From assembly GCF_026340565.1 (NCBI RefSeq), contig NZ_JAPEPB010000001.1, positions 4,936,501 to 5,000,500 of the forward strand: 64,000 nt of DNA, written 5' to 3'. The position numbers and the translations under genes are program-made. The notes under the pieces are model-generated. The model had not been told where the DNA came from. It made no database searches and worked only from the letters and a program-made list of their open reading frames with translations. This document shows, piece after piece, positions 1 through 64,000 of the stretch. The stretch's first letter is position 1. Each line of letters begins with the position of its first letter. The stretch is from Kitasatospora sp. NBC_01287 (lineage in GTDB: Bacteria > Actinomycetota > Actinomycetes > Streptomycetales > Streptomycetaceae).

Positions 1-70
1 ACGAATCAGCTCCACCGACCGAGTAGGCACGGTCGAAGGACCTTCTCAACTCCGGCGATGCCGTGCAGCC

Positions 71-352
71 TCACTCGGTCTGCTCCTCGCCGTCCAGGTG
101 CGCCATCGCGTAGTCGTACTCCTCGGGGTGCCGCGCCAGCCGCGCCATCACCCAGGCGGTACGCGCATCCATCCCAGCCCCGAAATCGGCGGCCAAGCGG
201 CGGGCGCGCCATGTCGTCCGAGGCGCGAGAATCCAGCGCGTGAGCGGGAACTGCACACGGTCGACGCCAGCGGCCATCTCTCCTGCTGGCCCGAACTGGT
301 CTTCCCGGGGCTGGCGGGGCTCGCCCGGTGCGTGAGTTGTTGGGTCGGCCAC
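71..352 (-). CDS. hypothetical protein, 93 aa (doubtful)
   Basis: Open frame of 93 codons read from a GTG start, ending in an acidic tail. It has no recognisable domain. No convincing Shine-Dalgarno sequence precedes the start, and the composition (many Arg and Ala) is what any GC-rich frame could give, although a Met-Asp-Ala-Arg helix-like C-terminal half looks protein-like. It lies at the edge of a region full of insertion-sequence debris, so it may be a gene fragment or not coding at all. A start further in, at the internal ATG near residue 26, is equally possible. Confidence 0.3.
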   Translation of the reverse strand: MADPTTHAPGEPRQPREDQFGPAGEMAAGVDRVQFPLTRWILAPRTTWRARRLAADFGAGMDARTAWVMARLARHPEEYDYAMAHLDGEEQTE

Positions 353-589
353 TCGACGAGTGTTGCGATGCTCGGGCCTCTGCGGTGTCGATCAGGGCGG
401 TGATCACCGGAAAGAGCGGCAGAGCGGCTGTTCGTTGACACCGAGTGGAACGTCCTAGGCAGTGAGCATCCGGTAAGTCACCTCTGTCTCCCACAGTCCT
501 ATCAATGGCTGGACTGATCGTCGGGACGTCTTCCAACCCTCGGCGAGGCTCGGTACTGACGGCTGAATACGGTGGAGGGGCTCGGTTGA

Positions 590-1273
590 ATGAGAGGACG
601 CGAAGACGTGGATGTGTATGAGGCCGTGGACAGTCGCCGGGCCGTGCGGGCGTTCAGCGATGAGCCCGTGCCCAAGGAGGTACTCGAACGAGTGCTGACC
701 GCAGCGACGCGGGCTCCGTCCAGCGGGAACCTCCAGCCATGGCGTCTGTACGTCGTGACCGGTGAACCCTTGGCGGAACTCAAGCGGACCGCGACAGCCA
801 GGGCACTGGCGGGGGACCCCGGCGACGAGCGTGAGTATCCGATGTACCCGGACGGGCTGGCCTCGCCATATCTGGACCGCTTTGCTGCGGCCGCCGCCCA
901 GCGGTACGAATCGCTGGGGATCGAGCGCGACGACCCGGACCGGCCCAGGAAGATTGCCACCTTGAACTCGGAGGCGTTCGGGGCGCCGGCCGTCCTGTTC
1001 TGCTACCTCGACCGGACGATGGGTCCGGGGCAGTGGGCTGACGCGGGGATGTACCTGCAGACGGTCATGCTGTTGTTGAGGGCCGAGGGGCTGCACAGCT
1101 GCCCCCAGGTGATGTGGACCGTGTACCGGAAGACTGTCAGCCGGGCAGCCGGAGCCGGTGACGGACTCGTGCTGTTCTGCGGCGTCTCAGTGGGGTTCGA
1201 GAAGGAGGGCGTGCCGCAACTGCGCACCGGGCGGGCGGATATGACGGAAACGGTGAGCTTCATCGGAGTGTGA
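590..1273 (+). CDS. nitroreductase family protein
   Basis: A 227-residue protein of the FMN-dependent nitroreductase fold, which transfers electrons from NAD(P)H to nitro or quinone-like substrates in the cytoplasm. The N-terminal signature is typical of the family: a Ser-Arg-Arg-Ala-Val-Arg-Ala-Phe motif, then Ala-Pro-Ser-Ser-Gly-Asn-Leu-Gln-Pro-Trp (about residues 41-50), which contacts FMN phosphate, and a C-terminal segment around residues 140-160 that lines the dimer interface. Length is normal. The ATG is preceded at a good distance by GGAGGGG; an in-frame GTG six codons later is an alternative. It stands alone between unrelated genes, and its physiological substrate cannot be inferred. 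Confidence 0.85.
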   Translation: MRGREDVDVYEAVDSRRAVRAFSDEPVPKEVLERVLTAATRAPSSGNLQPWRLYVVTGEPLAELKRTATARALAGDPGDEREYPMYPDGLASPYLDRFAAAAAQRYESLGIERDDPDRPRKIATLNSEAFGAPAVLFCYLDRTMGPGQWADAGMYLQTVMLLLRAEGLHSCPQVMWTVYRKTVSRAAGAGDGLVLFCGVSVGFEKEGVPQLRTGRADMTETVSFIGV

Positions 1274-1345
1274 CTGTTGGACGGCCGAGATCGACAGGAC
1301 ACTCCCTAGGCCCGGACGTGCGCTCAGCGCGAGCTGTGCTGGCGC

Positions 1346-1915
1346 TCACCGCTCGTAGGACCACGCTTGGCCGGTCTGCCGGTACTGCTCGACGGGGATG
1401 GGCTCGACGCCGGCAGCCATGCGTGCGGTGTAGAGCAGGCCGTCGAGGTGATCGATCTCGTGGTGGATCAGGCGGGCGAGTCCGCGTTCGTAGGTGGTGG
1501 TGGCCACCTGGCCGTCCAGGGTGGTGGTCTCCACGGTGATCCGCAGCGGACGGGGGACCGAGCCGCGAACGTCGAAGAACGACAGGCAGCCCTCGAACTG
1601 CTCGTCCGCCTCGTCGGCGTGGTCGGTGATCCGCGGGTTCAGCAGGACGATCGGCGGGCTGCCAGGGTCGGCGGGCTGGACGATGGCGGCGGCCCGGCCG
1701 ATCCCGATCTGCGGTGCCGCGATGCCCATGCCCTTGGCGAAGGGGTGGACCTGGCCGATGCGCTCCATCGCGGTGAACAGCTTCTCGATGACCTGCTCGG
1801 CGGCCCCGCGCTCGGTGGGCAGGTCGAACGCTCGGGTGGGCTCCGCGAGGACGGGCTCGCCCTCCTGGACGACGCCGAGGTCACGCATCTGCTCGCTGGG
1901 CCGCACCTGGATCAC
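1346..1915 (-). CDS. def: peptide deformylase, accessory copy 1
   Basis: Metal-dependent enzyme that removes the N-formyl group from nascent proteins. All three deformylase motifs are present in the 189-residue product: Gly-Met-Gly-Ile-Ala-Ala-Pro-Gln (residues 62-69), Glu-Gly-Cys-Leu-Ser (108-112, Cys is a metal ligand) and His-Glu-Ile-Asp-His (152-156, two metal ligands and the catalytic Glu), so it should be active. The GTG start is chosen because AAGGGGAG sits five bases upstream and because its GTGA overlaps the stop of the upstream XRE gene by four bases, implying translational coupling. A homologue about 90 percent identical by eye lies at 12598-13167. It is an accessory deformylase paired with a regulator, not the housekeeping gene. 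Confidence 0.9.
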   Translation of the reverse strand: MIQVRPSEQMRDLGVVQEGEPVLAEPTRAFDLPTERGAAEQVIEKLFTAMERIGQVHPFAKGMGIAAPQIGIGRAAAIVQPADPGSPPIVLLNPRITDHADEADEQFEGCLSFFDVRGSVPRPLRITVETTTLDGQVATTTYERGLARLIHHEIDHLDGLLYTARMAAGVEPIPVEQYRQTGQAWSYER

Positions 1916-2886
1916 CTGAACTCCCCTTGGGTCGTGTCGCGTTCGGGTCGGGCCCGGAACCGCCATTCGAGACGGTACCGGGCGTGGAGGGCTGGTGTGG
2001 GGGTGCTCCACGAGAAGAGGCGCATTCCGCCTTCATCGCGCCGGATCGGGGCGGTCCGCAGGGGTGCTGCTTCGGCGGTCATGGATGTCTCGGTGCCCCA
2101 CACCGCTGGGTCGAGATCGGCGGGGAAGGCGAGTTCGACTTCCAGGTGCTCGGTGGGCAGGCGGACCGCGCGCTGGAACCAGCGGCCCCACTTCTCCTCG
2201 CCGACCGAGTAGGCGTACTCGATCCAGACCTCCTCGCCCGGGTAGAGCGGGAAGCGGCCCTGCTCGTTCTCGAACAGCAGCCACACTTCCTTGAACGCGT
2301 CGCGGTCGTGCTTGGTCTGCCAGTTCATCGCCTCCCCGCGGCATGTCGCGGTCAGTGCGAGTTCGTCCCAGGTCAGCGGGTGTTCGCGGTAGTGGGCATT
2401 GGAGCGCTCGGGCTCGCCGGGGTAGCGGTCGACGCTGATGCGGATGAGGTAGCGGGTGATCGGCTCGCTGCCGGTGTTCCGCAACAGTCGGTGCATCGTC
2501 AGCCGGTAGTGGGAGCCGTCGAAGTCCAGGCGGGCGCCGTCGTGGGCCACGATGATCGCTGAGCCCGTCGCGTACGGCTGTTCGGGGCGGCGCGGGGCTG
2601 GTGGAGCCGCAGCCGGGGCCGCTCGGTTCTTGGCACCCTCGTAGTCCAGCCAGCGCTTCCAGACGGCCTTGCCCGCGTTGAGGGTCTCCTCCGAGCGACG
2701 CGCGAAGTCCTCGGTCGGCTTGTGCCGGCCGGATTCCACGTGGCTCACGTACGACGGGTCGAAGCCCATCTTGAGGGCGAGCCCCCGCTTGGACAGGCCG
2801 CGCACCTCGCGCCAGTACGAGACCTCCGCTGCGAACGCCTCGGCGGCTTGCTCAACGGTCGGGCTGTCGTCGCGCTCGTCCATCAA
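1912..2886 (-). CDS. XRE-family DNA-binding protein paired with deformylase
   Basis: A 324-residue protein. Residues about 15-75 form a Cro/C1-type helix-turn-helix (Leu-Ser-Lys-Arg-Gly-Leu-Ala, then Asp-Pro-Ser-Tyr-Val-Ser-His-Val-Glu-Ser-Gly). After a Pro/Ala linker, residues about 110-310 form a beta-rich domain with several Trp and acidic patches that I cannot assign to a named family. Its stop overlaps the deformylase start (GTGA), so both are made from one message, and the same pair is duplicated at 12.6-15.5 kb. Inference: the protein regulates its own operon and the C-terminal domain may sense a ligand; nothing in the sequence shows which. Confidence 0.8.
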   Translation of the reverse strand: MMDERDDSPTVEQAAEAFAAEVSYWREVRGLSKRGLALKMGFDPSYVSHVESGRHKPTEDFARRSEETLNAGKAVWKRWLDYEGAKNRAAPAAAPPAPRRPEQPYATGSAIIVAHDGARLDFDGSHYRLTMHRLLRNTGSEPITRYLIRISVDRYPGEPERSNAHYREHPLTWDELALTATCRGEAMNWQTKHDRDAFKEVWLLFENEQGRFPLYPGEEVWIEYAYSVGEEKWGRWFQRAVRLPTEHLEVELAFPADLDPAVWGTETSMTAEAAPLRTAPIRRDEGGMRLFSWSTPTPALHARYRLEWRFRARPERDTTQGEFR

Positions 2887-3000
2887 GGCCCCCGCCCTGG
2901 CTGCTGGATGAGATGAATGAACCGTGAGTGATCTCGATTCATCATTCTGTCACGCTCCTGGTCGCCGGTTTCCTTCTTTTGCCAGCCCGGGTCGACACCC

Positions 3001-3269
3001 GGGTGTCGGCAACGGCTGAAATCGGGGTCTGGATCACTTTCCGTGCTGATATGACTGATCGTCACTGACCGTGCTGGGGTCGGGTGCCGGTCACGGGGCG
3101 AGGAGCACGCGCTTGCGCAGGAGGTCCAGGCCCGCGCGGCCGAACATCTGCCGCTTCAGCATCTTGATCCGGTTCACCTGCCCCTCCACCGCCCCCGAGC
3201 TGAACGGCAGACTCAACCCCGCCACCACCGCACCCAGATCAGACCCGATCCCGTTCACGAACGACACCA
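3001..3269 (-). repeat. left arm of a 269-bp inverted repeat (ISL3 3' end)
   Basis: This segment is the near-perfect reverse complement of 4775-5043. It covers the last ~60 codons of the ISL3 transposase plus the noncoding tail and the terminal sequence beginning GGGTGTCGGCAACGG. Only one or two mismatches are visible by eye. Similarity stops abruptly at both ends, which argues that the GGGTGTCGG end is the true right end of the insertion sequence. Confidence 0.85.
3091..3269 (-). pseudogene. ISL3-family transposase, C-terminal fragment
   Basis: Reads the same last ~59 residues as the complete transposase at 3336-4952 (from the Val-Ser-Phe-Val-Asn-Gly-Ile-Gly segment to the Leu-Leu-Ala-Pro terminus), but on the opposite strand. 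Everything upstream of that point is missing, so it is a dead remnant of a second copy of the element, cut where the complete copy begins. Confidence 0.85.
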
Positions 3270-3335
3270 ACGACTTGTGGTCACTTTCGATGCTCCCGGG
3301 CTGGGGTCGCGCCACATGCGTGATGATCAACAGTC

Positions 3336-4952
3336 GTGAGCGACGTGGATGTTGAGGAAGTCCTGTTCCCAGACCTGGGCGACCTAGAGATAGCGAACAT
3401 CGAGATCGGCGGCGACAGCGTGACCGTCACGGCCTGCGCGTGTGCGCCCGAGGCGCTCTGCCCTGCCTGCGGCGCCGGATCACGTCGGGTCCACAGCCGC
3501 TACGAGCGCCGGCTGGCGGACTCGGCGGTCGGTGGCCGGCGAGTGGTCGTGAAGCTGCAGGTCCGGCGCTTCCGCTGCCCCGCGACGTCGTGCGCCCGGT
3601 CGACGTTCGTCGAGCAGGTCGCCGGGCTCACTTTCCGCCACGGGCGGCGGAGCTTGCGGCTGCACACCGTCCTGCAGTCAGTGGCGCTGATGCTGGCCGG
3701 ACGAGCCGGCGCCCGGCTGTCCAGCGTCCTCAGCTCGAAGGTCAGTCGCTCGACGCTGCTGAGGCTGATCCGCGCGATGCCCGATCCACCGACAACGGCA
3801 CCACGAGTGCTCGGAGTTGATGACTTCGCCCTGCGCAAGGGTCACGTCTACGGCACCGTGCTGATCAATATCGAGACCCGCCGTCCCGTCGACCTGCTGC
3901 CCGACCGCGAGGCAGCCACCCTTGCCCGCTGGCTGACCGAGCACCCCGGCGTCGAGGTCATCTGCCGCGACCGCGCCATCGCCTACGCCGAAGGCGCCCG
4001 CCTCGGCGCACCCAACGCGGTCCAAGTCGCGGACCGCTGGCACCTGTTCCACAATCTCACCGAAGCCGTGGAACGCTGCGTCACCCGGCACTCCACCCAG
4101 CTGCGCGAACCCGCCCACGTTCCCACCCCCGAGGAATCCGCGGCGGCCCTCGCCGAACTGGAGAAGGTCACCACGACGGCGAAGGCGGCCAGGGGCGCCC
4201 ACCGATACGCGGACCGCACCAGCGAGCGACACCAGGCCGTACACGACCTGCTCGCCCAGGGCCTGTCCCGGCGGGAGATCAGCCGCCGACTGGGCCTGGC
4301 CCGCGGCACAGTGCGCAGGTTCGCCCGCGCCACCGCCCCCGAGGAACTTGTGGTCGGCAAGTGGCAGGGCCGCACGAGCGTCCTGGACGACTACAAGCCC
4401 TACCTCCATCAGCGGTGGCAGGAAGGCTGCACCACCGCGAAGACGCTCTTCGACGAGATCAAAGCCGTCGGCTACACCGGCGGCCTCACCGTCCTGCGCG
4501 ACTACCTGCGGCCCCTACGGTCCGGCGCCCAGCCGCAGGATCGCTCCACCCGGCCGCCCTCGGTCCGCGACGTGACCTCCTGGATCACCCGCCACCCCGA
4601 CAGCCTCACCACGGACGAGACCCTCAAGCTCAAGGGCGTCCTCGCCCGGTGCCCGCAGCTCGCCACCACCGCCGACCACGTCCGCACCTTCGCCGAGATG
4701 ATGACCGCCCGCACCGGCCACACTCAACTGGCAGGCTGGATCGACCAGGTGAAGGCCACCGGCCTGCCCGAGCTGGTGTCGTTCGTGAACGGGATCGGTT
4801 CTGATCTGGGTGCGGTGGTGGCGGGGTTGAGTCTGCCGTTCAGCTCGGGGGCGGTGGAGGGGCAGGTGAACCGGATCAAGATGCTGAAGCGGCAGATGTT
4901 CGGCCGCGCGGGCCTGGACCTCCTGCGCAAGCGCGTGCTCCTCGCCCCGTGA
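3336..4952 (+). CDS. ISL3-family transposase
   Basis: A 538-residue DDE transposase with the ISL3 layout: an N-terminal Cys-rich zinc-binding region (Cys-Pro-Ala-Cys near residue 43, then further Cys residues in the Arg-Arg-Phe-Arg-Cys-Pro segment), an Asp-Asp-Phe-Ala-Leu-Arg-Lys-Gly catalytic segment after residue 160, the Cys-Arg-Asp-Arg segment near 211, a central helix-turn-helix (Leu-Ser-Arg-Arg-Glu-Ile-Ser-Arg-Arg-Leu-Gly), and the C-terminal Gly-Ala-Val-Glu-Gly-Gln-Val-Asn-Arg-Ile-Lys motif carrying the catalytic Glu. Length is full and no frame break is seen, so the copy is probably functional if its ends are. The GTG start lacks a strong ribosome binding site, as is common in insertion sequences. 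Confidence 0.9.
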   Translation: MSDVDVEEVLFPDLGDLEIANIEIGGDSVTVTACACAPEALCPACGAGSRRVHSRYERRLADSAVGGRRVVVKLQVRRFRCPATSCARSTFVEQVAGLTFRHGRRSLRLHTVLQSVALMLAGRAGARLSSVLSSKVSRSTLLRLIRAMPDPPTTAPRVLGVDDFALRKGHVYGTVLINIETRRPVDLLPDREAATLARWLTEHPGVEVICRDRAIAYAEGARLGAPNAVQVADRWHLFHNLTEAVERCVTRHSTQLREPAHVPTPEESAAALAELEKVTTTAKAARGAHRYADRTSERHQAVHDLLAQGLSRREISRRLGLARGTVRRFARATAPEELVVGKWQGRTSVLDDYKPYLHQRWQEGCTTAKTLFDEIKAVGYTGGLTVLRDYLRPLRSGAQPQDRSTRPPSVRDVTSWITRHPDSLTTDETLKLKGVLARCPQLATTADHVRTFAEMMTARTGHTQLAGWIDQVKATGLPELVSFVNGIGSDLGAVVAGLSLPFSSGAVEGQVNRIKMLKRQMFGRAGLDLLRKRVLLAP

Positions 4953-5043
4953 CCGGCACCCGACCCCAGCACGGTCAGTGACGATCAGTCATATCAGCAC
5001 GGAAAGTGATCCAGAACCCGATTTCAGCCGTTGCCGACACCCC
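4775..5043 (+). repeat. right arm of the 269-bp inverted repeat
   Basis: Contains the transposase C-terminus, its stop codon and the noncoding tail of the complete ISL3 copy. It is the inverted partner of 3001-3269 and can form a long cruciform or drive inversion or deletion between the two copies. Confidence 0.85.
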
Positions 5044-5333
5044 GCCCAACCCGCAACGGGTACGCACCGCTTCCAGCCCAGATCCACCAGGTTCGAGCTG
5101 GCGTCGCATAAAGGGGATGTCAAACGCCGGTTCCTCGCGTACTCCTCTCCGTCCCGCTCGCCGAACCCGGACCATCTGGCAGTACTGGCCCGTCCCGGCT
5201 TTGTCAGGGCCGCTTACCGCCCTCACCGGCGCCACCCGGATCAGACTGCCCTCAGCTCCACCGTCCTGCTGCGACAGGATCAGCGGCGAAGGTCTCTCAC
5301 CTCCACTCGAACCACAGCGCCTCACGGCGCACC

Positions 5334-5537
5334 CACGACGCCCGCCACACCGCTGCCACTGTCCTGCTGATCTTGGGTGTCCCCGATGCGGTCGTCGACG
5401 CGATCATGGGGTGGGAGCCCGGCAAGTCCGCTCGGATGCGCCGGCGGTACCAGCACCTGACGGGCCCGGTTCTCAGGGACACCGCCAACAAGATCGGTGA
5501 CTTGCTCTGGTCCGGTGTCTCCGGAACGGCCGAATAG
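5334..5537 (+). pseudogene. tyrosine integrase, C-terminal remnant
   Basis: Sixty-seven codons read the end of a phage-type tyrosine recombinase: His-Asp-Ala-Arg-His-Thr-Ala-Ala-Thr (the His-x-x-Arg box), Ile-Met-Gly-Trp, then Arg-Arg-Tyr-Gln-His-Leu-Thr containing the nucleophile Tyr. The closest match in the window is the last quarter of the intact integrase at 32818-34047. The N-terminal three quarters and the first catalytic Arg are missing; the sequence upstream is ISL3 flank. With att at 7971-8043 lying downstream, it has the same integrase-cargo-att order as the right-hand element and probably marks an older element in tandem. Confidence 0.75.
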
Positions 5538-5550
5538 AGCCGAACGAAGG

Positions 5551-5591
5551 GAGCCGTGCCCTTGGCTGAGGTCCAGCCGAGGGCACGGCTC
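5551..5591. terminator. stem-loop downstream of the integrase remnant
   Basis: Perfect 11-bp inverted repeat, GAGCCGTGCCC (5551-5561) with GGGCACGGCTC (5581-5591), and a smaller GGCT/AGCC stem in the loop. It lacks a T-run, as is usual for actinobacterial terminators. It follows the stop of the integrase remnant and precedes the convergent acetyltransferase gene. Confidence 0.6.
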
Positions 5592-5692
5592 CGGCGCAGG
5601 CCCGTTTGGTGCTATCGCAGATCGCGCAGTGCTGTCGCAGCGCAGAGTCGCCGCTCACGGCGGAGCCTGTCGCCGGGATACCGCTTGCCGCG

Positions 5693-6994
5693 TTAGCTGA
5701 TCCAGATGCCGCCGGGCGAGATCCGGCGTGCGAGGCGCAGGCCGGCGTCGCTGACCGGGGTCGACCACGACACATCGGTGATCTCGCACCCGGAGTCGTT
5801 TGCGAGGGTCTGTACGAGCGTCGCGCCAACGCCCTTTCGGCGATAGGAGTCCGCCACCCAGATCAGGTCGATGCACGGACGCAGGGTGTCGTCCTGATCG
5901 CCGTTCTCCGAATCATCGAGCAGGTCCCAGTGGTGGTGCCATCGGACGTCGTGGGTCGCCAGGTAGCCGATGACGTACCCGTTGGCCTGCAGCAGGTATG
6001 CGCGCACCCTGTCCGGGGTCTGCGCAGGCTCACCTAGGTGCGACCACGAGTTGGCGTCGTAGCCGTTCTCTCGCTGAGGCATCCGCCCCACCTGGTAGGT
6101 CAGCTTCCGCCAGGCAATCGGCGACTCGGTCGTCACCACGGCCAGGTCGCCCCACCAGTCCAAGTTCTTGGGTACCCGAACGCCGATCGCCCACGTCGCG
6201 TGGTGGGCAGCGTGTTCATTTCCGCCGTCCTCAGGAGCTCGCAGGGTCATTCCGCAGGGGCATTTGCTGTCACTCGGCGTTTGTACATGCTGGAACTGGA
6301 CGGGGGCCGCGCGGTGGCTGAGGTTCTGTCCTCTGCCACCCACCCATGGCCGGTAAGGCGCATCCTCCGGCTCAACGTGTCCGGTCCATCGGTCCACCCA
6401 GCCGGGGTGCTGCTCGGGAAACAGCTCCCGCTTGTGCTTCTCGATGAACGGCAGTGTCGGGCGAACCCACACGCTGCCGGCGGTGGCCCGGCCATTGAGA
6501 CGCACCCCGTGCCGCTTGGCCTTGCCGCGCAGGAAGCGCAGAAAAACGCCGGGTGGTGCGAAAAAGTTGACGCCGCGGACCAGCTCCCGTTCGCCAGGCG
6601 CAAGCCAGTCCTCGATGGGGAGCGCCAGCCGGTCAGCGAGAGCGTGAAGTCCGCTGAAGTCGCGGTTGAGCTCGGCACCGGACAGCGCCTGCACTGCCGA
6701 TTCGACCTGGGCAAAGGGAACAGGCAGACCGACCCAGCTTGGTCCACTGCTACATGAGAGAGCGCCCAGATACCCGTCGTACCGGATGTGATCGAAGGAC
6801 GTGCGCTGCGCGTGGGTGACGGCCTCCGTGTAGGCGGTCGGAAGATCTGGGGAGCTTCCCCGTCGGGTCAAGGCATCGACGTACCCATCGCGGTCGAGCT
6901 CGACCATGGCGTACCAACGGTGGGGCCGGACATTGATCCTTCGAGAGCTGGGGTCGTGTCGATCGGGGTCAAGGTAGATCGTTCGCTCAGTCAT
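5693..6994 (-). CDS. zinc-finger GNAT acetyltransferase resembling cohesin acetyltransferases
   Basis: A 433-residue protein with three parts. Residues 1-235 are unassigned and Trp/Arg-rich. A compact zinc-finger-like motif follows: Cys245-Pro-Cys247-Gly-Met, with His261 and His264/265. The C-terminal third ends in a GNAT fold whose acetyl-CoA loop is Ile-Trp-Val-Ala-Asp-Ser-Tyr-Arg-Arg-Lys-Gly-Val-Gly (378-390). The order finger, linker, Ile-Trp-Val...Arg-Arg-Lys, then a Ser-x-Pro segment and short hydrophobic tail matches Eco1/ESCO cohesin acetyltransferases better than ordinary GNATs; this is recognition by eye. ATGA overlap with the HNH gene upstream implies coupled translation. Substrate unknown; acetylation of a DNA-associated protein is inference. 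Confidence 0.75.
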   Translation of the reverse strand: MTERTIYLDPDRHDPSSRRINVRPHRWYAMVELDRDGYVDALTRRGSSPDLPTAYTEAVTHAQRTSFDHIRYDGYLGALSCSSGPSWVGLPVPFAQVESAVQALSGAELNRDFSGLHALADRLALPIEDWLAPGERELVRGVNFFAPPGVFLRFLRGKAKRHGVRLNGRATAGSVWVRPTLPFIEKHKRELFPEQHPGWVDRWTGHVEPEDAPYRPWVGGRGQNLSHRAAPVQFQHVQTPSDSKCPCGMTLRAPEDGGNEHAAHHATWAIGVRVPKNLDWWGDLAVVTTESPIAWRKLTYQVGRMPQRENGYDANSWSHLGEPAQTPDRVRAYLLQANGYVIGYLATHDVRWHHHWDLLDDSENGDQDDTLRPCIDLIWVADSYRRKGVGATLVQTLANDSGCEITDVSWSTPVSDAGLRLARRISPGGIWIS

Positions 6995-7791
6995 GCGCTC
7001 TGCTCCTCGCCAGGTACTCCCGTGCTCGGCTGCTCGCTTGAATATGGCCTGCCGCTCTCGTCCGTGATCGTGGCGTGCGAAGCTGGCCGGACCTCGACGC
7101 GGAGCATGGGCCAGGGCGTGCCCTCCTGGCCGGAACCATCGATCAAGAGCATGTGGCGTACGAAGGCGCCCACCAAGAAGTTGCGCTCGGCGAGCGTGCT
7201 CAGGTAGCTCTGCAACCCCTTCTCGGCGTCGCGGTTCTCGCGCACACTGTGCAGCTCAGCTGCAATGTCGCAGTAGTCCTGGACCAGGCCCAGGAACTCC
7301 AGGATGAGGTCTTCATCCTCCTCGGGGAGGCCGTCTGGCAGCGCGTACTCGAAGGTGACGCTGGACTTGATCATGTTCCACAGCGGGTTGCCGCGGGTGA
7401 TCAGCTTCAGGATCCGAGGCTGCGGGAACTCTGGGTCGGGCACCAACTTCAGCCGCCCTGGCGTGGTCTCGCCGAGCGAGCGCATCCATGCGGCGTGCTT
7501 GGCCTTGATCTCGCGCAGTCGATCCACCGTGAAGTGGCCTGGCTGGTCATCGATTTGCTTGTGATGCTTGCTACACAGCAGGACCATGTTCGTATGGCTG
7601 TCGATGGATGCGTCGTCCACCAAGCCGGCTCTCGGTCCTCCCTTCGAGCGGGCGACTATGTGGGCCTCTTCGCCGAAGACCGAGGGGTCGTCGCAGTCAG
7701 TCCCGAGTGTCACCACCTGCGCCCGGCAGATCGCGCACCTGCCGCCCACTTCACACCAGATGATCTTGCGAGTCTTTTCGGACACGGCCAT
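6991..7791 (-). CDS. HNH endonuclease
   Basis: A 266-residue protein with an HNH (beta-beta-alpha metal) nuclease domain in its first third: Cys19-Ala-Ile-Cys22, then Glu-Ala-His44, Asn68 in Thr-Asn-Met-Val-Leu-Leu-Cys73, and the His-His at 76-77. The two Cys pairs suggest a structural zinc and the His/Asn residues the catalytic metal site. The remaining 180 residues are helical and unassigned, with an acidic stretch (Pro-Glu-Glu-Asp-Glu-Asp). The ATG at 7791 is chosen because the domain begins right after it; the frame stays open for 84 codons upstream but that part translates the att/tRNA repeat. First gene of a two-gene operon with the zinc-finger acetyltransferase. A defence or genome-maintenance role is inferred only from architecture and position. 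Confidence 0.85.
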   Translation of the reverse strand: MAVSEKTRKIIWCEVGGRCAICRAQVVTLGTDCDDPSVFGEEAHIVARSKGGPRAGLVDDASIDSHTNMVLLCSKHHKQIDDQPGHFTVDRLREIKAKHAAWMRSLGETTPGRLKLVPDPEFPQPRILKLITRGNPLWNMIKSSVTFEYALPDGLPEEDEDLILEFLGLVQDYCDIAAELHSVRENRDAEKGLQSYLSTLAERNFLVGAFVRHMLLIDGSGQEGTPWPMLRVEVRPASHATITDESGRPYSSEQPSTGVPGEEQSA

Positions 7792-7940
7792 GGATTGCAC
7801 CCTGCCAGAGGAGCGGTGCCCAGCGGGCGCGAATGCGATGGCTCGGTCAGAGAGGCCATCAGCCGGATGCGGTCGTGCACCCGCCCCATCCGGTGGATCC
7901 TGGCAACTGCAACCAAAACTGCAACCACGGAACGACGAAG

Positions 7941-7965
7941 GACCCGACCGCAGTGCGGTCGGGTC
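7941..7965 (-). terminator. tRNA-type terminator hairpin at the left att site
   Basis: GACCCGACCGCA pairs with TGCGGTCGGGTC. An almost identical hairpin follows the intact tRNA-Ser on its 3' side (about 35988-36014), so this is the displaced transcription terminator of the tRNA gene, copied along with the att site. Confidence 0.7.
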
Positions 7966-7970
7966 CTTCG

Positions 7971-8043
7971 TCTGCCCTGGCGGGCGGGTGCGGAGGATAC
8001 GAGATTCGAACTCGTGAGGGGTTGCCCCCAACACGCTTTCCAA
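7971..8043 (-). repeat. attachment site repeat, left (tRNA-Ser 3' half)
   Basis: Seventy-three bases identical to 36019-36091, containing the tRNA-Ser 3' part from the anticodon loop through the T arm to the acceptor and about 20 bp beyond. Similarity continues without gaps to the left, with scattered mismatches, from 7904 (35952 in the other copy), giving a 140-bp repeat in all. It stops exactly after the anticodon-loop CCAA on the right, the usual crossover zone of tRNA-integrating elements. The 5' half of the tRNA is absent here. Confidence 0.9.
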
Positions 8044-8342
8044 TTCTCCCGAACGCTGTCCGCCGGGGTTCGCACCCGTTCTGAACTGCAGCGGAGCAAG
8101 GCCGAGGTCCCGATCTGAACCCTGTCGAACGGGCGTGAATGAGACCAGAACTGAGACCAGGGTGAGGGCGCCGTCGACTGGGCACCACGGCGCTTCGCGG
8201 GGCGCGGAGCGTCTGGAGAATCCTCGAAATACCAGCCCGCTAGGCGCGAGGTACCGGCGTCGGCCAGGGGCTCGGCGACGCCGGCTCGAAGAGCAAATTC
8301 GGGATCAAGGAAGCGCAAGATCGGCGGCTGTGCTCGGGCGCA

Positions 8343-8420
8343 GGTTTTGAAGGGGTGCCGGTGGATGTACTCGACCTTGATCGGCGAGTTGAAGGCTTCG
8401 GCCGCGGCGTTGTCGAATCA
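8343..8420 (-). pseudogene. IS3/IS481-type transposase fragment
   Basis: About 26 codons on the minus strand read Asp-Asn-Ala-Ala-Ala-Glu-Ala-Phe-Asn-Ser-Pro-Ile-Lys-Val-Glu-Tyr-Ile-His-Arg, which matches the region around the last catalytic Glu in the rve integrase core of IS3-like transposases. No other part of the transposase is visible nearby, so it is a short relic. Identification rests on this motif only. Confidence 0.5.
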
Positions 8421-8492
8421 CGAGCCCACGCCCCCACGGACCGCACCGCGCCCAGTCTGTCGCATAGGGAGTTGTACGCCGCTGACGGGTGC

Positions 8493-8867
8493 TCAGACTC
8501 CCCACCGGCTGGGGCGGCCATCCGCGTACCCCCTGGTGCCTTCCGGGAGAGGGGGCGAGCCAGGCGGCTCTTGGACAGCAGGTTCGGGCGTCTGGCGCGC
8601 CCCGGCGGCTGGGGTGTGACGGCAGCCGATGGTCGCGAAGATCGGAAGGATGGTCGGCACCGCCGTGGTGGTCACGATGCCGGCCACCCAGGGCTGGCCG
8701 AGTGCCGCGAGCATCACGACTGCTGCGAGCGTGAGGATCAAGGCCCAGAATCCGAAGGCCTGCCCCCGCTTGGTGATCGCCGCCCAATCGCTGGGCTCCT
8801 GATCCCTCGCATCTCCGTAAGAGGGGCAAAGCGTCTGGTGCTCGGTACACCTGTGAGTGTTCTCCAT
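8493..8867 (-). CDS. small membrane protein, DUF2335-like
   Basis: A 124-residue protein with a charged N-terminus and two adjoining hydrophobic helices (about residues 37-57 and 60-80), followed by a Pro-rich cytoplasmic-looking tail. The Ile-Thr-Lys-Arg-Gly-Gln-Ala-Phe-Gly-Phe lead into the first helix and the short Trp-Val-Ala-Gly turn between helices resemble DUF2335 proteins, small two-helix proteins often found on phages and islands. Function unknown. The ATG at 8867 lies 19 bp from the divergent start at 8887, so the two promoters must overlap. Start choice rests on where protein-like sequence begins; no strong ribosome binding site is seen. Confidence 0.65.
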   Translation of the reverse strand: MENTHRCTEHQTLCPSYGDARDQEPSDWAAITKRGQAFGFWALILTLAAVVMLAALGQPWVAGIVTTTAVPTILPIFATIGCRHTPAAGARQTPEPAVQEPPGSPPLPEGTRGYADGRPSRWGV

Positions 8868-8874
8868 GCCCTCG

Positions 8875-8880
8875 TATACT
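8875..8880 (+). promoter_or_regulatory. -10 box of a leaderless promoter
   Basis: TATACT ends six bases before the ATG at 8887, placing the expected transcription start on the ATG itself. No ribosome binding site is present in the gap, which fits a leaderless message. A matching -35 box is not evident. Confidence 0.55.
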
Positions 8881-8886
8881 GCCCAG

Positions 8887-10266
8887 ATGGGACATTGGTC
8901 CGAGAGCCTCGTAGACGAGGTGGCCCGGCAGGTCGGGGGAAACCCTGACCGCAGTCGAATCGTGGAGATCCTCGGCCAGGTCGGTCGTGAGATAGACACG
9001 CTCTCGGGCCGCAGTTTCCACGCGGCGCGTCGAACGACGTCGACCTTCGAACCCAACGGCCTACTGTTCGTCGACGTCCCGGACCTGCGGATCGGCTCGA
9101 TGGATCCGATGGATGGCCCGTGGGCGATCCCCGATCCGGTCAACCCAGAGATCGCGGCCGTCCTACAGGTGGCATCCCTGCCTCTTCCCGCCCCGACAGC
9201 AGCTCCCGTCGCCGATGCGCTTTGGATCGCTGGCCAGTTGCTCGCGGAGGCGTCACGAAAGGGGTGGCTTTCTAGAGACTTCGTCCTGCGTGGGCTTGGC
9301 ATGGTAGACCCCGAGCCGCGCATGGAGATCATGCGCCGGGCAATGGACCCTGCTGTTCGCTTCAGCATCCCGATCCTCGGCGTTGCTGTCGGCGGCTGGT
9401 GGATCCAGATCTCCCGCCGCCTCATATGGGTGACGAGCGAGACCGAGGATGAAGGACGGCTCCTCGAACTGCTGCTGGACGAGGAGGTGACCGGCAGCGA
9501 ACCAATCCCGCTCGTTGCCACCGAGCCCATGTTGATCATGGCTCCCACGACACGGCAGCCAGCCGAGTGGGCATTCGCCGCGCGCGTCTGGACCGAAGGG
9601 GTTCAGCAGTCCGCCAACCGGCCCTGGGCCAAGATTGCCAAGGCCATTCACGGCCACGGGATCCCGACCGTCACCCTCGACCCCGCCTCAACTCCCAGCG
9701 AGATCGCATGCCAGCTGATCCTGAAGGGGTACTGGCACGGCTACATCGGCAGTGACGAGCCCGCGCTGGCCAACGCGCTCGCCATTGCGTACCGGCAGCA
9801 GGTCGAGCGGATCAAGCGCGAGACCCGCGCTCCGAACCTGATGTCTGCAGCAGCGACCTTGCTCGAACAACTGGTCCGTCCCGGCTTCGACCCGGCTCAA
9901 GGCGCGGAGGCAGCCCGCCGCTACGTGCGCCGGAAAGCAAACATCGCGATCAAGGAGCATAGGAAGCGCGAGGCGCCGGACCGCTACCCATGGACTCAAG
10001 TCGGGATTAGCGAACGTCGTTACTACAAGCTCCTGCCCCAGTTCGCGCAGAAGGTCAACGGCCGATACGACATCGATCAGGCCGAGGTCGTGGCGCGCAT
10101 GAAGGCACACCTGGACAGGGTGGACAACGCGCGGGAGGTTCGCGCCCTCGCCCTTGACCTACTGAGGTCACGCGGCTTCGGAGAGGCCGCCGCGCGCAAG
10201 TGGCTGCAACGACACCCCCCTGAAGACGCTGTGAACGCGCGGCCGCGTAGCCCACGCTCGCCGTAG
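8887..10266 (+). CDS. protein of unknown function, 459 aa
   Basis: I do not recognise a family. The first ~250 residues mix beta-like and helical segments, with a hydrophobic Pro-Ile-Leu-Gly-Val-Ala-Val-Gly-Gly-Trp-Trp strand and a Pro-Leu-Val-Ala-Thr-Glu-Pro-Met-Leu-Ile-Met strand. Residues about 290-459 are helical and strongly basic; a Trp-Thr-Gln-Val-Gly-Ile-Ser-Glu-Arg-Arg-Tyr-Tyr-Lys segment looks like the recognition part of a helix-turn-helix, so DNA binding is plausible. Start set at the ATG that follows the -10 box TATACT by six bases; an upstream in-frame ATG ten codons earlier would lie before that promoter. First of two plus-strand cargo genes of the element. Confidence 0.7.
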   Translation: MGHWSESLVDEVARQVGGNPDRSRIVEILGQVGREIDTLSGRSFHAARRTTSTFEPNGLLFVDVPDLRIGSMDPMDGPWAIPDPVNPEIAAVLQVASLPLPAPTAAPVADALWIAGQLLAEASRKGWLSRDFVLRGLGMVDPEPRMEIMRRAMDPAVRFSIPILGVAVGGWWIQISRRLIWVTSETEDEGRLLELLLDEEVTGSEPIPLVATEPMLIMAPTTRQPAEWAFAARVWTEGVQQSANRPWAKIAKAIHGHGIPTVTLDPASTPSEIACQLILKGYWHGYIGSDEPALANALAIAYRQQVERIKRETRAPNLMSAAATLLEQLVRPGFDPAQGAEAARRYVRRKANIAIKEHRKREAPDRYPWTQVGISERRYYKLLPQFAQKVNGRYDIDQAEVVARMKAHLDRVDNAREVRALALDLLRSRGFGEAAARKWLQRHPPEDAVNARPRSPRSP

Positions 10267-10363
10267 CGGGCGCAACCACGGGACGACGAGGGTGAAGTTC
10301 CCCGGTGAGTAGTCGAGCCAACGGGCCGATGCTGCTGTCGGCAGGTGCGGCTACCGTGGCCGA

Positions 10364-12508
10364 ATGCCGAAGAAGCGAAAGAAGAAGCCGGCGACGCGGG
10401 CTCAGCGGACAGGTGCGGTATACCCGTACGAACAGCGACCCCCGACGATCACCCTCGGGGGCCCGCGCGTGCCCTCGCGGGGTTGGGGATTCCAAGCGCT
10501 GATCGACGCCGCCCTGGAAGCCGGTCAGCCACTTCTGAAGTTTACAGCGCAAGCTCCGGACGGATATTCGTCTGATTTCTGTCCGCAGGTCGATTCTCCC
10601 CGTGCGCCGCTCCAAGCAGGGTGGTACCTCCGTTCTGACCTGGCAGTTCCGATCTACATCTGGGTGTTCTCCGAGAGTCAACTATCCGGCGATGCGGGGG
10701 GTTTGGATCTGCGTCGTAGAGGATTTGCATTTTGCGTGGCGCACTCGGTGTGTACGCATGGCAAGGCGGACACCGAGTACGCGAGCGCGGAAGTCATGGA
10801 GACTTGGACTCCCATTGTGGCGCCGGATCCGAGCATCGTGGACGCAAACCGTTACGGAGGTTGCGGGCCCGGCTATAGCACGCCCCCAGTAAAGCAGCTG
10901 CCTCCAGGAGGGCCTCGCAAGGTTGGCGTACTTGACGTGGACTATGCGCGGGTAGCGGGGCAGCGACTTCCTGAGCGCTGGGACATCGACGTCGTAGGAT
11001 TCTTGGTGGTGGAGCGGCAGGAAGCTGCTGGCATTCCGGGGCGGGAGATCTGGCGGCAAGTTGCGTTTTACGCGTTTCGGGATCGGAACTTGTCAGACCT
11101 CAGTGCTGCGGCCGATGAAGTAGACCTGATCATCGGGCATAACCTCTTCGATGGAGACTATCGATGCCTGCGCGCCTATTCCGACCAGGTGGACGTCGGC
11201 CAGCTGGTTGCAAAGACGGTTGACACGCTGTATGCCGCCAGGCATGTAGTTACCGGAGGATTTCCTCGTGCGGCCAATCTTGGTCTCACCGACTTGGCTC
11301 GCTCCCAGAGGCTGCGCGATCGGGCGAAGAAGGAGTCCCGAACAGAGGCTCACCGTGGTATCCGGACGGTCAACGACGCGGAGAAGGGCTGGTTTTTCCA
11401 GCCTGTTTCTGACGACTGCGAACTGATGCTGGAGCTTTGGCTTGAACTAGTCACCAGCCAGCGTCTTCGCACTGTTCAGAGGTCGGGCGAATCGGTGGAG
11501 TATGTGCTTGGCGATGAGGATCTGCGGCTGATGCTGGAGCCGCAACTTACGCCAGCTGCCTTCACGACCCTACTGACGACGAGAGGGACGGTCTACAGGC
11601 AGGAGGGAATGGCTCGCAATGAGACTGTTGCCCGTATTCACCGCGAGATCGAGCAGCGGAGAGCAGATGGCGTTTCAGTAAATCGTCATCCGGTAGCTGC
11701 GCATCGGCAGCGCTGTATGGCGCCGGGAGACCTGAGGGAAAGGCAGTGCGATCAACTGGTCCCGGCCACAGAGACGTATTGCCGGGACCATCGGAGCAAG
11801 CGGCGCTGTCGAGGGAATCCGGCCCTAGATGAAAAGTGCACGACCGTCGTCCGCGGTGACCTGGCACATTGCGACTGGCATCGCATGACGGCACTTTATG
11901 TCCAGCCAGGGCAACGGATTATCGACGATTTCAGTCTCGCCCTCCCGCTCCCCGGGTGGGACAAGGGCAGCGATTGGGGATATGACACTGGCACCCGTTC
12001 ATTCTTCGCGCGGCTTTACCGCAACGGAGAAAATATCTCGGACCCGCCGACCGTATGGCTAGTGGGAACTAATCCTGACCTGACGGATGTGGTTGCGCTC
12101 GCCGATGCTGTCCAAGTAGCAACTGTACAATCCCGGCGTGACGTCGTGGCAGCCCTAACAGTCCTGACAGCAGATCAGGAGACACTCCGAGAACGCGCGA
12201 TGGCCACCCAGGATTGGGAGCCGGCGGAATGCGAAGGCCCTTGTCCGTGCGGCACCTCAGACTGCGGCCATGGCGAGCCCTGTCCGAATGACGAGTGCAG
12301 CGGTCACGATATCCACGTGATGCGAAACCCCCGCACCGACGTGGATGTGACGGCCTGGCAGGACCACTTTGACTGCTGTGAGGGTTGCGGTGCGAGCGCT
12401 TTTGACATCGCGCTACCAAATCGCCCATGGGGCGAGGTGCTCGATGACGGCACGGTAACCGTTTATGCCGGGGTATCGCACTACGAGTTCGGTGCCTGTT
12501 GTTGGTAG
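10364..12508 (+). CDS. DEDD-exonuclease-like protein with tandem Cys3His motifs
   Basis: A 714-residue protein with a Lys/Arg-rich start. Residues about 186-360 look like an RNase H-fold 3'-5' exonuclease: Gly-Val-Leu-Asp191-Val-Asp193, then Leu-Ile-Ile-Gly-His-Asn260-Leu-Phe-Asp263-Gly-Asp265-Tyr, and Ser-Asp350-Asp351-Cys-Glu-Leu (third motif); the usual Asp-x-Glu of motif I is Asp-x-Asp. Residues 451-506 hold two tandem Cys-x9-10-Cys-x10-Cys-x2-His units (Cys451/462/473-His476; Cys482/492/503-His506), and a third Cys-rich cluster lies near 620-680. The gene is visibly less GC-rich than its neighbours, suggesting later acquisition. No ribosome binding site; TACCGT six bases before the ATG may be a leaderless promoter. 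Function inferred, not known. Confidence 0.7.
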   Translation: MPKKRKKKPATRAQRTGAVYPYEQRPPTITLGGPRVPSRGWGFQALIDAALEAGQPLLKFTAQAPDGYSSDFCPQVDSPRAPLQAGWYLRSDLAVPIYIWVFSESQLSGDAGGLDLRRRGFAFCVAHSVCTHGKADTEYASAEVMETWTPIVAPDPSIVDANRYGGCGPGYSTPPVKQLPPGGPRKVGVLDVDYARVAGQRLPERWDIDVVGFLVVERQEAAGIPGREIWRQVAFYAFRDRNLSDLSAAADEVDLIIGHNLFDGDYRCLRAYSDQVDVGQLVAKTVDTLYAARHVVTGGFPRAANLGLTDLARSQRLRDRAKKESRTEAHRGIRTVNDAEKGWFFQPVSDDCELMLELWLELVTSQRLRTVQRSGESVEYVLGDEDLRLMLEPQLTPAAFTTLLTTRGTVYRQEGMARNETVARIHREIEQRRADGVSVNRHPVAAHRQRCMAPGDLRERQCDQLVPATETYCRDHRSKRRCRGNPALDEKCTTVVRGDLAHCDWHRMTALYVQPGQRIIDDFSLALPLPGWDKGSDWGYDTGTRSFFARLYRNGENISDPPTVWLVGTNPDLTDVVALADAVQVATVQSRRDVVAALTVLTADQETLRERAMATQDWEPAECEGPCPCGTSDCGHGEPCPNDECSGHDIHVMRNPRTDVDVTAWQDHFDCCEGCGASAFDIALPNRPWGEVLDDGTVTVYAGVSHYEFGACCW

Positions 12509-12597
12509 CACCCACAAATCGCCCTTGCGGGCGCTGCACCGGCGCGGGCTTTGGTGCGTCGGTGTTGACGACGGGCCCCAACGAGCTGTGCAGGTGC

Positions 12598-13167
12598 TCA
12601 CTTGTCATAGGACCATGTCTGGCCGGTCTGCCGGTACTGCTCGACAGGGATGGGCTCGGCGCCGGCAGCCATGCGTGCGGTGTAGAGCAGGCCGTCGAGG
12701 TGATCGATCTCGTGGTGGATCAGGCGGGCGAGTCCGCGTTCGTAGGTGGTGGTGGCCACCTGGCCGTCCAGGGTGGTGGTCCCCACGGTGATCCGCAGTG
12801 GCCGGGGGACCAAGCCGCGAACGTCGAAGAACGACAGGCAGCCCTCGAACTGCTCGTCCGTCTCGTCGGACCGGTCGGTGATCCGCGGGTTCAGAAGGAC
12901 GATCGCCGGAGCGTCCGGGCAAGCGGGCTGGACAATGGCGGCGGCCCGGCCGATCCCGATCTGCGGTGCCGCGATGCCCATGCCCTTGGCAAAGGGGTGG
13001 ACCTGGCCGATGCGCTCCATCGCGGTGAACAGCTTCTCGATGACCTGCTCGGCGGCCCCGCGCTCGGTGGGCAGATCGAACGCTCGGGCGGGCTCGGCGA
13101 GTACGGGCTCGCCCTCCTGGACGACGCCGAGGCCACGCATCTGCTCGCTGGGCCGCACCTGGATCAC
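12598..13167 (-). CDS. def: peptide deformylase, accessory copy 2
   Basis: A 189-residue homologue of the deformylase at 1346-1915, about 90 percent identical by eye and with the same three motifs (Gly-Met-Gly-Ile-Ala-Ala-Pro-Gln, Glu-Gly-Cys-Leu-Ser, His-Glu-Ile-Asp-His). The coding frame is intact. The GTG start again overlaps the stop of its upstream XRE gene and has AAGGGGAG five bases before it. Here, however, the XRE gene is broken by an IS110 element, a frameshift and a truncation, so the deformylase has lost its normal promoter and partner and may be silent or read from the insertion sequence. Confidence 0.85.
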   Translation of the reverse strand: MIQVRPSEQMRGLGVVQEGEPVLAEPARAFDLPTERGAAEQVIEKLFTAMERIGQVHPFAKGMGIAAPQIGIGRAAAIVQPACPDAPAIVLLNPRITDRSDETDEQFEGCLSFFDVRGLVPRPLRITVGTTTLDGQVATTTYERGLARLIHHEIDHLDGLLYTARMAAGAEPIPVEQYRQTGQTWSYDK

Positions 13168-13284
13168 CTGAACTCCCCTTGGGACGTATCGCGTTCGGGT
13201 CGGGCCCGGAACCGCCATTCCAGACGGTACCGGGCGTGGAGGGCCGGCGCGGACGTGCTCCAGGAGAAGACGCGCATCCCATCC

Positions 13285-13512
13285 ATACCTTTCTTCGTGG
13301 GTTAGTTCGGGTCATTCGTAAGATCGGGACACCCAGGGGCGTCCGGTATGGCTTCCATCGCATTGCCGCTGTCGTGGCTGAGGAGGATTGGCCGCCGGCG
13401 CCCCGCGACGACTCGACCGCTGATTGGGATGCGCGAACTGAATCGCTCGTATGGACGCGTCGGCGAGGTCGTCTGCTGGGAGCAATGGCAAGCACGACGG
13501 AGGGAGGATCTG
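13285..13512 (+). ncRNA. candidate bridge-RNA region of the IS110 element
   Basis: Noncoding left part of the IS110 element, upstream of the transposase. In the IS110 group this position encodes the structured bridge RNA whose two loops read the target and the donor DNA. I cannot fold it here and mark the whole interval; exact ends and loops are not determined. The assignment follows from family knowledge and the length of the empty stretch. Confidence 0.4.
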
Positions 13513-14727
13513 GTGCCCGAACTGTGGGCCGGGACGGATGCGGGCAAGGCCGAGCACCACTGCACGGTGATCGACACGGACGGGACCAAGCTCCTCTCCC
13601 GCCGGGTGCCGAACAACGAGCCCGAACTGCTGGAACTGCTCGGCGACGTCCTGGAGTTGGCCGACGGTGGCCCGGTCACCTGGGCGGTCGACCTGAACTC
13701 CGGTGGGGCCGCGCTGTGGATCGCGCTCCTGGTCAGCCACGGGCAGAAGCTGCTGTACATCCCGGGCCGGACCGTGCACCACGCCTCGGCCGCATACCGG
13801 GGCAGCGGGAAGACAGACGCGAAGGACGCGTTCGTCATCGCTGACACCGCCCGGATGCGGCGCGACTTGCAGCCGCTGGCCGAGACCAGCGAGATCGCGG
13901 TGGACCTGCGGATCATGACGGCCCGCCGCATGGACCTGTCGGCCGACCGGACCCGCGCGATCAACCGGCTCCGCGCCCAGCTGCTGGAGTACTTCCCGGC
14001 TCTGGAGCGGGCCTTCGACTACAGCACCTCCAAGACCGCCCTCATCCTGCTGACCGGTTACCAGAGCCCTGCCGCGCTGCGGCGGATCGGCCGGGCACGC
14101 CTGACAACGTGGCTGAAGAGCCACGGCGTCCGCACTGTCACCACCGCCAAGAGCGCCGCCGACGCCGCGGTCACCGCCGCCGAGGCCCAGCACACCGTCG
14201 TCCCCGGGGAGAAGACCGCCGCCACGATGGTCCACACCCTGGCCAGGGAGGTCATGGCCCTCGACGAGGAGATCGACCAGCTCAACACCCACATTGAGGG
14301 CCGGTTTCGCGATCACCCCGACGCCGAGGTGATCACCAGCATGCCCGGCATCGGCGACACGCTCGGCGCCGAGTTCGTCGCCGCCACCGGAGGCGACATG
14401 GCCGCCTTCGGCAGCCCCGACCGGCTCGCCGGTGTCGCCGGCCTGGCCCCCGTTCCCCGCGACTCGGGCAAGGTCAGCGGCAACCTGCAACGCCCGCGCC
14501 GCTACAGCCGACGCCTGCTGCGGATGTTCTACCTCTCCGCCCAGGTCGCCGCCATCCACTGCCCCGAGTCCAGGCGCTTCTACCAGCGCAAACGCACCGA
14601 GGGAAAATCCCACAAGCAAGCCGTGCTCGCCCTGGCCCGGCGCCGCCTCAACGTGCTCTGGGCCCTCATACGCGACCACCGCACCTTCGAAGCAACCACC
14701 GGCCGGCTCACTACTCCCGCACCATGA
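13513..14727 (+). CDS. IS110-family transposase
   Basis: A 404-residue RuvC-like DEDD transposase. N-terminal domain begins Trp-Ala-Gly-Thr-Asp-Ala-Gly-Lys-Ala-Glu-His-His (first Asp), with the Lys-Thr-Asp-Ala-Lys-Asp-Ala segment after residue 100 supplying further acidic residues. The C-terminal transposase_20 domain begins Ile-Thr-Ser-Met-Pro-Gly-Ile-Gly and contains the conserved Ser of the second catalytic half. The GTG at 13513 is chosen because GGAGGGAGG precedes it and the family's usual start aligns there; the frame stays open upstream but that part lies in the noncoding end. Length is normal and the frame intact, so the element may still be active. Confidence 0.9.
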   Translation: MPELWAGTDAGKAEHHCTVIDTDGTKLLSRRVPNNEPELLELLGDVLELADGGPVTWAVDLNSGGAALWIALLVSHGQKLLYIPGRTVHHASAAYRGSGKTDAKDAFVIADTARMRRDLQPLAETSEIAVDLRIMTARRMDLSADRTRAINRLRAQLLEYFPALERAFDYSTSKTALILLTGYQSPAALRRIGRARLTTWLKSHGVRTVTTAKSAADAAVTAAEAQHTVVPGEKTAATMVHTLAREVMALDEEIDQLNTHIEGRFRDHPDAEVITSMPGIGDTLGAEFVAATGGDMAAFGSPDRLAGVAGLAPVPRDSGKVSGNLQRPRRYSRRLLRMFYLSAQVAAIHCPESRRFYQRKRTEGKSHKQAVLALARRRLNVLWALIRDHRTFEATTGRLTTPAP

Positions 14728-15456
14728 CGTAGTCACCCGGCGTCACCGCTCAGGCTTGACAACATCATTGGGAATCCTCCTTGCGCCGTATTGGGGCGGT
14801 CCGAAGCGGCGCCGCCTCGGCGGTCATGGACGTCTCGGTGCCCTACACCGCAGGATCGAGGTCGGTGGGGAAGGCGACTTCGACTTCCAGGTGCTCGGTG
14901 GGCAGGCGGACCGCGCATTGGAACCAGCGGCCCATTTCTCCTCGCCGACCGAGTAGGCGTACTCGATCCAGACCTCCTCGCCCGAGTAGAGCGGGAAGCG
15001 GCCGTGCTCGTTCTCGAAGAGCAGCCACACTTCCTTGAACGCGTCGCGGTCGTGCTTGGCCTGCCAGTTCATCGCCTCTCCGTGGCAGGTCGCTGTGGGC
15101 GCGAGTTCGTCCCAGTTCAGCGGGTGTTCGCGGTAGTGGGCGTTGGAGCGTTCGGGCTCGCCGGGGTATCGGTAGACGCTGATACGGATCAGGTAGCGGG
15201 TGATCGGCTCGCTGCCAGTGTTGCGCAGCAGCCGACGCATCGTCAGCCGGTACTGGGCGCCGTCGAAGCCCAGGCGGGCGCCGTCGTGTGCGACGACGAT
15301 CGCCGACCCCGTCGCGTATGGTTGCTCGGGTCGGCGCGGGGCCGGTGGAGCCGCGGACGGCGTCGCGCGGGACTTGGCGGCCTCGAGGTCCAGCCAGCGC
15401 TTCCAGATGGCCTCGCCCGCATTGAGGATTTCCTCGGCTCGGCGGGCGAAGTCCTC

Positions 15457-15650
15457 TCCAACTCCAGCCAGCTGACCGCCGACTCTGGCTACACCTTCGC
15501 TGACATGCTGACCCCCGCCCCGGTCCGCCTCATGCGCGTCTTCGGCATCTGCAGCGCGACCGCCACGAGATATACGTGGCCGCCGCCCACCCGGACAAGA
15601 AGGTCGATCCGATCAAGGCGCGATCAACTGACAATCAGGTGAAATCCGGC
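15457..15650 (+). pseudogene. possible integrase/recombinase C-terminal relic
   Basis: A stretch reading Pro-Val-Arg-Leu-Met-Arg-Val-Phe-Gly-Ile in one frame and, after a one-base shift, Val-Ala-Ala-Ala-His-Pro-Asp-Lys-Lys-Val-Asp in another. The combined pattern resembles the end of some actinobacterial site-specific recombinases. It begins exactly where the XRE copy 2 is truncated, so a recombination joined the two. Short, frameshifted and recognised by eye only. Confidence 0.3.
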
Positions 15651-15684
15651 GACACCGACACCATCCTGGACCTACCCTTCCGGC

Positions 15685-17136
15685 ATGACAGAGAGTGAGT
15701 CGCTGCCAGCTGCCAGCGCTTCCGGAGAAGTCGTACGACGAGAGCCGCAAAACGCCCTTGACGGGCTCCGAGACTTCCAGGACCTGATCCTGGCCCGGCT
15801 CGACGACCTGGGGTTGCCGACCGAGGACGTCCTGGTTGCCCTCAATCACCGGCTTGCTCTGCTGGCGACCACTGAGCACGCCCTGGCCGGCCTGAACGAC
15901 GAACAGCGGGCGCGGTCGGCTTACATAGCCAAGATGATCATGGCGGGCTCCGTTGGACTGTTCGATGCGGCGCTTAACTACCTCTGGGACGAGACGGTCA
16001 TCGAGCTGCGGAAGCGCGTGATCGGCTACGACATCTCGTACTTCTACGCCGTCGCGGAGAAGAGCGAGAGCCGCCGCAAGGAGCTCAAGACAGCCGAGGA
16101 CCTGGTCAAGCTCGACGACGCGAAGCTCCTCAGCGGGGCTCGGGAAATCGGGCTCATCAGCGACGTCGGCTATCACCAGGTCGACCACATCCGGTTCATG
16201 CGCAACTACGCCAGCGCGGCTCACCCCAACCAGGTCTCGCTGACGGGCCTCCAGCTCGCCGACTGGCTGGAGACGTGCATCCGTGAGGTGATCACGCTCC
16301 CGCACAACACCGTCGTTGCCGAGATCAAGAAGCTGCTGGTCAACGTCCAGGCTGACAGGCTGGACAGCAACTACCTGGCACAGACAGCGGTCTTCTTCAA
16401 GGGCCTCCCCGGGGAGCAGGCGGACACCCTGACCATCGGACTCTTCGGGGTCTACACCACCATCGGCGGTGAGCCGCACACCCTCGACAACATTCGCGAC
16501 CTCTGGCCGAAGCTCTGGCCCTACGTCTCTGAGGACACCCGGTTCTGGGTTGGTACCCGCCTCGCGCGCTTCCTGGCCAACGCCGACCAGGCCCAGGCCG
16601 TCCTCGCCCGCCAACTCATCGACCTTGTCCAGGGCGGAAGTTACCTGCCCGACGAGATTAAGGTCGCGGAGATGGCCGAGGCGGTCGAAGACCTGCTGAA
16701 CGTGCACCTCGCCCGGGACAACTTCTACAACGAGCCCCGCGTGGCGCGACGCCTCGCTGAACTCGTCGGAGAACACGGGGCGGTCCCGGACAGCCTCGCA
16801 CGACAGTACGTCAAAACCCTGATCACGGTGTTCCTCACCAACGGCCACGGCGAGGCGTTCGCGGCTAACGAGATCTACCTGGACCTGATCAGCCGCTTTG
16901 ACCCGGAGCAGGCATCGCTCGCCCTCCGAGCGTTCGCCGACGCCGAGATCTCAAGCCAGCTGCAGCGTCAACTGTCCCAGAAGAAGTGGGACGAGCTCCT
17001 GAACGTTATCGACGTCAAGATCACGGGACGGCCCGAGCGCGAGCTCCTGCAGGCGGTCCGCGACTTCCCGGGCACCCCGGACAAGCTCCGCCTCGACTCC
17101 GGTATCAAGCGTCACCTCGCCGCGCTGCCGAGCTGA
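15685..17136 (+). CDS. HEPN-like protein of unknown function
   Basis: A 483-residue soluble, largely helical protein. Around residue 173 it reads Phe-Met-Arg173-Asn-Tyr-Ala-Ser-Ala-Ala-His180-Pro-Asn, an Arg-x6-His motif with the Arg-Asn start and His-Pro-Asn end often seen in HEPN RNase domains. The remaining C-terminal 280 residues form a run of helices with regularly spaced Leu/Ala, possibly a repeat or HEAT-like scaffold. HEPN proteins cut RNA in toxin-antitoxin and abortive-infection systems; the motif here could also belong to a non-catalytic relative. The gene stands alone in plus orientation on the element; a TCCCGG/CCGGGA hairpin (17231-17245) follows. No partner antitoxin is visible. 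Confidence 0.65.
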   Translation: MTESESLPAASASGEVVRREPQNALDGLRDFQDLILARLDDLGLPTEDVLVALNHRLALLATTEHALAGLNDEQRARSAYIAKMIMAGSVGLFDAALNYLWDETVIELRKRVIGYDISYFYAVAEKSESRRKELKTAEDLVKLDDAKLLSGAREIGLISDVGYHQVDHIRFMRNYASAAHPNQVSLTGLQLADWLETCIREVITLPHNTVVAEIKKLLVNVQADRLDSNYLAQTAVFFKGLPGEQADTLTIGLFGVYTTIGGEPHTLDNIRDLWPKLWPYVSEDTRFWVGTRLARFLANADQAQAVLARQLIDLVQGGSYLPDEIKVAEMAEAVEDLLNVHLARDNFYNEPRVARRLAELVGEHGAVPDSLARQYVKTLITVFLTNGHGEAFAANEIYLDLISRFDPEQASLALRAFADAEISSQLQRQLSQKKWDELLNVIDVKITGRPERELLQAVRDFPGTPDKLRLDSGIKRHLAALPS

Positions 17137-17409
17137 GAACCAAGTAGTCCTCACGCAGAGCAGCCACGAACACCCGATGCAGGCTTCCGGTCAGAATAGA
17201 CCTTCTGCGGCTGGTTCGTGGCTGTTCTGCTCCCGGATTCCGGGAACCCGTCGGTTTCTGTTGGCGGTGGCGCGGAAGCGCGCTATTCGGGGCGGAAACG
17301 GGCGTGCAGCGGCGGGTCACTGGTGCCTCGGGCGAAGTGTCGACGCCTGCCGTCGCCGTGGCTGCTGATGACGGTGAGGAGGGCACGGTGTCGGCGCTCA
17401 CGGGACTCC

Positions 17410-18444
17410 TCATGCCCAGGCGCCGACCAACATCGGTTCGGGCCGGAGCTTGATCCCGGTTGCGATCTCGACCTGCGCTGAGAGTTCGGTGAGGGCTTGG
17501 GCGAAGCCCGTCGCGGTCGCTCCGTCGTGGGCGGTAAGGGTGAGGGCGCGGCGGTCCGAGCAACGGATGCCGTCAGCGATCTTGTTGCCGGGGCGGTAGC
17601 CGCTGTGTTCCAACAGCCACCCGGCGCTGGCCCGGAGCTGTCCATCGCTGTCGGTGTGAACTGGGCAGCCGGCGGCGGACCAGTGGTCGGCCTGGGTGAC
17701 GGTGACGGGTGAGTTGAGGAAGACCGATCCGGCCTGGCGGGCGTCGGGGCCGTGGGGGTCGAGGAGCAGTCCGCGGCGGTGGCGGTTGGCGAGGACGGCG
17801 GCCGTGACCTCGGCGACGGGCGGGCGGGTGCCGACGGGGACGCTGAGTTCGTCGGCGAGCGGCTGGTAGGCGACCGGGGCGGCGGCTGAGCGGATGAGGT
17901 GGAAGGTGACGGTGAGGATCGTCCAGCGGCCGGGATTGTTCTTGAAGCGGCTGTCGCGGTGCCGCAGTCGGCATGCTTCGGCGGGCAGGGTCCGCATGCA
18001 GTTCATCTCCCAGTCCCACACCGTCAGGTGGTCCAGGGTGTCGGAGATCTGCTGACCGTAGGCGCCGGCGTTCTGGACCGGGGCGGCACCGGTGGTGCCG
18101 GGTATGCCGGCCAAGCACTCGATCCCGGCCAGCTGTTCGGCAGCGGCCCAGGCAGTGAGGTCGGTGAGCGGTTGGCCGGCCTGGACGGTGACGTCGACCG
18201 TGGTGTCGTCGACGCGGGTGGCGGTGATGCCCTCGGTGTTCATCACCACGACGGTGCCGGGGTGTCCGGCGTCGGAGGCGATGACGTTGCTGCCGTGGCC
18301 CAGCACCACGGGCGCCTGGTCGTCGCGCTGCCCGATGGCCCTGACGGCGTCGGCCCAGTCGGCGGGGGAGGAGATCGTCAGGGCGTGTTCGGCGGGGCCG
18401 CCGAGCCGCAGGGTGGTCAGGGACGCGAGCGTGGTGCTGGGCAC
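17410..18444 (-). CDS. murB: MurB-like UDP-N-acetylenolpyruvoylglucosamine reductase
   Basis: A 344-residue flavoprotein of the MurB family, which reduces the enolpyruvyl ether made by MurA to give UDP-MurNAc. FAD-binding signatures are present: Leu-Gly-His-Gly-Ser-Asn-Val-Ile near residue 50 and Gly-Ile-Pro-Gly-Thr-Thr-Gly-Ala-Ala-Pro-Val-Gln-Asn-Ala-Gly-Ala-Tyr. The Arg-Asp-Ser-Arg-Phe-Lys segment, the Ala-Gly-Ser-Val-Phe-Leu-Asn segment with the proton-donor Ser, and the Arg-Pro-Glu-Pro near the C-terminus keep the catalytic Arg, Ser and Glu. The GTG start follows AGGAGG by seven bases and lies 11 bp after the serine hydrolase gene. Last gene of the operon. It is a mobile, second copy rather than the housekeeping murB. 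Confidence 0.88.
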   Translation of the reverse strand: MPSTTLASLTTLRLGGPAEHALTISSPADWADAVRAIGQRDDQAPVVLGHGSNVIASDAGHPGTVVVMNTEGITATRVDDTTVDVTVQAGQPLTDLTAWAAAEQLAGIECLAGIPGTTGAAPVQNAGAYGQQISDTLDHLTVWDWEMNCMRTLPAEACRLRHRDSRFKNNPGRWTILTVTFHLIRSAAAPVAYQPLADELSVPVGTRPPVAEVTAAVLANRHRRGLLLDPHGPDARQAGSVFLNSPVTVTQADHWSAAGCPVHTDSDGQLRASAGWLLEHSGYRPGNKIADGIRCSDRRALTLTAHDGATATGFAQALTELSAQVEIATGIKLRPEPMLVGAWA

Positions 18445-18455
18445 GGCTGGGCCTC

Positions 18456-19499
18456 CTAGGTTTCGTCGGTGATCGCCTTGAGTGCGAGAGCCCGCAGCGG
18501 GGCCAAGCGGGTGCGGTTGTCCTGGTGGTGGTAGACGGCGTTGGTGCAGATGGCCAGGTAGCGGCCGGTGGCCGGGGCGAGGTAGAGGCTGGTTCCGGTG
18601 AAGCCGTGGTGGTAGGCGACCCGGCCCTCGTCGGCGAGGATCCAGGCCAGGCCACGGTCGAGGCCCGCCTCGATCTCGGCCTGTGGCTGCATGCTGTGGG
18701 CGAGCCAGCGGCCCAGGGGCCCGCCGGTGGCGTGCGAGGTCAGCAGGTGGGTGGCGAAGGTGGCGAGGTCGGCTGGGGTGGTGAACACCCCGGCGTGGCC
18801 GGCGACTCCGCCGAGCAGGGCGGCGTTGTCGTCGTGCGGCATCCCCCACAGCCGGGGCCCGCCGGTCAACCGCTGCTCGGTCGGAGCGACCTGAGCGGAG
18901 CGGGGTACCGGTCCGTAGGTCGTGCTGGTCATGTCGAGGTGCTGCCAGAGCTCGGCCGCCAGCTCGTCCAGGCGCTGGCAGCGGTAGTTGGCCAGGGCCA
19001 GGCCGAGGAGGATGAAGCCGCGGTTGATGTAGCGGTGTCCGGCTCCGGGGTCGGCGATCAGCGGCTCTCCACAGATCAGGTCGGCCAGCGGCTCGGTGCG
19101 GTGGCGGTACTGGTCGAGGCGGGTGTCGGCCCGCAGGCCGGAGGTGTGGGCCAGGACCTGGTGAACCGTCACCCGGCCTCCGGGTGCCTCGGTCGGGATG
19201 CCGGTCAGCAGTTCGCGGATCGGGGTGTCCAGCGTGAAGCCGTCCATGAGGGAGGTGCCGACCAGCGGCCAGGTGGCCAGGACCTTGGTCAGCGACGCCA
19301 CGTCGTACACCGTGTCCGCCCCCGGCCGGGCGTCGCCGCACTCGGGGGCGACGACGCCGGAGGTCAGGTAGCCGGGCTCGGTGTCGAAGGTGCCGTGGGC
19401 GATGACTCCGCCGGGCACGGTGCCGTCAGCGGTCATCAGGTCCAGGCACTCGCGCAGGTCGGCGAGCGCGTTCGGCTTCCACGGCACGGTGTTGGTCAC
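18456..19499 (-). CDS. serine hydrolase, class C beta-lactamase/DD-peptidase fold
   Basis: A 347-residue protein of the beta-lactamase/penicillin-binding family. The catalytic motifs are Ser-Leu-Thr-Lys (Asp-Val-Ala-Ser-Leu-Thr-Lys), Tyr-Ile-Asn (Arg-Tyr-Ile-Asn-Arg-Gly) and His-Gly-Phe-Thr-Gly in place of Lys-Thr-Gly, typical of esterase- or DD-peptidase-like members. No signal peptide or membrane helix is visible, so it should act in the cytoplasm, unusual for a cell-wall peptidase and suggestive of a small-molecule substrate. The GTG start lies 2 bp after the murA-like stop, with CAGGAG overlapping that stop. Its place between MurA-like and MurB-like enzymes points to a shared pathway. Confidence 0.85.
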   Translation of the reverse strand: MTNTVPWKPNALADLRECLDLMTADGTVPGGVIAHGTFDTEPGYLTSGVVAPECGDARPGADTVYDVASLTKVLATWPLVGTSLMDGFTLDTPIRELLTGIPTEAPGGRVTVHQVLAHTSGLRADTRLDQYRHRTEPLADLICGEPLIADPGAGHRYINRGFILLGLALANYRCQRLDELAAELWQHLDMTSTTYGPVPRSAQVAPTEQRLTGGPRLWGMPHDDNAALLGGVAGHAGVFTTPADLATFATHLLTSHATGGPLGRWLAHSMQPQAEIEAGLDRGLAWILADEGRVAYHHGFTGTSLYLAPATGRYLAICTNAVYHHQDNRTRLAPLRALALKAITDET

Positions 19500-19501
19500 G
19501 G

Positions 19502-20803
19502 CTACTCCTGGTCGATCGTCAGGTCGGCACCGAGCGCGGCCAACTTCGGCAGCAGGCTGCCGTATCCGCGCCGCAGGTGATACATCCCTCGGATCGTAGA
19601 GGTGCCCTCGGCGGCCAAGGCGGCGATCACGAGAGCGGTCACCGCCCGGATGTCCTCCCCGGCCACGTCGGCGCCGGTGAGGGCGGACCAGCCCCGGACG
19701 GTGATCACCGAGCCGGTCGCGTTGACGGCGGCGCCGAACGCGGCCAGGGCCGGCAGGTGGGTGTCGCGCTGGGTGTAGATCCGCTCGTCGATGCGGGAGG
19801 TGCCCTCGGCCTGGGTGAGAAAAGCGGTCAGCTGGGGCTGCACATCGGTCGGGAAGCCGGGGTGCGGGCCGGTGGCCATCTGTACCGGCCGTGGCCCGGC
19901 CGGCGTGCTGACGGCCGTTCCGCTGTCCAGCGGGTCGAGCTGGATTCCGGCGTCGGCGAACACGGACACCAGCCCGTCCGGGAACGCGGCCGGCGGGAAG
20001 CCGTCCAGGTGGACGGTGCCGCCTGTGATGGCGGCGGCCAGCGCGATGGTGGCGGCCTCCAGCCGGTCCGGCGGCACGGTGAACACCCCGCCCCGGATGC
20101 GGTCGGTGCCGGTGACGTTCAGGGCCTTCCTGCCCCGCCACTCGATGCCGACGCCGGCCTGCGAGAGCAGGGCGGCGGTGTGGGTGACCTCGGGTTCCAC
20201 GCTGGGGTTGAGGATCGCGGAGGTGCCCGGGGTCCGGGCGGCCAGCAGCATCGCGGTGACCGTCGCGCCCAGGCTCGGCCCCCACGAGCGGGTCTCGGCG
20301 TCGGTGATGAACGGCAGCCGTTTGCCGGTGAAGCGGGCCCGTACCCGGCCCCGGCTCACCTCGACCTCGGCCCCGGCGGCTTCCATCGTGGCCAGGTGCC
20401 GGTCGATGTAGCGGGCGCAGAAGGCGTCCCCGCCGGGGGTGGGGAAGGTGACCTTGCCGGCGCGGGCCAGCAGGGCGCCGCCCATCACTGCGGTGGTGCG
20501 GATGCGCCGTCCGAGGTCGTCGGGGATGACGGGGAAGTAGGAGTCGGCCGGGCGGGTGGCGAACTCGCTACCGGTCACGCTGGCGCGGGTGCCGGTGCGG
20601 TGCAGGATGTCGGCGACCACGAGGGTGTCCAGGATCTCGGGGGCGCCGATCAGGGTCAGTGGGTCGTCGGCCAGGATCGCGGCGGCGTAGAGGTGCAGGG
20701 CGATGTTCTTGCTGCCCTGCACGGTGGTGGTGCCGACCAGGCGGTTGCCGCCGGTGATCCGCACGGCCCGCTCGTCGGCGGTGGTGGCGTTGGTGGTGGT
20801 CAT
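19502..20803 (-). CDS. murA: MurA-like enolpyruvyl transferase with Asp at the catalytic Cys position
   Basis: A 433-residue EPSP-synthase-fold enzyme aligned by eye to UDP-GlcNAc 1-carboxyvinyltransferase. Gly-Ser-Lys32-Asn33 matches the substrate-binding Lys-Asn; His-Pro-Gly-Phe-Pro-Thr-Asp-Val-Gln holds the general-base Asp; Arg-Gly-Tyr near the end holds the phosphate Arg. The flexible-loop motif is Pro-Gly-Gly-Asp126 where Escherichia coli has Pro-Gly-Gly-Cys115; this Cys-to-Asp change is known from mycobacterial and chlamydial MurA and confers fosfomycin insensitivity. ATG 20803 follows GGGAAGG by five bases; a GTG at 20809 would overlap the upstream stop (GTGA) and is an alternative start. 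Second enzyme of the operon. Confidence 0.88.
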   Translation of the reverse strand: MTTTNATTADERAVRITGGNRLVGTTTVQGSKNIALHLYAAAILADDPLTLIGAPEILDTLVVADILHRTGTRASVTGSEFATRPADSYFPVIPDDLGRRIRTTAVMGGALLARAGKVTFPTPGGDAFCARYIDRHLATMEAAGAEVEVSRGRVRARFTGKRLPFITDAETRSWGPSLGATVTAMLLAARTPGTSAILNPSVEPEVTHTAALLSQAGVGIEWRGRKALNVTGTDRIRGGVFTVPPDRLEAATIALAAAITGGTVHLDGFPPAAFPDGLVSVFADAGIQLDPLDSGTAVSTPAGPRPVQMATGPHPGFPTDVQPQLTAFLTQAEGTSRIDERIYTQRDTHLPALAAFGAAVNATGSVITVRGWSALTGADVAGEDIRAVTALVIAALAAEGTSTIRGMYHLRRGYGSLLPKLAALGADLTIDQE

Positions 20804-20805
20804 GG

Positions 20806-21546
20806 TCACCTTCCCTGGCTTCCGGCGGGGAAGAAGCCCCCGACCTGGGTCTTGGGGTAGAGCAGGGTATGCGCGCCGATCAGGGTGGCGGGCTGGAGCA
20901 CGGTGCCGGCCGGGACGATCACGCCGTCGCCGATCACCGCGCCGAACTTCGTCTGGCCGGTGGCCACTCGGTGGCCGTCGAGGTAGGCGCAGACCTCTTC
21001 GGTGGCCGGCTCGGTGACCGGGCCGGAGGTGACGCGCAGGCCGGTGGTGGAGACGAAAGCGCCGATGTTGACGCCCAGGCCGAGCACGGAGTCGCCGACG
21101 AAGCTGGTGTGCTTCATGAAGATCCCACCCGTCAGCAGGGAGCGGGTGACCTCGGCACCGAAGCCGATCCGGCAGTCGGGGCCGATGACGGTGTTGTCGC
21201 GCACCCGGGCGCCGGCCTCGATGACGGCGCCGGGGCAGACCAGCACCGGGCCGGTGACGAACGCGCCCTCGGCGATGACTGCTCCGGGCGCCACGACCAC
21301 GTGGCCGCGGACGGTGGCGCCGGGCTCGATGACCCCGGTTGGCTCCGGCAGCGGGATGTCCAGGTGACCGGCCATCAGGTCGGCGATGGCCTTCTTGAGG
21401 CCGAACACGGTCGGGCAGCAGTTCAGCAGGTGCAGCACGACCGGGTCGGTGACGTGCTCGGTGTCGAAGTAGTACGCGGGGGTGGTGCGGTAGTCGATGC
21501 GCTCCAACTCGGTATCGATGGTGGGCGCGTCGGTCAGCCGGTTCAT
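20806..21546 (-). CDS. left-handed beta-helix acyltransferase-like protein
   Basis: A 246-residue protein built mostly of hexapeptide repeats ([Ile/Val]-Gly/Ala-x4) from about residue 70 to the end, as in the C-terminal domain of GlmU and other sugar or sugar-nucleotide N-acetyltransferases. The N-terminal 65 residues are short and helical; there is no nucleotidyltransferase domain. Near the end Gly-Gln-Thr-Lys-Phe-Gly-Ala-Val-Ile-Gly-Asp resembles the GlmU active-site turn. The second ATG (21546) is chosen because GAGGAG lies nine bases before it and directly abuts the first ATG. The stop is 2 bp from the murA-like start. Most likely supplies an acetylated sugar nucleotide to the two Mur-like enzymes; not proven. 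Confidence 0.8.
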   Translation of the reverse strand: MNRLTDAPTIDTELERIDYRTTPAYYFDTEHVTDPVVLHLLNCCPTVFGLKKAIADLMAGHLDIPLPEPTGVIEPGATVRGHVVVAPGAVIAEGAFVTGPVLVCPGAVIEAGARVRDNTVIGPDCRIGFGAEVTRSLLTGGIFMKHTSFVGDSVLGLGVNIGAFVSTTGLRVTSGPVTEPATEEVCAYLDGHRVATGQTKFGAVIGDGVIVPAGTVLQPATLIGAHTLLYPKTQVGGFFPAGSQGR

Positions 21547-21603
21547 GGGCTGCATCTCCTCTCGGGCGAGCGAGTGGAAGAAGGGGACGTGTGGCCTGCG
21601 GAG

Positions 21604-21807
21604 CTACGAGACGGGCAGGTCCGGGGCGGTGGCCGGGACCTGGGCACTGGCCTCGGCGGGGTGGCTGTGGACCATGAGGCCGAGCAGCGCGAGCACGGGC
21701 AGGTGCAGGGCCGCCCAGCAGGCGGTCAGGAAGGTGCCGAGCCGGTCGTCGTCCGGCGCTGCGTGGCGGGGGCCGACGGCGGGCATGGCGGTGCTGTGCG
21801 TGGGCAT
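21604..21807 (-). CDS. small single-helix membrane peptide, 67 aa
   Basis: Short frame from an ATG, with a polar His/Asp-rich N-terminus, one hydrophobic helix (about residues 28-48, Leu-Thr-Ala-Cys-Trp-Ala-Ala-Leu...) and a Pro/Ala tail. It is the first frame downstream of the paired CCGTA-N7-TACGG sites and precedes the beta-helix gene by about 60 bp on the same strand, so it probably leads the operon. No family recognised, weak ribosome binding site, moderate confidence that it is translated. Confidence 0.5.
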   Translation of the reverse strand: MPTHSTAMPAVGPRHAAPDDDRLGTFLTACWAALHLPVLALLGLMVHSHPAEASAQVPATAPDLPVS

Positions 21808-21875
21808 GTGAGGGCCTTCGGCAACAGGGGGCGGATGGGGAGATTCCCAGTGAACCGCCGTGCCGAAGGCCGGAT

Positions 21876-21910
21876 CCGTAGCCGGGCTACGGGCCGTAAT
21901 ACGACTACGG
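21876..21910 (-). promoter_or_regulatory. tandem palindromic operator, two CCGTA-N7-TACGG sites
   Basis: Two 17-bp palindromes, CCGTAGCCGGGCTACGG (21876-21892) and CCGTAATACGACTACGG (21894-21910), with centres 18 bp apart, between the stop of the XRE-TPR gene and the start of the five-gene operon. Identical half-sites and spacing with different middles are what a dimeric regulator bound twice in tandem would select. The XRE-TPR protein encoded next door is the obvious candidate. A wider GCCTTCGGCA/TGCCGAAGGC inverted repeat lies between here and the operon start. Confidence 0.65.
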
Positions 21911-21911
21911 G

Positions 21912-23243
21912 TCAGATGATCTGTACGCCCGCACGGGAGGCGAAGTCTCGGACTCCGGGCAGCTTGCGGTCGTGCCGCAGCAGGTTGGTGGCGAGGTCGC
22001 GCACGGCCCCCCGCCGGAGTTCCTGCGGGGCCGCCTCCTCGGCCGCGAGCAGGGCCCGGTAGCACTGCTCGGGCTTGCCCCACTGGTCGAACGCGCGGGC
22101 CACATCGATGAAGAAGCGGGCCTGCCGCTCGGCGGTCGGCAGTGAGGCGGGGTCGATGGTGGCGGCCAGCTCGATAGCCCTGCCCGCGTCGCCGAGTTCG
22201 TAGTGGACGGATAGCTCGTGCAGGGCGATGCCCTGGATCCCGTCCACCAGCCCGGAGGTCCGCCCGGCTGCGGCAGCGCTGTCGGCTGCCTCGCGGATCA
22301 GCGAGTGTGCGTAGGAGCGATCACCAGTCTTCGCGGCGGTGTAGGCAGCCGTGGCGTACAGGTCGCCGCGGGTTGCCAGACGGGCGGTCTCGGGCACCGT
22401 GTTGTCGGCGAGGAGTTCCTCGGCGGCGACCACCACGATGTCAGTTGCCCTGGCCAGACTGCCCTGACGACGCCACGAGCTGGAGACCATCCGCTGGGAC
22501 TCGGCGACCACCAACGGGTCATCGCCCGCACGGGCGGAGGTCAACGCGCGGTCCGCGGTGATGGCCACCAGGTTGTTGTCGCCGGCCTTGATGCACAGCC
22601 GCACCGCGAGGTTGTAGAGCTGGGCGACATTGCGGGCTCGCTCCTCCGGCGTGCCGACCATCTGGGCGGCGGCGATCCGAACCGGCAGAGCCTCGGTGAG
22701 CGCGTCGTACTTCGCAGTCTTGAACTCCTGGCGCGACGTCAGTAGGGAAGCGGCTACGGACTCCTGGGTCGGCTCGCGCCGAGGCGCTGGAATCCGGCCC
22801 GGTCCGTAGAGCAGCAGATCTTCCAGCCCGGCCAAGGGCGAGGCTGTCTCGGCATTCGCGGCCTGCTGGCCGGCGACCGGAGCGAACAGGGCGGCAGCCG
22901 CCAGGGTCAGGAACGGGCGGCGTCGCACATCGTCCTCCTCGGCAGCGGAAGTGCTCGTCAGCGTAGCGGAGGCGGACTTGCGGGGGCGGGACCTCGGCCG
23001 ATCCGCGGCTGGCTGCGGTAAGGCCATCAGCTCGCTGAGCTCGCAGCCCAGCACCGCCGTGAGGCGACGCAGCAGGGTCAGATCCTTTACCTGTTGCAGG
23101 TCGCGTTCCACCAGCGACATCCAGACCTCGCTGCGGTCGAGCTCGGCGGCGAGACGGAGCTGCGTCCACTCCATCTCGGCGCGGCGGAGTGCGATGAACT
23201 TGCCGAACGTGATGCCACTGCTCCCCACGCTGGCCCCCGGCAT
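21912..23243 (-). CDS. XRE-family regulator with TPR-like C-terminal domain
   Basis: A 443-residue regulator. Residues about 12-65 are a Cro/C1 helix-turn-helix (Trp-Thr-Gln-Leu-Arg-Leu-Ala-Ala-Glu-Leu-Asp-Arg-Ser-Glu-Val). A short linker leads into a long all-helical domain (about 110-440) of antiparallel pairs like tetratricopeptide repeats; this layout is common in Streptomyces regulators that respond to small molecules. An Ala-rich hydrophobic stretch near residue 115 is a helix of this domain rather than a clear signal peptide. The stop lies 2 bp from the tandem operators, so the protein is well placed to regulate the Mur-like operon in cis. The ATG at 23243 has no strong ribosome binding site; GTG starts a few codons in are possible. 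Confidence 0.8.
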   Translation of the reverse strand: MPGASVGSSGITFGKFIALRRAEMEWTQLRLAAELDRSEVWMSLVERDLQQVKDLTLLRRLTAVLGCELSELMALPQPAADRPRSRPRKSASATLTSTSAAEEDDVRRRPFLTLAAAALFAPVAGQQAANAETASPLAGLEDLLLYGPGRIPAPRREPTQESVAASLLTSRQEFKTAKYDALTEALPVRIAAAQMVGTPEERARNVAQLYNLAVRLCIKAGDNNLVAITADRALTSARAGDDPLVVAESQRMVSSSWRRQGSLARATDIVVVAAEELLADNTVPETARLATRGDLYATAAYTAAKTGDRSYAHSLIREAADSAAAAGRTSGLVDGIQGIALHELSVHYELGDAGRAIELAATIDPASLPTAERQARFFIDVARAFDQWGKPEQCYRALLAAEEAAPQELRRGAVRDLATNLLRHDRKLPGVRDFASRAGVQII

Positions 23244-23362
23244 CGTGTTGAAACCATTACAGAGGGCTACCGTACCGATGATTGGGGGCGCGGTGTAGGG
23301 CTTTCGGGGCGACGCCGGCGTTCACCGCGCTGCCGTGGCCAGCGGCCGATTCGGCGAGGTGA

Positions 23363-25093
23363 TCACCGTCGGCGGGTGGGGTCGTTGGCGGCTTTGGCGC
23401 CGGTCGGTACGGCGGGTCCGGTGAGCGTGGGGTTCGCGGTGGTGCTGGTGGTGCGCGCGCGGGCGGCCTGGGCGCGCTGGTCGATGCGGTCGGCGGTGGC
23501 GTTGCGTAGACGCCAGAGGAGGACTTCGGCGGGGCGGTCGGCGGTGGTCAGCTCCCGTAGCTGGGCGGCCTCGGTGAGAGCGCGACGGGGTAGCTGGCCA
23601 GCGGATTCCGCCTGGGCGAGGGCGGTGGCCAGGGCGGGCCAGGATGGGTCGGCGAGGATGCGCTGGGCGTGGTCGGGGATGGCGGTCTGGACTTGGGCGG
23701 CGAGGCGGTCTGCGGTCTTGGGGGTGGGGGTACAGCGGGTGAGGTCGGCGATGACGGGCTCGGCGGTCTGCCGGTAGGCGGTTCGCAGGTGAACGAGGGC
23801 TTGTTGGGCGGCGTGGGCTTGTTGCTGGTGGCCTCGGGTCTGGTGCCAGTGTGCGATGGCGATCACGGTGAACATGGCGGTGGACAGCAGGGCGGCGGTG
23901 GTGCCGCCTTCGCCGGAGTCGGCGGCGTGCAGGACTTGCTTGGCGGCTGAGCGGAGGGCGACCGCCTGCTGGTGTTCGGCGCGGATGCGGGATCGGTTGG
24001 CGTGGTTGAACGCGCTTGCGGCGGCTCGCAGTTCGGCGCGGGCGTGGTCGGGTGCGGAGAGGGCCGCAGTGTGGAGGAGTTCACCGAAGGCGGCGGCCTG
24101 GGCTTGGATGACGGCGTCGGACTCGGCGGGGTGGTGCTGGCCCTGGTAGGTGAGGAGGAGGGTTGACCGCAGGGTGGTCTCGGCCTGTCGCCAGCGGTCC
24201 GGTTCGACTGTGCCCCGTGCGGGCGTGGTGGGCTGCTGGGCAGCGAGCCGTTCGCGCAGGCGGTTGATGGACAGGTCGGGGGCGAGTGTGGAGCCGCCGA
24301 AGTAGACGGGCTCGCCGGCGGCGTTGACGTCGCCGGGGCGGGCGAGGCTGTAGCCGAGGACGTCGCCAGTCTCGGGTCCGATGCGGTAGCGGATCTGGAT
24401 GCCGAGGGCGGTGAGGGTGGAGAAGTACTCCTGCTCGTCGCGGCTGGCTGCGGTGACGGTCTGGGCCTGTTCCTGCAGCCACTCCTTCGCGGTCTGCTGG
24501 TGGCCAGCGCGCTGGGCCTTGGCCTGCTCGGCGCTGGTGGGCATCGGGGCTGCGGTGCCGTCACCCGAGTTGAGCTGGCGCAGGCCGAGTTCCTTCTCGA
24601 TCTTGCGGCACTCGGCCTGGGCGCGTTGGCCGTCGCGCTTGTTGCGGGGCCGGCGGCCGTCCTCGCGGACGCTGGTGGCCATGATGTGGATGTGGTCGTC
24701 GGCGTGACGTACGGCGATCCATCGGCAGCCCTTGTCGTCGCCATCGGGCGCGATGCCAGTGGCGTGGACGATGCGGCGGGCGACCTCGGCCCACTCGGCG
24801 TCGGTGAGGTAGCGGTCGCCGTGCGCGGTACGGACGGGACAGTGCCACACGTGCTGCGGGACCTTCGCGCCGAGGCGTTGCTCGCGGGCGCGTACGGGCT
24901 GGTCGAGGTAGTCGGCCAGTTCGGTCAGCAGGTCCTGGTGTTGGTCGAGGGGGGAGCGGCCCGGGTCGGGCAGGCCGGGCATGGCGAACGCGGCGACGAT
25001 GTGGGGGTCGGTGTGCTCGTCGCGCCGGCCGGGGCCGAAGAGGTAGGAGAGCAGACCGCGGGTGCGCGAGCCGGTGGAGACGTCAGGCACCAT
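23363..25093 (-). CDS. relaxase (mobilization protein)
   Basis: A 576-residue DNA relaxase that nicks the transfer origin and stays attached to the transferred strand. The N-terminus reads Arg-Gly-Leu-Leu-Ser-Tyr-Leu-Phe-Gly-Pro-Gly-Arg-Arg, as in actinobacterial mobilization relaxases; Tyr17 is a possible nucleophile. The metal-binding motif is His130-Ala-Asp-Asp-His134-Ile-His136. The C-terminal 350 residues are helical, Gln/Ala-rich and poorly conserved. The ATG at 25093 overlaps the mobC stop by 11 bp; the open frame upstream is the mobC gene read out of frame. Together with mobC it makes the element mobilizable. Confidence 0.88.
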   Translation of the reverse strand: MVPDVSTGSRTRGLLSYLFGPGRRDEHTDPHIVAAFAMPGLPDPGRSPLDQHQDLLTELADYLDQPVRAREQRLGAKVPQHVWHCPVRTAHGDRYLTDAEWAEVARRIVHATGIAPDGDDKGCRWIAVRHADDHIHIMATSVREDGRRPRNKRDGQRAQAECRKIEKELGLRQLNSGDGTAAPMPTSAEQAKAQRAGHQQTAKEWLQEQAQTVTAASRDEQEYFSTLTALGIQIRYRIGPETGDVLGYSLARPGDVNAAGEPVYFGGSTLAPDLSINRLRERLAAQQPTTPARGTVEPDRWRQAETTLRSTLLLTYQGQHHPAESDAVIQAQAAAFGELLHTAALSAPDHARAELRAAASAFNHANRSRIRAEHQQAVALRSAAKQVLHAADSGEGGTTAALLSTAMFTVIAIAHWHQTRGHQQQAHAAQQALVHLRTAYRQTAEPVIADLTRCTPTPKTADRLAAQVQTAIPDHAQRILADPSWPALATALAQAESAGQLPRRALTEAAQLRELTTADRPAEVLLWRLRNATADRIDQRAQAARARTTSTTANPTLTGPAVPTGAKAANDPTRRR

Positions 25094-25955
25094 GGCGGCC
25101 TCCCGGCAGGATGCGCTGGTAGGCGAGGCGGGCCTCGGCCGCGCAGGCGTGGAGGGCATCCAGGACCTGCATGGCGCGCTCGGGGAGCTCGCCCCGGTAG
25201 ATCTCAACCATGAGCTGGTTGAGGTTGTTGCCGGCGCGGTCGATCGCCCGCTGGTGGGTGCCGAGGTCCTTGGTGAGCCGGTCGACGGCCTTGCGGTCGG
25301 GCAGGGGGACGAAGCCGTCGGGGCGGCCGGTCTTCACGACCTCCAGGGCGACGCTCATGCCGGAGTTCGCCAGGAACGCGGAGCGCGAGAGTTCGAGCTT
25401 GGCGGCGGCGAGGTCGATCATGACTTTCTCGGTCGGTTCCACCGAGCAGGTGAGCTGGTCGTCGCGCTTGGTTCCGGAACGCGGCTGGTACATCCGCTTG
25501 GCAATCGCAGCGATGCGCTCGTCCTCCGGAAGCGGCGGCCGGTCGAGTACCGGAACGCGCTCGTGGAGGAACTCGGCGGCGGTCGCGGTCGGCATTTCAC
25601 GCACGACGCGCTCGGCGTCGCTGCGCTGCGGCGGCTCGGCATCGTGCTCGGGAAGCTCGTCCTGGACGTGGCCGCCCCCGGTCACGACCTCCTGGTCCGG
25701 CGCGCCCTCGCGCTGGTCCTGCCCCGCGACCCCTGGGGCGGGGTCAAGCGCAAAGTCCGCGGCGCCAACGGCGTTGTGGACTTTGCCCCAGCTTGCTCCG
25801 TCGTCGTCGTGACCGTGGCTGGTCCAGGGCAGCGCGTGCTTGACGCGGGCGAGTATGCCGCCACGGCCGGGCTTGTCGCTACCGGCTCCGCGTCGCTGGG
25901 CGTCCTGCTCGGGCGAGTCGGAAGCAGGGTCGAGGTGGTGCTGCTGGTCGGGCAC
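25083..25955 (-). CDS. mobC: MobC-like relaxosome accessory protein
   Basis: A 290-residue protein. The first 130 residues are polar, Pro/Asp/Glu-rich and probably disordered. The C-terminal half resembles MobC: a ribbon-helix-helix-like start (Val-Met-Ile-Asp-Leu-Ala-Ala-Ala-Lys-Leu-Glu-Leu-Ser-Arg-Ser-Ala-Phe-Leu) and the family's Ala-Gly-Asn-Asn-Leu-Asn-Gln-Leu motif. It would bind near oriT and help the relaxase open the DNA. GTG start at 25955; the 3' end overlaps the relaxase gene by 11 bp, so the two are translated together. Confidence 0.8.
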   Translation of the reverse strand: MPDQQHHLDPASDSPEQDAQRRGAGSDKPGRGGILARVKHALPWTSHGHDDDGASWGKVHNAVGAADFALDPAPGVAGQDQREGAPDQEVVTGGGHVQDELPEHDAEPPQRSDAERVVREMPTATAAEFLHERVPVLDRPPLPEDERIAAIAKRMYQPRSGTKRDDQLTCSVEPTEKVMIDLAAAKLELSRSAFLANSGMSVALEVVKTGRPDGFVPLPDRKAVDRLTKDLGTHQRAIDRAGNNLNQLMVEIYRGELPERAMQVLDALHACAAEARLAYQRILPGGRHGA

Positions 25956-26201
25956 GGGGATCTTCCGGTTCTCCTGGCGGGGCGAGTGGTTGTCGGTTGG
26001 CGGGGTGTTCGCCGGATGTGGGGTGATGGTCCGGCGGAAGCTGGGTTTGGCGCTGCCGGAATTCCGGTGTAGACGGCACCGGTTCAGGACTTCCGGGACC
26101 TTCGGATGGGCGGGGGAGTTCCGGTGAACGTTGGTCAGCGCCGGTGAGAGGCCGCTCGCCCGGTCCCGAAGCGGCTGGTGTTCGGGCGAGCGGCGGGGGT
26201 G
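25956..26201. other. noncoding stretch upstream of mobC, candidate oriT
   Basis: No gene is visible in these 246 bp. The stretch holds several TTCCGG-type repeats in both orientations and, near its right end, a perfect 12-bp inverted repeat GCCGCTCGCCCG (26151-26162) / CGGGCGAGCGGC (26183-26194). Lying just ahead of mobC-relaxase it is the natural place for the transfer origin. The 12-bp hairpin may equally be the terminator of the DUF2637 gene that ends at 26202. No nic sequence can be named. Confidence 0.4.
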
Positions 26202-27002
26202 TCAGGCCGCCGAGACACTGGCTTGCACGTCGGCCTGCCGGGTGGCCTGTTCGTCCTTGAAGCGCTGGGTCAGCTTGCCGAGGCGGTCGCTGGCGATCGG
26301 TATGCCGGCCTCGCGCAGGGCCGTCTTGATCACGGCCTGGGTGGGGCCGTGCTTCTCGACGGCGGGGCGGACGGTCTCGACCAGCTCGTCCATGGAGGCG
26401 GCGGGCTTGCGGCCGGTGCGCTTGGTGCCGACCACCGGTTCCCGGCTGTCGGGCCGGACGTCGTCGTCGGGCTCGGGCACCAGTTCGTCGGCGGGCTGGT
26501 CGTCCTGCTTCGCGTCCGTCACCGGTGCGGGCTCGGTTGCCGGTGCAGGCTCGGCGTTTTCGCGGAGCGGGAGTTCGCGCTCGGCGGGCTTCGGTTCGGT
26601 GGTGGTCGCGGTTGCGGCGGTGCTGTGGGCGAGGAGGGTGCCGCCGAAGAAGGCGAGGGCGGGCCATCCGGCGACCAGGATCCGTAGCCAGGCCGGGACG
26701 TGGGCGAGGTCGAGCAGTCCGGCGGTGGCGACATTCGCGCCGAGGGACGCGACCAGGGCGATGGCGAACCAGGTCCAGGCGGTGCCGACCGGGCGTCCGC
26801 TGGTGCGCAGGGTCCGCATGCGGTGCCAGGCTGCGACGAGCAGCAGGTCCACCGAAACGGGGTAAGCCCAGGCTTTCCAGCCGTGCTGCCCGGCGGCTTC
26901 GGCGATGTCGTGGAGGTGGGCGAAGGACAGGGCGCCCGCGATGGCGGCCTGTACGAGGACGGCGTCCGGGCGGGGCATACGGCGTGTGTTGGTGGCGGTC
27001 AT
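26202..27002 (-). CDS. DUF2637 membrane protein
   Basis: A 266-residue protein common on actinobacterial plasmids and integrative elements. The N-terminal half has the DUF2637 pattern: four hydrophobic helices between residues about 12 and 125 (including Pro-Val-Ser-Val-Asp-Leu-Leu-Leu-Val-Ala-Ala and Trp-Phe-Ala-Ile-Ala-Leu-Val-Ala-Ser-Leu-Gly). A long Glu/Pro/Ala-rich linker leads to a C-terminal helical region that looks like a small DNA-binding domain. It is thought to work in transfer or plasmid spread at the membrane; the exact role is not established. Transcribed with mobC and the relaxase downstream. Confidence 0.85.
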   Translation of the reverse strand: MTATNTRRMPRPDAVLVQAAIAGALSFAHLHDIAEAAGQHGWKAWAYPVSVDLLLVAAWHRMRTLRTSGRPVGTAWTWFAIALVASLGANVATAGLLDLAHVPAWLRILVAGWPALAFFGGTLLAHSTAATATTTEPKPAERELPLRENAEPAPATEPAPVTDAKQDDQPADELVPEPDDDVRPDSREPVVGTKRTGRKPAASMDELVETVRPAVEKHGPTQAVIKTALREAGIPIASDRLGKLTQRFKDEQATRQADVQASVSAA

Positions 27003-27055
27003 GCGGAAGGTGGTCCTCGCGGGTCGAGTGGTGGCGGGGAGCGCGATTGCCGGAG

Positions 27056-27231
27056 GCGTTTACGCGAACCCCCTTCTAAAGGGGGGGCCGCGCGAAAACG
27101 CTCGGGTGCGACAACGGCGTAAACGGTCGCGAAAACGCTTCTACCTGCGGTTTTTCCTGGGAGCGTCCGGCGCGACAACGGGTTGTACGACGGTCGCGGC
27201 GGCGGGGGTGCGTGAACGCTCGCGAAAACGC
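27056..27231. repeat. iteron-like repeats GCG(A/T)AAACG(C/G)
   Basis: Five copies of a 10-bp motif: GCGTTTACGC at 27056 (reverse), GCGAAAACGC at 27092, GCGTAAACGG at 27117, GCGAAAACGC at 27129 and GCGAAAACGC at 27222 (inside the end of the rep gene). AT-centred direct repeats beside a replication protein are typical of an origin. The first four fall within 83 bp of noncoding DNA. Confidence 0.55.
27069..27085. terminator. hairpin at the 3' side of the rep gene
   Basis: CCCCCTT and AAGGGGG flank a three-base loop, inside the iteron-like region and between two genes transcribed leftward. It can terminate the rep message. Confidence 0.5.
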
Positions 27232-28934
27232 CCTGTTCCTCGTGACGTGGCCGTCGCGGCGGCGACCCGGTGGCTCTCGGCGTCGATGAGGGCAGGCTCG
27301 GCGGGCGCCTGTGCGGTGGTGTTCTGCGGTGTGGCCGGTACGACGGCCAGCGGGATGGCGGGCTGCTCGACCAGGGTCGACGGGGTGCTGGTGCTGATGT
27401 GGCGGGCGGAGGTGAAGTACCGGTCTTCTTTGCCGCCGCCGATGCCGCCGGCGGAGCCCTTCTCCACTTCGGCGAGCCCGGACTTGACCTGGGTGTTCAG
27501 ACGTCGGCGGGCCCGTCCGATGGATGCGGCGTCGGGCTTCGTGTCTCCCGTCATGGCGGTGGCCAGCTGCTTGGCGGTCACGCCGTTCTGTGCCGCGCGC
27601 AGCAGTTCGGCGATGTCGATGGTCTCCTCGATGGCGCTGGTGCCCGCCTCGTGGTCGTGGACGATGGTGAGCGGGCCGATCTCGCCGGTGACGGTCTTGA
27701 GGTGGTGAAGGTTGACGACGGGATCGCCAGCCTCACCGGCGATGAACAGCACGCTGCCCGCGCCGGAGGTCAGCCAGGTGGAGCCGTACACGCGGTCGAG
27801 GGTGGGGCGCTGGCCGCGCGGGGCGTCCGCAGTGGCCTTGCGCTGGTGGTGCAACTCCAGGACCTGGATGCCCTCGCGCAGGGCCCGGTTGCGGGCGCTG
27901 TTGTAGGCGATGGCGAGGCTGTCGTCGACGAGCGTGCTGACGGCGTCCTTGAGGCTGTCGATGACGATGGTGTCGGCGCCGTGTGCGGTGGCCAGCTCGG
28001 CGAGGAGGCCGGGCTCCTTGTCCAGGCTGGTCGGCAGCGGGCCCTCCCAGATGAGCAGCCGCTCGCGGACCAGCTTCTCGTGTTCGGGCCGGACCAGTCG
28101 GGCCATGGCCCGTGCGATCTGCTGGGGTCGGTCCATCGCCAGGTACAGGACGCGCTTGCTCTCGGCGACGGGCATGCCGAGCGCCGAGTCGCTCAAGCCG
28201 ATCCGGGCGAAGATCACCTGATGGGCGATGGTGGTCTTACCGACGCCGGGGGCGCCGACGATCATCAGGCTCTCGCCAGCTGCCCACACGGTCTCCCCGC
28301 GCGTGCCCCACAGAGGCTCCTTGTCCGCCCCGGTCTTGGTGACGAAGTCCCAGCCGTCCACCATGAAGCGCGACAGGCGACTGTTCCCGGAGGCCAGCGC
28401 GCGCTCGCGTCCCTCACGGACCTCGGCATCGAGCGCGCTGCGGATCTCGTCCGGCTGGGCGCCGGGCAGCAGAGCCTGCTGGACGGTCCGGATGCCCGTG
28501 GCATGCAGCTTCCGCAGCTCCGACTCGCGTCGCACGATGGCCGCGTAGTAGTCGGCGTTGTCCGCCGACGGCGGCGCCTCGGCGGCGAGCCGGACCAGGT
28601 AGTTCACGCCGCCCACGCGCTCCAGAGCACCGGCGCCTCGAAGCCGGTCGGCGACGGCGACCGCAGCCGTCGGGGCCCCTTCGAAGGCAAGGCCGAGGAT
28701 CGCGCGCCAGATGGTCTCGTGGGCGGGCCGGTAGAAGTCGCCGGCGTCGAGGATGGCCCGCGCCGCGTCGATGGCCGGCCTGCCCAGCGCCATGCAGGCG
28801 CCGACGACCGCCCTCTCGGAGTCCAGGTCATTCGGTGGTGTCCCCTTCGGGAACACCGTGTGGTCGTCTTCGAAGACGGCACCGGCTGCACCGGAGCTCG
28901 ACGGCCCGTGTGCCGGGCCCGTAGGCTGGGACAT
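27141..28934 (-). CDS. DnaB-like/AAA replication protein
   Basis: A 597-residue protein. Residues about 35-140 resemble the DnaB N-terminal domain (Asp-Leu-Asp-Ser-Glu-Arg-Ala-Val-Val-Gly-Ala, then Asp-Phe-Tyr-Arg-Pro-Ala-His-Glu-Thr-Ile). A RecA/AAA_25 ATPase follows with Walker A Gly227-Ala-Pro-Gly-Val-Gly-Lys-Thr-Thr and Walker B Thr-Ile-Val-Ile-Asp-Ser-Leu-Lys-Asp near residue 325. The C-terminal 120 residues are low complexity. It is the likely replication helicase of the excised element. ATG 28934 is chosen because GGGAGGG lies five bases upstream; an ATG seven codons earlier lacks this. Iteron-like repeats follow the gene. Confidence 0.82.
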   Translation of the reverse strand: MSQPTGPAHGPSSSGAAGAVFEDDHTVFPKGTPPNDLDSERAVVGACMALGRPAIDAARAILDAGDFYRPAHETIWRAILGLAFEGAPTAAVAVADRLRGAGALERVGGVNYLVRLAAEAPPSADNADYYAAIVRRESELRKLHATGIRTVQQALLPGAQPDEIRSALDAEVREGRERALASGNSRLSRFMVDGWDFVTKTGADKEPLWGTRGETVWAAGESLMIVGAPGVGKTTIAHQVIFARIGLSDSALGMPVAESKRVLYLAMDRPQQIARAMARLVRPEHEKLVRERLLIWEGPLPTSLDKEPGLLAELATAHGADTIVIDSLKDAVSTLVDDSLAIAYNSARNRALREGIQVLELHHQRKATADAPRGQRPTLDRVYGSTWLTSGAGSVLFIAGEAGDPVVNLHHLKTVTGEIGPLTIVHDHEAGTSAIEETIDIAELLRAAQNGVTAKQLATAMTGDTKPDAASIGRARRRLNTQVKSGLAEVEKGSAGGIGGGKEDRYFTSARHISTSTPSTLVEQPAIPLAVVPATPQNTTAQAPAEPALIDAESHRVAAATATSRGTGRFRERSRTPAAATVVQPVVAPDAPRKNRR

Positions 28935-29026
28935 GGATTCCCTCCCGCCGTGCATCAGGCCCTGGCAGGCCGCACGGCGGTTGATCGTCTTGATGGGTGG
29001 TCAGATAGGGAGCCTTCACGGCCCTC

Positions 29027-29040
29027 GGTGCGCTAACACC
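29027..29040. promoter_or_regulatory. shared 14-nt operator-like site upstream of rep
   Basis: GGTGCGCTAACACC is the exact reverse complement of a sequence upstream of xis (32405-32418). Both have GGTG-N6-CACC symmetry, extended to CGGTG/CACCG here. It lies in the expected leader of the rep message, downstream of the rep promoter. Confidence 0.6.
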
Positions 29041-29107
29041 GGGGGCCGCCCTCGTTTCCGGGCTCGCGCGGCCGATCGTGCTGGCCTGAGTCCGTCAACG
29101 TACGCAG

Positions 29108-29137
29108 AGTAAACACACACCAAGTGTGCTCCGTCAA
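29108..29137 (-). promoter_or_regulatory. promoter for the rep gene
   Basis: On the minus strand TTGACG (29137-29132), an 18-bp spacer and TTTACT (29113-29108). The spacer contains the palindrome CACAC-TTG-GTGTG, a likely operator for the divergent XRE regulator. Confidence 0.55.
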
Positions 29138-29179
29138 GACAGGTTTTGTGTCGCTGCAACACGACGCATGTGCTGAATG

Positions 29180-29209
29180 TTGACTTCGCCTGTGTTGGCT
29201 CGCTATCTT
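29180..29209 (+). promoter_or_regulatory. promoter of the XRE regulator, leaderless
   Basis: TTGACT (29180-29185), 18-bp spacer, TATCTT (29204-29209), then six bases to the ATG at 29216. Transcription should begin on the start codon, so the message is leaderless. Confidence 0.7.
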
Positions 29210-29215
29210 GTTGCC

Positions 29216-29920
29216 ATGACGAACCCCAAGGACTGGCAGGCCGGCGTGACCGGCCGCGTCGCCGAGGCGGTCCGGCGCTTCCGCGAGGAGCGGGGGATGA
29301 GCGCGCAGGACGTCGCTGCGGCCTGCGCGAAGCTGGGCTACCCGATCGCGCGGAATGTCATTGCCAACCTTGAGAACGGCCGGCGCTCCAGCGTCGACGT
29401 GGCCGAGGTGCTGGTCCTTGCCAAAGTGCTCGGCGTCCCCCCGGTCGTCTTCCTCGTCCCCCTGGGCGAGGTCGGGGAGATCGAGCTTCTCCCGGGTTCG
29501 ATGCACTCGACCGGTGATGCACTCCAGTGGGTCTGCGGGGAGCAGATGCCCGACCATGAGCCGGCCGACGACCTGGAGCTGCGGTTCCAGGAGGTCCGCT
29601 TCTACAACGAGACGCTTCACGGCCTGCAGAAGACGATCGGTAGCTCGGAGGAGTACCGCCGCAAAGTCGCCACGGCCCGTGACGCGGCGACCCGCGAGGC
29701 CAACGTCAAGCTGGTCAATCAGTTCGACGAGATCATCGGCGACTACTCGCAGGAAATCCAGGCCCGGAGATCGACGATGCGCAGGAGAGGTATCACGCCG
29801 CCGGCCCTGCCGTCAGAACTTGCCTACCTCGACCTCAGCCACCACGACGACTGGGGGCACGTCTCCGAAGAGACCCCCGATGCGTCCGGCAGTCAGCCTT
29901 CTGCGGATGAGGAAATCTAG
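29216..29920 (+). CDS. XRE-family regulator of the mobile element
   Basis: A 234-residue protein with a helix-turn-helix at about residues 17-75 (Met-Ser-Ala-Gln-Asp-Val-Ala-Ala-Ala-Cys, then Asn-Val-Ile-Ala-Asn-Leu-Glu-Asn-Gly-Arg-Arg). The rest is helical and acidic with no named domain. The ATG is fixed by the leaderless promoter six bases upstream; earlier in-frame codons lie within that promoter. Being divergent from rep and originally next to xis-int (now separated by the IS630 transposon), it is the likely switch between integrated and replicating states. Confidence 0.8.
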   Translation: MTNPKDWQAGVTGRVAEAVRRFREERGMSAQDVAAACAKLGYPIARNVIANLENGRRSSVDVAEVLVLAKVLGVPPVVFLVPLGEVGEIELLPGSMHSTGDALQWVCGEQMPDHEPADDLELRFQEVRFYNETLHGLQKTIGSSEEYRRKVATARDAATREANVKLVNQFDEIIGDYSQEIQARRSTMRRRGITPPALPSELAYLDLSHHDDWGHVSEETPDASGSQPSADEEI

Positions 29921-30049
29921 AGCCCGGGGGACGTGCACAGGCATCCGTCTTGTGAGGCCGCTCAGCTAGTGCCGTGACCGAGAAGGTTCACCGGCTGCGG
30001 TCTGGTGACGCTCGGAAGCCCGGGGACAGACAGCAGCCAGGCCGTTTCT

Positions 30050-31012
30050 TCAGTTGATCAGAGAGGACAACACGTCAGCGAAGGACATGGTCGTGTCGGG
30101 TTGGAGGCGCGTGGTTTCGCCTCGGAAGGACCGCACCTCCAGCCAGCTCTGCGGCGATGCCGTGGGCAGTACGTCCATGAGCTTCTGAAGGTCGACCGAC
30201 CGATAGACCTTGAATTTCGGTGACGGTCGGTAGTGCGACGGCTGGATGTCGAAGCGCATGTCAACGGCGGGATACGGCGGCCGTCCCCAGTCGCTGTAGG
30301 GCAGCGCGGCGTGACCGTGGATGCGGGCGTCTACCAGCACTTCCGGATCCTCGTCCCCGATCTCGCAGTTGAACACGGGGAAAGCTGTCGCGACCCGCGC
30401 TGCCGCTGCCGGATATGCAGCGCACGCGCGGCCCAGTGCCGGCGAGCAGAACAGCGCGTGATCGAAGGACCCGACTGGGCTCGGCAAGGCCACCTTGTGA
30501 TGGGACTGGCCGCCGAAGGCAAGGTCACGTCTGGTGCAGAGGAAGTCCAGGAACCCGGCCACCACCATGTCCTGGTGGCTGCTGGCTCGCACTGTGAAGC
30601 GGACCGCTCTGCGCCCTTGCTCACACAGCACGTAGTACTCGAAGAAGCCCATCGGGTGATCGGGCGTGTGCGCGCGGCGGTAGACCTGGTCGAAGCCGTC
30701 GACCGGCAGGTACTGGGGTGCCGGCGCGTGGGGACCGGCAGACCTGGTGATGACGTCCAGCACCGGTGTCCCGGCCTCGGCTTCTGCCGGATCGCACGGC
30801 GGGTCTACCTCGGTAAAGCCCTTGCGGAGACGTTCGTTGATCTTGCGTGCTGCATGGCGCCGCGCCTGTTCCTCGTCGTCGAGGATCGTCGTGCTCCCCT
30901 TGCCCGAGGTGCGGTCAGAGCCCCAGCGAAGGAAGCAGCGGATCCCTTCCTGACGGATCTCCCAAAATTCGAGCGTGGCCTCTCGGCGTTCGAACCGCCG
31001 CCATGTGGTCAT
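30050..31012 (-). CDS. WGR-domain protein (transposon passenger)
   Basis: A 320-residue protein whose first ~70 residues fit the WGR domain, a nucleic-acid-binding module found in PARPs and in bacterial accessory proteins: Phe-Trp-Glu-Ile-Arg, Leu-Arg-Trp-Gly-Ser, Glu-Glu-Gln-Ala-Arg-Arg, Leu-Arg-Lys-Gly-Phe-Thr-Glu-Val. The remaining 240 residues, with several His and aromatic clusters, match nothing I know. ATG 31012 follows GGGAGG by four bases. It lies inside the inverted ends of the IS630-type transposon and reads in the same direction as the transposase. Function unknown. Confidence 0.7.
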   Translation of the reverse strand: MTTWRRFERREATLEFWEIRQEGIRCFLRWGSDRTSGKGSTTILDDEEQARRHAARKINERLRKGFTEVDPPCDPAEAEAGTPVLDVITRSAGPHAPAPQYLPVDGFDQVYRRAHTPDHPMGFFEYYVLCEQGRRAVRFTVRASSHQDMVVAGFLDFLCTRRDLAFGGQSHHKVALPSPVGSFDHALFCSPALGRACAAYPAAAARVATAFPVFNCEIGDEDPEVLVDARIHGHAALPYSDWGRPPYPAVDMRFDIQPSHYRPSPKFKVYRSVDLQKLMDVLPTASPQSWLEVRSFRGETTRLQPDTTMSFADVLSSLIN

Positions 31013-31101
31013 CGGGCCTCCCATGCCGCCTGCGGTAGGCCTGCGCCGGGACCGCACGCGGGTGACCCTATCGCTCGCCCGCGAGCTTGCTTCTCCGGTG
31101 G

Positions 31102-32283
31102 TCAGGACGCCAGGATGCGCATCCGTCCGCCCCAGCGGATGCCCTTCTCGCTGCGGATACGGGCACGCTCGCGCCGTTGGGCTGCGAGCACGTCGGGGTG
31201 GCGAGCGTTCTGGTTGCGCCAGCGCAGGTAAGCGTGCAGGGCCCGGGTCTGGACGGTGTGGTTGCGGTGGTTCGAGTTCGCGATCGTGAACTGCCGCAAG
31301 GGCCCGAAGTGGGCCTCGATCGGGTTGGCCCAGGACGCGTAGGTCGGGGTGAAGCACAGCTCCACCCGGTTATTCCTGGCCCAGCGGCGAATCCGTTCGC
31401 CCTTGTGGGCGGACAGGTTGTCCAGGATGACGTAGATCGGGGCGCCGTCCGGTCGGGCCGCGCGGATCGACCTGAGTGCGGCCAGGGTGTTCGCGGCGCC
31501 CTTCCTTCTGCGGTTGACGCCCCAGAGGGTGTCGTCGCCGATCGAGTAGCAGCCGTGGAAATACCGCACGCCGTGGGTGCGGTGATAGGTCGCGGGGTGC
31601 CGCTCGGGGTGACCGGCAGGAGCCCAGCCGGAGCCGGCGGTGGGCCGGATGCCGAGCGGTCCGAACTCGTCGAACGCGAACACCCGGTCCGGGAAGTGAT
31701 GCAGCACGTGCTCGATGCGGTTGAGCTTGGTGTCCCGGTCGGGGTCCGGAGACTCCTTCCACGTCTTGGTGCGCTGGAAGGTGACACCGCGGCGGGCGAG
31801 CAGGCACCGTAACGCCTCGCGGCCGATCCGGATCACGCGGCCGTGCACACGTCGCAGGTAGGCGGCGAGTTTGCGGATCGACCAGCGGGTGAAGGGCTGG
31901 CCGAGCTTGGTCGGGCGGGTGGCGGCCGTCTGGACGACGAAGTCCTCGTCGTCAGGACTGAGCAGGCGGGGACGGCCTCCCGCCCACCGAGGGTCCAAGC
32001 AGGCCAGGCCGATCTCGTTGAACCGGTGGATCACATCCCGGACGGTGTCCTCGTCGGCCTGCACCAGCCGCGCGATCACCGGGACCCGGTTCCCGCCGGC
32101 CGAAGCCAGCAGCATCATCGCCCGCCGGAACCGCACCGAACTGGTGCTACCCCGGCGCACGATCTGCTGCAGCTTCTGCCCCTCCTGGTCAGTCAACCTG
32201 CGCACACGGACAGACTCAGCCACCAAACCCCCAGCCGTCGGATCCACGGACGTCACCGCACATCCAACCGCCGCAAGGGCCAC
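31102..32283 (-). CDS. IS630-family transposase
   Basis: A DDE transposase of up to 393 residues. The N-terminal half contains a helix-turn-helix (Pro-Val-Ile-Ala-Arg-Leu-Val-Gln-Ala-Asp-Glu-Asp-Thr-Val). The catalytic motifs are intact: Ala-Phe-Asp-Glu-Phe-Gly, Val-Ile-Leu-Asp-Asn-Leu-Ser-Ala-His-Lys, and Trp-Ala-Asn-Pro-Ile-Glu-Ala-His-Phe-Gly. A GTG about 20 codons downstream (Val-Ala-Glu-Ser-Val-Arg) with a G-rich stretch before it may be the true start. No frame break, so the transposon could be active. Confidence 0.9.
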   Translation of the reverse strand: MALAAVGCAVTSVDPTAGGLVAESVRVRRLTDQEGQKLQQIVRRGSTSSVRFRRAMMLLASAGGNRVPVIARLVQADEDTVRDVIHRFNEIGLACLDPRWAGGRPRLLSPDDEDFVVQTAATRPTKLGQPFTRWSIRKLAAYLRRVHGRVIRIGREALRCLLARRGVTFQRTKTWKESPDPDRDTKLNRIEHVLHHFPDRVFAFDEFGPLGIRPTAGSGWAPAGHPERHPATYHRTHGVRYFHGCYSIGDDTLWGVNRRRKGAANTLAALRSIRAARPDGAPIYVILDNLSAHKGERIRRWARNNRVELCFTPTYASWANPIEAHFGPLRQFTIANSNHRNHTVQTRALHAYLRWRNQNARHPDVLAAQRRERARIRSEKGIRWGGRMRILAS

Positions 32284-32401
32284 CCCGGCGAACCATCCCG
32301 GTCAAAGCACTAGCAGTAAGCCCACGGGAGCACCGGTCTGACCCGACTCCCCGAACCACGCGGCACGCGTGACGGGCCGCCAGACCCGTCCGCGTCTCGC
32401 T

Positions 32402-32421
32402 CCAGGTGTTAGCGCACCTGG
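32402..32421. promoter_or_regulatory. palindromic operator-like site upstream of xis
   Basis: CCAGGTG-TTAGCG-CACCTGG, a perfect 7-6-7 inverted repeat about 84 bp before the xis start. Its core is identical, in reverse, to the site upstream of rep at 29027-29040, implying one regulator for both units. Confidence 0.65.
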
Positions 32422-32504
32422 GCGAGGAATCGCGCCGTCATGACCACCCATCACACGATCAGGCCGCTCGGGGTGCCAGCCCTGTGCGGTCGACGAGGAG
32501 TCCC

Positions 32505-32807
32505 ATGCCTCAGCCCGCCCTTTCTCTTGCCCGCCTCTCAGAGGCCCTCGGCCTGCCCGAGCAGAGCCTGCTAGCCCTCGTCGCGAAATGCGACGCGGCT
32601 CCGGACCCCACGCTCGTCGCCCTCACGGTCGAAGAGGCCGCACGCCGCCTCGGCGTCGGGCGGACGACCATGTATGCCCTGGTCGCCTCCGGTGAAGTCC
32701 CGTCCGTGACGATCGGCCGTCTCCGCCGAGTGCCCGCCGAGGTGCTCAAGGAGTACGTGGCCGCCCGCACGCAGGCCACCGCTTCGACCACCGCGCTCGC
32801 GGCCTGA
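32505..32807 (+). CDS. xis: excisionase (MerR-like helix-turn-helix)
   Basis: A 100-residue DNA-binding protein. Residues 40-87 are the excisionase-type winged helix-turn-helix: Leu-Thr-Val-Glu-Glu-Ala-Ala-Arg-Arg-Leu-Gly-Val-Gly-Arg-Thr-Thr-Met-Tyr, then Val-Thr-Ile-Gly-Arg-Leu-Arg-Arg-Val-Pro. The ATG follows GAGGAG by four bases. It lies 10 bp ahead of the integrase and would bend DNA at the att site to favour excision. Confidence 0.85.
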   Translation: MPQPALSLARLSEALGLPEQSLLALVAKCDAAPDPTLVALTVEEAARRLGVGRTTMYALVASGEVPSVTIGRLRRVPAEVLKEYVAARTQATASTTALAA

Positions 32808-32817
32808 GGGGGATCGA

Positions 32818-34047
32818 ATGTCGAACACCCGCAAGCCCAACGGCGACTCCTCGATCTACGAGGGCAGCGACGGCCGCTGGCACGGTCGCGTCACGGTCGG
32901 CATCAAGGACGACGGCACCCCCGACCGCCGTCACGTCAGCGCCAAGACCCGCCCCGAGGTCACGGCCAAGGTTCGCAAGCTGGAGAAGCTGCGCGACAAC
33001 GGCACCGTGCCCAAGGCCGGCCAGAAGTGGACGGTCGGCAAGTGGCTGACCCACTGGATCAAGGAGATCGTCCCCGGCACCGTCAGCGAGAACACGTACG
33101 CCGGATACGAGGTCGCCGTCCGCGTGCACCTCATACCCGGCCTCGGCGCGCATCGCTTGGAGAAACTGGAGCCCGAGCACCTGGAGCGCTTCTACCGGAA
33201 GATGCGGGATGGCGGCAGCGCCGCCGGCACCGCTCACCAGGCCCACCGCACCGTCCGGGTAGCCCTCGGGGAGGCCGTCCGGCGTGACCACCTCACCCGC
33301 AACGTGGCCACGATCGCCAAGGCTCCGAAGCTCGAAGAGGAGGAGGTCGAGCCGTTCGAGATCGAGGAGGTCCAGGCGCTCATGGAGACGGCGCGCAAGC
33401 GCCGGAACTCCGCTCGCTGGCTCTTCGCGCTCGCTCTCGGTTTGCGGCAGGGCGAGGTGCTCGGGCTCCAGTGGAAGGACGTCGACTTCGCCCGCGGCGT
33501 CGCCTGGGTCCGCCGCGGCCGGCTGCGGCCCAAGTACCAGCACGGCTGCGGCGACCGCTGCGGGCGCAAGCCCGGCTTCTGCCCGCAGAAGGAGCCGATC
33601 CGGCGCGAGACCAAGGACACCAAGTCCCGAGCCGGGCGGCGCGCGGTGCCGCTGCCCGAGCAACTCGTCGTGATCCTCCGGCAGCACAAGGAGGAGCAGG
33701 ACCGCGAGCGGGCCCTCGCCCGCGACCTCTGGACGGATAAGGGCTATGTCTTCACCTCGGAGACCGGCGGGCCGCTCAACCCCAGCACCGACTACCACCA
33801 CTGGAAGCGGCTCCTGCGTGAGGCAGACATCCGCGATGGCCGCCTCCACGACGCCCGTCACACCGCCTCGACTGTCCTCCTCCTGCTCGGCGTGCCGGAG
33901 CGGATCGTCATGGCGATCATGGGCTGGTCCTCCACCGCGATGGCCCAGCGCTACCAGCACGTCACCGAGCCGATGCTGAACGATGTCGGCAAGAAGATCG
34001 GCGCGGCTCTGTGGGGCGCACTGCCCGGAGAGTTCGAGAAGGTCTAG
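32818..34047 (+). CDS. int: tyrosine-family integrase
   Basis: A 409-residue site-specific recombinase with an N-terminal arm-binding region, a SAM-like core-binding domain (about 70-170) and a catalytic domain. Catalytic residues are visible: Arg210 (Leu-Gly-Leu-Arg-Gln-Gly-Glu), His344-x-x-Arg347 (His-Asp-Ala-Arg-His-Thr), Gly-Trp370, and Tyr379 in Arg-Tyr-Gln-His. A Cys-rich insert (Cys244, Cys248, Cys255) sits between the first Arg and the rest. The gene follows xis by 10 bp and should catalyse integration at the tRNA-Ser repeat. A strong hairpin follows its stop. Confidence 0.92.
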   Translation: MSNTRKPNGDSSIYEGSDGRWHGRVTVGIKDDGTPDRRHVSAKTRPEVTAKVRKLEKLRDNGTVPKAGQKWTVGKWLTHWIKEIVPGTVSENTYAGYEVAVRVHLIPGLGAHRLEKLEPEHLERFYRKMRDGGSAAGTAHQAHRTVRVALGEAVRRDHLTRNVATIAKAPKLEEEEVEPFEIEEVQALMETARKRRNSARWLFALALGLRQGEVLGLQWKDVDFARGVAWVRRGRLRPKYQHGCGDRCGRKPGFCPQKEPIRRETKDTKSRAGRRAVPLPEQLVVILRQHKEEQDRERALARDLWTDKGYVFTSETGGPLNPSTDYHHWKRLLREADIRDGRLHDARHTASTVLLLLGVPERIVMAIMGWSSTAMAQRYQHVTEPMLNDVGKKIGAALWGALPGEFEKV

Positions 34048-34068
34048 CGACGCGGGGTCGAGGGGAAC

Positions 34069-34099
34069 GGGGCACCAACTCTACTGAAGTTGGTGCCCC
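34069..34099 (+). terminator. terminator after the integrase gene
   Basis: Perfect 12-bp stem GGGGCACCAACT / AGTTGGTGCCCC with a seven-base loop, about 20 bp after the integrase stop. No T-run. Confidence 0.8.
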
Positions 34100-34218
34100 G
34101 TCCGGAGGTAAGAGGCCAACGGGTGGCACGGCTTGTTTCGGTAGCACCGAAGTGGCAAGAGTCTGTTGCTGTCACGGTTGCAGGCTCATACTGAATGCCC
34201 CTCGGACAGAAGGTGCGT

Positions 34219-35958
34219 ATGGTCGCTGTTGATGCTGTGGTCACCAAAGAGGTTGACCGAGCGAGTGAGTGCTTTCTCAGTTTCTTCGAAGTTCACGAGC
34301 GGCTTGCAGAGCGAGTGCACAGCTTGGAGTCCGGCTCTTACGATCATGAGCACTTGGAGGCATTGCGAGCGGCTGTCTGTTTTGAGCTGACCCCAAGTGG
34401 TGCTTTCCGCGGTGGCTACGCGGGCGGTGGCGAAGTTCCCTGGCCGCGTGACCTGCGGGACATCCCACACGACGTCCTTGCCCTGTGGGACGCATACGCT
34501 GCCCAAGTTCGGAGTGCAGTTCTGCGTGCGCACCTTCGTGATCTGCTGTACACCGCCGGTGTAGCCCCACGTCATCTCCATGCGCGTGATGCAATCAGCG
34601 CGTATCTAGAAGCAGTGCCGACTCTTCTTCATGGCGAGGACCTCACCCGTGGCCGTCTTCGGGCTGTTGAGTCTCTCGCTCGCGCCGTCGCCCTTGCCGT
34701 GGAGATGAACCAACGCGATCTGCGTGACCGAGCGGTCGAGCAGATCATCTCGCTGACAGGCGATCTACTCGATCTCAGCGCGGCGCCGTTCGGTTTGATC
34801 TATCGGCTTCTGGAGGTACTGCATGTCCGCCGGCTGGAACCGGACGTGGTCCGGAACCTGATCGAGCGGGCCTGCACGGAGTGCGGCGACAACCTGCAGC
34901 TCCACTTGGCATTTCTGCACATGCTACGCGTCATGACCCCCGAGCCGATTGCCCAAAAGGACATCAATCGCCGGACAGTCATGGCGATGATCGATCACGC
35001 AAAGCAGAACACCGGGATGCTTCGTCTGCTGGACCTGAACGATGCTGCTACCGCTGCACGGGACCTTGGAATGCCCGATTTGCTCCGGGATGTAACACTC
35101 ATGATCCAGAGCATGGGCACGGCAGAGCTTGGGCTGGTTACTACCCGAGTGGTCACTCTGCAGCTGTCGCAAGATGAGGTAGACCTGGCTCATGCCGAGA
35201 TAGATGGGGCGGCTGACCTTGCCGAAGCGCTGCGGAGGGTCGTTGGTACATGGCCTCCTGCTGGGAACCTTGACTTTGCCCGGCGAGCAGCGACAGAAAT
35301 GATCCGAACCGCTCCGCTCCGCTTCGGGATAGCGCAGGGCGCCGTCAACCCAGTGGGGCCGGTGCCGGTTGCTGCCGCCAGCAGCGACGCACTTGCTAAC
35401 GCCCAAGCGGAGTTCCAGTTGTGCTGCCTTCAACGGCGGGGGCTCGCAGTCGCTGCAATGCTTGACCGCATCGGCGAGCGCTTCTGCCCCAGCGAGCAAG
35501 ATCTGGAAGCAGCGATCGCTCACGATGTCGTCGGTTCGGCATCCAAGACGCGCATGCTCCTGCACGCCTTCCTGTACTACTGGGCAGGAAATGACGACGC
35601 AGCTGTGCATCTTGCCTTGCCACGAGTCGAGGACCTGCTTCGCGAGATCGAGCGCGGCCGGGACGTTCCGGTAGTCGGCTTCGCAAAGGGAGCGGCCCCT
35701 GGTGGCGTGACCCAGCTGGGCACACTGATTGCCCAGATGCCGGCGGCCGGGTTTGACGGTAGTTGGAGTCGCTCGTTCGCGCTGCTGTTGACCGACGGTG
35801 AGCATGGACTGAACCTGCGTAACGATGTGGGCCACGGTCTGTGTGACTGTCCCCCGCGGCACCATGTGGCCCTTGTGCTGCACGCGGCCCTGTTCCTGCT
35901 CGCTGTCGCGCACGGCGTCGTTGCTCTGCAGGCTCCTGGCGGCGACAAGCCCAACTGA
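34219..35958 (+). CDS. large protein with C-terminal HEPN-like motif
   Basis: A 579-residue helical protein with no recognised N-terminal domain. Near the end it reads Gly-Leu-Asn-Leu-Arg534-Asn-Asp-Val-Gly-His539-Gly, an Arg-x4-His motif in an arrangement like DUF4209-type HEPN proteins, followed by a long hydrophobic helix. Such domains are often RNases in phage-defence and abortive-infection proteins. The second ATG (34219) is preferred because AGAAGG lies before it; the first ATG at 34195 is preceded by CATACT, which could be its promoter box. The gene is less GC-rich than the chromosomal genes, sits between integrase and the tRNA att site, and is typical cargo. Confidence 0.65.
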   Translation: MVAVDAVVTKEVDRASECFLSFFEVHERLAERVHSLESGSYDHEHLEALRAAVCFELTPSGAFRGGYAGGGEVPWPRDLRDIPHDVLALWDAYAAQVRSAVLRAHLRDLLYTAGVAPRHLHARDAISAYLEAVPTLLHGEDLTRGRLRAVESLARAVALAVEMNQRDLRDRAVEQIISLTGDLLDLSAAPFGLIYRLLEVLHVRRLEPDVVRNLIERACTECGDNLQLHLAFLHMLRVMTPEPIAQKDINRRTVMAMIDHAKQNTGMLRLLDLNDAATAARDLGMPDLLRDVTLMIQSMGTAELGLVTTRVVTLQLSQDEVDLAHAEIDGAADLAEALRRVVGTWPPAGNLDFARRAATEMIRTAPLRFGIAQGAVNPVGPVPVAAASSDALANAQAEFQLCCLQRRGLAVAAMLDRIGERFCPSEQDLEAAIAHDVVGSASKTRMLLHAFLYYWAGNDDAAVHLALPRVEDLLREIERGRDVPVVGFAKGAAPGGVTQLGTLIAQMPAAGFDGSWSRSFALLLTDGEHGLNLRNDVGHGLCDCPPRHHVALVLHAALFLLAVAHGVVALQAPGGDKPN

Positions 35959-36018
35959 GACCAAAACCGAGACCACGAAACGACGAAGAACCCGACCGCA
36001 GCGCGGTCGGGTCCTTCA

Positions 36019-36091
36019 TCTGCCCTGGCGGGCGGGTGCGGAGGATACGAGATTCGAACTCGTGAGGGGTTGCCCCCAACACGCTTTCCAA
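36019..36091 (-). repeat. attachment site repeat, right (within tRNA-Ser)
   Basis: Exact partner of 7971-8043, covering the 3' half of the intact tRNA-Ser gene and about 20 bp downstream of it. The repeat ends in the anticodon loop. Confidence 0.9.
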
Positions 36092-36123
36092 GCGTGCGCC
36101 CTAGGCCACTAGGCGAATCCTCC
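36039..36123 (-). tRNA. tRNA-Ser(GGA)
   Basis: On the minus strand an 85-nt tRNA: acceptor GGAGGAT pairs with ATCCTCC, anticodon arm CACGC-TTGGAAA-GCGTG with anticodon GGA, a long variable arm as in serine tRNAs, and a T arm containing GTTCGAATC. CCA is not encoded. The 3' half is the attachment site, and the copy carried in by the element keeps the gene whole. Confidence 0.95.
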
Positions 36124-36265
36124 GTGGGAGAGCTTAGTACATGTTCGGGGGTGCTCGCGACCACCTATCCGCAGGTGGGTGTGGGTGGATGCCTGCGGAT
36201 CGTTGAGCGGGGTGGGGGTGCGGGGTGGGGGTGCGGAGTGGGGGCTGGGATCCGCTACTCTTGTG

Positions 36266-36357
36266 CCAGCCCCTCGTGCGGCGTTATCTCTCTGAATCCC
36301 CCCAGGGCCGGAAGGCAGCAAGGGTAGGAGGGCTCTGGCGGGTGCACGAGGGGTCCT
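36266..36357 (+). ncRNA. ffs: signal recognition particle RNA (4.5S type)
   Basis: Contains the conserved SRP domain IV loop GGCCGGAAGGCAGCAAGGG and closing strands CCCCTCGTGC (5') and GCACGAGGGG (3') that form the long terminal helix. TACTCT at 36256-36261 is a fitting -10 box. The position directly before dnaX is conserved in actinobacteria. The RNA binds Ffh and targets nascent membrane proteins. Exact ends are estimated. Confidence 0.9.
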
Positions 36358-36418
36358 TGCGTTCCTGGTGGGACCAGGGGCGACGCGTTTGTCCGTGTGT
36401 CCCGATATCGTCGGTGGC

Positions 36419-38713
36419 GTGTCCCTAGCCCTGTACCGCCGCTATCGCCCCGAGACTTTCGCCGAGGTCATCGGGCAGGAGCACGTGACCGCTCCGCTCC
36501 AGCAGGCCCTGCGCAACAACAGGGTCAACCATGCGTACCTGTTCAGCGGGCCGCGGGGGTGCGGGAAGACGACGAGCGCGCGGATCCTGGCCCGCTGCCT
36601 CAACTGCGCGCAGGGGCCGACGCCGACGCCGTGCGGGGAGTGCCAGTCCTGCACCGACCTGGCGACGGGTGGGCCCGGGTCGATCGACGTGATCGAGATC
36701 GACGCCGCTTCACACGGTGGCGTTGATGACGCGCGGGAGTTGCGGGAGCGGGCGTTCTTCGCGCCGGTGCACAGCCGGTACAAGATCTTCATCCTGGACG
36801 AGGCGCACATGGTGACCTCCGCCGGGTTCAACGCGCTGCTGAAGGTGGTGGAGGAGCCGCCGGAGCACCTCAAGTTCATCTTCGCCACCACCGAGCCGGA
36901 GAAGGTGATCGGGACGATCCGGTCCCGGACGCACCACTACCCGTTCCGCCTGGTGCCGCCCGGGACGCTACGTGACTACCTGGTCGAGGTCTGCGGGCGG
37001 GAGCAGATCCAGGTCGAGGACTCGGTCTTCCCGCTGGTGGTGCGGGCCGGCGCCGGGTCGGTGCGTGACTCGATGTCGGTGATGGACCAGCTGCTCGCCG
37101 GAGCGGCCGAGGGCGGCGTCACCTACCGGATGGCGACCTCACTGCTCGGGTACACCGACTCGGCCCTGCTGGACGAGGTGGTCGACGCCTTCGCCGCGCA
37201 GGACGGGGCGACGGTTTTCCAGGTGATCGACCGGGTGGTCGAGGGCGGGCACGACCCGCGGCGGTTCGTCACGGACCTGCTGGAGCGGCTGCGTGACCTG
37301 GTGATCCTGGCCACGGTGCCGGAGGCCGGCGAGAAGGGGCTGATCGACGCTCCGGCGGACCGGATCGCGGTGATGCAGGCGCAGGCCGACGCCTTCGGGT
37401 CGGCGGAGTTGAGCCGGGCCGCCGACATCGTCAACACCGGCCTGACCGAGATGCGCGGGAACGCGGCGCCGCGGTTGCAGCTGGAGCTGATCTGCGCCCG
37501 CGTCATGCTTCCCGGGGCGTACTCGGACGAACTGTCGCTGATGGCGCGGCTGGACAAGCTGGAGCGGCGGGGCGCGGGCGCGATGCTGGGCGCCGGAGCG
37601 GTGCAGCTGGATCCCGGTGTGCGGATGGGGGCTGCGCCGACCATGGCGCCGGTGGCCCAGGTGCCGCCGGCCCAGGCCCAGGCCCCGGCGGCCGCGCACG
37701 CGGTGGCCCCGCAGGCGGTGGCCCCGGCGCCCGCGCAGCAGCCCGCACCCGCTCAGCAGCAGCCCGCACCCGCCCCGGCCGCGCCGGCCCCCGGGGCCTG
37801 GCCGATCCCGCGCAGCTTCCCCGCTCCCGGCGAGCCCGCCCCCGCGCAGGCCGCGCCCGTCCAGCAGGCGCCTACCCAGCAGCCCCCCGCCCAACAGCCC
37901 CCCACCCCCGCACCCACCCCCGTCGCGCCGCAGCCTTCGCAGCCTTCGCAGCCCTCGCAGCAGGCGGCGCCGAGCGGTCAGCAGCAGCAGGGCGCGGCCC
38001 AGGTGCGGCAGTTGTGGCCGCAGGTGCTGGACGCGGTGAAGAACCGGCGGCGGTTCACCTGGATCCTGCTCAGCCAGAACGGCCAGGTGGCCGGGTTCGA
38101 CGGCAGCACGCTCCAGGTCTCGTTCATCAACGCTGGTGCTCGGGACAGCTTCGTCAGCAGCAACAGCGACGACGTGCTGCGCCAGGCCCTGGCCGACGCG
38201 CTCGGGGTGGACTGGCGGGTCGAGTGCATCGTCGATCCGTCCGGTGGCACCCAGCTGCCGCAGTCCGGTACCGGCGGCAGCGGTGGTGGCGGCAATGGTG
38301 GTGGCGGCGGCTGGGGTGCGGCTCCGCAGACCCCGCGCCCGGCCGCGCCGCTGGCGACCGCCACGGCGGTCGGCGGTTTCGCCGGCCCACCGCCCGCGCA
38401 GCCCGCCGTGCCCGCGCCGCACGCCGCCCCGGGGGCCCCGCAGTCGGGCCCGGGCCCGCAGGCCCAGCAGCAGCCCCAACAGTCGTACCAGCAGCCGCCC
38501 CAGGGCCCGGCGCAGGGAACGACGCCGGGTGCGGCCCATGCGCAGAGCCGGCCGCAGGCGGCCGCCTCCGGCCCGATCGCGCCGGAGGACGAGGAGGTCT
38601 CGATCGACGACGCCGCCGTGGCCGCCGCGTACGGGGAGAGCGTGTCGGGGCAGGAGCTGATCATGCGCGAGCTGGCCGCGACGGTGCTGGAGGAGATCCA
38701 GCACGGCCGTTGA
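36419..38713 (+). CDS. dnaX: DNA polymerase III subunit gamma/tau
   Basis: A 764-residue clamp-loader ATPase. The N-terminal AAA+ domain has Walker A Gly-Pro-Arg-Gly-Cys-Gly-Lys-Thr-Thr (44-52), zinc Cys residues at about 63, 72, 75 and 78, Walker B Ile-Leu-Asp-Glu-Ala-His, and sensor/arginine-finger segment Ser-Arg-Thr-His. A long Pro/Ala/Gln-rich linker (about 390-540), a conserved domain around 540-620 that resembles the tau extension, and a second low-complexity linker follow. The GTG at 36419 is used because the family starts Ser-Leu-Ala-Leu-Tyr-Arg-Arg-Tyr-Arg-Pro; no upstream in-frame codon has a ribosome binding site. First gene of the dnaX-ybaB-recR cluster. Confidence 0.95.
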   Translation: MSLALYRRYRPETFAEVIGQEHVTAPLQQALRNNRVNHAYLFSGPRGCGKTTSARILARCLNCAQGPTPTPCGECQSCTDLATGGPGSIDVIEIDAASHGGVDDARELRERAFFAPVHSRYKIFILDEAHMVTSAGFNALLKVVEEPPEHLKFIFATTEPEKVIGTIRSRTHHYPFRLVPPGTLRDYLVEVCGREQIQVEDSVFPLVVRAGAGSVRDSMSVMDQLLAGAAEGGVTYRMATSLLGYTDSALLDEVVDAFAAQDGATVFQVIDRVVEGGHDPRRFVTDLLERLRDLVILATVPEAGEKGLIDAPADRIAVMQAQADAFGSAELSRAADIVNTGLTEMRGNAAPRLQLELICARVMLPGAYSDELSLMARLDKLERRGAGAMLGAGAVQLDPGVRMGAAPTMAPVAQVPPAQAQAPAAAHAVAPQAVAPAPAQQPAPAQQQPAPAPAAPAPGAWPIPRSFPAPGEPAPAQAAPVQQAPTQQPPAQQPPTPAPTPVAPQPSQPSQPSQQAAPSGQQQQGAAQVRQLWPQVLDAVKNRRRFTWILLSQNGQVAGFDGSTLQVSFINAGARDSFVSSNSDDVLRQALADALGVDWRVECIVDPSGGTQLPQSGTGGSGGGGNGGGGGWGAAPQTPRPAAPLATATAVGGFAGPPPAQPAVPAPHAAPGAPQSGPGPQAQQQPQQSYQQPPQGPAQGTTPGAAHAQSRPQAAASGPIAPEDEEVSIDDAAVAAAYGESVSGQELIMRELAATVLEEIQHGR

Positions 38714-38820
38714 GCCGCGCCGCCGAGCGCGTAGGCTCGACCCCGACGTGGTCCTGCGGTGGCGCGGTCCGGCCCGAGCGAGCCCGCGTTTACCCACGCG
38801 TACCTAGGCAGGAGTGAACC

Positions 38821-39165
38821 GTGTTCCCTGGCGGCCAGCCCAACATGCAGCAGCTGCTCAAGCAGGCGCAGAAGATGCAGCAGGACCTCGCCCAGGCCCA
38901 GCAGGAGCTGGCCGAGACCAAGCTGACCGGCTCGGCCGGCGGCGGCCTGGTCGAGGCGACGGTGACCGGCAGCGGCGAGCTGGTCGCGCTGACCATCGCC
39001 CCGGCGGCGGTGGACCCGGAGGAGACCGAGACGCTGGCGGACCTGGTGCTCGCGGCGGTGCGGGACGCCAACGCGGCCGCGCAGAAGCTGCAGGCCGACC
39101 GGATGGGCCCGCTGACCCAGGGCCTGGGCGGCATGGGCGGCGGCATCCCCGGCCTGCCGTTCTGA
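38821..39165 (+). CDS. ybaB: YbaB/EbfC nucleoid-associated protein
   Basis: A 114-residue protein: Met/Gln-rich N-terminal helix ([12 protein letters not shown]), a central beta-strand region (Gly-Leu-Val-Glu-Ala-Thr-Val-Thr-Gly) and a second helix, ending in a Gly/Met-rich tail. YbaB dimers bind DNA and its gene stands between dnaX and recR in most bacteria, as here. The GTG start follows GCAGGAG. Confidence 0.92.
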
Positions 39166-39255
39166 CGTCTGCCGTTCTGGCGTCTGCCGTTCTGGCGTTT
39201 GCCGGTCTGGCATCGGCAGTTCTGACGTCTGCAGTTCTTGCGCCTGCCGTTCGCG
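39166..39255. repeat. degenerate tandem repeats after ybaB
   Basis: About six copies of a 15-bp unit related to GTTCTGGCGTCTGCC, starting with the end of ybaB and decaying to the right. Noncoding. They probably arose by slippage from the ybaB 3' end, since the last codons of the gene read the same sequence. Confidence 0.75.
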
Positions 39256-39417
39256 GCCCGTCCGTGGCTGTGACCAATCGGGGTCGCGGAGCGGAACAGT
39301 TCGATCAGAGTCGATTTTCGGGCGTCGGACGGTGTGTCCGGCGCCCGGTTCGTTGGATGATGGCACCGGCGGTACAGCGGTACGGCCGGGTCGTGTGAGC
39401 AGTGGAAAGGCAGAGCG

Positions 39418-40017
39418 GTGTACGAGGGCGTGGTTCAGGACCTGATCGACGAACTGGGCAGGCTGCCCGGCGTCGGGCCCAAGAGCGCGCAGCGGATCGC
39501 CTTCCACATCCTGCAGTCCGACCCGGTGGACGTGCGGCGCTTGGCGCACACGCTGCTGGAGGTCAAGGAGAAGGTGCGGTTCTGCGCGGTCTGCGGCAAC
39601 GTCGCCGAGGCGGAGCGCTGCCGGGTCTGCCTGGACCCGCGCCGCGACCTCACGGTGATCTGCGTGGTCGAGGAGCCCAAGGACGTGGTGGCGATCGAGC
39701 GCACCCGCGAGTTCCGGGGGCGGTACCACGTGCTGGGCGGCGCGATCAGCCCGATCGAGGGCGTCGGCCCGGACGATCTGCGGATCCGCGAGCTGCTGGC
39801 CCGGCTGGCCGACGGCAGCGTCGGCGAGCTGATCCTGGCCACAGACCCCAACCTGGAGGGGGAGGCGACCGCCACCTACCTGGCCCGGCTCTGCAAGCCG
39901 ATGGGCCTGAAGGTGACCCGGCTGGCGAGCGGGCTGCCCGTCGGCGGGGACTTGGAGTACGCCGACGAGGTCACCCTCGGCCGGGCCTTCGAAGGGAGAC
40001 GACTGCTCGATGTCTGA
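39418..40017 (+). CDS. recR: recombination mediator RecR
   Basis: A 199-residue protein of recombinational repair that helps load RecA with RecF/RecO. Order: helix-hairpin-helix ([11 protein letters not shown], residues 16-26), Cys4 zinc finger (Cys56, 59, 68, 71), then a Toprim domain beginning Val-Ile-Cys-Val-Val-Glu-Glu with [10 protein letters not shown]. GTG start follows GGAAAGG. Overlaps the next gene by 8 bp. Confidence 0.95.
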
Positions 40018-40675
40018 GAACAGCGCGCACCAGGCGGTGCACACGGTCCAGCAGGCCCACGCGGCCGAACCGGACGACTTCGCGGTGCAGATCGCGGACT
40101 CGATCAAGAGCTTCGTGCTCGCGGTGACCGAGATCGCCAAGGGCGACGAGCCGGGCAGCGCGGTCTCGCTCCTGCTCCTGGAGGTCTCCCAGCTGCTGCT
40201 GGCCGGCGGTCGGCTCGGCGCGATCGAGGACGTGCTGCCGGAGGACCGCTTCGAGCCGGACGCCGGTCCGGAGCCGGACGGGGTCGAGCTGCGCGAGCAC
40301 CTCGCCGAGCTGCTGGCACCGATCGACGTCTACCACGAGGTCTTCGACCCGTACGGGCTGCCCGAGAAGCCGAACGCCTTCCGGATCTCGGACGACCTGG
40401 CCGGCGTGGTCAGCGACCTGCGGCACGGGCTGACCCACTACGACGAGGGGCGGGTCAGCGAGGCGCTCTGGTGGTGGCAGTTCTCCTACCTCTCGACCTG
40501 GGGTTCGACCTGCACCGCCGTGTTGCGCGCGCTGCAGTCACTGATCGCGCACGTGCGGCTGGACAGCCCGATCGGCGCGGTGCCGGACGGCGCCGACACC
40601 GATGACGACGGGCTGACGGACGAGCAGTTGGAGCAGCAGGCGGGCGACCTGATGGCGGCCGAGCTGGGGATCTGA
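40010..40675 (+). CDS. DUF5063 domain protein
   Basis: A 221-residue acidic, helical protein with the DUF5063 pattern ([12 protein letters not shown], Val-Tyr-His-Glu-Val-Phe-Asp-Pro, Trp-Trp-Trp-Gln-Phe-Ser-Tyr). It is regularly encoded after recR in Streptomyces; function unknown. Its ATG overlaps the recR end by 8 bp, so the two are coupled. Confidence 0.88.
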
Positions 40676-40696
40676 GGCCCACCCGGCCCGCCCCTC

Positions 40697-41230
40697 TCAG
40701 ACCGCGGCGAGCAGGCCGCGCAGCAGCTCGTTGAGCAGCTGCGCCTGTTCGCCGGTGAAGCCCGCCCCGGCCAGCGCCCGCTGCTGTTCGGCAAGCCCGG
40801 CGGCGACGGCCTGGTCGACCACCGTCAGACCCCGCTCGGTCAGCGTGATCCGCAGGCCGCGCCGGTCGGTCGGGTCGGGTGAGCGGGTCACCAGGCCGGC
40901 CCGCTCCAGCTTGTCCAGCCGTCCGGTCATGCCGCCGGTGGTGAGCATCAGGGTGGCGGTCAGCTCGCGTGGCGAGAGCGCGTGCGGGGCGGGGGCCCGC
41001 CGCAGGGTGGCGAGCACGTCGAACTCGCCCCGGCTGATGCCCCACTGCTGGTAGATCTTCTCGATCCGGTCGCCCATCACCCTGGCCAGCCGGTAGATCC
41101 GGCCGAACACCGCCATGGCGTCGGTCTGCAACTCGGGCCGCACCACCCGCCACTGCTCGACGATCGCGTCCACCGCATCCGCCTCCCGCTCGGCCCCGCC
41201 CGCGCCTTCTGCCGCCACTTCGGCTCCCAT
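40697..41230 (-). CDS. MarR-family regulator
   Basis: A 177-residue winged-helix regulator: dimerisation helices at both ends, recognition region Ser-Pro-Arg-Glu-Leu-Thr-Ala-Thr-Leu-Met-Leu-Thr-Thr-Gly-Gly-Met-Thr-Gly-Arg, and the family's wing motif Asp-Pro-Thr-Asp-Arg-Arg-Gly-Leu. It is divergent from the exporter gene at 41439 and a near-palindromic site lies between them, so it most likely represses that exporter and responds to its substrate. Start chosen at the ATG after which family-like sequence begins; a few GTG codons upstream are possible. Confidence 0.85.
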   Translation of the reverse strand: MGAEVAAEGAGGAEREADAVDAIVEQWRVVRPELQTDAMAVFGRIYRLARVMGDRIEKIYQQWGISRGEFDVLATLRRAPAPHALSPRELTATLMLTTGGMTGRLDKLERAGLVTRSPDPTDRRGLRITLTERGLTVVDQAVAAGLAEQQRALAGAGFTGEQAQLLNELLRGLLAAV

Positions 41231-41381
41231 CTCGACCACCACTCCGCTCCGTGCGCTGCGCACCGCCGAGCCTCGCACCGCCGCGGCGCCCAGCGCCTCG
41301 CCGTGCCGCCCCGCCCAGCGCCTCGCCGCCCAGTGCGCCGCTGCTCCAGGGCACCAGTCTGCCACAGAAAGGCTTGCATAT

Positions 41382-41405
41382 AAGTAGCTTGCTGCTAAGT
41401 TACTT
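41382..41405. promoter_or_regulatory. MarR operator in the divergent region
   Basis: A 24-bp imperfect palindrome running from AAGTAGCTT to AAGTTACTT, symmetric at about 18 of 24 positions, directly after a TATAAG-like -10 box. Binding here would block exporter transcription. Confidence 0.65.
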
Positions 41406-41438
41406 ATGACTGATCTACCCACCACCCCGGAGGTACCC

Positions 41439-42896
41439 GTGTTCCCCACCAGGCGAGCGGCCGTCGAGCCCGTGCGGGTTCCGGGCGAGCGTGCCCTGCT
41501 GACCGGCATGGCGATCGACTCGGTCGGCTCCGGCATGTACGTCCCGTTCAGCCTGGTCTTCTTCCGGCACGTCACCGGCCTGCCGCTGCCGCTGATCGGC
41601 GCGGTGCTCACGGTGACCGGGTTCGCGGCCATGGCGGCGCTGCCGCTGGTCGGCACGGCGGTGGACCGGTTCGGCGCCCGCCGGCTGCAGCTCGCGCTCT
41701 ACCTGGTGCGCGGGCTGGGCTTCGCGGCCTATCCGTTCGCGGGCTCGCTGCCCGCCTTCGCGGCGGTGGCGCTGCTCACCTCGATCGGCGATCGCGGGTT
41801 CCCGGTGGCCCAGCAGGCCCGGATCGGCGAGCTGGCCCGCGGGGCGGACGTCGAGCGGCTGCAGGCCATCGCGCGCAGTCTGGCCAACGCCGGGCTCGGC
41901 GCCGGGACGCTGCTCGCCTCGCTGATCATCGCCGTGCTGGGCGACCGCGGGTTCACGGCGGCGGCCTGGTTGAACGCGGCCAGTTTCGTCCTCGCCGCGC
42001 TGCTGGCCCGGAAGGTGCCGGCGGTGGCGCGGGGGGCGGCGAGGGCCTCGGCGGCCTGCCAGGACTGCGGCTACCGCACGGTGCTGGCCGACCGGCGCTA
42101 CCTGGGCCTGACCGGCGCGAACTTCCTGATCGCGCTCGGGTACTCGGCGCTGTCGGTGCTGCTGCCGGTCTTCGCGGTGAGCTGCCTGGGCACCCCGCAG
42201 TCGCTCACCGGTGCGGCCTTCGTGCTGAACACCGTGCTCTGCGCGGTCGCCGGGGTGCCGGTGGCGCGGCTGGCCCGGCGGCTCGGCCGGCGGACCCGCA
42301 CGGCGGCCCTGGGCGCGGGGCTGTTCGCGGCGGCGGCGCTCGGCCAGGCGGTGCTGGGCACGGTGCGACCGCACGCGGTGCTGGTGGCGCTGGGCGGGCT
42401 GCTGGTCCTGGTGGTGGTGGCCACGCTGGGCGAGCTGGTGCACAACCCGTCCTCCTCGGCGCTGGCCACCAGCGCCGCGCCGGTGGCGCTGCGCGGGCGG
42501 TACCTGGCGACCTACCAGCTCTCCTGGTCGCTGGCGAAGACGGTGGCGCCCTCGCTCTTCACCGGGCTGCTCGCGGTGGACGCCCGGTTGCCCTGGCTGC
42601 TGGTGGCGGCGGCGGCCCTGGCGGGCGGGGCGCTGCTGCTGCGGCTCGCCCGACTGCTACCGGCCGGCGTGGACCAGGCCGCAGCGGTCCAGGTCGCGTC
42701 TGTCCAGGTCGCAGCGGTCCAGGTCGCAGCGGTCCGGGACGCAGCGGTCCGGGACGGGGTTGTCCAGGTCGCGCCGGTCCGGGGCGAGGCTGTCCAGGTC
42801 GAAGCAGCCCGGGGCGAGGCTGTCCGCGTGGTGACCCGGGTGGGCACCCCGGGCAGTGCGGCGGCGGTCCAGGCGCCGATGCCCGCGGCAGGCTGA
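41439..42896 (+). CDS. MFS exporter with repeat-rich C-terminal tail
   Basis: A 485-residue major facilitator with 12 predicted hydrophobic helices between residues about 25 and 410 and the loop motif Asp-Arg-Phe-Gly-Ala-Arg-Arg between helices 2 and 3. The GTG at 41439 is chosen because GGAGG lies five bases upstream; the ATG 11 codons earlier directly abuts the MarR operator and has no ribosome binding site. The last ~70 residues are an unusual Val/Ala/Gln tail encoded by a degenerate 15-bp tandem repeat. Likely exports a toxic small molecule under MarR control. Confidence 0.85.
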   Translation: MFPTRRAAVEPVRVPGERALLTGMAIDSVGSGMYVPFSLVFFRHVTGLPLPLIGAVLTVTGFAAMAALPLVGTAVDRFGARRLQLALYLVRGLGFAAYPFAGSLPAFAAVALLTSIGDRGFPVAQQARIGELARGADVERLQAIARSLANAGLGAGTLLASLIIAVLGDRGFTAAAWLNAASFVLAALLARKVPAVARGAARASAACQDCGYRTVLADRRYLGLTGANFLIALGYSALSVLLPVFAVSCLGTPQSLTGAAFVLNTVLCAVAGVPVARLARRLGRRTRTAALGAGLFAAAALGQAVLGTVRPHAVLVALGGLLVLVVVATLGELVHNPSSSALATSAAPVALRGRYLATYQLSWSLAKTVAPSLFTGLLAVDARLPWLLVAAAALAGGALLLRLARLLPAGVDQAAAVQVASVQVAAVQVAAVRDAAVRDGVVQVAPVRGEAVQVEAARGEAVRVVTRVGTPGSAAAVQAPMPAAG

Positions 42897-43233
42897 GCCC
42901 GCACTCCGGCGCCCCGAGCAGCCCGAGCAGCCCGGGTTTCGCGGATTTCCCGAAAAATCTTCCCCGGAAAATTCCGAGCCCTCGGCACCGCCGGTCGCGA
43001 ATTCTTCCGAGCCCGCGCCCCACCGCCCGCAGAGTCGCCGGTCGACCCGCTCGACGTGCGTTCACCAGTTGAAACGCGTGTCTCATGATATGGATTGCGG
43101 CTGACGGCCGCCCCCTGCTCGGTAGACTGACCGGCGACCGCAGTACCCCCGCCCCAGGGGGTCTGGGGGGACCGGACGGCGCCACCCCGCGTCGGGCACC
43201 ACCCCCCGAAGACGACTTAGTCGAGGAGCGCAC
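42897..43233. other. intergenic region with the aspartokinase promoter
   Basis: No gene seen. The first 170 bp hold a hairpin-like GGAAAA/TTTTCC area near 42945-42980. CTGACG (43104-43109) with TAGACT (43122-43127 region) at about 16-bp spacing forms a plausible promoter, leaving a leader of about 100 nt with a C-rich/G-rich segment ahead of the aspartokinase start. Confidence 0.5.
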
Positions 43234-44514
43234 GTGGGCCTTGTCGTGCAGAAGTACGGCGGCTCATCCGTTGCGGATGCCGAGGGCATCAAGCGCGTGG
43301 CCCGTCGAATCGTGGACACCAAGAAGGCCGGCCATGAGGTCGTCGTCGTGGTGTCCGCGATGGGCGACACGACGGACGAGCTGATCGAACTCGCCGAGCA
43401 GGTATCCCCTATTCCCGCCGGTCGCGAGTTCGACATGCTGCTGACCGCGGGCGAGCGGATCTCCATGGCCCTGCTGGCGATGGCGATCAGAGCGCTGGGC
43501 CACGAGGCCCAGTCGTTCACCGGCAGCCAGGCCGGTGTGATCACCGACCAGGTCCACAACAAGGCCCGCATCATCGACGTCACGCCGGGCCGGATCCGCT
43601 CCGCCCTGGACGAGGGCAACATCGCGATCGTCGCCGGGTTCCAGGGCGTCTCCCAGGTGAGCAAGGACATCACTACCCTGGGCCGGGGCGGCTCCGACAC
43701 GACCGCGGTCGCCCTGGCGGCAGCGCTCAAGGCCGAGATCTGCGAGATCTACACCGACGTGGACGGCGTCTTCACGGCCGACCCGCGGGTGGTGAAGAAG
43801 GCCCGCAAGATCGACTGGATCGCCTACGAGGACATGCTGGAGCTCGCGTCCTCCGGCTCCAAGGTGCTGCTGGACCGCTGTGTGGAGTACGCGCGGCGCT
43901 ACAACATCCCGATCCACGTACGATCGTCCTTCTCCGGTCTCCCGGGGACCATCGTCAGCAACACCAACCCGAACAAGCCCGAAGGGGGCGAGATGGAGCA
44001 GGCCATCATCTCCGGAGTCGCCCACGACACGTCCGAGGCGAAGGTCACGGTCGTCGGGGTGCCGGACAAGCCGGGCGAGGCCGCCCGGATCTTCCGCGCC
44101 ATCGCGGATGCCGAGGTCAACATCGACATGGTGGTGCAGAACGTCTCCGCCGCGTCCACCGGGCTGACCGACATCTCCTTCACCCTGCCGAAGACCGAGG
44201 GCCAGAAGGCCATCGACGCGCTCGGCCGGGTCAAGGAGGGCATCGGCTACGAGTCGCTGCGCTACGACGACGCGATCGGCAAGATCTCGCTGGTCGGGGC
44301 CGGTATGCGGTCCAACCCCGGGGTCACCGCGACCTTCTTCGAGGCGCTCTCCGAGGCCGGCGTGAACATCGAGCTGATCTCCACCTCGGAGATCCGGATC
44401 TCGGTGGTCACCCGGGCCGACGACGTCAACGAGGCGGTCCGCGCCGTGCACAGCGCCTTCGGTCTGGACAGCCAGACCGACGAGGCCGTCGTCTACGGCG
44501 GGACCGGGCGATGA
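43234..44514 (+). CDS. lysC: aspartate kinase (alpha subunit and full-length)
   Basis: A 426-residue enzyme that phosphorylates aspartate, the first step to lysine, threonine, methionine and diaminopimelate. Kinase domain starts Val-Gln-Lys-Tyr-Gly-Gly-Ser-Ser-Val; Gly-Arg-Gly-Gly-Ser-Asp-Thr-Thr and Tyr-Thr-Asp-Val-Asp-Gly-Val follow. Two ACT domains at about 265-340 and 345-420 bind the feedback inhibitors. GTG start after GAGGAG. The stop overlaps the asd start (ATGA), so the two genes form an operon. Confidence 0.95.
43993..44514 (+). CDS. lysC: aspartate kinase beta subunit (internal in-frame start)
   Basis: The internal ATG (Met-Glu-Gln-Ala-Ile-Ile-Ser-Gly) is preceded at good distance by GAAGGGGGCGAG. 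Actinobacterial aspartokinases are known to be alpha2-beta2 complexes whose beta subunit is made from such an internal start and consists only of the ACT domains. Seen: the site and its ribosome binding sequence; inferred: its use. Confidence 0.7.
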
Positions 44515-45584
44515 CCGGCGGCGGAGCGGAACAGCGCGCCAGGCCCAACCTCGCGGTGGTCGGTGCCACCGGCGCGGTGGGCACGGTGCTGCTGGGCATC
44601 CTCTCCGCCCGTCAGGACGTCTGGGGCGAGATCCGGCTGATCGCCTCCGCCCGCTCGGCGGGGCGCCGGCTGACCGTGCGTGGGCGGCAGGTCGAGGTCG
44701 TCGCGCTCACCGAGGAGGCCTTCGAGGGGATCGACGTCGCGATGTTCGACGTCCCCGACCAGGTCTCCGCGCAGTGGGCGCCGATCGCGGCGGCCAAGGG
44801 CGCGGTGGTGGTCGACAACTCCGGCGCCTTCCGGCTGGACGAGGACGTGCCGCTGGTGGTCCCCGAGGTCAACGCGGCCGCGGCCCGGATCCGCCCGCGC
44901 GGGATCATCGCCAACCCGAACTGCACGACCCTCTCGATGATCGTCGCGATCGGCGCGCTGCACTCCGAGCTCGGGCTCTCCGAGCTGGTGGTCGCCTCGT
45001 ACCAGGCGGCCTCCGGGGCGGGGCAGGCCGGGATCGACGCGCTGCGCGAGCAGACCGTCAAGGTGGCCGGCACCTCGGTCGGCGAGCAGGCCGGCGACCT
45101 GCGCGCGCTGATCGGCGACAGCGGTCCGTTCGCGGTGCCGCTGGTGCTGAACGCGGTGCCGTGGGCGGGCTCCCCGGCGCCGGACGGCTGGTCCTCCGAG
45201 GAGCTGAAGGTCCGCAACGAGAGCCGCAAGATCCTCGGGCTGCCGAACCTGCGGGTGTCGGCGACCTGCGTGCGGATCCCGGTGGTCACCACCCACTCGC
45301 TGGCCGTGCACGCGGTCTTCGAGCGCGAGGTGACCCAGCTGCGGGCGCAGGAGATCCTGGCCCAGGCCCCCGGCGTGGTGCTCTACGACAACCCGGCGGC
45401 CGGCGAGTTCCCGACCCCCAACGACGTGGTCGGCACCGACCCGACCTGGGTCGGCCGGGTGCGTCGCTCGCTCGACGACCCCAAGGCGCTCGACCTCTTC
45501 CTCTGCGGCGACAACCTGCGCAAGGGCGCGGCGCTGAACACCGCGCAGATCGGTGAGCTGGTGGCGGCCGAGCTGCTCGGCTGA
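44511..45584 (+). CDS. asd: aspartate-semialdehyde dehydrogenase
   Basis: A 357-residue NADPH-dependent enzyme that reduces aspartyl phosphate from the preceding kinase. N-terminal Val-Val-Gly-Ala-Thr-Gly-Ala-Val-Gly binds NADP; Asn-Pro-Asn-Cys-Thr-Thr holds the catalytic Cys; Gln-Ala-Ala-Ser-Gly-Ala-Gly and the Arg-x-Pro-Val-x-x-Thr-His segment complete the active site. Length is normal. ATGA overlap with the aspartokinase gene. Confidence 0.95.
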
Positions 45585-45587
45585 GGT

Positions 45588-45745
45588 CGCCTCAGGAGCA
45601 GTCGCCTCAGGAGCAGTCGCATCGGGGCCCTTCGTAGCAGGGACGCAGCAGGGACGCAGCAGGGACGCAGCTCAGCCGCACCAGGGTCGCGGCTGAGTAG
45701 CGCCCGGCCAGCATCCGGATAGCACCCGAATAGCGCCCGAATAGC
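45588..45745. repeat. short tandem repeats between asd and the sigma gene
   Basis: Three neighbouring arrays: a 15-bp unit with CCTCAGGAGCAGTCG (two to three copies), an 11-bp unit CAGCAGGGACG (three copies) and ATAGCGCCCGA-like units (three copies). Noncoding. Confidence 0.7.
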
Positions 45746-45749
45746 ACCA

Positions 45750-45776
45750 GAGCCCCCTTCCCGGTGGAGGGGGCTC
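45750..45776 (+). terminator. terminator of the ask-asd operon
   Basis: GAGCCCCCTTC with the complementary GAGGGGGCTC closes a short loop, followed by GGGTGTTTA. Placed between asd and the sigma factor gene. Confidence 0.7.
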
Positions 45777-45836
45777 GGGTGTTTACGGAAGAATGTCCGC
45801 CGAACGGGGCAACCCTGAGGGGGGATCGAGTGTCCA

Positions 45837-46445
45837 ATGGTCGTGACAGACCTGGCAGTGATGGCGACGGCGCCTACGGTACGGGTGCCGCGCGGCGCTG
45901 TGCGGCAGCCGGTTGAGTCGGAGATGTCCACGGCCGCCACTGACACCGCCGGCGCCAGCGTCGACCTGCTCACGACCACGTACCAGACCCACTACCGCGC
46001 GCTGCTGCGGCTGGCCGCGCTGTTGCTGGACGACCAGTCCAGCTGCGAGGACGTGGTCCAGGAGGCTTTCATCCGGGTGCACGCGGCCCGGCGGCGGGTG
46101 CGCGAACCGGAGAAGATCCTCGCCTACCTGCGGCAGACCGTGGTCAACCTGTCGCGCAGTACGCTGCGTCGGCGGCTGCTCGGCCTGCGGCTGCTGCCCA
46201 AACCGATGCCTGACATGGCCAGTGCGGAGGAGGGCGCCTACGATGCCCTCGAACGCGACCAGCTGAAGGCGGCTCTGCAGGGTTTGCAAAGGCGTCAGCG
46301 CGAGGTCCTGGTGCTGCGCTACTACGCCGACATGACGGAGGCTCAAGTGGCCGAACTGCTCGGGGTCTCCGTGGGCGCGGTGAAGGCGTACGGCTCGCGC
46401 GGACTGGCGGCGCTGCGGGTGCTGATGGAGAGCAGTCATGACTGA
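45837..46445 (+). CDS. SigE-family ECF sigma factor
   Basis: A 202-residue extracytoplasmic-function sigma factor. Region 2 runs from about Tyr-Gln-Thr-His-Tyr-Arg-Ala-Leu to Cys-Glu-Asp-Val-Val-Gln-Glu-Ala-Phe; region 4 contains Gln-Arg-Glu-Val-Leu-Val-Leu-Arg-Tyr-Tyr and the helix-turn-helix Glu-Ala-Gln-Val-Ala-Glu-Leu-Leu-Gly-Val-Ser-Val-Gly-Ala-Val-Lys. The short C-terminus after region 4 is typical of the SigE group of actinobacteria. The true start may be a later Met (the one near residue 30). Overlaps the next gene by 8 bp. Confidence 0.9.
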   Translation: MVVTDLAVMATAPTVRVPRGAVRQPVESEMSTAATDTAGASVDLLTTTYQTHYRALLRLAALLLDDQSSCEDVVQEAFIRVHAARRRVREPEKILAYLRQTVVNLSRSTLRRRLLGLRLLPKPMPDMASAEEGAYDALERDQLKAALQGLQRRQREVLVLRYYADMTEAQVAELLGVSVGAVKAYGSRGLAALRVLMESSHD

Positions 46446-47664
46446 GGATCAGTTCGCCGCGGGGGAGCCGGAGCCGACCTGGGGCCAGGAGCAGGCGCTG
46501 CGCGCGATGCTGCACCGCTCGGTCGCCGGCCTGCAGCCGGACCCGGAGGCGCTGCCGCGGATCCGGCGCGCCATCCCGGCCCGCCGGGCCCGCCACCGCC
46601 AGGCCTGGACCGGCGCGGTGCTGATCGCGGTGGTCTCGGCCGCCGCGGTGCCCACGCTGGGCGGCCTGGACGCGTTCCAGCTCTCGGACGGTTCGGCGAC
46701 CGCCCCGAGCGCCGCCGCCCCGGCCACCGCGAGCAGCCGGCCCAGCGCCACGGCGCACCCGGGCGGCGAGCGGTCGGTGGTCCCGCTCCCGCTGCCGGAC
46801 ACCGGCACCGCCGCACCGAGCGGCGGCCCCAGCTCCACCCCGAGCCCCACCGCCTCCGCAGGCAGCGCGGACCCGCCTTCGCCGGACCGCGGCAGCACGC
46901 CCGCCGCGCCGGCCGGCCCGGCGAGCTCGACGGCGTCGGTGCCGCCCGGCTGCGCGCGGGCCGACCTCGGCGGCGGCCAGGCGACGGTGGGCGCGCCGGA
47001 CGGCGCGGGCTGGGTCTACGGGGCGTTCACCGTGGCCAATGTCTCCGGCCGCCCCTGCCTGCTGACCGACCCGGGCACGGTCACGGCCACCGTCGTCGGC
47101 GGCAGCGGGACGGTGCGGGTGCTCGCGCACGCGGCGGGCGACCCGGCCACCGGCCTGCCGGACCCGGCGGGCGCGGCCGGGCAGCTGCTGCTCTCCACCG
47201 GCGGCGGCTACCGGCTCCCGTTCGCCTTCCTGCCGGACGCGCCATGCCCCGCGGGCGGTGCGAGCAGCCCGGCGGCGAGTCCGAGCGCCACCGTCGTCGC
47301 GCCGGCGGCCAGCGCCGCGGCCGGCCCGACCACCCCGCCGACCGCGGCCGGCGGGGCGGTCGGGGCCGGCGGGGCCGTGCACGGCGCCCCGGTGCCGGTG
47401 AACGGCGCACCGGCGGCAGGCACGGCCGCCGGTGCCGCCGGTGCCGCCGGTGCCAGCCCGCAGGCCGGCAGCGGGTCGGCCCCGGCGACGACCACCCCGA
47501 GCCCGTCGCCGACCGCGACCGCCGACCCGGCGCCGACGGCCCCGGCGGCCGTCACGGTCGGCCACCGCCCGCTCGGCACCGGCCCGGACGCGGCCGACGC
47601 CACCATCACGGGCGTCTGCGGCGGCGGCACCCTCTACCAGGCGGCCCCGCAGCTCACCGGGTAG
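46438..47664 (+). CDS. membrane-anchored partner of the sigma factor, DUF4232-like
   Basis: A 408-residue protein: short cytoplasmic head (1-55), one transmembrane helix (about 56-75), and a long Ala/Pro/Ser/Thr-rich outside region containing a domain with Gly-Cys-Ala-Arg-Ala-Asp-Leu and Val-Ser-Gly-Arg-Pro-Cys-Leu, resembling DUF4232 beta-sandwich domains. The 8-bp overlap with the sigma gene and the topology fit an anti-sigma or sigma-dependent surface protein; no zinc-binding anti-sigma motif (HxxxCxxC) is present. Confidence 0.75.
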   Translation: MTEDQFAAGEPEPTWGQEQALRAMLHRSVAGLQPDPEALPRIRRAIPARRARHRQAWTGAVLIAVVSAAAVPTLGGLDAFQLSDGSATAPSAAAPATASSRPSATAHPGGERSVVPLPLPDTGTAAPSGGPSSTPSPTASAGSADPPSPDRGSTPAAPAGPASSTASVPPGCARADLGGGQATVGAPDGAGWVYGAFTVANVSGRPCLLTDPGTVTATVVGGSGTVRVLAHAAGDPATGLPDPAGAAGQLLLSTGGGYRLPFAFLPDAPCPAGGASSPAASPSATVVAPAASAAAGPTTPPTAAGGAVGAGGAVHGAPVPVNGAPAAGTAAGAAGAAGASPQAGSGSAPATTTPSPSPTATADPAPTAPAAVTVGHRPLGTGPDAADATITGVCGGGTLYQAAPQLTG

Positions 47665-47785
47665 CGCCCGCGTCCCCGCGCGTCCCCGGACTCCCCGGCG
47701 GCTCGGCGGCTCGGCGGAGCGGTGCCGGGGGCCGGCACGGGGGGCCGTGCCGGGCGGTCCGGAATCGGTGGTTACCGTGAGGGGT

Positions 47786-48586
47786 GTGTACCGATTCCTC
47801 CTGACCGCACGCTGGCTCGGCGGCACCGTGCTGGCCCTGGTCGCCATCGCGGTCTGCCTCTGGCTGGGCTCCTGGCAGCTGAGCCGGTTCGAGGGCCGGG
47901 TCTCCAGCCACCACACCGCCGCCCCGGCCGCTCCGGGCGGCTCCGCGCAGCCGGCGGCCGGCCCGCTGGAGACGGTGCTCGGCGGGCCGCAGGCCCAGGT
48001 CAGCACGACCACCCTCGGCCGCGCGGTGGCCGCCACCGGCCAGTACGACGCCGCCCACCAGCTGCTGGTGCCCGACCGCGCGCTGGACGGCCGCCAGGGC
48101 TACTACGTGCTCACCCCGCTGCGCACCGCCACCGGCCGGGCGGTGGCGGTGGTGCGCGGCTGGCTGCCGGGCTCGCCGGGCGCCGCGGTGCCGGCGCCGC
48201 CGACCGGGCAGGTCACCGTCGAGGGCCGGCTGCAGGCCTCGGAGACCAGCGACACCAGCGGCGCGGTCAACGGCGGCCTGCCGACCGGGCAGCTGGGCAT
48301 GATCAGCCCGGCCACCCTGGTCAACCTGCTGCCCTACCCGGTCTATGACGGCTGGGTGGCCGCCGACGGGGTGCCGGCCGGCCTGACCGCCGTGCCGACC
48401 ACCCAGCCGGACGGCGGCAACGGCCTGGACGCGCGGGCCTTCCAGAACCTCGGCTACACCCTGGAGTGGTTCGTCTTCGCGGGCTTCGTCTGCTTCATGT
48501 GGTTCCGGCTGGCCTGGCGTGAGGCCGAGGCGGCCCAGGACCGGGCGCTGGGTCTGCTCCCGGTCCTGGAGGAGCAGCAGGCCTGA
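47786..48586 (+). CDS. SURF1-family protein
   Basis: A 266-residue membrane protein with the SURF1 layout: an N-terminal helix (Leu-Gly-Gly-Thr-Val-Leu-Ala-Leu-Val-Ala-Ile), an extracytoplasmic domain with Leu-Gly-Ser-Trp-Gln-Leu after the helix and Gly-Tyr-Tyr-Val-Leu-Thr-Pro-Leu, and a C-terminal helix (Phe-Val-Phe-Ala-Gly-Phe-Val-Cys-Phe-Met-Trp). SURF1 proteins assist cytochrome c oxidase assembly. The GTG at 47786 follows GAGGGG. Confidence 0.85.
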   Translation: MYRFLLTARWLGGTVLALVAIAVCLWLGSWQLSRFEGRVSSHHTAAPAAPGGSAQPAAGPLETVLGGPQAQVSTTTLGRAVAATGQYDAAHQLLVPDRALDGRQGYYVLTPLRTATGRAVAVVRGWLPGSPGAAVPAPPTGQVTVEGRLQASETSDTSGAVNGGLPTGQLGMISPATLVNLLPYPVYDGWVAADGVPAGLTAVPTTQPDGGNGLDARAFQNLGYTLEWFVFAGFVCFMWFRLAWREAEAAQDRALGLLPVLEEQQA

Positions 48587-48597
48587 GGCGCCCGCCG

Positions 48598-48650
48598 CCC
48601 CGTCGTGCCTACACCCCCGTCGTGCCTGTACCCCCGTCGTGCCTACGGCT
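48598..48650. repeat. 17-bp tandem repeat between convergent genes
   Basis: Three copies of a unit with CCCCGTCGTGCCTA/GTAC between the SURF1 stop and the S9 peptidase stop. Noncoding; may serve as a bidirectional terminator. Confidence 0.65.
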
Positions 48651-50463
48651 TCAGGTGCCGCCGGGCGAAGTCGAGTTCCAGCCGCAGCTGCTTGATCCGC
48701 TCCTCCACCACCAGCGAGCCGTGCCCGGCGTCGTAGCGGTACACCTCGTGCGGGGTGCCGAGCTCTGCCAGCCGGGCCACGTAGTTCTCGATCTGCCGGA
48801 TCGGGCAGCGCGGGTCGTTGAGCCCCGCGCTGAGGTAGACCGGCACCCGCACCCGCTCCACGTAGGTGAGTGGCGAGGAGGCCCGGAACCGCTCGGGCAC
48901 CTCCTCGGGGGTCCCGCCGAACAGGGTGCGGTCCAGCGACTTGAGCGCCTCCATCTCGTCCCCGTACGCGGTGACGTAGTCCGCGACCGGGACGGCGGCC
49001 AGGCCCAGCGACCAGTCGTCCGGCTGGGTGCCGAGCCCGAGCAGGGTCAGGTAGCCGCCCCAGGATCCGCCGGAGAGCACCAGCCGCTCGGGGTCGGCCA
49101 GCCCGGACTCCACCGCCCAGGCCCGCACCGCGCCGATGTCCTCCAGCTCGATCAGGCCGACCCGCTCGCGCAGCGCGTCCGTCCAGGCCTGGCCGTAGCC
49201 GGTGGAGCCGCGGTAGTTGACCCGGACCACCGCGAAGCCGTGGTCCAGCCAGGCGGCCGGGCCGGCGGCGAAGGAGTCGCTGTCGTGGTGGGTCGGGCCG
49301 CCGTGCACCTCGAAGAGGGTCGGGTGCGGGCCAGGACCGGCCGGGCGCTGGACCAGCGCGTGCACCGGTCCGCCCGGTCCCTCCACCCAGACGTCCTCCA
49401 CCGGCACCGAGCGCGGCGGCACCGCGCCGGGTGCCCGCAGCACCACCGAGCCGGCCGTGGAGCGCACCGCCGAGGGCTCGGCGGCCGAGGACCAGAGGAA
49501 CTCCACGGTGCCGTCGGGGCGGGCGGTGGCACCGGCCACCGTGCCGCGCGGGGTGTCCAGGCGGGTCAGTTCACCGCTGGCCAGGTCGTAGCCGAAGAGC
49601 TCGCTGCGGGCCTCGAACTCGTGCTCGACCAGCAGGGTCCTGGCGTCCGGGAACCACTGGGCGGAGACGTCGCCGGGCAGCGGGCCGCCGTCCTCGCCGC
49701 GCAGCACCAGCTCCGTCTCGGCACCGGTCAGCGGGTCCCAGAGCAGCGGCTCCCAGCGGCCGCGGCGCTGGTGGGCCAGGAGCAGCCGGCTGTCGCCCGG
49801 CACCGGCGCGAAGCCCTGGCAGGCCAGCCCGCGCGGCTCGGCGCGGCCGGTCACCTCGTCCAGCTCGGCGACCGTCGTGGCCCGGCCCGCCCCGTCGATC
49901 CGCAGCACCCGGATCGCGCTGTGCATGGCGTCGCCGTGCTCGGTGTGCTCGATGGCCAGCAGAGCGGAGTCGTGGGACAGGTCGCCGATCCCGCCGTACT
50001 CGGCGTGCCGGTAGATCTCGACCGGCTCGGCGGCACCGGGGCGCAGCAGGTGCAGGGTGGTGCCGTCCTCGTCGGTGGAGCGACCGACCACCACGGTGCC
50101 GTCCCGGCCCAGCGCCAGGCCCGCCTCGTAGGACGGGGCGAGGCCGGGGACCGCCTCCTGGTCGGGGCCGCCGCCGAAGGGCTGGCGGCGCCAGACGCCG
50201 TACTCGTCGCCGTCGGTGTCGTCGAACCACCAGATCCAGGCACCGTCGGGGGAGAGCGCCGCGTCGGTGGTGCCGCTGGGGCGGTCGGTGACCTGCCGGT
50301 GGGTGCCCGTGCTCCGGTCCCAGGCGTAGACCTCGTAGGTCCCGGCCGCGTTCGAGACGTACAGCGAACGCTCCGGCGCGTCGTCCGCCCAGTCGGGCAG
50401 AGACACCCGTGCCGCCCGGAAGCGTTGCTCCCAGGCGGGCACGTCGTTCTTCTCGCTACTCAT
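48643..50463 (-). CDS. S9-family prolyl oligopeptidase-like peptidase
   Basis: A 606-residue cytoplasmic serine peptidase: an N-terminal beta-propeller (about 20-340) and a C-terminal alpha/beta hydrolase. The catalytic triad is visible: Ser467 in Gly-Gly-Ser-Trp-Gly-Gly, Asp550 in Gly-Leu-Asn-Asp-Pro-Arg-Cys-Pro, His581 in Ala-Gly-His-Gly-Ser. It hydrolyses short peptides, probably dipeptidyl or acylaminoacyl type. Start at the ATG Met-Ser-Ser-Glu-Lys-Asn; one three codons earlier is possible. Converges with the SURF1 gene. Confidence 0.9.
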   Translation of the reverse strand: MSSEKNDVPAWEQRFRAARVSLPDWADDAPERSLYVSNAAGTYEVYAWDRSTGTHRQVTDRPSGTTDAALSPDGAWIWWFDDTDGDEYGVWRRQPFGGGPDQEAVPGLAPSYEAGLALGRDGTVVVGRSTDEDGTTLHLLRPGAAEPVEIYRHAEYGGIGDLSHDSALLAIEHTEHGDAMHSAIRVLRIDGAGRATTVAELDEVTGRAEPRGLACQGFAPVPGDSRLLLAHQRRGRWEPLLWDPLTGAETELVLRGEDGGPLPGDVSAQWFPDARTLLVEHEFEARSELFGYDLASGELTRLDTPRGTVAGATARPDGTVEFLWSSAAEPSAVRSTAGSVVLRAPGAVPPRSVPVEDVWVEGPGGPVHALVQRPAGPGPHPTLFEVHGGPTHHDSDSFAAGPAAWLDHGFAVVRVNYRGSTGYGQAWTDALRERVGLIELEDIGAVRAWAVESGLADPERLVLSGGSWGGYLTLLGLGTQPDDWSLGLAAVPVADYVTAYGDEMEALKSLDRTLFGGTPEEVPERFRASSPLTYVERVRVPVYLSAGLNDPRCPIRQIENYVARLAELGTPHEVYRYDAGHGSLVVEERIKQLRLELDFARRHLKP

Positions 50464-50508
50464 CCGAGTCACTCTGGCACGAATGGGCGGTGGTCCGGCA
50501 GTGGGGTG

Positions 50509-51912
50509 TCACTTCCGCGGCAGCAGCTGGGAGAGCGCGGCCACCGCGAGTTCCAGCGCGACCAGGACCAGCATGCTCAGGCTGAAGGCGTGGGTGTAGC
50601 CGTGCTGGACCGTGCTGTAGAAGAGGTTGCCGAGCAGTGCGACACCGAGCGCGCCGCCGACCTGCGGGGTGGTCGCCGCCACTCCGGCGGCCGAGCCGAC
50701 CAGCTCCGGCCGCACCGAGCCCAGCACTCCACTGGTCAGCGGGGCGATCACCAGGCCCATGCCGAGCCCGTCCAGGAACATCCCGAGCGCCAGCCACCAG
50801 GCGCTGCCGCTGGTGCCGATCTGGTCGGCGGTCAGGGCGAGCACACCCAGGCCCGCGGCCATGCCGACGGCGCCCAGGGCGACGGCGTGCCGGCCGAGCC
50901 GGGCGGAGACGTGGTGCGCGCTGAGCGAGGTGAGCAGGTAGCCGCCGCCGATCGAGACGAAGAGCAGACCGGAGCCGAGCGCGTTCATGCCCTTGCCCTG
51001 CTGCAGGTAGATGGCGAGCACCAGGAAGAAGGAGGCCTGTCCCATGTTGAAGGTGAGCTGGCTCACCGAGCTGACGATGAAGCCGGGCTCGCGCAGCAGC
51101 CGGGGGTCGAGCACGGGGTGGACGGCGAACCGGGACTGGTGCACGGCGAAGAGCGCGAAGAGGACGGCCGAGCCGGCCAGGCAGAGCCAGGTCCACAGCG
51201 GCCAGCCCTGCGACTGGCCCTGGATCAGCGGCAGGACCAGGGCGGTCAGCGCGCTGGTGATCAGGGTGCTGCCGAGCAGGTCGAGGCCGGTCTTCCCGGG
51301 GGCCTTCGACTCCGGGACGCAGCGCTTGACCAGGGAGAGGACCACCACGCCGACCGGCACGTTGATCAGGAAGCAGCTGCGCCAGCCGAGACCGAACAGG
51401 TCGGCCTGGATCAGCAGGCCGCCGATCAGCTGACCGAGCACCGCGCCGATGCCCATCGAGAGCGCGTACCTGCCGAAGGCCTTGGCCTGCGCGGGTCCTG
51501 AGTAGGTGTCGCGCAGGATGGCCAGCACCTGCGGGCCCATCAGCGCGGCGGACAGGCCCTGCACCACCCGGCTCGCGATCAGGGTCCCGGTGGTCGGGGC
51601 CAGCCCGCAGGCGGCGGAGGAGAGGGTGAAGAGCAGCAGGCCGAGCGCGAAGATCCGGCGGCGCCCGAACCGGTCGCCGAGCCGGCCGGCGGGGACCAGA
51701 GCGGCCGCCAGGGCCAGGCCGAAGCCGGCCACCACCCACTGGACACCCGCTGGGCCGGCGTGCAACTCGTTCTGCAGCGAAGGAATGGCGACGTTGACGA
51801 CGAAGAAGTCGAGCGAGGTCACGAAGCTCGCGGTGAGCACGACGGGCAGCAGGCCGCGGTGCGGCTGGTGCGCCGCGGTGGCGGCCGGGGCGGGGGCAAC
51901 GGTGGTGGTCAT
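50509..51912 (-). CDS. DHA2-family MFS drug exporter
   Basis: A 467-residue proton-driven exporter with 14 predicted helices, the DHA2 number. Motif A, Gly-Arg-Leu-Gly-Asp-Arg-Phe-Gly-Arg-Arg, lies between helices 2 and 3. The ATG follows AAGGAG by eight bases. It is transcribed with the SnoaL-like gene 57 bp upstream and diverges from a LuxR-type regulator, which may control it. Confidence 0.9.
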   Translation of the reverse strand: MTTTVAPAPAATAAHQPHRGLLPVVLTASFVTSLDFFVVNVAIPSLQNELHAGPAGVQWVVAGFGLALAAALVPAGRLGDRFGRRRIFALGLLLFTLSSAACGLAPTTGTLIASRVVQGLSAALMGPQVLAILRDTYSGPAQAKAFGRYALSMGIGAVLGQLIGGLLIQADLFGLGWRSCFLINVPVGVVVLSLVKRCVPESKAPGKTGLDLLGSTLITSALTALVLPLIQGQSQGWPLWTWLCLAGSAVLFALFAVHQSRFAVHPVLDPRLLREPGFIVSSVSQLTFNMGQASFFLVLAIYLQQGKGMNALGSGLLFVSIGGGYLLTSLSAHHVSARLGRHAVALGAVGMAAGLGVLALTADQIGTSGSAWWLALGMFLDGLGMGLVIAPLTSGVLGSVRPELVGSAAGVAATTPQVGGALGVALLGNLFYSTVQHGYTHAFSLSMLVLVALELAVAALSQLLPRK

Positions 51913-51969
51913 GCTTCAGGCTCCTTGGGGGAGGGGCGCCGGCGGCGTCGCCGCCGGCGCCCTGGGGTT

Positions 51970-52332
51970 TCAGAGAGAGGGGACCTTGTCGAGGAAGCCG
52001 TGCACCGCGCCGATCAGGCCGTCCTCGGTGGCCTCCAGCACGTCGAAGCCGACGACCAGCGCCTCGGCCCCGGCCGGCCCGAGGTCCCAGGTGAACCGGG
52101 CCAGGTTGTGGTGGGCGTCCACCGCGCCGAGGGTGAAGACCAGGCCGGGGAACTGGGCCTGCACGGCGCCGATGACGGCGTCCACGCCGTCCCGCCCGGC
52201 GACCTCGGCCAGCGGGTCGGTGTAGCGGGCCTCGGCGGCCCAGTGGGTGTCGATCAGCTTGCGGCGGGTGGCCGCGTCGGTCTCGTTCCAGGTGGCGATG
52301 TAGTGCTCGGCCAGCTGCTGAAGGTTCGTCAT
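51970..52332 (-). CDS. SnoaL-like (NTF2-fold) protein
   Basis: A 120-residue protein with the NTF2/SnoaL fold pattern: two N-terminal helices (Tyr-Ile-Ala-Thr-Trp-Asn-Glu-Thr-Asp, then Arg-Lys-Leu-Ile-Asp-Thr-His-Trp), a Tyr-Thr-Asp-Pro-Leu strand, and C-terminal strands with conserved Gly-Phe-Asp. Members are small-molecule isomerases or binding proteins; substrate not predictable. First gene of the exporter operon. Confidence 0.85.
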   Translation of the reverse strand: MTNLQQLAEHYIATWNETDAATRRKLIDTHWAAEARYTDPLAEVAGRDGVDAVIGAVQAQFPGLVFTLGAVDAHHNLARFTWDLGPAGAEALVVGFDVLEATEDGLIGAVHGFLDKVPSL

Positions 52333-52432
52333 GTTCCTGCCCCATCTTGTGTTCTGCGGTTGTTCTTGCAGGTCAAAACGTTAGGCTGAATACGCACGAG
52401 CCGAATCGGTCATCCCTAGGTATGGTCGACCC

Positions 52433-55162
52433 ATGCTGTACGGGAGAGCGGGTGAGCAGGCCGCGATAGCGGAGCTGCTGACAGGGGCGAAAAACGGTCG
52501 CAGCGGGGTTCTGGTGCTGCGCGGCGAGCCGGGGATCGGCAAGAGCACGCTGCTGGAGTACGCGGCCGAGCAGGCGGGTGAGGGCTTCGAGGTGCTCCGG
52601 GCGACCGGCGTCGAGTACGAGGCCGACCTGCCGTTCGCCGGCCTCAACCTGCTGCTCGGGCACGGTGTCCCGCTGATCGAGGCGCTGCCGGTGCCGCAAC
52701 GCCGGGCCCTGGAGGCGGCGTTCGGGCTGGCCGAGGCGGGTGGCCCGGCCAACCGGCTGCTGACCGGACTGGCCGCGCTGGGACTACTGGCCGAACTGGC
52801 CGCGCGGCGGCCGCTGCTCTGCCTGGTGGACGACGCGCAGTGGCTGGACCACTCCTCCTCCGACGCGCTGCTGCTGGCCGCCCGGCGCCTGGGGAGCGAG
52901 GGGGTGGTGCTGCTCTTCGCGGCCCGGGACGGCGAGGGGGCGTTCCCCGCGCCAGGCCTGCCCGAGCTGCGGCTGGCGCCGCTGGACCCGTCGGCCGCCG
53001 CCGAGTTGCTCGCGGCCCACTCCGGCCTGGGTGACCGGAGCAGGGTCGGCCTGCACTACCGGGTACTGGCGGAAGCGCGCGGCAACCCGCTCGCGCTGAC
53101 CGAGCTGCCCGCCGCGCTCGCCGGTGACCAGGACTACCAGGGCGGCGAGTTGGCGCTCACCGAGCGGCTCAGAGCGGCCTTCCACGGTCAGGTCGCGCGG
53201 CTGCCCGAGCCGAGCAGGACGCTGCTCCTGGTGGCCGCCGCCGAGGAGAGCGGTGAGCTGGCGACCGTGCTGGCGGCCGCCGAGGCGCTCGGTGCGGGCG
53301 CCGGGCACCTGGCCGCCGCCGAGCAGGCGGGCCTGCTGCGGCGCACCCCGGACGGGCGCTGCACGCTGCGCCATCCGCTGCTGCGCGCCGCGATCCTGGA
53401 GAGCGCGCCGCTGGACCGGAAGCTGGCGACCCATCGGGCCCTGGGCGCCGCACTGCTGGACACCGGCGAAGTGGACCGCGGGAGTTGGCACCTCGCGCTG
53501 GCCGCGACCGCCCCCGATGGCGAGCTGGCCGAGGCGCTGGAGGGCACCGCGCGCCGGGCCGTGGCCCGCGGCGGGCACTCGGGCGCGGCCGCCGCCTACG
53601 AGCGGGCCGCGCAGCTGGCTCCCGACCGCGAGCGGGTCATCCGCTGCCTGCTGCTGGCCGCCGAATCGGCGCTGGACGCCGCGGAGGCGGACCGGGCCGC
53701 GTCGCTCGCCCAGCGCGGCGCCGAACTGGCCGACGAGCCCTTCACCTTGGCCGTGCTGGACTGGGTGCGCGCGACCGCCGAGTTCTGGCGCGGCGGCTAT
53801 CCCGAGGCGCACCGCCTGCTGCTGCGCGGCGCCGCGCGCGAGATCGACCCGGCGCTGTCGGCGCGGCTGCTGCTGCAGGCCTTCCACACCGCCTGGTACC
53901 TGGGGGAGGAGCGGGTGCTCGACCTGCTGGGCCGCCTCTCCGCGCTCGACCTGCGGCCCGCGGACCCGAGCGCCCCGCTGGTCGACTACCTGATCTCGGC
54001 CGCCGGCCGGCCGCTGGGCCTGCCGGTGCCGCCCGCCCGTCCGCTGAGCGAGGCCGTCGAGCTGGCCAGGGCGGCCGGCGTGGACAGCCCGCGCGAGCTG
54101 GTGCAGCTCTGCGGCGCCTCGCTGATCCCCGGCCGGGACGCGGAAACCTACCAGCTGGCCGCGGAGTTGGTCGCCGAGGCGCGGGCCGCCGGGGCGATCG
54201 GCCTGCTGCCCACGCTGCTCTTCTTCTTCGCCGAGGCCGAACTCTTCCACGGCCGCCACCGGGACGCCGAACTCGCCGCGGCCGAGGGCCTGGCCCTGGC
54301 CCGGGACACCGCCCAGCCCCAGTGGATCAGCCAACTCTCGGCGCTGGAGGCCTATCTGGCGGCGCTGCGAGGGGAGGGCGAGCTGGTCGCGCGGCGGGTC
54401 GGCGAGGCGCTGGCCGACCAGGCGACGGCCTGGGGCGCCCCGGCCGCCGGGACGTCCTGGAGCCAGTGGGCGCTGGCCCTGCACGACCTCGGTCAGGGCC
54501 GGGCCGCCGAGGTGGTGGAGCGCCTGGAGCCGCACACCGCCGGGGTGTACCGCAACCACCTGTCGGCCATCCGCACCGTGCCCGACCTGGTGGAGGCGGC
54601 CGTCCGGCTGGGCTGCCCCGAGCGGGCCGAGGTCGCCTTCGAGCGGTTCGCGACCTGGTCGGAGCGGATCGGCGAGCCGGCCTGGACCCGCGCGCTGGTG
54701 CTGCGCTGCCAGGCGCTGCTGGGGCCGGCCGAGCTCGCCGAGTCGGGCTACCTGGCGGCCCTTGAGCTGCACGCGGTCGCCGGCCGGCCGTTCGAACTGG
54801 CCCGCACGGAGCTGCTGTTCGGCGAGTGGCTGCGCCGTGACCGGCGCAAGGCCGAGGCCCGGACCAGGCTGCGCGCCGCCCTGGAGGTCTTCGAGCGGCT
54901 CGGCGCCGGCCCCTGGGTGGAGCGGGCCCGCGCCGAGCTGGGCGCGGCCGGATCGGCCACCCCGGTGGCCGCTGCGGCGGGGCCGCTGGCCGGGCTGACC
55001 CCGCAGGAGGAGCAGATCGCCCGGCTCGCGGCGAAGGGCCTGTCGAACCGGGAGATCGCCGCCCAGCTCTTCCTCAGCCCCCGCACCGTGGGCCACCACC
55101 TCTACAAGGCCTACCCGAAGCTCGGCATCGCCTCCAGGGCCGGTCTGGCCCAGCTGATCTGA
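52433..55162 (+). CDS. LuxR-type LAL regulator (large ATP-binding)
   Basis: A 909-residue regulator of the LAL/MalT type. N-terminal ATPase with Walker A Arg-Gly-Glu-Pro-Gly-Ile-Gly-Lys-Ser-Thr (about 32-41) and Walker B Leu-Cys-Leu-Val-Asp-Asp-Ala-Gln-Trp; a long helical TPR-like middle; a C-terminal LuxR helix-turn-helix (Leu-Thr-Pro-Gln-Glu-Glu-Gln-Ile-Ala ... Gly-Leu-Ser-Asn-Arg-Glu-Ile-Ala). LAL proteins often activate antibiotic or carbohydrate genes. Its start is 100 bp from the divergent SnoaL-exporter operon, a likely target. Confidence 0.9.
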   Translation: MLYGRAGEQAAIAELLTGAKNGRSGVLVLRGEPGIGKSTLLEYAAEQAGEGFEVLRATGVEYEADLPFAGLNLLLGHGVPLIEALPVPQRRALEAAFGLAEAGGPANRLLTGLAALGLLAELAARRPLLCLVDDAQWLDHSSSDALLLAARRLGSEGVVLLFAARDGEGAFPAPGLPELRLAPLDPSAAAELLAAHSGLGDRSRVGLHYRVLAEARGNPLALTELPAALAGDQDYQGGELALTERLRAAFHGQVARLPEPSRTLLLVAAAEESGELATVLAAAEALGAGAGHLAAAEQAGLLRRTPDGRCTLRHPLLRAAILESAPLDRKLATHRALGAALLDTGEVDRGSWHLALAATAPDGELAEALEGTARRAVARGGHSGAAAAYERAAQLAPDRERVIRCLLLAAESALDAAEADRAASLAQRGAELADEPFTLAVLDWVRATAEFWRGGYPEAHRLLLRGAAREIDPALSARLLLQAFHTAWYLGEERVLDLLGRLSALDLRPADPSAPLVDYLISAAGRPLGLPVPPARPLSEAVELARAAGVDSPRELVQLCGASLIPGRDAETYQLAAELVAEARAAGAIGLLPTLLFFFAEAELFHGRHRDAELAAAEGLALARDTAQPQWISQLSALEAYLAALRGEGELVARRVGEALADQATAWGAPAAGTSWSQWALALHDLGQGRAAEVVERLEPHTAGVYRNHLSAIRTVPDLVEAAVRLGCPERAEVAFERFATWSERIGEPAWTRALVLRCQALLGPAELAESGYLAALELHAVAGRPFELARTELLFGEWLRRDRRKAEARTRLRAALEVFERLGAGPWVERARAELGAAGSATPVAAAAGPLAGLTPQEEQIARLAAKGLSNREIAAQLFLSPRTVGHHLYKAYPKLGIASRAGLAQLI

Positions 55163-55169
55163 CGCCGCG

Positions 55170-57359
55170 TCAGTCCCCTTCGACGTTCACCTTGGGCAGC
55201 ATCCGGTCCAGCCACCGCGGCAGCCACCAGGCGCGCGGGCCCAGCAGCGTCAACACCGCGGGGACCAGCAGCAGCCGCACCACCGTGGCGTCGACCAGGA
55301 CGCTCACCGCCAGGCCCAGGCCCAGCATCTTGACCACGATGTTGTCGCTCAGGATGAAGGCCGCGAAGACGCTGACCATGATCAGCGCGGCGCAGGTGAT
55401 CACCCGGGCGGTGATCTCCAGGCCGTGCGCCACGGCGTCCTTGCTGTTGCCGGTCCTGACCCAGTCCTCGTGCACCCGGGCCAGCAGGAAGACCTCGTAG
55501 TCCATGCTCAGGCCGAAGACGATGGCGAACATCATCATCGGCACGTAGCTCTCGATCGGCACCGTCCCGGAGACCCCGAGCGCGGGGCCGCCCCAGCCCC
55601 ACTGGAAGACGGCCACCACCACGCCGTAGGAGGCGCCGATCGAGAGCAGGTTGAGCACCGCCGCCTTCAGCGCCACCAGCAGACCGCGGAAGACGGTCAG
55701 GATGATGATGAAGGCCAGGCCCACCACCACCGCGATGATGAGCGGCAGCCGCTTGGCGACCAGCTCCAGGAAGTCCAGCTGGGCCGCGGTGGTGCCGGTC
55801 AGGTAGCCCTTGGCGGCGGTGCCCGTCGTGCCCTGCGGCAGCGAGTCGTCCTTCAGGTGGTTGAAGAGGCTGGTGGTCACGGCGTCCTGCGGCGCGCCGG
55901 TGGAGATCGCGGTGGCGATCAGCACCTGGCCGTCCGAGGTGGGCTGCAGCGGGCTGATGCTGGCCGCGTTCGGCACGCCGGTGAGCGCGTGCTGCAGGTT
56001 GGTCAGCAGCGCCTGCTGCTCGCCGGCCGGCACGCCGCTCTGGTCGATCACGATGGTCAGCGGTCCGTTGGCACCCGGTCCGAAGCCCTCGGAGATCAGG
56101 TCGAAGGCGCGCCGGTCGGTGAAGCTGGTCGGGTCGGCGCCGTCGTCGATGTGGCCGAGCCGGATCGAGAAGAGCGGGATCGTCAGCACCCCGATCACCA
56201 CCAGGCCGCTGGCCAGGAACCACCACGGGCGGCGCTCGACCCGGCGGGCGTAGCGGTGCCAGAAGCCCGCGCCCTTCTCGGCGCTCACCGGGCTGCTCTC
56301 CGCCACCGGGGTGCGCAGGGAGAACCGGTCGATCCGCCGCCCGATCAGCCCGAGCAGCGCCGGCACCAGGGTGATCGCGCCGAGCACCGCGGTCACCACC
56401 GTGACCATCGCGGCGACGCCGAGCAGGGCGATGAAGCTCACCCGGGAGACGGAGAGGCCGGCCAGGGCGATCACCACGGTGCAGCCGGAGACCACCACCG
56501 CCCGGCCACTGGTGGCCACCGCCTGCCCGGCGGCGGTGGCCGGTTCGGCCCCGTCCATCAGCAACTGGCGGTGCCGGGTGATCAGGAAGAGCGCGTAGTC
56601 GATGCCCACGCCGAGCCCGATCATGGTGGCCAGGGTCGGCGAGACGCTCGCGAAGGTCAGGGCGATGGCCAGCAGGCTCAGGCAGGCCAGGCCGACGATC
56701 ACCGCGATCAGCGCGCTGAGCAGCGGCAGTCCGGCCGCGATCAGGCTGCCGAAGCCGATCACCAGCACCACCACGGCGACCGCGAACCCGATCGCCTCGC
56801 TGGTCAGGTCCTTGGTGTCGGGCCTGGCCAGTTCGCCGAGCGGCCCGCCGTACTCCACCTCCAGGCCGGCCGCCCGCATCGGCGCCACCGCGCTGTCCAC
56901 CCCGTGCAGGTAGTCGGTGCCGTAGACGGAGGGGTTGGCCTCGAAGCGGACGGTGATGTAGCCGATCGTCTGGTCGGCCGAGAGCGCGCCGGTCGGCGGG
57001 GCGCCGGGGGCGGGCAGCGGGTTCACCACGGAGAGCACGTGCGGCAGTTGCTGCAGCGCGGTGACGCTCTGGCCGATCGGGCCCGAGGCGTCTGTCAGCG
57101 GGCCGCTCGGGTCGTGCAGCACGATCTGCGAGCCGTTGCCGCCGGAGCTCGGGGCATGGGCGGCGAGGACCTCCTGCCCGGTGTGCGACTGGACGCCGGG
57201 CAGCGAGAAGTCGTCGGAGTAGGTGCCGCCGATGCTGTTCTGCAGCCCGTGCAGCCCGCCCAGCGCGACCAGCCAGCCGATGAGCACCACCGCCCAGTGT
57301 CGGGCGCACCAGTGTCCGAGCCGCTGCAGGCCGCCAGGCCTCTGGGTGGGCGTTGCCAT
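55170..57359 (-). CDS. MMPL-family RND transporter
   Basis: A 729-residue inner-membrane transporter. It has the duplicated MMPL plan: one helix, a large outside domain, then five to six helices, repeated. The helix-4 Gly-Val-Gly-Ile-Asp-Tyr-Ala-Leu-Phe motif and the second-half counterpart Gly-Leu-Ser-Met-Asp-Tyr-Glu-Val-Phe carry the proton-relay Asp-Tyr pairs. It exports lipids or drugs. The ATG at 57359 is chosen as the usual family start; one 15 codons upstream is possible and neither has a clear ribosome binding site. The TetR gene upstream is its likely repressor. Confidence 0.9.
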   Translation of the reverse strand: MATPTQRPGGLQRLGHWCARHWAVVLIGWLVALGGLHGLQNSIGGTYSDDFSLPGVQSHTGQEVLAAHAPSSGGNGSQIVLHDPSGPLTDASGPIGQSVTALQQLPHVLSVVNPLPAPGAPPTGALSADQTIGYITVRFEANPSVYGTDYLHGVDSAVAPMRAAGLEVEYGGPLGELARPDTKDLTSEAIGFAVAVVVLVIGFGSLIAAGLPLLSALIAVIVGLACLSLLAIALTFASVSPTLATMIGLGVGIDYALFLITRHRQLLMDGAEPATAAGQAVATSGRAVVVSGCTVVIALAGLSVSRVSFIALLGVAAMVTVVTAVLGAITLVPALLGLIGRRIDRFSLRTPVAESSPVSAEKGAGFWHRYARRVERRPWWFLASGLVVIGVLTIPLFSIRLGHIDDGADPTSFTDRRAFDLISEGFGPGANGPLTIVIDQSGVPAGEQQALLTNLQHALTGVPNAASISPLQPTSDGQVLIATAISTGAPQDAVTTSLFNHLKDDSLPQGTTGTAAKGYLTGTTAAQLDFLELVAKRLPLIIAVVVGLAFIIILTVFRGLLVALKAAVLNLLSIGASYGVVVAVFQWGWGGPALGVSGTVPIESYVPMMMFAIVFGLSMDYEVFLLARVHEDWVRTGNSKDAVAHGLEITARVITCAALIMVSVFAAFILSDNIVVKMLGLGLAVSVLVDATVVRLLLVPAVLTLLGPRAWWLPRWLDRMLPKVNVEGD

Positions 57360-57525
57360 GAGCTGACGGTAGGTCGTGACGGTTGCGGTCCATCCGTGCG
57401 ACATACGCCCAATCAGGTAGGCGACCGGGCCGCGCCCGGCCGGCCCGAGGGCGCGGGTGCGGCCGGGGTGTGCCTACGGCTGGGTGCGCCCTGTGGCCGG
57501 GCTGGGGTCACGGTTTGGGGTGCGC

Positions 57526-58158
57526 CTACGGCTGGGGTGGGGCCGCCACGCCGGCCAGCAGCAGCCGCAGGATGGCGTGCAGTTCCAGGCCCAGTGCCTC
57601 GGGGCCGCCGGCCTCGGGCTCGCTGGTCCAGCGGTAGAGGGCGCCGAGGTAGAGGTCGCGCAGCACGTTGCCGACCTGCTCGGGTTCCAGGCCTTGCCGG
57701 AACTCGCCCTGCGCGACGCCCGCCTTGACGATCCCGGCGAAGATCTCGGCGACGTACGGCTCCTCCAGGATCGGCCGCCCGGCCTTGACCCAGGCGGTGA
57801 GCATGGCGACCGTCAGGCCCCGCTCCTCCCAGTTGAGCCGGCCGAGGACGGTCATGCAGTGGGTCAGCTGGCCGATCGGGCTGCTGCCGCCGCCCTCGCT
57901 CTCGGCCAGCAGCTCCATCAGGTTGTAGCGGCGCCGCTCGCCCCAGGCGGTGATCAGGTCTTCCTTGCGCTGGAAGTAGTTGAAGAAGGTGCCGCGGGCC
58001 ACATCGGCGCGCTCGGCGATCTCGTCGATCGAGGTGTGGTCGTAGCCCTTGGCCATGAACAGGTCGATGGCGGCGGCGTAGAGGCGCTCGCGGACCCGCT
58101 GCTTGTTGCGTTCGCGGCGGCCGAGGGTGGGGGCGGCGGCGGACGGACGCGGGTCCAT
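57526..58158 (-). CDS. TetR-family repressor
   Basis: A 210-residue regulator: helix-turn-helix at about residues 20-65 (Tyr-Asp-His-Thr-Ser-Ile-Asp-Glu-Ile-Ala-Glu-Arg-Ala-Asp-Val-Ala-Arg-Gly-Thr-Phe-Phe-Asn-Tyr-Phe) and a helical ligand domain. It lies just upstream of, and on the same strand as, the MMPL gene, with a palindrome overlapping its own promoter, so autoregulation and control of the transporter are likely. Confidence 0.9.
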   Translation of the reverse strand: MDPRPSAAAPTLGRRERNKQRVRERLYAAAIDLFMAKGYDHTSIDEIAERADVARGTFFNYFQRKEDLITAWGERRRYNLMELLAESEGGGSSPIGQLTHCMTVLGRLNWEERGLTVAMLTAWVKAGRPILEEPYVAEIFAGIVKAGVAQGEFRQGLEPEQVGNVLRDLYLGALYRWTSEPEAGGPEALGLELHAILRLLLAGVAAPPQP

Positions 58159-58234
58159 GCGGGTCTCCTCTTCGGCTCGGCGTTCGGCTCGGCCCAGGTC
58201 GGCTGAGTAGGGGTAGCCCGCACCGACGCATTTT

Positions 58235-58248
58235 TATACCACGGTCTA
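58235..58248 (-). promoter_or_regulatory. TetR operator overlapping its promoter
   Basis: TATACCACGGTCTA, a 14-bp near-palindrome (TA-x-ACC-xx-GGT-x-TA). On the minus strand it overlaps TATAAA, a likely -10 box for the TetR-MMPL unit. Confidence 0.6.
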
Positions 58249-58409
58249 ACTATTCTCCGCAGACTTGTGCGGGCCTCGGCCGGCCGGGCCGGGCCTCGCG
58301 GGCAGGTCCTCGCCCGGCCGGAACCTCCGTGGGTCTGTCGCGCCATCCCTTGTGAGCAACTGTGACTTGAGAGCAAAGTAGGACTTGCGTTCATGAATTG
58401 CCTGGTGTC

Positions 58410-58428
58410 TATAATTGACTTCCAGTCA
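58410..58428 (+). promoter_or_regulatory. consensus -10 box with adjoining palindrome
   Basis: TATAAT at 58410-58415, a perfect -10, followed by TGACT-TCC-AGTCA at 58416-58428 where transcription should start. The palindrome is placed to act as an operator. The -35 match is weak. Confidence 0.6.
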
Positions 58429-58464
58429 GAACTGTTGACAGGCAACCGAGCTGACGCCTGGGCG

Positions 58465-59115
58465 ATGAGAGCTGAGGTGCGTGCCGTGGTGCCCGGATCG
58501 GAGGTGGCCGAGCGGCCGGCCGGACGGCCGTGGGCGTATCCCGAGGTGACCCGGCTGCTGCTCGCCTTCGACGGGTCCGCCGGCCGGCTGCTGGCGGCGC
58601 TGGTCGGCACCCCGGTGCACGCGGTGCCGGACGGTCAGGAGCGGGTCGAGCCGGCCGCCGTTCCGCTGGTCGTGCGCGAGGCGTTGGCGGTCGACGGGGC
58701 CGCGCTCCCGCTGGTGCTGCGGCGCGACCGACTGGTCACCCCCGAGGGGGCCACGCTCGCGGGCAGTCAGGCCTATCTGCCCGCCCACCTGGCCGAGTCG
58801 CTCACGCCACCGCCCGGGGTCCCGCTGCTGCGCCATCTCGCCCAGCGGCGGCTGCTGCTGGGATGCCGCCCGGTCTCCTTCGCCCCGCGCTCCTGGCCCT
58901 ACGGCCCCGCGCGGCCCTGGAGCGTCGGGCGGGACTACCTGGTCGACTGCCGCGGCGGGGGCCGGCTCTGGGTCAGCGAGCAGTTCAGCCCCGAGCGGAT
59001 CCCGGCCGCCGCCGCGCCCGGACCGGCCCCGGCGCCCGACCTGTCACCGCTCGACCCGGCGCCGGCAGGGCAGGTTCTGCCCGCCCCGGCGTCGCCCGCG
59101 GCTCGGGAGAGTTGA
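58465..59115 (+). CDS. unknown protein, possibly chorismate-lyase-like fold
   Basis: A 216-residue protein I cannot place firmly. The centre (Gly-Thr-Pro-Val-His-Ala, Val-Arg-Glu-Ala-Leu-Ala-Val-Asp-Gly, Leu-Val-Leu-Arg-Arg-Asp-Arg-Leu-Val-Thr) has the strand order seen in UTRA/chorismate-lyase-like domains, but this is weak. The C-terminus is Pro/Ala-rich. ATG 58465 chosen because it lies downstream of the TATAAT promoter; an upstream ATG would precede the -10 box. Confidence 0.6.
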   Translation: MRAEVRAVVPGSEVAERPAGRPWAYPEVTRLLLAFDGSAGRLLAALVGTPVHAVPDGQERVEPAAVPLVVREALAVDGAALPLVLRRDRLVTPEGATLAGSQAYLPAHLAESLTPPPGVPLLRHLAQRRLLLGCRPVSFAPRSWPYGPARPWSVGRDYLVDCRGGGRLWVSEQFSPERIPAAAAPGPAPAPDLSPLDPAPAGQVLPAPASPAARES

Positions 59116-59889
59116 TCAGCGGGCCTGCTCGATCAGCGTGCGCAGCCCTTCGAGGATGCAGCGCAGCCCGAAGTCCAGGCCCTGGTCCTGCCCGCCGTTC
59201 GCGGCGGCGTCGAGCAGTGCGGTGCTGACGGCGGGGTACCGCTCGCCATGGGACCGCACCACCCGGGCCATCCCGGCGGCCAGTTGGGTTTCGGTGAGTT
59301 CGCCCGGCGCGGTGGCCCGGGCCTGCAGCGCGATGCCGCGGATGTGACCGGCGACCACCAGCACGGCGTCCGTCCGCTCGGCGCCGCGGAGCGGGGTACC
59401 GTCCAGCGACAGCAGCGCCGCCTCAAGCCAGCCCAGCTCGTTGGGGCCGAGCAGGCGCGGCCCGACCGTGGTCTCCAGCAGCCAGGGGTGGCGGGCCAGG
59501 GCGGCTGACAGCTGCCGGGCCCAGTGGGTCAGGCCGGCGGTCCAGTCCCCGGGTGGGGCCACCGGTGCGGGCGGCTCGCCCATCGCGATGTCGGTCATCA
59601 CCGCGACCAGCTCCGCTTTGCCCGGCAGGTAGCGGTAGAGGGACATCTTGGTCTTGCCGAGCGCCCCGGCCACCCGCTGCATCGAGACCGCGGCCATGCC
59701 CTCGGCATCGGCGACCTCGATCGCCGCGGCGGCGATCCGCTCCAGGGTCAGGGCGGGCTTCGGCCCGCGCCGGGACTGAGGGCGGCTGCCCCAGAGCAAT
59801 TGGTAGGTGCTGTCCGCCGCTTCCGGCGTCTCCGCCGGCCTGGCCGTCCCTGCTGTCCCGGCCGATTCCGCCGACTCCGCTGGCCCCAT
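59116..59889 (-). CDS. TetR-family regulator (TetR_C type)
   Basis: A 257-residue regulator with an Ala/Glu-rich N-terminal extension, a helix-turn-helix (about 50-95: Ala-Leu-Gly-Lys-Thr-Lys-Met-Ser-Leu-Tyr-Arg-Tyr-Leu) and a C-terminal helical domain like that of tetracycline repressors. The ATG follows AGGAGG. It is divergent from the FAD monooxygenase gene, the classic arrangement of a repressor and the enzyme it controls. Confidence 0.88.
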   Translation of the reverse strand: MGPAESAESAGTAGTARPAETPEAADSTYQLLWGSRPQSRRGPKPALTLERIAAAAIEVADAEGMAAVSMQRVAGALGKTKMSLYRYLPGKAELVAVMTDIAMGEPPAPVAPPGDWTAGLTHWARQLSAALARHPWLLETTVGPRLLGPNELGWLEAALLSLDGTPLRGAERTDAVLVVAGHIRGIALQARATAPGELTETQLAAGMARVVRSHGERYPAVSTALLDAAANGGQDQGLDFGLRCILEGLRTLIEQAR

Positions 59890-59925
59890 CGCCGCCTCCT
59901 GGTTCGCCCTGCCCTGCCTGCTTGT

Positions 59926-59940
59926 TTGACGGGTCGTCAA
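59926..59940. promoter_or_regulatory. palindromic operator between TetR and monooxygenase
   Basis: TTGACG-GGT-CGTCAA, a perfect 6-3-6 palindrome in the divergent region; a weaker GTGT-N7-ACAC symmetry lies 20 bp to the right. Confidence 0.65.
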
Positions 59941-60021
59941 GAACGGTGTCTACTGTACACAGAAGCTACTGAGTCCGCCGGACGCAGTACTAGATCCGAT
60001 CTGCGCCCACAGGGGGACGCC

Positions 60022-61209
60022 ATGAGGAACACCCGCGTGCTGATCTCCGGAGCCTCCGTCGCCGGCCCCGCCCTTGCCTTCTGGCTCGGGCGCTTCGGCT
60101 TCTGCCCCACCATCGTCGAGCTGGCCCCGCAACTGCGCTCCGGCGGCCACGCCGTCGACTTCCGCGGCGCGACCCATCGCACCGTGCTGGAGCGGATGGG
60201 CATCCTGGACGAACTGCGGGAACTGCGCACCGGCGGCAGCCCGATGTCCTTCGTCAACGCGAGCGGTCGCGAACTGCTTCACCTGCCGGGCGAGTTCACC
60301 GGCGGTGAGCTGGAGGTCCGGCGCGGTGACCTGGCCGCGCTGCTGCACCGGCACAGCGAGGACCGTGCCGAGTACCTCTTCGGCGACTCCGTCACCGCGA
60401 TCAGCGAGCAGCCCGACGGCGTGCGGGTCGCCTTCCAGCACGGCCCCGAGCGCACCTTCGACCTGGTGATCGGCGCTGACGGGATCCACTCCCGCACCCG
60501 TCAACTGGTCTTCGGCCCCGAGGAGCGCTTCGTGCGCCACCTCGGCTACTACGTGGCAGGCTGGCGCACCCCCAACCCCGGCTTCGCCGCCACCGAGGGC
60601 ACCGTGATGTACAACGAGCCCGGCCGTGGCGTGGGCCTGGCCGTCGACCCGCGCGACACCAGCTGGGCCCACGCCACCCTCTTCCTCGCCTCCCCGCGGC
60701 TGCCGATCCACCACCGCGACGTCCAGGCCCAGAAGCGGATGCTGGCCGATGCCTTCGCCGGCACCGGCTGGCACGCCCGCGCGCTGCTAGCCACCCTGGA
60801 CGGCGCCGACGACCTCTACTTCGACTCGATCAGCCGGGCCGACCTGCCCAGTTGGTCCAAGGGCCGGGTGGCCCTGATCGGCGATGCCGCCTGCGGCGCC
60901 ACCCTGGGTGGCATGGGCACCGGCACCGCGATCACCGCCGCCTACGTGCTCGCGGGTGAACTCGCCACCGCTGAGGGCGACCACATCACCGCCTTCGCCG
61001 CCTACGAGGCCCGGCTGCGCGGGTTCGCCGAGCGCTGCCAGCAGGGCGGCGACCGCACCGGGCGGTTCCTGGCCCCCAAGGGTCGGCTGGGCGCCGCGCT
61101 GCGCAACCGGATGCTGAGCACCCGTCCGATGCTCGACATGATGCTGCGCGCGGGCGAGAAGGTCACCACCCTCGACGGGATGCCGCACTACGCGGGCGCG
61201 GCCGCCTGA
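60022..61209 (+). CDS. FAD-dependent monooxygenase (TetX-like group)
   Basis: A 395-residue flavoprotein hydroxylase of the PHBH fold: N-terminal FAD motif Val-Leu-Ile-Ser-Gly-Ala-Ser-Val-Ala-Gly-Pro, the Arg-Arg-Gly-Asp-Leu segment, Asp-Leu-Val-Ile-Gly-Ala-Asp-Gly-Ile-His-Ser, and the second FAD motif Ala-Leu-Ile-Gly-Asp-Ala-Ala. ATG after AGGGGGAC. Divergent from a TetR repressor with an operator between them, as in inducible antibiotic-inactivating enzymes; its substrate is not known. Confidence 0.9.
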   Translation: MRNTRVLISGASVAGPALAFWLGRFGFCPTIVELAPQLRSGGHAVDFRGATHRTVLERMGILDELRELRTGGSPMSFVNASGRELLHLPGEFTGGELEVRRGDLAALLHRHSEDRAEYLFGDSVTAISEQPDGVRVAFQHGPERTFDLVIGADGIHSRTRQLVFGPEERFVRHLGYYVAGWRTPNPGFAATEGTVMYNEPGRGVGLAVDPRDTSWAHATLFLASPRLPIHHRDVQAQKRMLADAFAGTGWHARALLATLDGADDLYFDSISRADLPSWSKGRVALIGDAACGATLGGMGTGTAITAAYVLAGELATAEGDHITAFAAYEARLRGFAERCQQGGDRTGRFLAPKGRLGAALRNRMLSTRPMLDMMLRAGEKVTTLDGMPHYAGAAA

Positions 61210-61236
61210 GCGGCCCGGCGGCGGGCCGGCCGCCGA

Positions 61237-62223
61237 TCAGGCGTCCTGATGGTCCATCAGGGCCAGCCGGGCGGCCGCGAGCGCCGGGTCCCCGGCGGTG
61301 GTCACCGGGCCGGGGTGGCCGCCGCGCGGATCGGTCAGCAGCGTCAGCAGGTGGCGGCGCACCGGCCCCGGGGTGACGGCCACCGAGCCGGCCAGCACCA
61401 GCGGACCAGGAGGGCCGTCCATCGACCGGACCAGCTCCGCGAGGTGGCCCGCCGCCCGCTCGGCGATCGCCAGCGCGGCCCCGTCGCCGGCCTCGGCGGC
61501 GGTGCTGACCAGCGGTGCGAGCGCCGCCAACCGCCGCGGCGGCCCGTCGTAGGCCCAGCGCAGCAGTTCGCGCCCATCGGCCGCCGCGCAGTGGCGCAGC
61601 ACGGCGCCGCCCAGCGGCCCGGTCGGCTCGGCGAGCGCCAGGCGCACCGCCTGGCGGCCGAGCCAGAAGCCGCCGCCCTCGTCGCCGAGCAGCCAGCCCA
61701 GGCCGCCGCCGAACCGTTCCACCCGACGGTCGCTCACCAGGCAGCAGACCGTCCCGGTCCCGGCGATCAGCACGGCGCCCGCGGGCCGGTCGGTCCCGGC
61801 CGCGAAGGCGGGCACCGCGTCCGGATACAGCGCCACCGGCGCCGCGATGCCGAAGGCCGCCCGGCAGCTTTCGGCGAACCGCGCGCGATCGGCCAGCGCC
61901 CGGAAGCCGGCCAGCCCGACCGCGCACCCCGCCACCCGGTCCGCCACCCGGTCCGCCACCCGGTCCGCCACCCGGTCCGCCACCCGGTCCGCCACCCGGT
62001 CCGCCGCTCGGTCCGCCGCTCGGTCCGCCGCTCGGTCCGCCGCCCGCTCGCCCAGCGCCTCGCGCACCGCGGCGGCGAGCGACCGGATCGAGGCCTCCGC
62101 GCCCTCCGCCGTCGCGTTGCGCCCCGGGACCGCGCCGCGCCCGCACTCCCGGCCCGCCGCGTCCAGCAGCACGGCACGCGACCAACTGCCGCCGCCATCC
62201 ACGCCCAGGAAGAGCCGGCTCAC
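61237..62223 (-). CDS. N-acetylglucosamine kinase-like (BadF/BadG/BcrA/BcrD family)
   Basis: A 328-residue sugar kinase of the ASKHA fold: phosphate-1 motif Gly-Val-Asp-Gly-Gly-Gly-Ser-Trp-Ser near the start, Ile-Ala-Gly-Thr-Gly-Thr-Val-Cys, and Gly-Asp-Glu-Gly-Gly-Gly-Phe-Trp-Leu-Gly. About residues 60-100 are an Ala-Asp-Arg-Ala/Val tetrapeptide repeat not expected in the family, encoded by a 12-bp tandem repeat. The GTG start overlaps the murQ stop (GTGA), so both act in amino-sugar recycling. Confidence 0.85.
   Translation of the reverse strand: MSRLFLGVDGGGSWSRAVLLDAAGRECGRGAVPGRNATAEGAEASIRSLAAAVREALGERAADRAADRAADRAADRVADRVADRVADRVADRVADRVAGCAVGLAGFRALADRARFAESCRAAFGIAAPVALYPDAVPAFAAGTDRPAGAVLIAGTGTVCCLVSDRRVERFGGGLGWLLGDEGGGFWLGRQAVRLALAEPTGPLGGAVLRHCAAADGRELLRWAYDGPPRRLAALAPLVSTAAEAGDGAALAIAERAAGHLAELVRSMDGPPGPLVLAGSVAVTPGPVRRHLLTLLTDPRGGHPGPVTTAGDPALAAARLALMDHQDA
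61930..62043. repeat. 12-bp tandem repeat inside the sugar kinase gene
   Basis: Nine to ten direct copies of GTCCGCCACCCG/GTCCGCCGCTCG, in frame, encoding Ala-Asp-Arg-Ala and Val-Ala-Asp-Arg units. Copy number is likely to vary between strains. Confidence 0.85.
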
Positions 62224-63206
62224 CGCTCGGCCCCGGGCCGCAGCCCGCGCACCGCCGCCCACGGGTGCCCGTGGTTGGCGGCGAGCGCCGCCCTGGCCCG
62301 CTCCGGTGAGCAGCCGCCGACCAGGACCACCAGGGCGGTCACGGTCTCCTGGCCGCACGCGTCGAGCGCCGCGCCGGCCTGCTCCCCGGTCACCCGGCAG
62401 GCCGCCACCAGGGTGCGCACCGCCCGCTCGCGCAGCTTGGCGTTGCGGGCGGAGGCGCTGACCATCAAGTTGGACCAGGTCCGTCCGCTGCGCACCATCA
62501 GCGCGGTGGAGAAGGCGTTGAGCGCGAGCTTCTGGGCGGTGCCCGCCTTCATCCGGGTCGAGCCGGTGACCACCTCGGGCCCGGTCTCCAGCAGCACGTG
62601 CAGGTCCGCGAAGGCGGCCGCCGGGGCCTGCGGATGGCCGGAGAGCAGCGCGGTCGTCGCCCCCGCCGCGCGGGCCGCCCGCAGCGCGCCCAGCACGTAC
62701 GGGGTGCCGCCGCTCGCGGTCACCCCGATCACCAGGTCGCCGGCGACCGGGGCGTCCCGTTCGGCCGGCTCCGGCGGCTCGTCCTCGGCCCCCTCCCGGG
62801 CGACAGCGGCACTGGGTGGGCCGCCCGCCAGGTGGGCCACGAACGCCTCCTCGCCCACGCCGTAGGTGGGGCCCAGCTCGACGGCGTCGCCCAGGGCGAT
62901 CCGCCCGCCGGTACCGGCGCCGTAGTAGTGCACCCGGCCGCCCGCGCGCAGCGTCCGCAGGCCGGCCTCGACCAGCTCGGCCAGCTGGGGGAGCGCGGCC
63001 CGGACGGCCCCGGGCACGGTCGCGTCCTGGTCGTTGATCAGCCGCAGGACCGCCGCGGTGTCCAACCGGTCCAGCTCCAGACTGGCCGGGTTGCGGCGCT
63101 CGGTGGGCGGGAGGGCGGCCGCGGGATCGTCGCCGCCCGGATCGCAGCTGTCCCGGTCCTCGAACGTGGTGCGGTCGGGTGACGCGTCGTCGACGTCCAG
63201 CGGCAC
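62220..63206 (-). CDS. murQ: N-acetylmuramic acid 6-phosphate etherase
   Basis: A 328-residue SIS-domain enzyme that cleaves the lactyl ether of MurNAc-6-phosphate during cell-wall recycling. Motifs: Gly-Ala-Gly-Thr-Gly-Gly-Arg-Ile, Thr-Ala-Ser-Gly-Gly-Thr-Pro-Tyr-Val, and the signature Thr-Gly-Ser-Thr-Arg-Met-Lys-Ala-Gly-Thr-Ala-Gln-Lys. The GTG start follows AAGGAGCC. Coupled by GTGA to the kinase gene. Confidence 0.95.
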   Translation of the reverse strand: MPLDVDDASPDRTTFEDRDSCDPGGDDPAAALPPTERRNPASLELDRLDTAAVLRLINDQDATVPGAVRAALPQLAELVEAGLRTLRAGGRVHYYGAGTGGRIALGDAVELGPTYGVGEEAFVAHLAGGPPSAAVAREGAEDEPPEPAERDAPVAGDLVIGVTASGGTPYVLGALRAARAAGATTALLSGHPQAPAAAFADLHVLLETGPEVVTGSTRMKAGTAQKLALNAFSTALMVRSGRTWSNLMVSASARNAKLRERAVRTLVAACRVTGEQAGAALDACGQETVTALVVLVGGCSPERARAALAANHGHPWAAVRGLRPGAER

Positions 63207-63284
63207 GGGGAGGCTCCTTCACAGGCGCGGCGGGTCCGTCAGCAGTCTGTCAGCGCCCGCTCCCCACCGGTGCCTCCCGCGCGC

Positions 63285-64000
63285 TCACTCGCCGATGAGC
63301 AGCGAGACCGTTCCGGCGGGCAGCGGAAGCGGCCCCCCGTCGCGCGACAGCTGGTACTGGGCACCGTCACTGACGCCGGCGCAGCTGAGCGCGAACCGGC
63401 CGGCGTCCCCGGTCGCCGTGTCGGTCCGCCAGATGCCCGGGTGGATCTGCTGCCACTGCCCGTTGCCGTCGGCGGGGACGTTGTCCACGTTCAGCATCCG
63501 CGTGCCGGCCAGGCAGGGCGGGGCCAGTACGTCCACGGTGGTGCGGGCCGCGGCCGGGTCCTTGACCAGCAGCGCGATCGGCGCGGCGGGCAGGACGGGC
63601 GCCGGCCGGTCGGCCAGCAGCTGCAGGGTGGCGCCGGTCAGACCCTGCTCGCCGCTCAGGTTGCTGCGCAGCAGCAGGAGCCGCTGCCGGCCGTCCGGCT
63701 GACGACCGGTGGCCAGCAGGACGAACTGGTCGCCGATCGGTTCGTCGTCCAGCAGCCGCACCTCGTCGTGCGGGCCCCCGCCCTGCTGGTCCCAGTACGA
63801 GGTCAACTGCAGGGAGTAGTCCGGACTGTCGGCCGTCAGGCCGTAGACCCACCAGGGCAGAGTGCTGTCGGTCGGATTGCCGGCCGCTGGGGCGCTCGGG
63901 TTCGATGGCGGCCCGGCCGGGGCGGTCGGCGAGGACGTCGCGGTGGCCGGCGGCACCGCCCGGTCGGCCCGGTCGGCCCGGTCGGCCCGGTCGGCCCGGT
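63285..64000 (-). CDS. unknown secreted or surface protein, 5' part outside the window
   Basis: The frame is open to the right edge, so the N-terminus is missing. The visible 238 residues start in an Asp-Arg-Ala repeat encoded by a 9-bp tandem repeat (63960-64000), then a Pro/Ala/Ser/Thr linker and a globular domain with Trp-Trp-Val-Tyr-Gly and several beta strands, ending in Leu-Leu-Ile-Gly-Glu. The linker suggests an exported or membrane-anchored protein. No family recognised. Confidence 0.7.
   Translation of the reverse strand, partial: RADRADRADRADRAVPPATATSSPTAPAGPPSNPSAPAAGNPTDSTLPWWVYGLTADSPDYSLQLTSYWDQQGGGPHDEVRLLDDEPIGDQFVLLATGRQPDGRQRLLLLRSNLSGEQGLTGATLQLLADRPAPVLPAAPIALLVKDPAAARTTVDVLAPPCLAGTRMLNVDNVPADGNGQWQQIHPGIWRTDTATGDAGRFALSCAGVSDGAQYQLSRDGGPLPLPAGTVSLLIGE

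Follow-up and report, generated by a model that had tools for sequence, protein, structure and literature searches.

An operon that appears to have recruited peptidoglycan-precursor-like chemistry for another purpose is carried by a mobile element of Kitasatospora sp. NBC_01287. In the best-fitting reading, to which we assign a probability of roughly 0.5, it encodes a mobile pathway, governed by a regulator, in which an N-acyl aminosugar (or a nucleotide of it) would be converted to its enolpyruvyl or lactyl ether, starting from a substrate that differs from that of the peptidoglycan route. The window, i.e. the whole stretch of DNA that was analyzed, comprises 64,000 nt and corresponds to positions 4,936,501-5,000,500 (forward strand) of contig NZ_JAPEPB010000001.1 (assembly GCF_026340565.1). 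Its relevant features, in window coordinates, are the following.

7904-8043: left attachment-site repeat, 94 % identical to 35952-36091 over 140 nt
12598-13218, minus strand: peptide deformylase, a possible extra operon member that adjoins MurB in some relatives
17410-18444, minus strand: MurB-like flavin reductase, optional member (FAD_binding_4 7.9e-17 and MurB_C 3.3e-11)
18456-19499, minus strand: serine hydrolase with a class C beta-lactamase fold (SHYD; Beta-lactamase 4e-34)
19502-20803, minus strand: MurA-like enolpyruvyl transferase of a putative separate subfamily, with Asp in place of Cys115 (EPSP_synthase 4.2e-57)
20806-21555, minus strand: left-handed beta-helix aminosugar N-acyltransferase-like protein (LBH; Hexapep 4.4e-17)
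21604-21807, minus strand: 67-aa peptide, first gene of the operon and optional, with one hydrophobic stretch and probably located in the membrane (judged by eye)
21876-21892 and 21894-21910: two palindromes CCGTA-N7-TACGG directly after the regulator stop codon, probable operator
21912-23243, minus strand: XRE-type helix-turn-helix regulator upstream of the operon, with a TPR-like C-terminal part, NsdA-like
23363-25168, minus strand: relaxase of the element, MobA/VirD2-like (PF03432 3.7e-9)
32818-34047, plus strand: tyrosine integrase of the element (PF00589 4e-26)
35952-36091: right attachment-site repeat, overlapping the 3' part of the tRNA-Ser gene
36038-36123, minus strand: tRNA-Ser(GGA), the integration target

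The element is ~28 kb in size and is inserted at the tRNA-Ser gene of this soil actinomycete. Judged by gene anatomy, the combination of an integrase, attachment-site repeats at a tRNA gene and a relaxase is that of an integrative mobilizable element. Relatives of the operon were also found on elements and plasmids. Phage carriage was considered and rejected; LBH had two matches, at 33 % identity, in a set of 50,697 phage records, and MurA was seen on a single IMG/VR contig. The original prediction of a mobile operon of peptidoglycan-precursor-like enzymes was thus borne out by the protein families, the tight gene spacing, the integrase, the attachment-site repeats and the relaxase.

The operon (17410-21807, minus strand) reads in the order small peptide, LBH, MurA-like, SHYD and MurB-like. 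The four enzyme genes are separated by gaps of 2-11 bp, or overlap by 4 bp where the MurA-like gene would use an alternative GTG start at 20809, and a gap of 48 bp lies between the peptide and LBH genes. The enzyme genes showed dN/dS values of 0.16-0.48 against five relatives (four for MurB), indicative of purifying selection, and these values together with the recurrence of the gene set elsewhere argue that the operon is more than a chance arrangement. The peptide is weakly constrained (dN/dS 0.33-0.85 against six relatives) and was detected by tblastn in 11 of the 22 other loci L007-L028. Deformylase genes were located near six other non-redundant operon loci, and by annotation near one more (L113); in L055/L069 the deformylase gene starts within the end of MurB. 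No ligase, exporter, transporter or glycosyltransferase was seen to be constantly linked in the neighbourhoods, a minority of whose genes were compared with a family library.

Conservation was assessed in 66 non-redundant loci, namely 22 obtained via an LBH search, 43 via MurA searches, and the window itself, after removal of 11 duplicate loci and of L066, which lacks MurA. Neighbourhood genes were called with a home-made caller based on codon usage. MurA is present by construction in the 43 loci found by MurA searches, 29 of which also contain LBH and SHYD. All four enzymes are encoded in 36 of the 66 loci and 14 more miss MurB alone, so that the predicted conservation of the four-gene set elsewhere holds. 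LBH, MurA and SHYD, with uncut room for MurB, occur in 50/66 loci; MurB was not found in 14 of these 50, a count that may include divergent MurBs escaping tblastn at 1e-10. Of the 53 loci in this set that have LBH or SHYD, 52 have both; the exception is the degenerate L108. In the search seeded with LBH, the best locus carried adjacent MurA and SHYD in 22 of 23 other genomes; the exception, L029, is a remnant. In ten loci MurA has other partners in place of the other three enzymes: an epimerase with a NUDIX protein (8 loci) or a thymidylate-kinase-like (TMPK-like) protein with a NUDIX protein (2 loci). These alternative partners belong to families that handle nucleotides or nucleotide-sugars.

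The MurA-like enzyme aligns with its family over the full length and passes the cut-offs of the broader PRK09369 subfamily (340 vs 297 bits) and of NF006873, but stays below the murA equivalog cut-off of TIGR01072 (325.1 vs 392.7 bits). After removal of 6 of the 66 MurA rows (partial or containing stops), catalytic residues K22, R91, R120, R331, D369, R371 and R397 were found to be retained in 59-60 of the 60 remaining sequences, and D305 in 57. Position 115 is Asp in all 60 mobile MurAs and Cys in host copies L060-L062. This Asp is not special on its own, since 6/33 ordinary MurAs share it. Differences were also found at positions 124 and 329, which we take to lie near the substrate site: Leu124 is lost in favour of R, Q or K in 57/60 mobile MurAs and Glu329 is substituted in 59/60, whereas the 33 other MurAs all have a hydrophobic residue at 124 and all retain E329. 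The 33 exclude L062, a host copy fused to a helix-turn-helix domain, from a comparison set of 34, and L062 also deviates (P124, D329). Lys at position 160 was dropped as a diagnostic residue, as 32/33 other MurAs also lack it. In a quick phylogenetic tree, a branch with an SH-aLRT of 97 splits the 60 mobile MurAs from the 34 others, with a long-branch warning at the aroA outgroup that leaves it unsure which side is the outside. The alignments and the tree thus suggest that the mobile MurAs form a separate subfamily with intact catalytic residues and changes near the substrate site.

The host genome harbours five EPSP-family genes. Two host MurAs, L060 (479.5 bits) and L061 (436.3 bits), pass the TIGR01072 cut-off; L062 (306.6 bits) does not. 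With these two MurAs and another MurB in the host, the alternative that the operon enzymes are the housekeeping genes falls away. A recent duplication of a host MurA was rejected too, given the separate tree group and an identity of only 33 % with the most similar host copy.

The MurB-like enzyme exceeds the cut-off of the actinobacterial murB model PRK13903 (276.4 vs 231 bits) and falls below that of TIGR00179 (128.5 vs 144.5 bits). Among the sequences left after filtering for partial entries and stops (30 of 37), catalytic S229, R159 and E325 as well as N233 are retained in 30/30 and Y190 in 29/30. K217 and Y254, both presumably of functional importance, are changed to R in 28/30 and to H in 25/30, respectively.

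LBH scored 112 bits against the C-terminal part of TIGR03992, far under the cut-off of 292. Family searches gave beta-helix matches solely, and a nucleotidyltransferase or uridylyltransferase domain was not found; the best GlmU-type match spans residues 70-237 of 249, which differs from a bifunctional GlmU. The predicted structure (pLDDT 86.4) resembles archaeal ST0452 (5z09; Z 24.7, rmsd 2.2 over 196 residues, 26 % identity). Its usable rows numbered 50 of 52. For SHYD, motifs SLTK, YIN and HHG together with the model (pLDDT 92.5), which aligns to class C enzymes with Z about 32, point to a class C beta-lactamase / S12 hydrolase fold. Among the 49 of 53 rows that were usable, SLTK is retained in 49/49, and YxN and HHG each in 48/49. 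No obvious export signal was seen by eye at its N-terminus. SHYD relatives (44-48 % identity) in another family stand solitary, lacking LBH or MurA, in all 12 neighbourhoods read out of 21 genomes.

The regulator gene and the palindromes are additions to the parts of the operon recognized originally. The regulator matched NsdA_fam_reg (NF053720) with E 1.3e-9 and 38 bits, under the cut-off of 75, and gave no Pfam match at 0.001. Its dN/dS is 0.08-0.23 against five relatives, and a codirectional relative of at least 55 % identity is present in 17 other loci. The palindrome pattern was first spotted in the window, where it is not significant by itself (22 of 100 shuffles gave at least two matches at one mismatch), and it is not enriched genome-wide: the host has 8 sites, against 14 for the reversed control pattern, and only those at 21876-21910 are in tandem. 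Its support comes from comparison across loci. Of the 65 of 66 upstream regions compared (L109 was dropped), all 18 that have this regulator subtype show the palindrome, mostly in tandem, between regulator gene and operon, and none of the 47 others does. An RNA terminator is judged less likely, as the inner pairs are complementary in only 22, 11 and 25 of 32 sites; that the CCGTA/TACGG arms are invariant is uninformative, because the sites were selected by that pattern. The palindromic site is thus probably the operator of the regulator.

From the observed gene content, conservation, catalytic residues, altered positions, co-occurrence of regulator and operator, and mobility anatomy, we infer a pathway with the following steps. 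LBH would acylate an aminosugar, either as sugar-1-phosphate or as nucleotide-sugar. The MurA-like enzyme, with Asp at the place of Cys115, would transfer enolpyruvate from PEP to a sugar hydroxyl; in loci with MurB, reduction of this enolpyruvyl ether would give a lactyl (muramic-type) ether. SHYD, via a serine acyl-enzyme, may then remove or transfer the acyl group, or else act on the new carboxylate by closing or opening an ester or amide there. The XRE-type regulator presumably binds the palindromic operator and may repress or activate the operon. The product was originally expected to be UDP-MurNAc-like, but exact likeness to UDP-MurNAc is doubtful because the MurA is altered and separate, MurB is optional and partners are swapped in ten loci. 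Ordinary UDP-GlcNAc is nevertheless a possible substrate, since the operon MurB passes the PRK13903 and the MurA the PRK09369 cut-off. Counted against the pathway reading were the missing constant transporter or ligase, the solitary SHYD relatives, and an LBH remnant that occurs without MurA (L029/L066).

Two readings had been offered for the operon originally, the start of an undescribed sugar-nucleotide pathway and a bypass for cell-wall antibiotics. The former fits best, while the latter has become less supported. As a mobile target-replacement cassette, the operon would protect its host with drug-insensitive early peptidoglycan enzymes: MurA with Asp115 against fosfomycin, together with LBH and MurB, and a deformylase against deformylase inhibitors in those loci that have one. 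The Asp115 form of MurA is insensitive to fosfomycin, and its fixation in the mobile MurAs against Cys in the host copies, the intact catalytic residues, a MurB above the PRK13903 cut-off, the nearby deformylases and carriage on elements and plasmids would all suit such a cassette. Against it stand the changes at positions 124 and 329, the separation from other MurAs in the tree, the score below the murA equivalog cut-off, the 14 of 50 loci in which MurB was not found and the ten loci with epimerase or TMPK-like and NUDIX proteins as partners instead. Furthermore, SHYD has no clear role in it, LBH lacks a uridylyltransferase domain and Asp115 is found in ordinary MurAs also. We consider the bypass unlikely. 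Remodelling of the cell wall is less probable still. Here a variant UDP-muramate with another N-acyl group would be taken into peptidoglycan by host MurC-F and MraY, for instance as protection from lysozyme-like enzymes or phage lysins. An aminosugar acyltransferase-like protein next to catalytically intact MurA and MurB homologues is consistent with this, and a ligase in the operon is dispensable if supplied by the host; the frequent lack of MurB, its altered K217 and Y254 (presumed to matter), the unexplained SHYD and the epimerase or TMPK-like variants are not.

The mobile location, the pairing of regulator and operator and the modular exchange of partners would also suit an anti-phage defence based on a toxic or signalling nucleotide-sugar that the enzymes produce upon infection. 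However, the five operon proteins matched none of 5027 PADLOC models at E 0.01, which speaks against a defence system known to PADLOC, the regulator gave only a weak generic helix-turn-helix match, and an effector-like gene was not seen constantly linked in the neighbourhoods. Defence is considered very improbable. A more speculative extension, to which we attach little weight, is a horizontally spread system for signalling, akin to hormones: LBH, MurA, SHYD and optionally MurB would make a small aminosugar (nucleotide) of muramic or enolpyruvyl type, which would be sensed by the adjacent XRE/TPR regulator on its tandem operator. The same logic of regulator plus MurA could then be reused with epimerase/NUDIX or TMPK/NUDIX partners for distinct signals, as a family of autoregulators unlike the butyrolactones and furans of Streptomyces.

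If the pathway reading is true, mobile elements of actinomycetes have taken over opening peptidoglycan chemistry and re-specialised it for another small molecule. Through its conserved Asp115, the MurA subfamily offers a handle by which the whole family can be searched for, and the operator points to a direct route to switching the operon on and finding its product. Plasmid records name members of the subfamily UDP-N-acetylglucosamine 1-carboxyvinyltransferase, which may mislead work on the fosfomycin target. In searches of an open-access library no publication on the operon system was found; apart from one unrelated proteomics paper, the papers listed dealt with related topics (e.g. PMC5061867, PMC10500568, PMC12658796).

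Compared with MurA as defined by TIGR01072, the operon enzyme shares the full-length family match and the catalytic residues, but it scores below the equivalog cut-off, falls in its own group in the quick tree and has Asp115 with Leu124 and Glu329 mostly replaced. The operon MurB likewise resembles MurB of PRK13903 in passing its cut-off and retaining S229, R159, E325 and N233, but differs in its mostly altered K217 and Y254 and in being optional. LBH is predicted to share the beta-helix fold of the GlmU C-terminal acetyltransferase domain and of ST0452, but is distant from them in sequence, with no nucleotidyltransferase domain found. SHYD has the predicted fold and the Ser-x-x-Lys, Tyr and His-Gly motifs of class C-fold hydrolases (AmpC, AmpH, PBP4B/YfeW, macrolactin acyltransferase) and weak matches to PBP4B and AmpH, but lacks an obvious export signal by eye and showed at most 20 % identity among the 50 structural alignments listed. 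NikO and PolA, of the nikkomycin and polyoxin pathways, are MurA relatives that serve natural-product nucleotide chemistry. The operon enzyme shares this kinship but matches MurA far better (232 bits) than it does NikO (4fqd, 104 bits), so that a NikO-type enolpyruvyl transferase was rejected as its closest match. Finally, the murQ-murP-yfeW operon for MurNAc recycling in E. coli couples PBP4B, a protein of penicillin-binding type, with muramic-sugar enzymes; unlike the mobile operon it is catabolic, has an etherase and, as described, comprises neither MurA nor MurB nor LBH (PMC5061867).

Sequence comparison argues that the operon is a real, conserved and mobile unit with its own regulator. 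All four enzyme genes of the original prediction, and its small peptide, were confirmed, tightly packed on the minus strand. The features of the element and its right flank are:

7904-8043, left copy of a 140-nt repeat
17410-21807, minus strand, operon
21876-21892 and 21894-21910, tandem 17-bp palindromes (CCGTA-N7-TACGG), directly 3' of the regulator stop codon
21912-23243, minus strand, regulator gene (443 aa), codirectional with and upstream of the operon; weak NsdA-family match
35952-36091, right copy of the 140-nt repeat
36038-36123, tRNA-Ser, its 3' part covered by the right repeat copy
36368-38713, dnaX

The acyltransferase LBH was matched in 24 of the 297 genomes of the family (at 1e-15) and the MurA subfamily in 27 of 394 genomes (at 1e-90). 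A scan of genome contigs for this subfamily yielded 43 loci, spread over Streptomyces, Kitasatospora, Streptacidiphilus, Actinacidiphila, Streptosporangium, Microtetraspora, Nocardiopsis and Kutzneria, and further ones came from plasmid records. Once 11 duplicates and a single MurA-less locus had been taken out, the non-redundant set comprised 66 loci: 22 from the LBH search, 43 from the MurA searches, and the window. LBH and the serine hydrolase SHYD were also present in 29 of the 43 MurA-found loci. All four genes (LBH, MurA, SHYD, MurB) occur in 36 of the 66 loci. LBH, MurA and SHYD are found in 14 loci with room for a MurB yet none found, and in two more that are cut at the 3' side; one locus has MurA, SHYD and MurB, and 13 have MurA as the sole one of the four (two of them cut). 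MurB is an optional member, and LBH and SHYD occur together in 52 of the 53 loci having either. A few copies are decaying, with split or partial genes (e.g. L049, L051, L108 and L109). The small peptide, likely an accessory, is fast-evolving (dN/dS 0.33-0.85); among the 22 other LBH-set loci, 11 have it.

The operon is cargo between the two repeats that form the element ends, together with integrase, relaxase, NikA-like and DnaB-like genes. No FtsK-type transfer gene was seen among the part of the element's proteins that was scanned; the element therefore looks mobilizable rather than self-transmissible. A peptide-deformylase module is present in two copies (1330-2486 and 12582-15230; stretches 88-94 % identical), and an integrase-like stretch at 5328-5414 is 74 % identical to 33841-33927, which suggests an older related element to the left of the att repeat. 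The second module copy contains an IS110 gene (13348-14727). A 587-aa gene adjoining the tRNA (34195-35958) partially matches PADLOC candidate PDC-S39 (3.7e-14) and DUF7380. Besides the window, five non-redundant loci (L042, L053, L054, L056, L058) have the operon ~0.5-15.5 kb from a dnaX-like gene (by eye; cluster k9), which suggests a hot spot of integration at the tRNA-Ser-dnaX site.

Of 65 upstream regions, 18 contain the palindrome; they are exactly the ones whose codirectional regulator shares at least 55 % identity with the window's regulator P0006, and none of the 47 regions without this subtype has it. Local shuffles predict 0.035 loci. Thirteen of the 18 carry a pair of exact sites at 18-19 bp spacing, in L049 the pair is spaced at 67 bp, and the remaining four contain a single exact site, accompanied by a near-match in three cases. 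Regulator and putative operator thus move with the operon as a single unit. Two controls lend no support: 22 of 100 shuffles of the window reach two matches at one mismatch, and the 9.5-Mb host genome shows no excess (8 sites vs 14 for the reversed control); the tandem arrangement occurs there only at 21876-21910. Where the regulator is divergent and of a different kind (pFRL4 type), the loci have another palindrome, TTTGCAT-N3-ATGCAAA; it is exact in L036, L085, L112 and L114, whereas L096, L107 and L113 show it with one mismatch.

Judged from the host genome, MurA and MurB of the operon are not housekeeping genes. The host has five EPSP-synthase-family genes: one aroA (360 bits), two murA copies passing the equivalog cut-off of 392.7 bits (479.5 and 436.3), a copy fused to a helix-turn-helix (306.6) and the operon MurA (325.1). 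Of its two MurB genes, the other copy scores 489.7 bits against PRK13903 vs 276.4 for the operon copy. A second cluster on the host chromosome (L060 9215-13220, ~2.575-2.579 Mb) holds MurA (33 % to the operon MurA, P0003), an LbH acyltransferase (35 % to LBH, P0002), a class II aldolase and a family-4 glycosyltransferase; the LbH-MurA pairing thus recurs.

These peptidoglycan-precursor-type enzymes are, by their residues, changed near the predicted substrate site. In a quick tree, one branch (SH-aLRT 97) separates 60 mobile MurA sequences from 34 others (E. coli, three host copies and 30 from the phylum). Catalytic residues are intact in the mobile MurAs (E. coli positions). Position 115 is Asp in 60/60 mobile MurAs and Cys (27) or Asp (6) in 33 others. 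Position 124, presumably packing against the uracil of UDP-GlcNAc as Leu, is hydrophobic in 33/33 others vs Arg in 55, Gln or Lys in two and Leu in three of the 60, and Glu329 (33/33 others) is replaced in 59/60. The operon-type MurBs keep S229, R159 and E325 (30/30); K217 and Y254, which we take to contact the nucleotide phosphates, are Arg in 28 and His in 25 of 30. The preferred reading, at a probability of about one half, is a regulator-controlled mobile pathway of re-specialised peptidoglycan-precursor-type enzymes. Confidence is slightly lowered by a long-branch warning at the aroA outgroup of the tree and by the helix-turn-helix-fused host copy L062 (the 34th comparison sequence, outside the residue counts), which has Pro124 and Asp329. 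A bypass of cell-wall drugs, also raised in the original prediction, is possible and ranks second. No published description of the operon was found in the open-access literature searched.

The MurA subfamily also occurs with other partner sets. Eight of the 14 loci without LBH have an epimerase-family gene just 5' of MurA and a NUDIX gene nearby (families confirmed for L111, by annotation for L034 and L035). L111 is a 95-kb IMG/VR contig with this variant, NUDIX and a regulator. Since the epimerase type is nested within the LBH type in the quick MurA tree, one set of partners seems to have been exchanged for another. A third set, a divergent MurA followed by thymidylate-kinase-like and NUDIX genes, occurs in L039 (9983-12434) and L100 (3047-5535; assigned by eye). 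An unnamed protein precedes MurA in L038 and L115, L087 has MurA only, and L108 is degenerate. FxLD-system methyltransferase genes lie near MurA-subfamily clusters of both types in L096 (TIGR04364), L035, L112 and L113 (annotation), and L107 and L109 (cluster k30); the L096 protein also includes extra stretches of methyltransferase and NUDIX type. In S. sp. F2, S. mirabilis and S. longwoodensis, linear plasmids carry the four genes and a regulator as part of a larger island, along with genes for a PIG-L deacetylase and a sugar-nucleotide-binding protein (RmlD-like in L036). Some of these islands also have CN-hydrolase, peptide deformylase, FxLD-type methyltransferase, GNAT and phosphotransferase genes.

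The free amino sugar that LBH would acylate could come from a PIG-L-type deacetylase. LBH would put on an acyl group, enolpyruvyl transfer would follow, and SHYD would handle the acyl group later, as suggested by the co-occurrence of LBH and SHYD while MurB is optional. SHYD is not exclusive to the operon, since another family has free-standing relatives (matched at 1e-60 in 21 of 394 genomes of the class); neither LBH nor MurA was beside them in the 12 neighbourhoods read (L168-L179, 44-48 % identity), where trehalose-phosphate synthase/phosphatase-like genes lie near (by eye). The LBH model matches ST0452 at Z 24.7 (next family 19.5), and H-x-x-F-x-G-D-S is present in 50/50 sequences. SHYD retains SLTK in 49/49 and YxN and HHG in 48/49 sequences. 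Its model (pLDDT 92.5) resembles class C enzymes (Z ~32), including the macrolactin acyltransferase 6kjp (Z 31.9), so acyl transfer and hydrolysis are equally possible.
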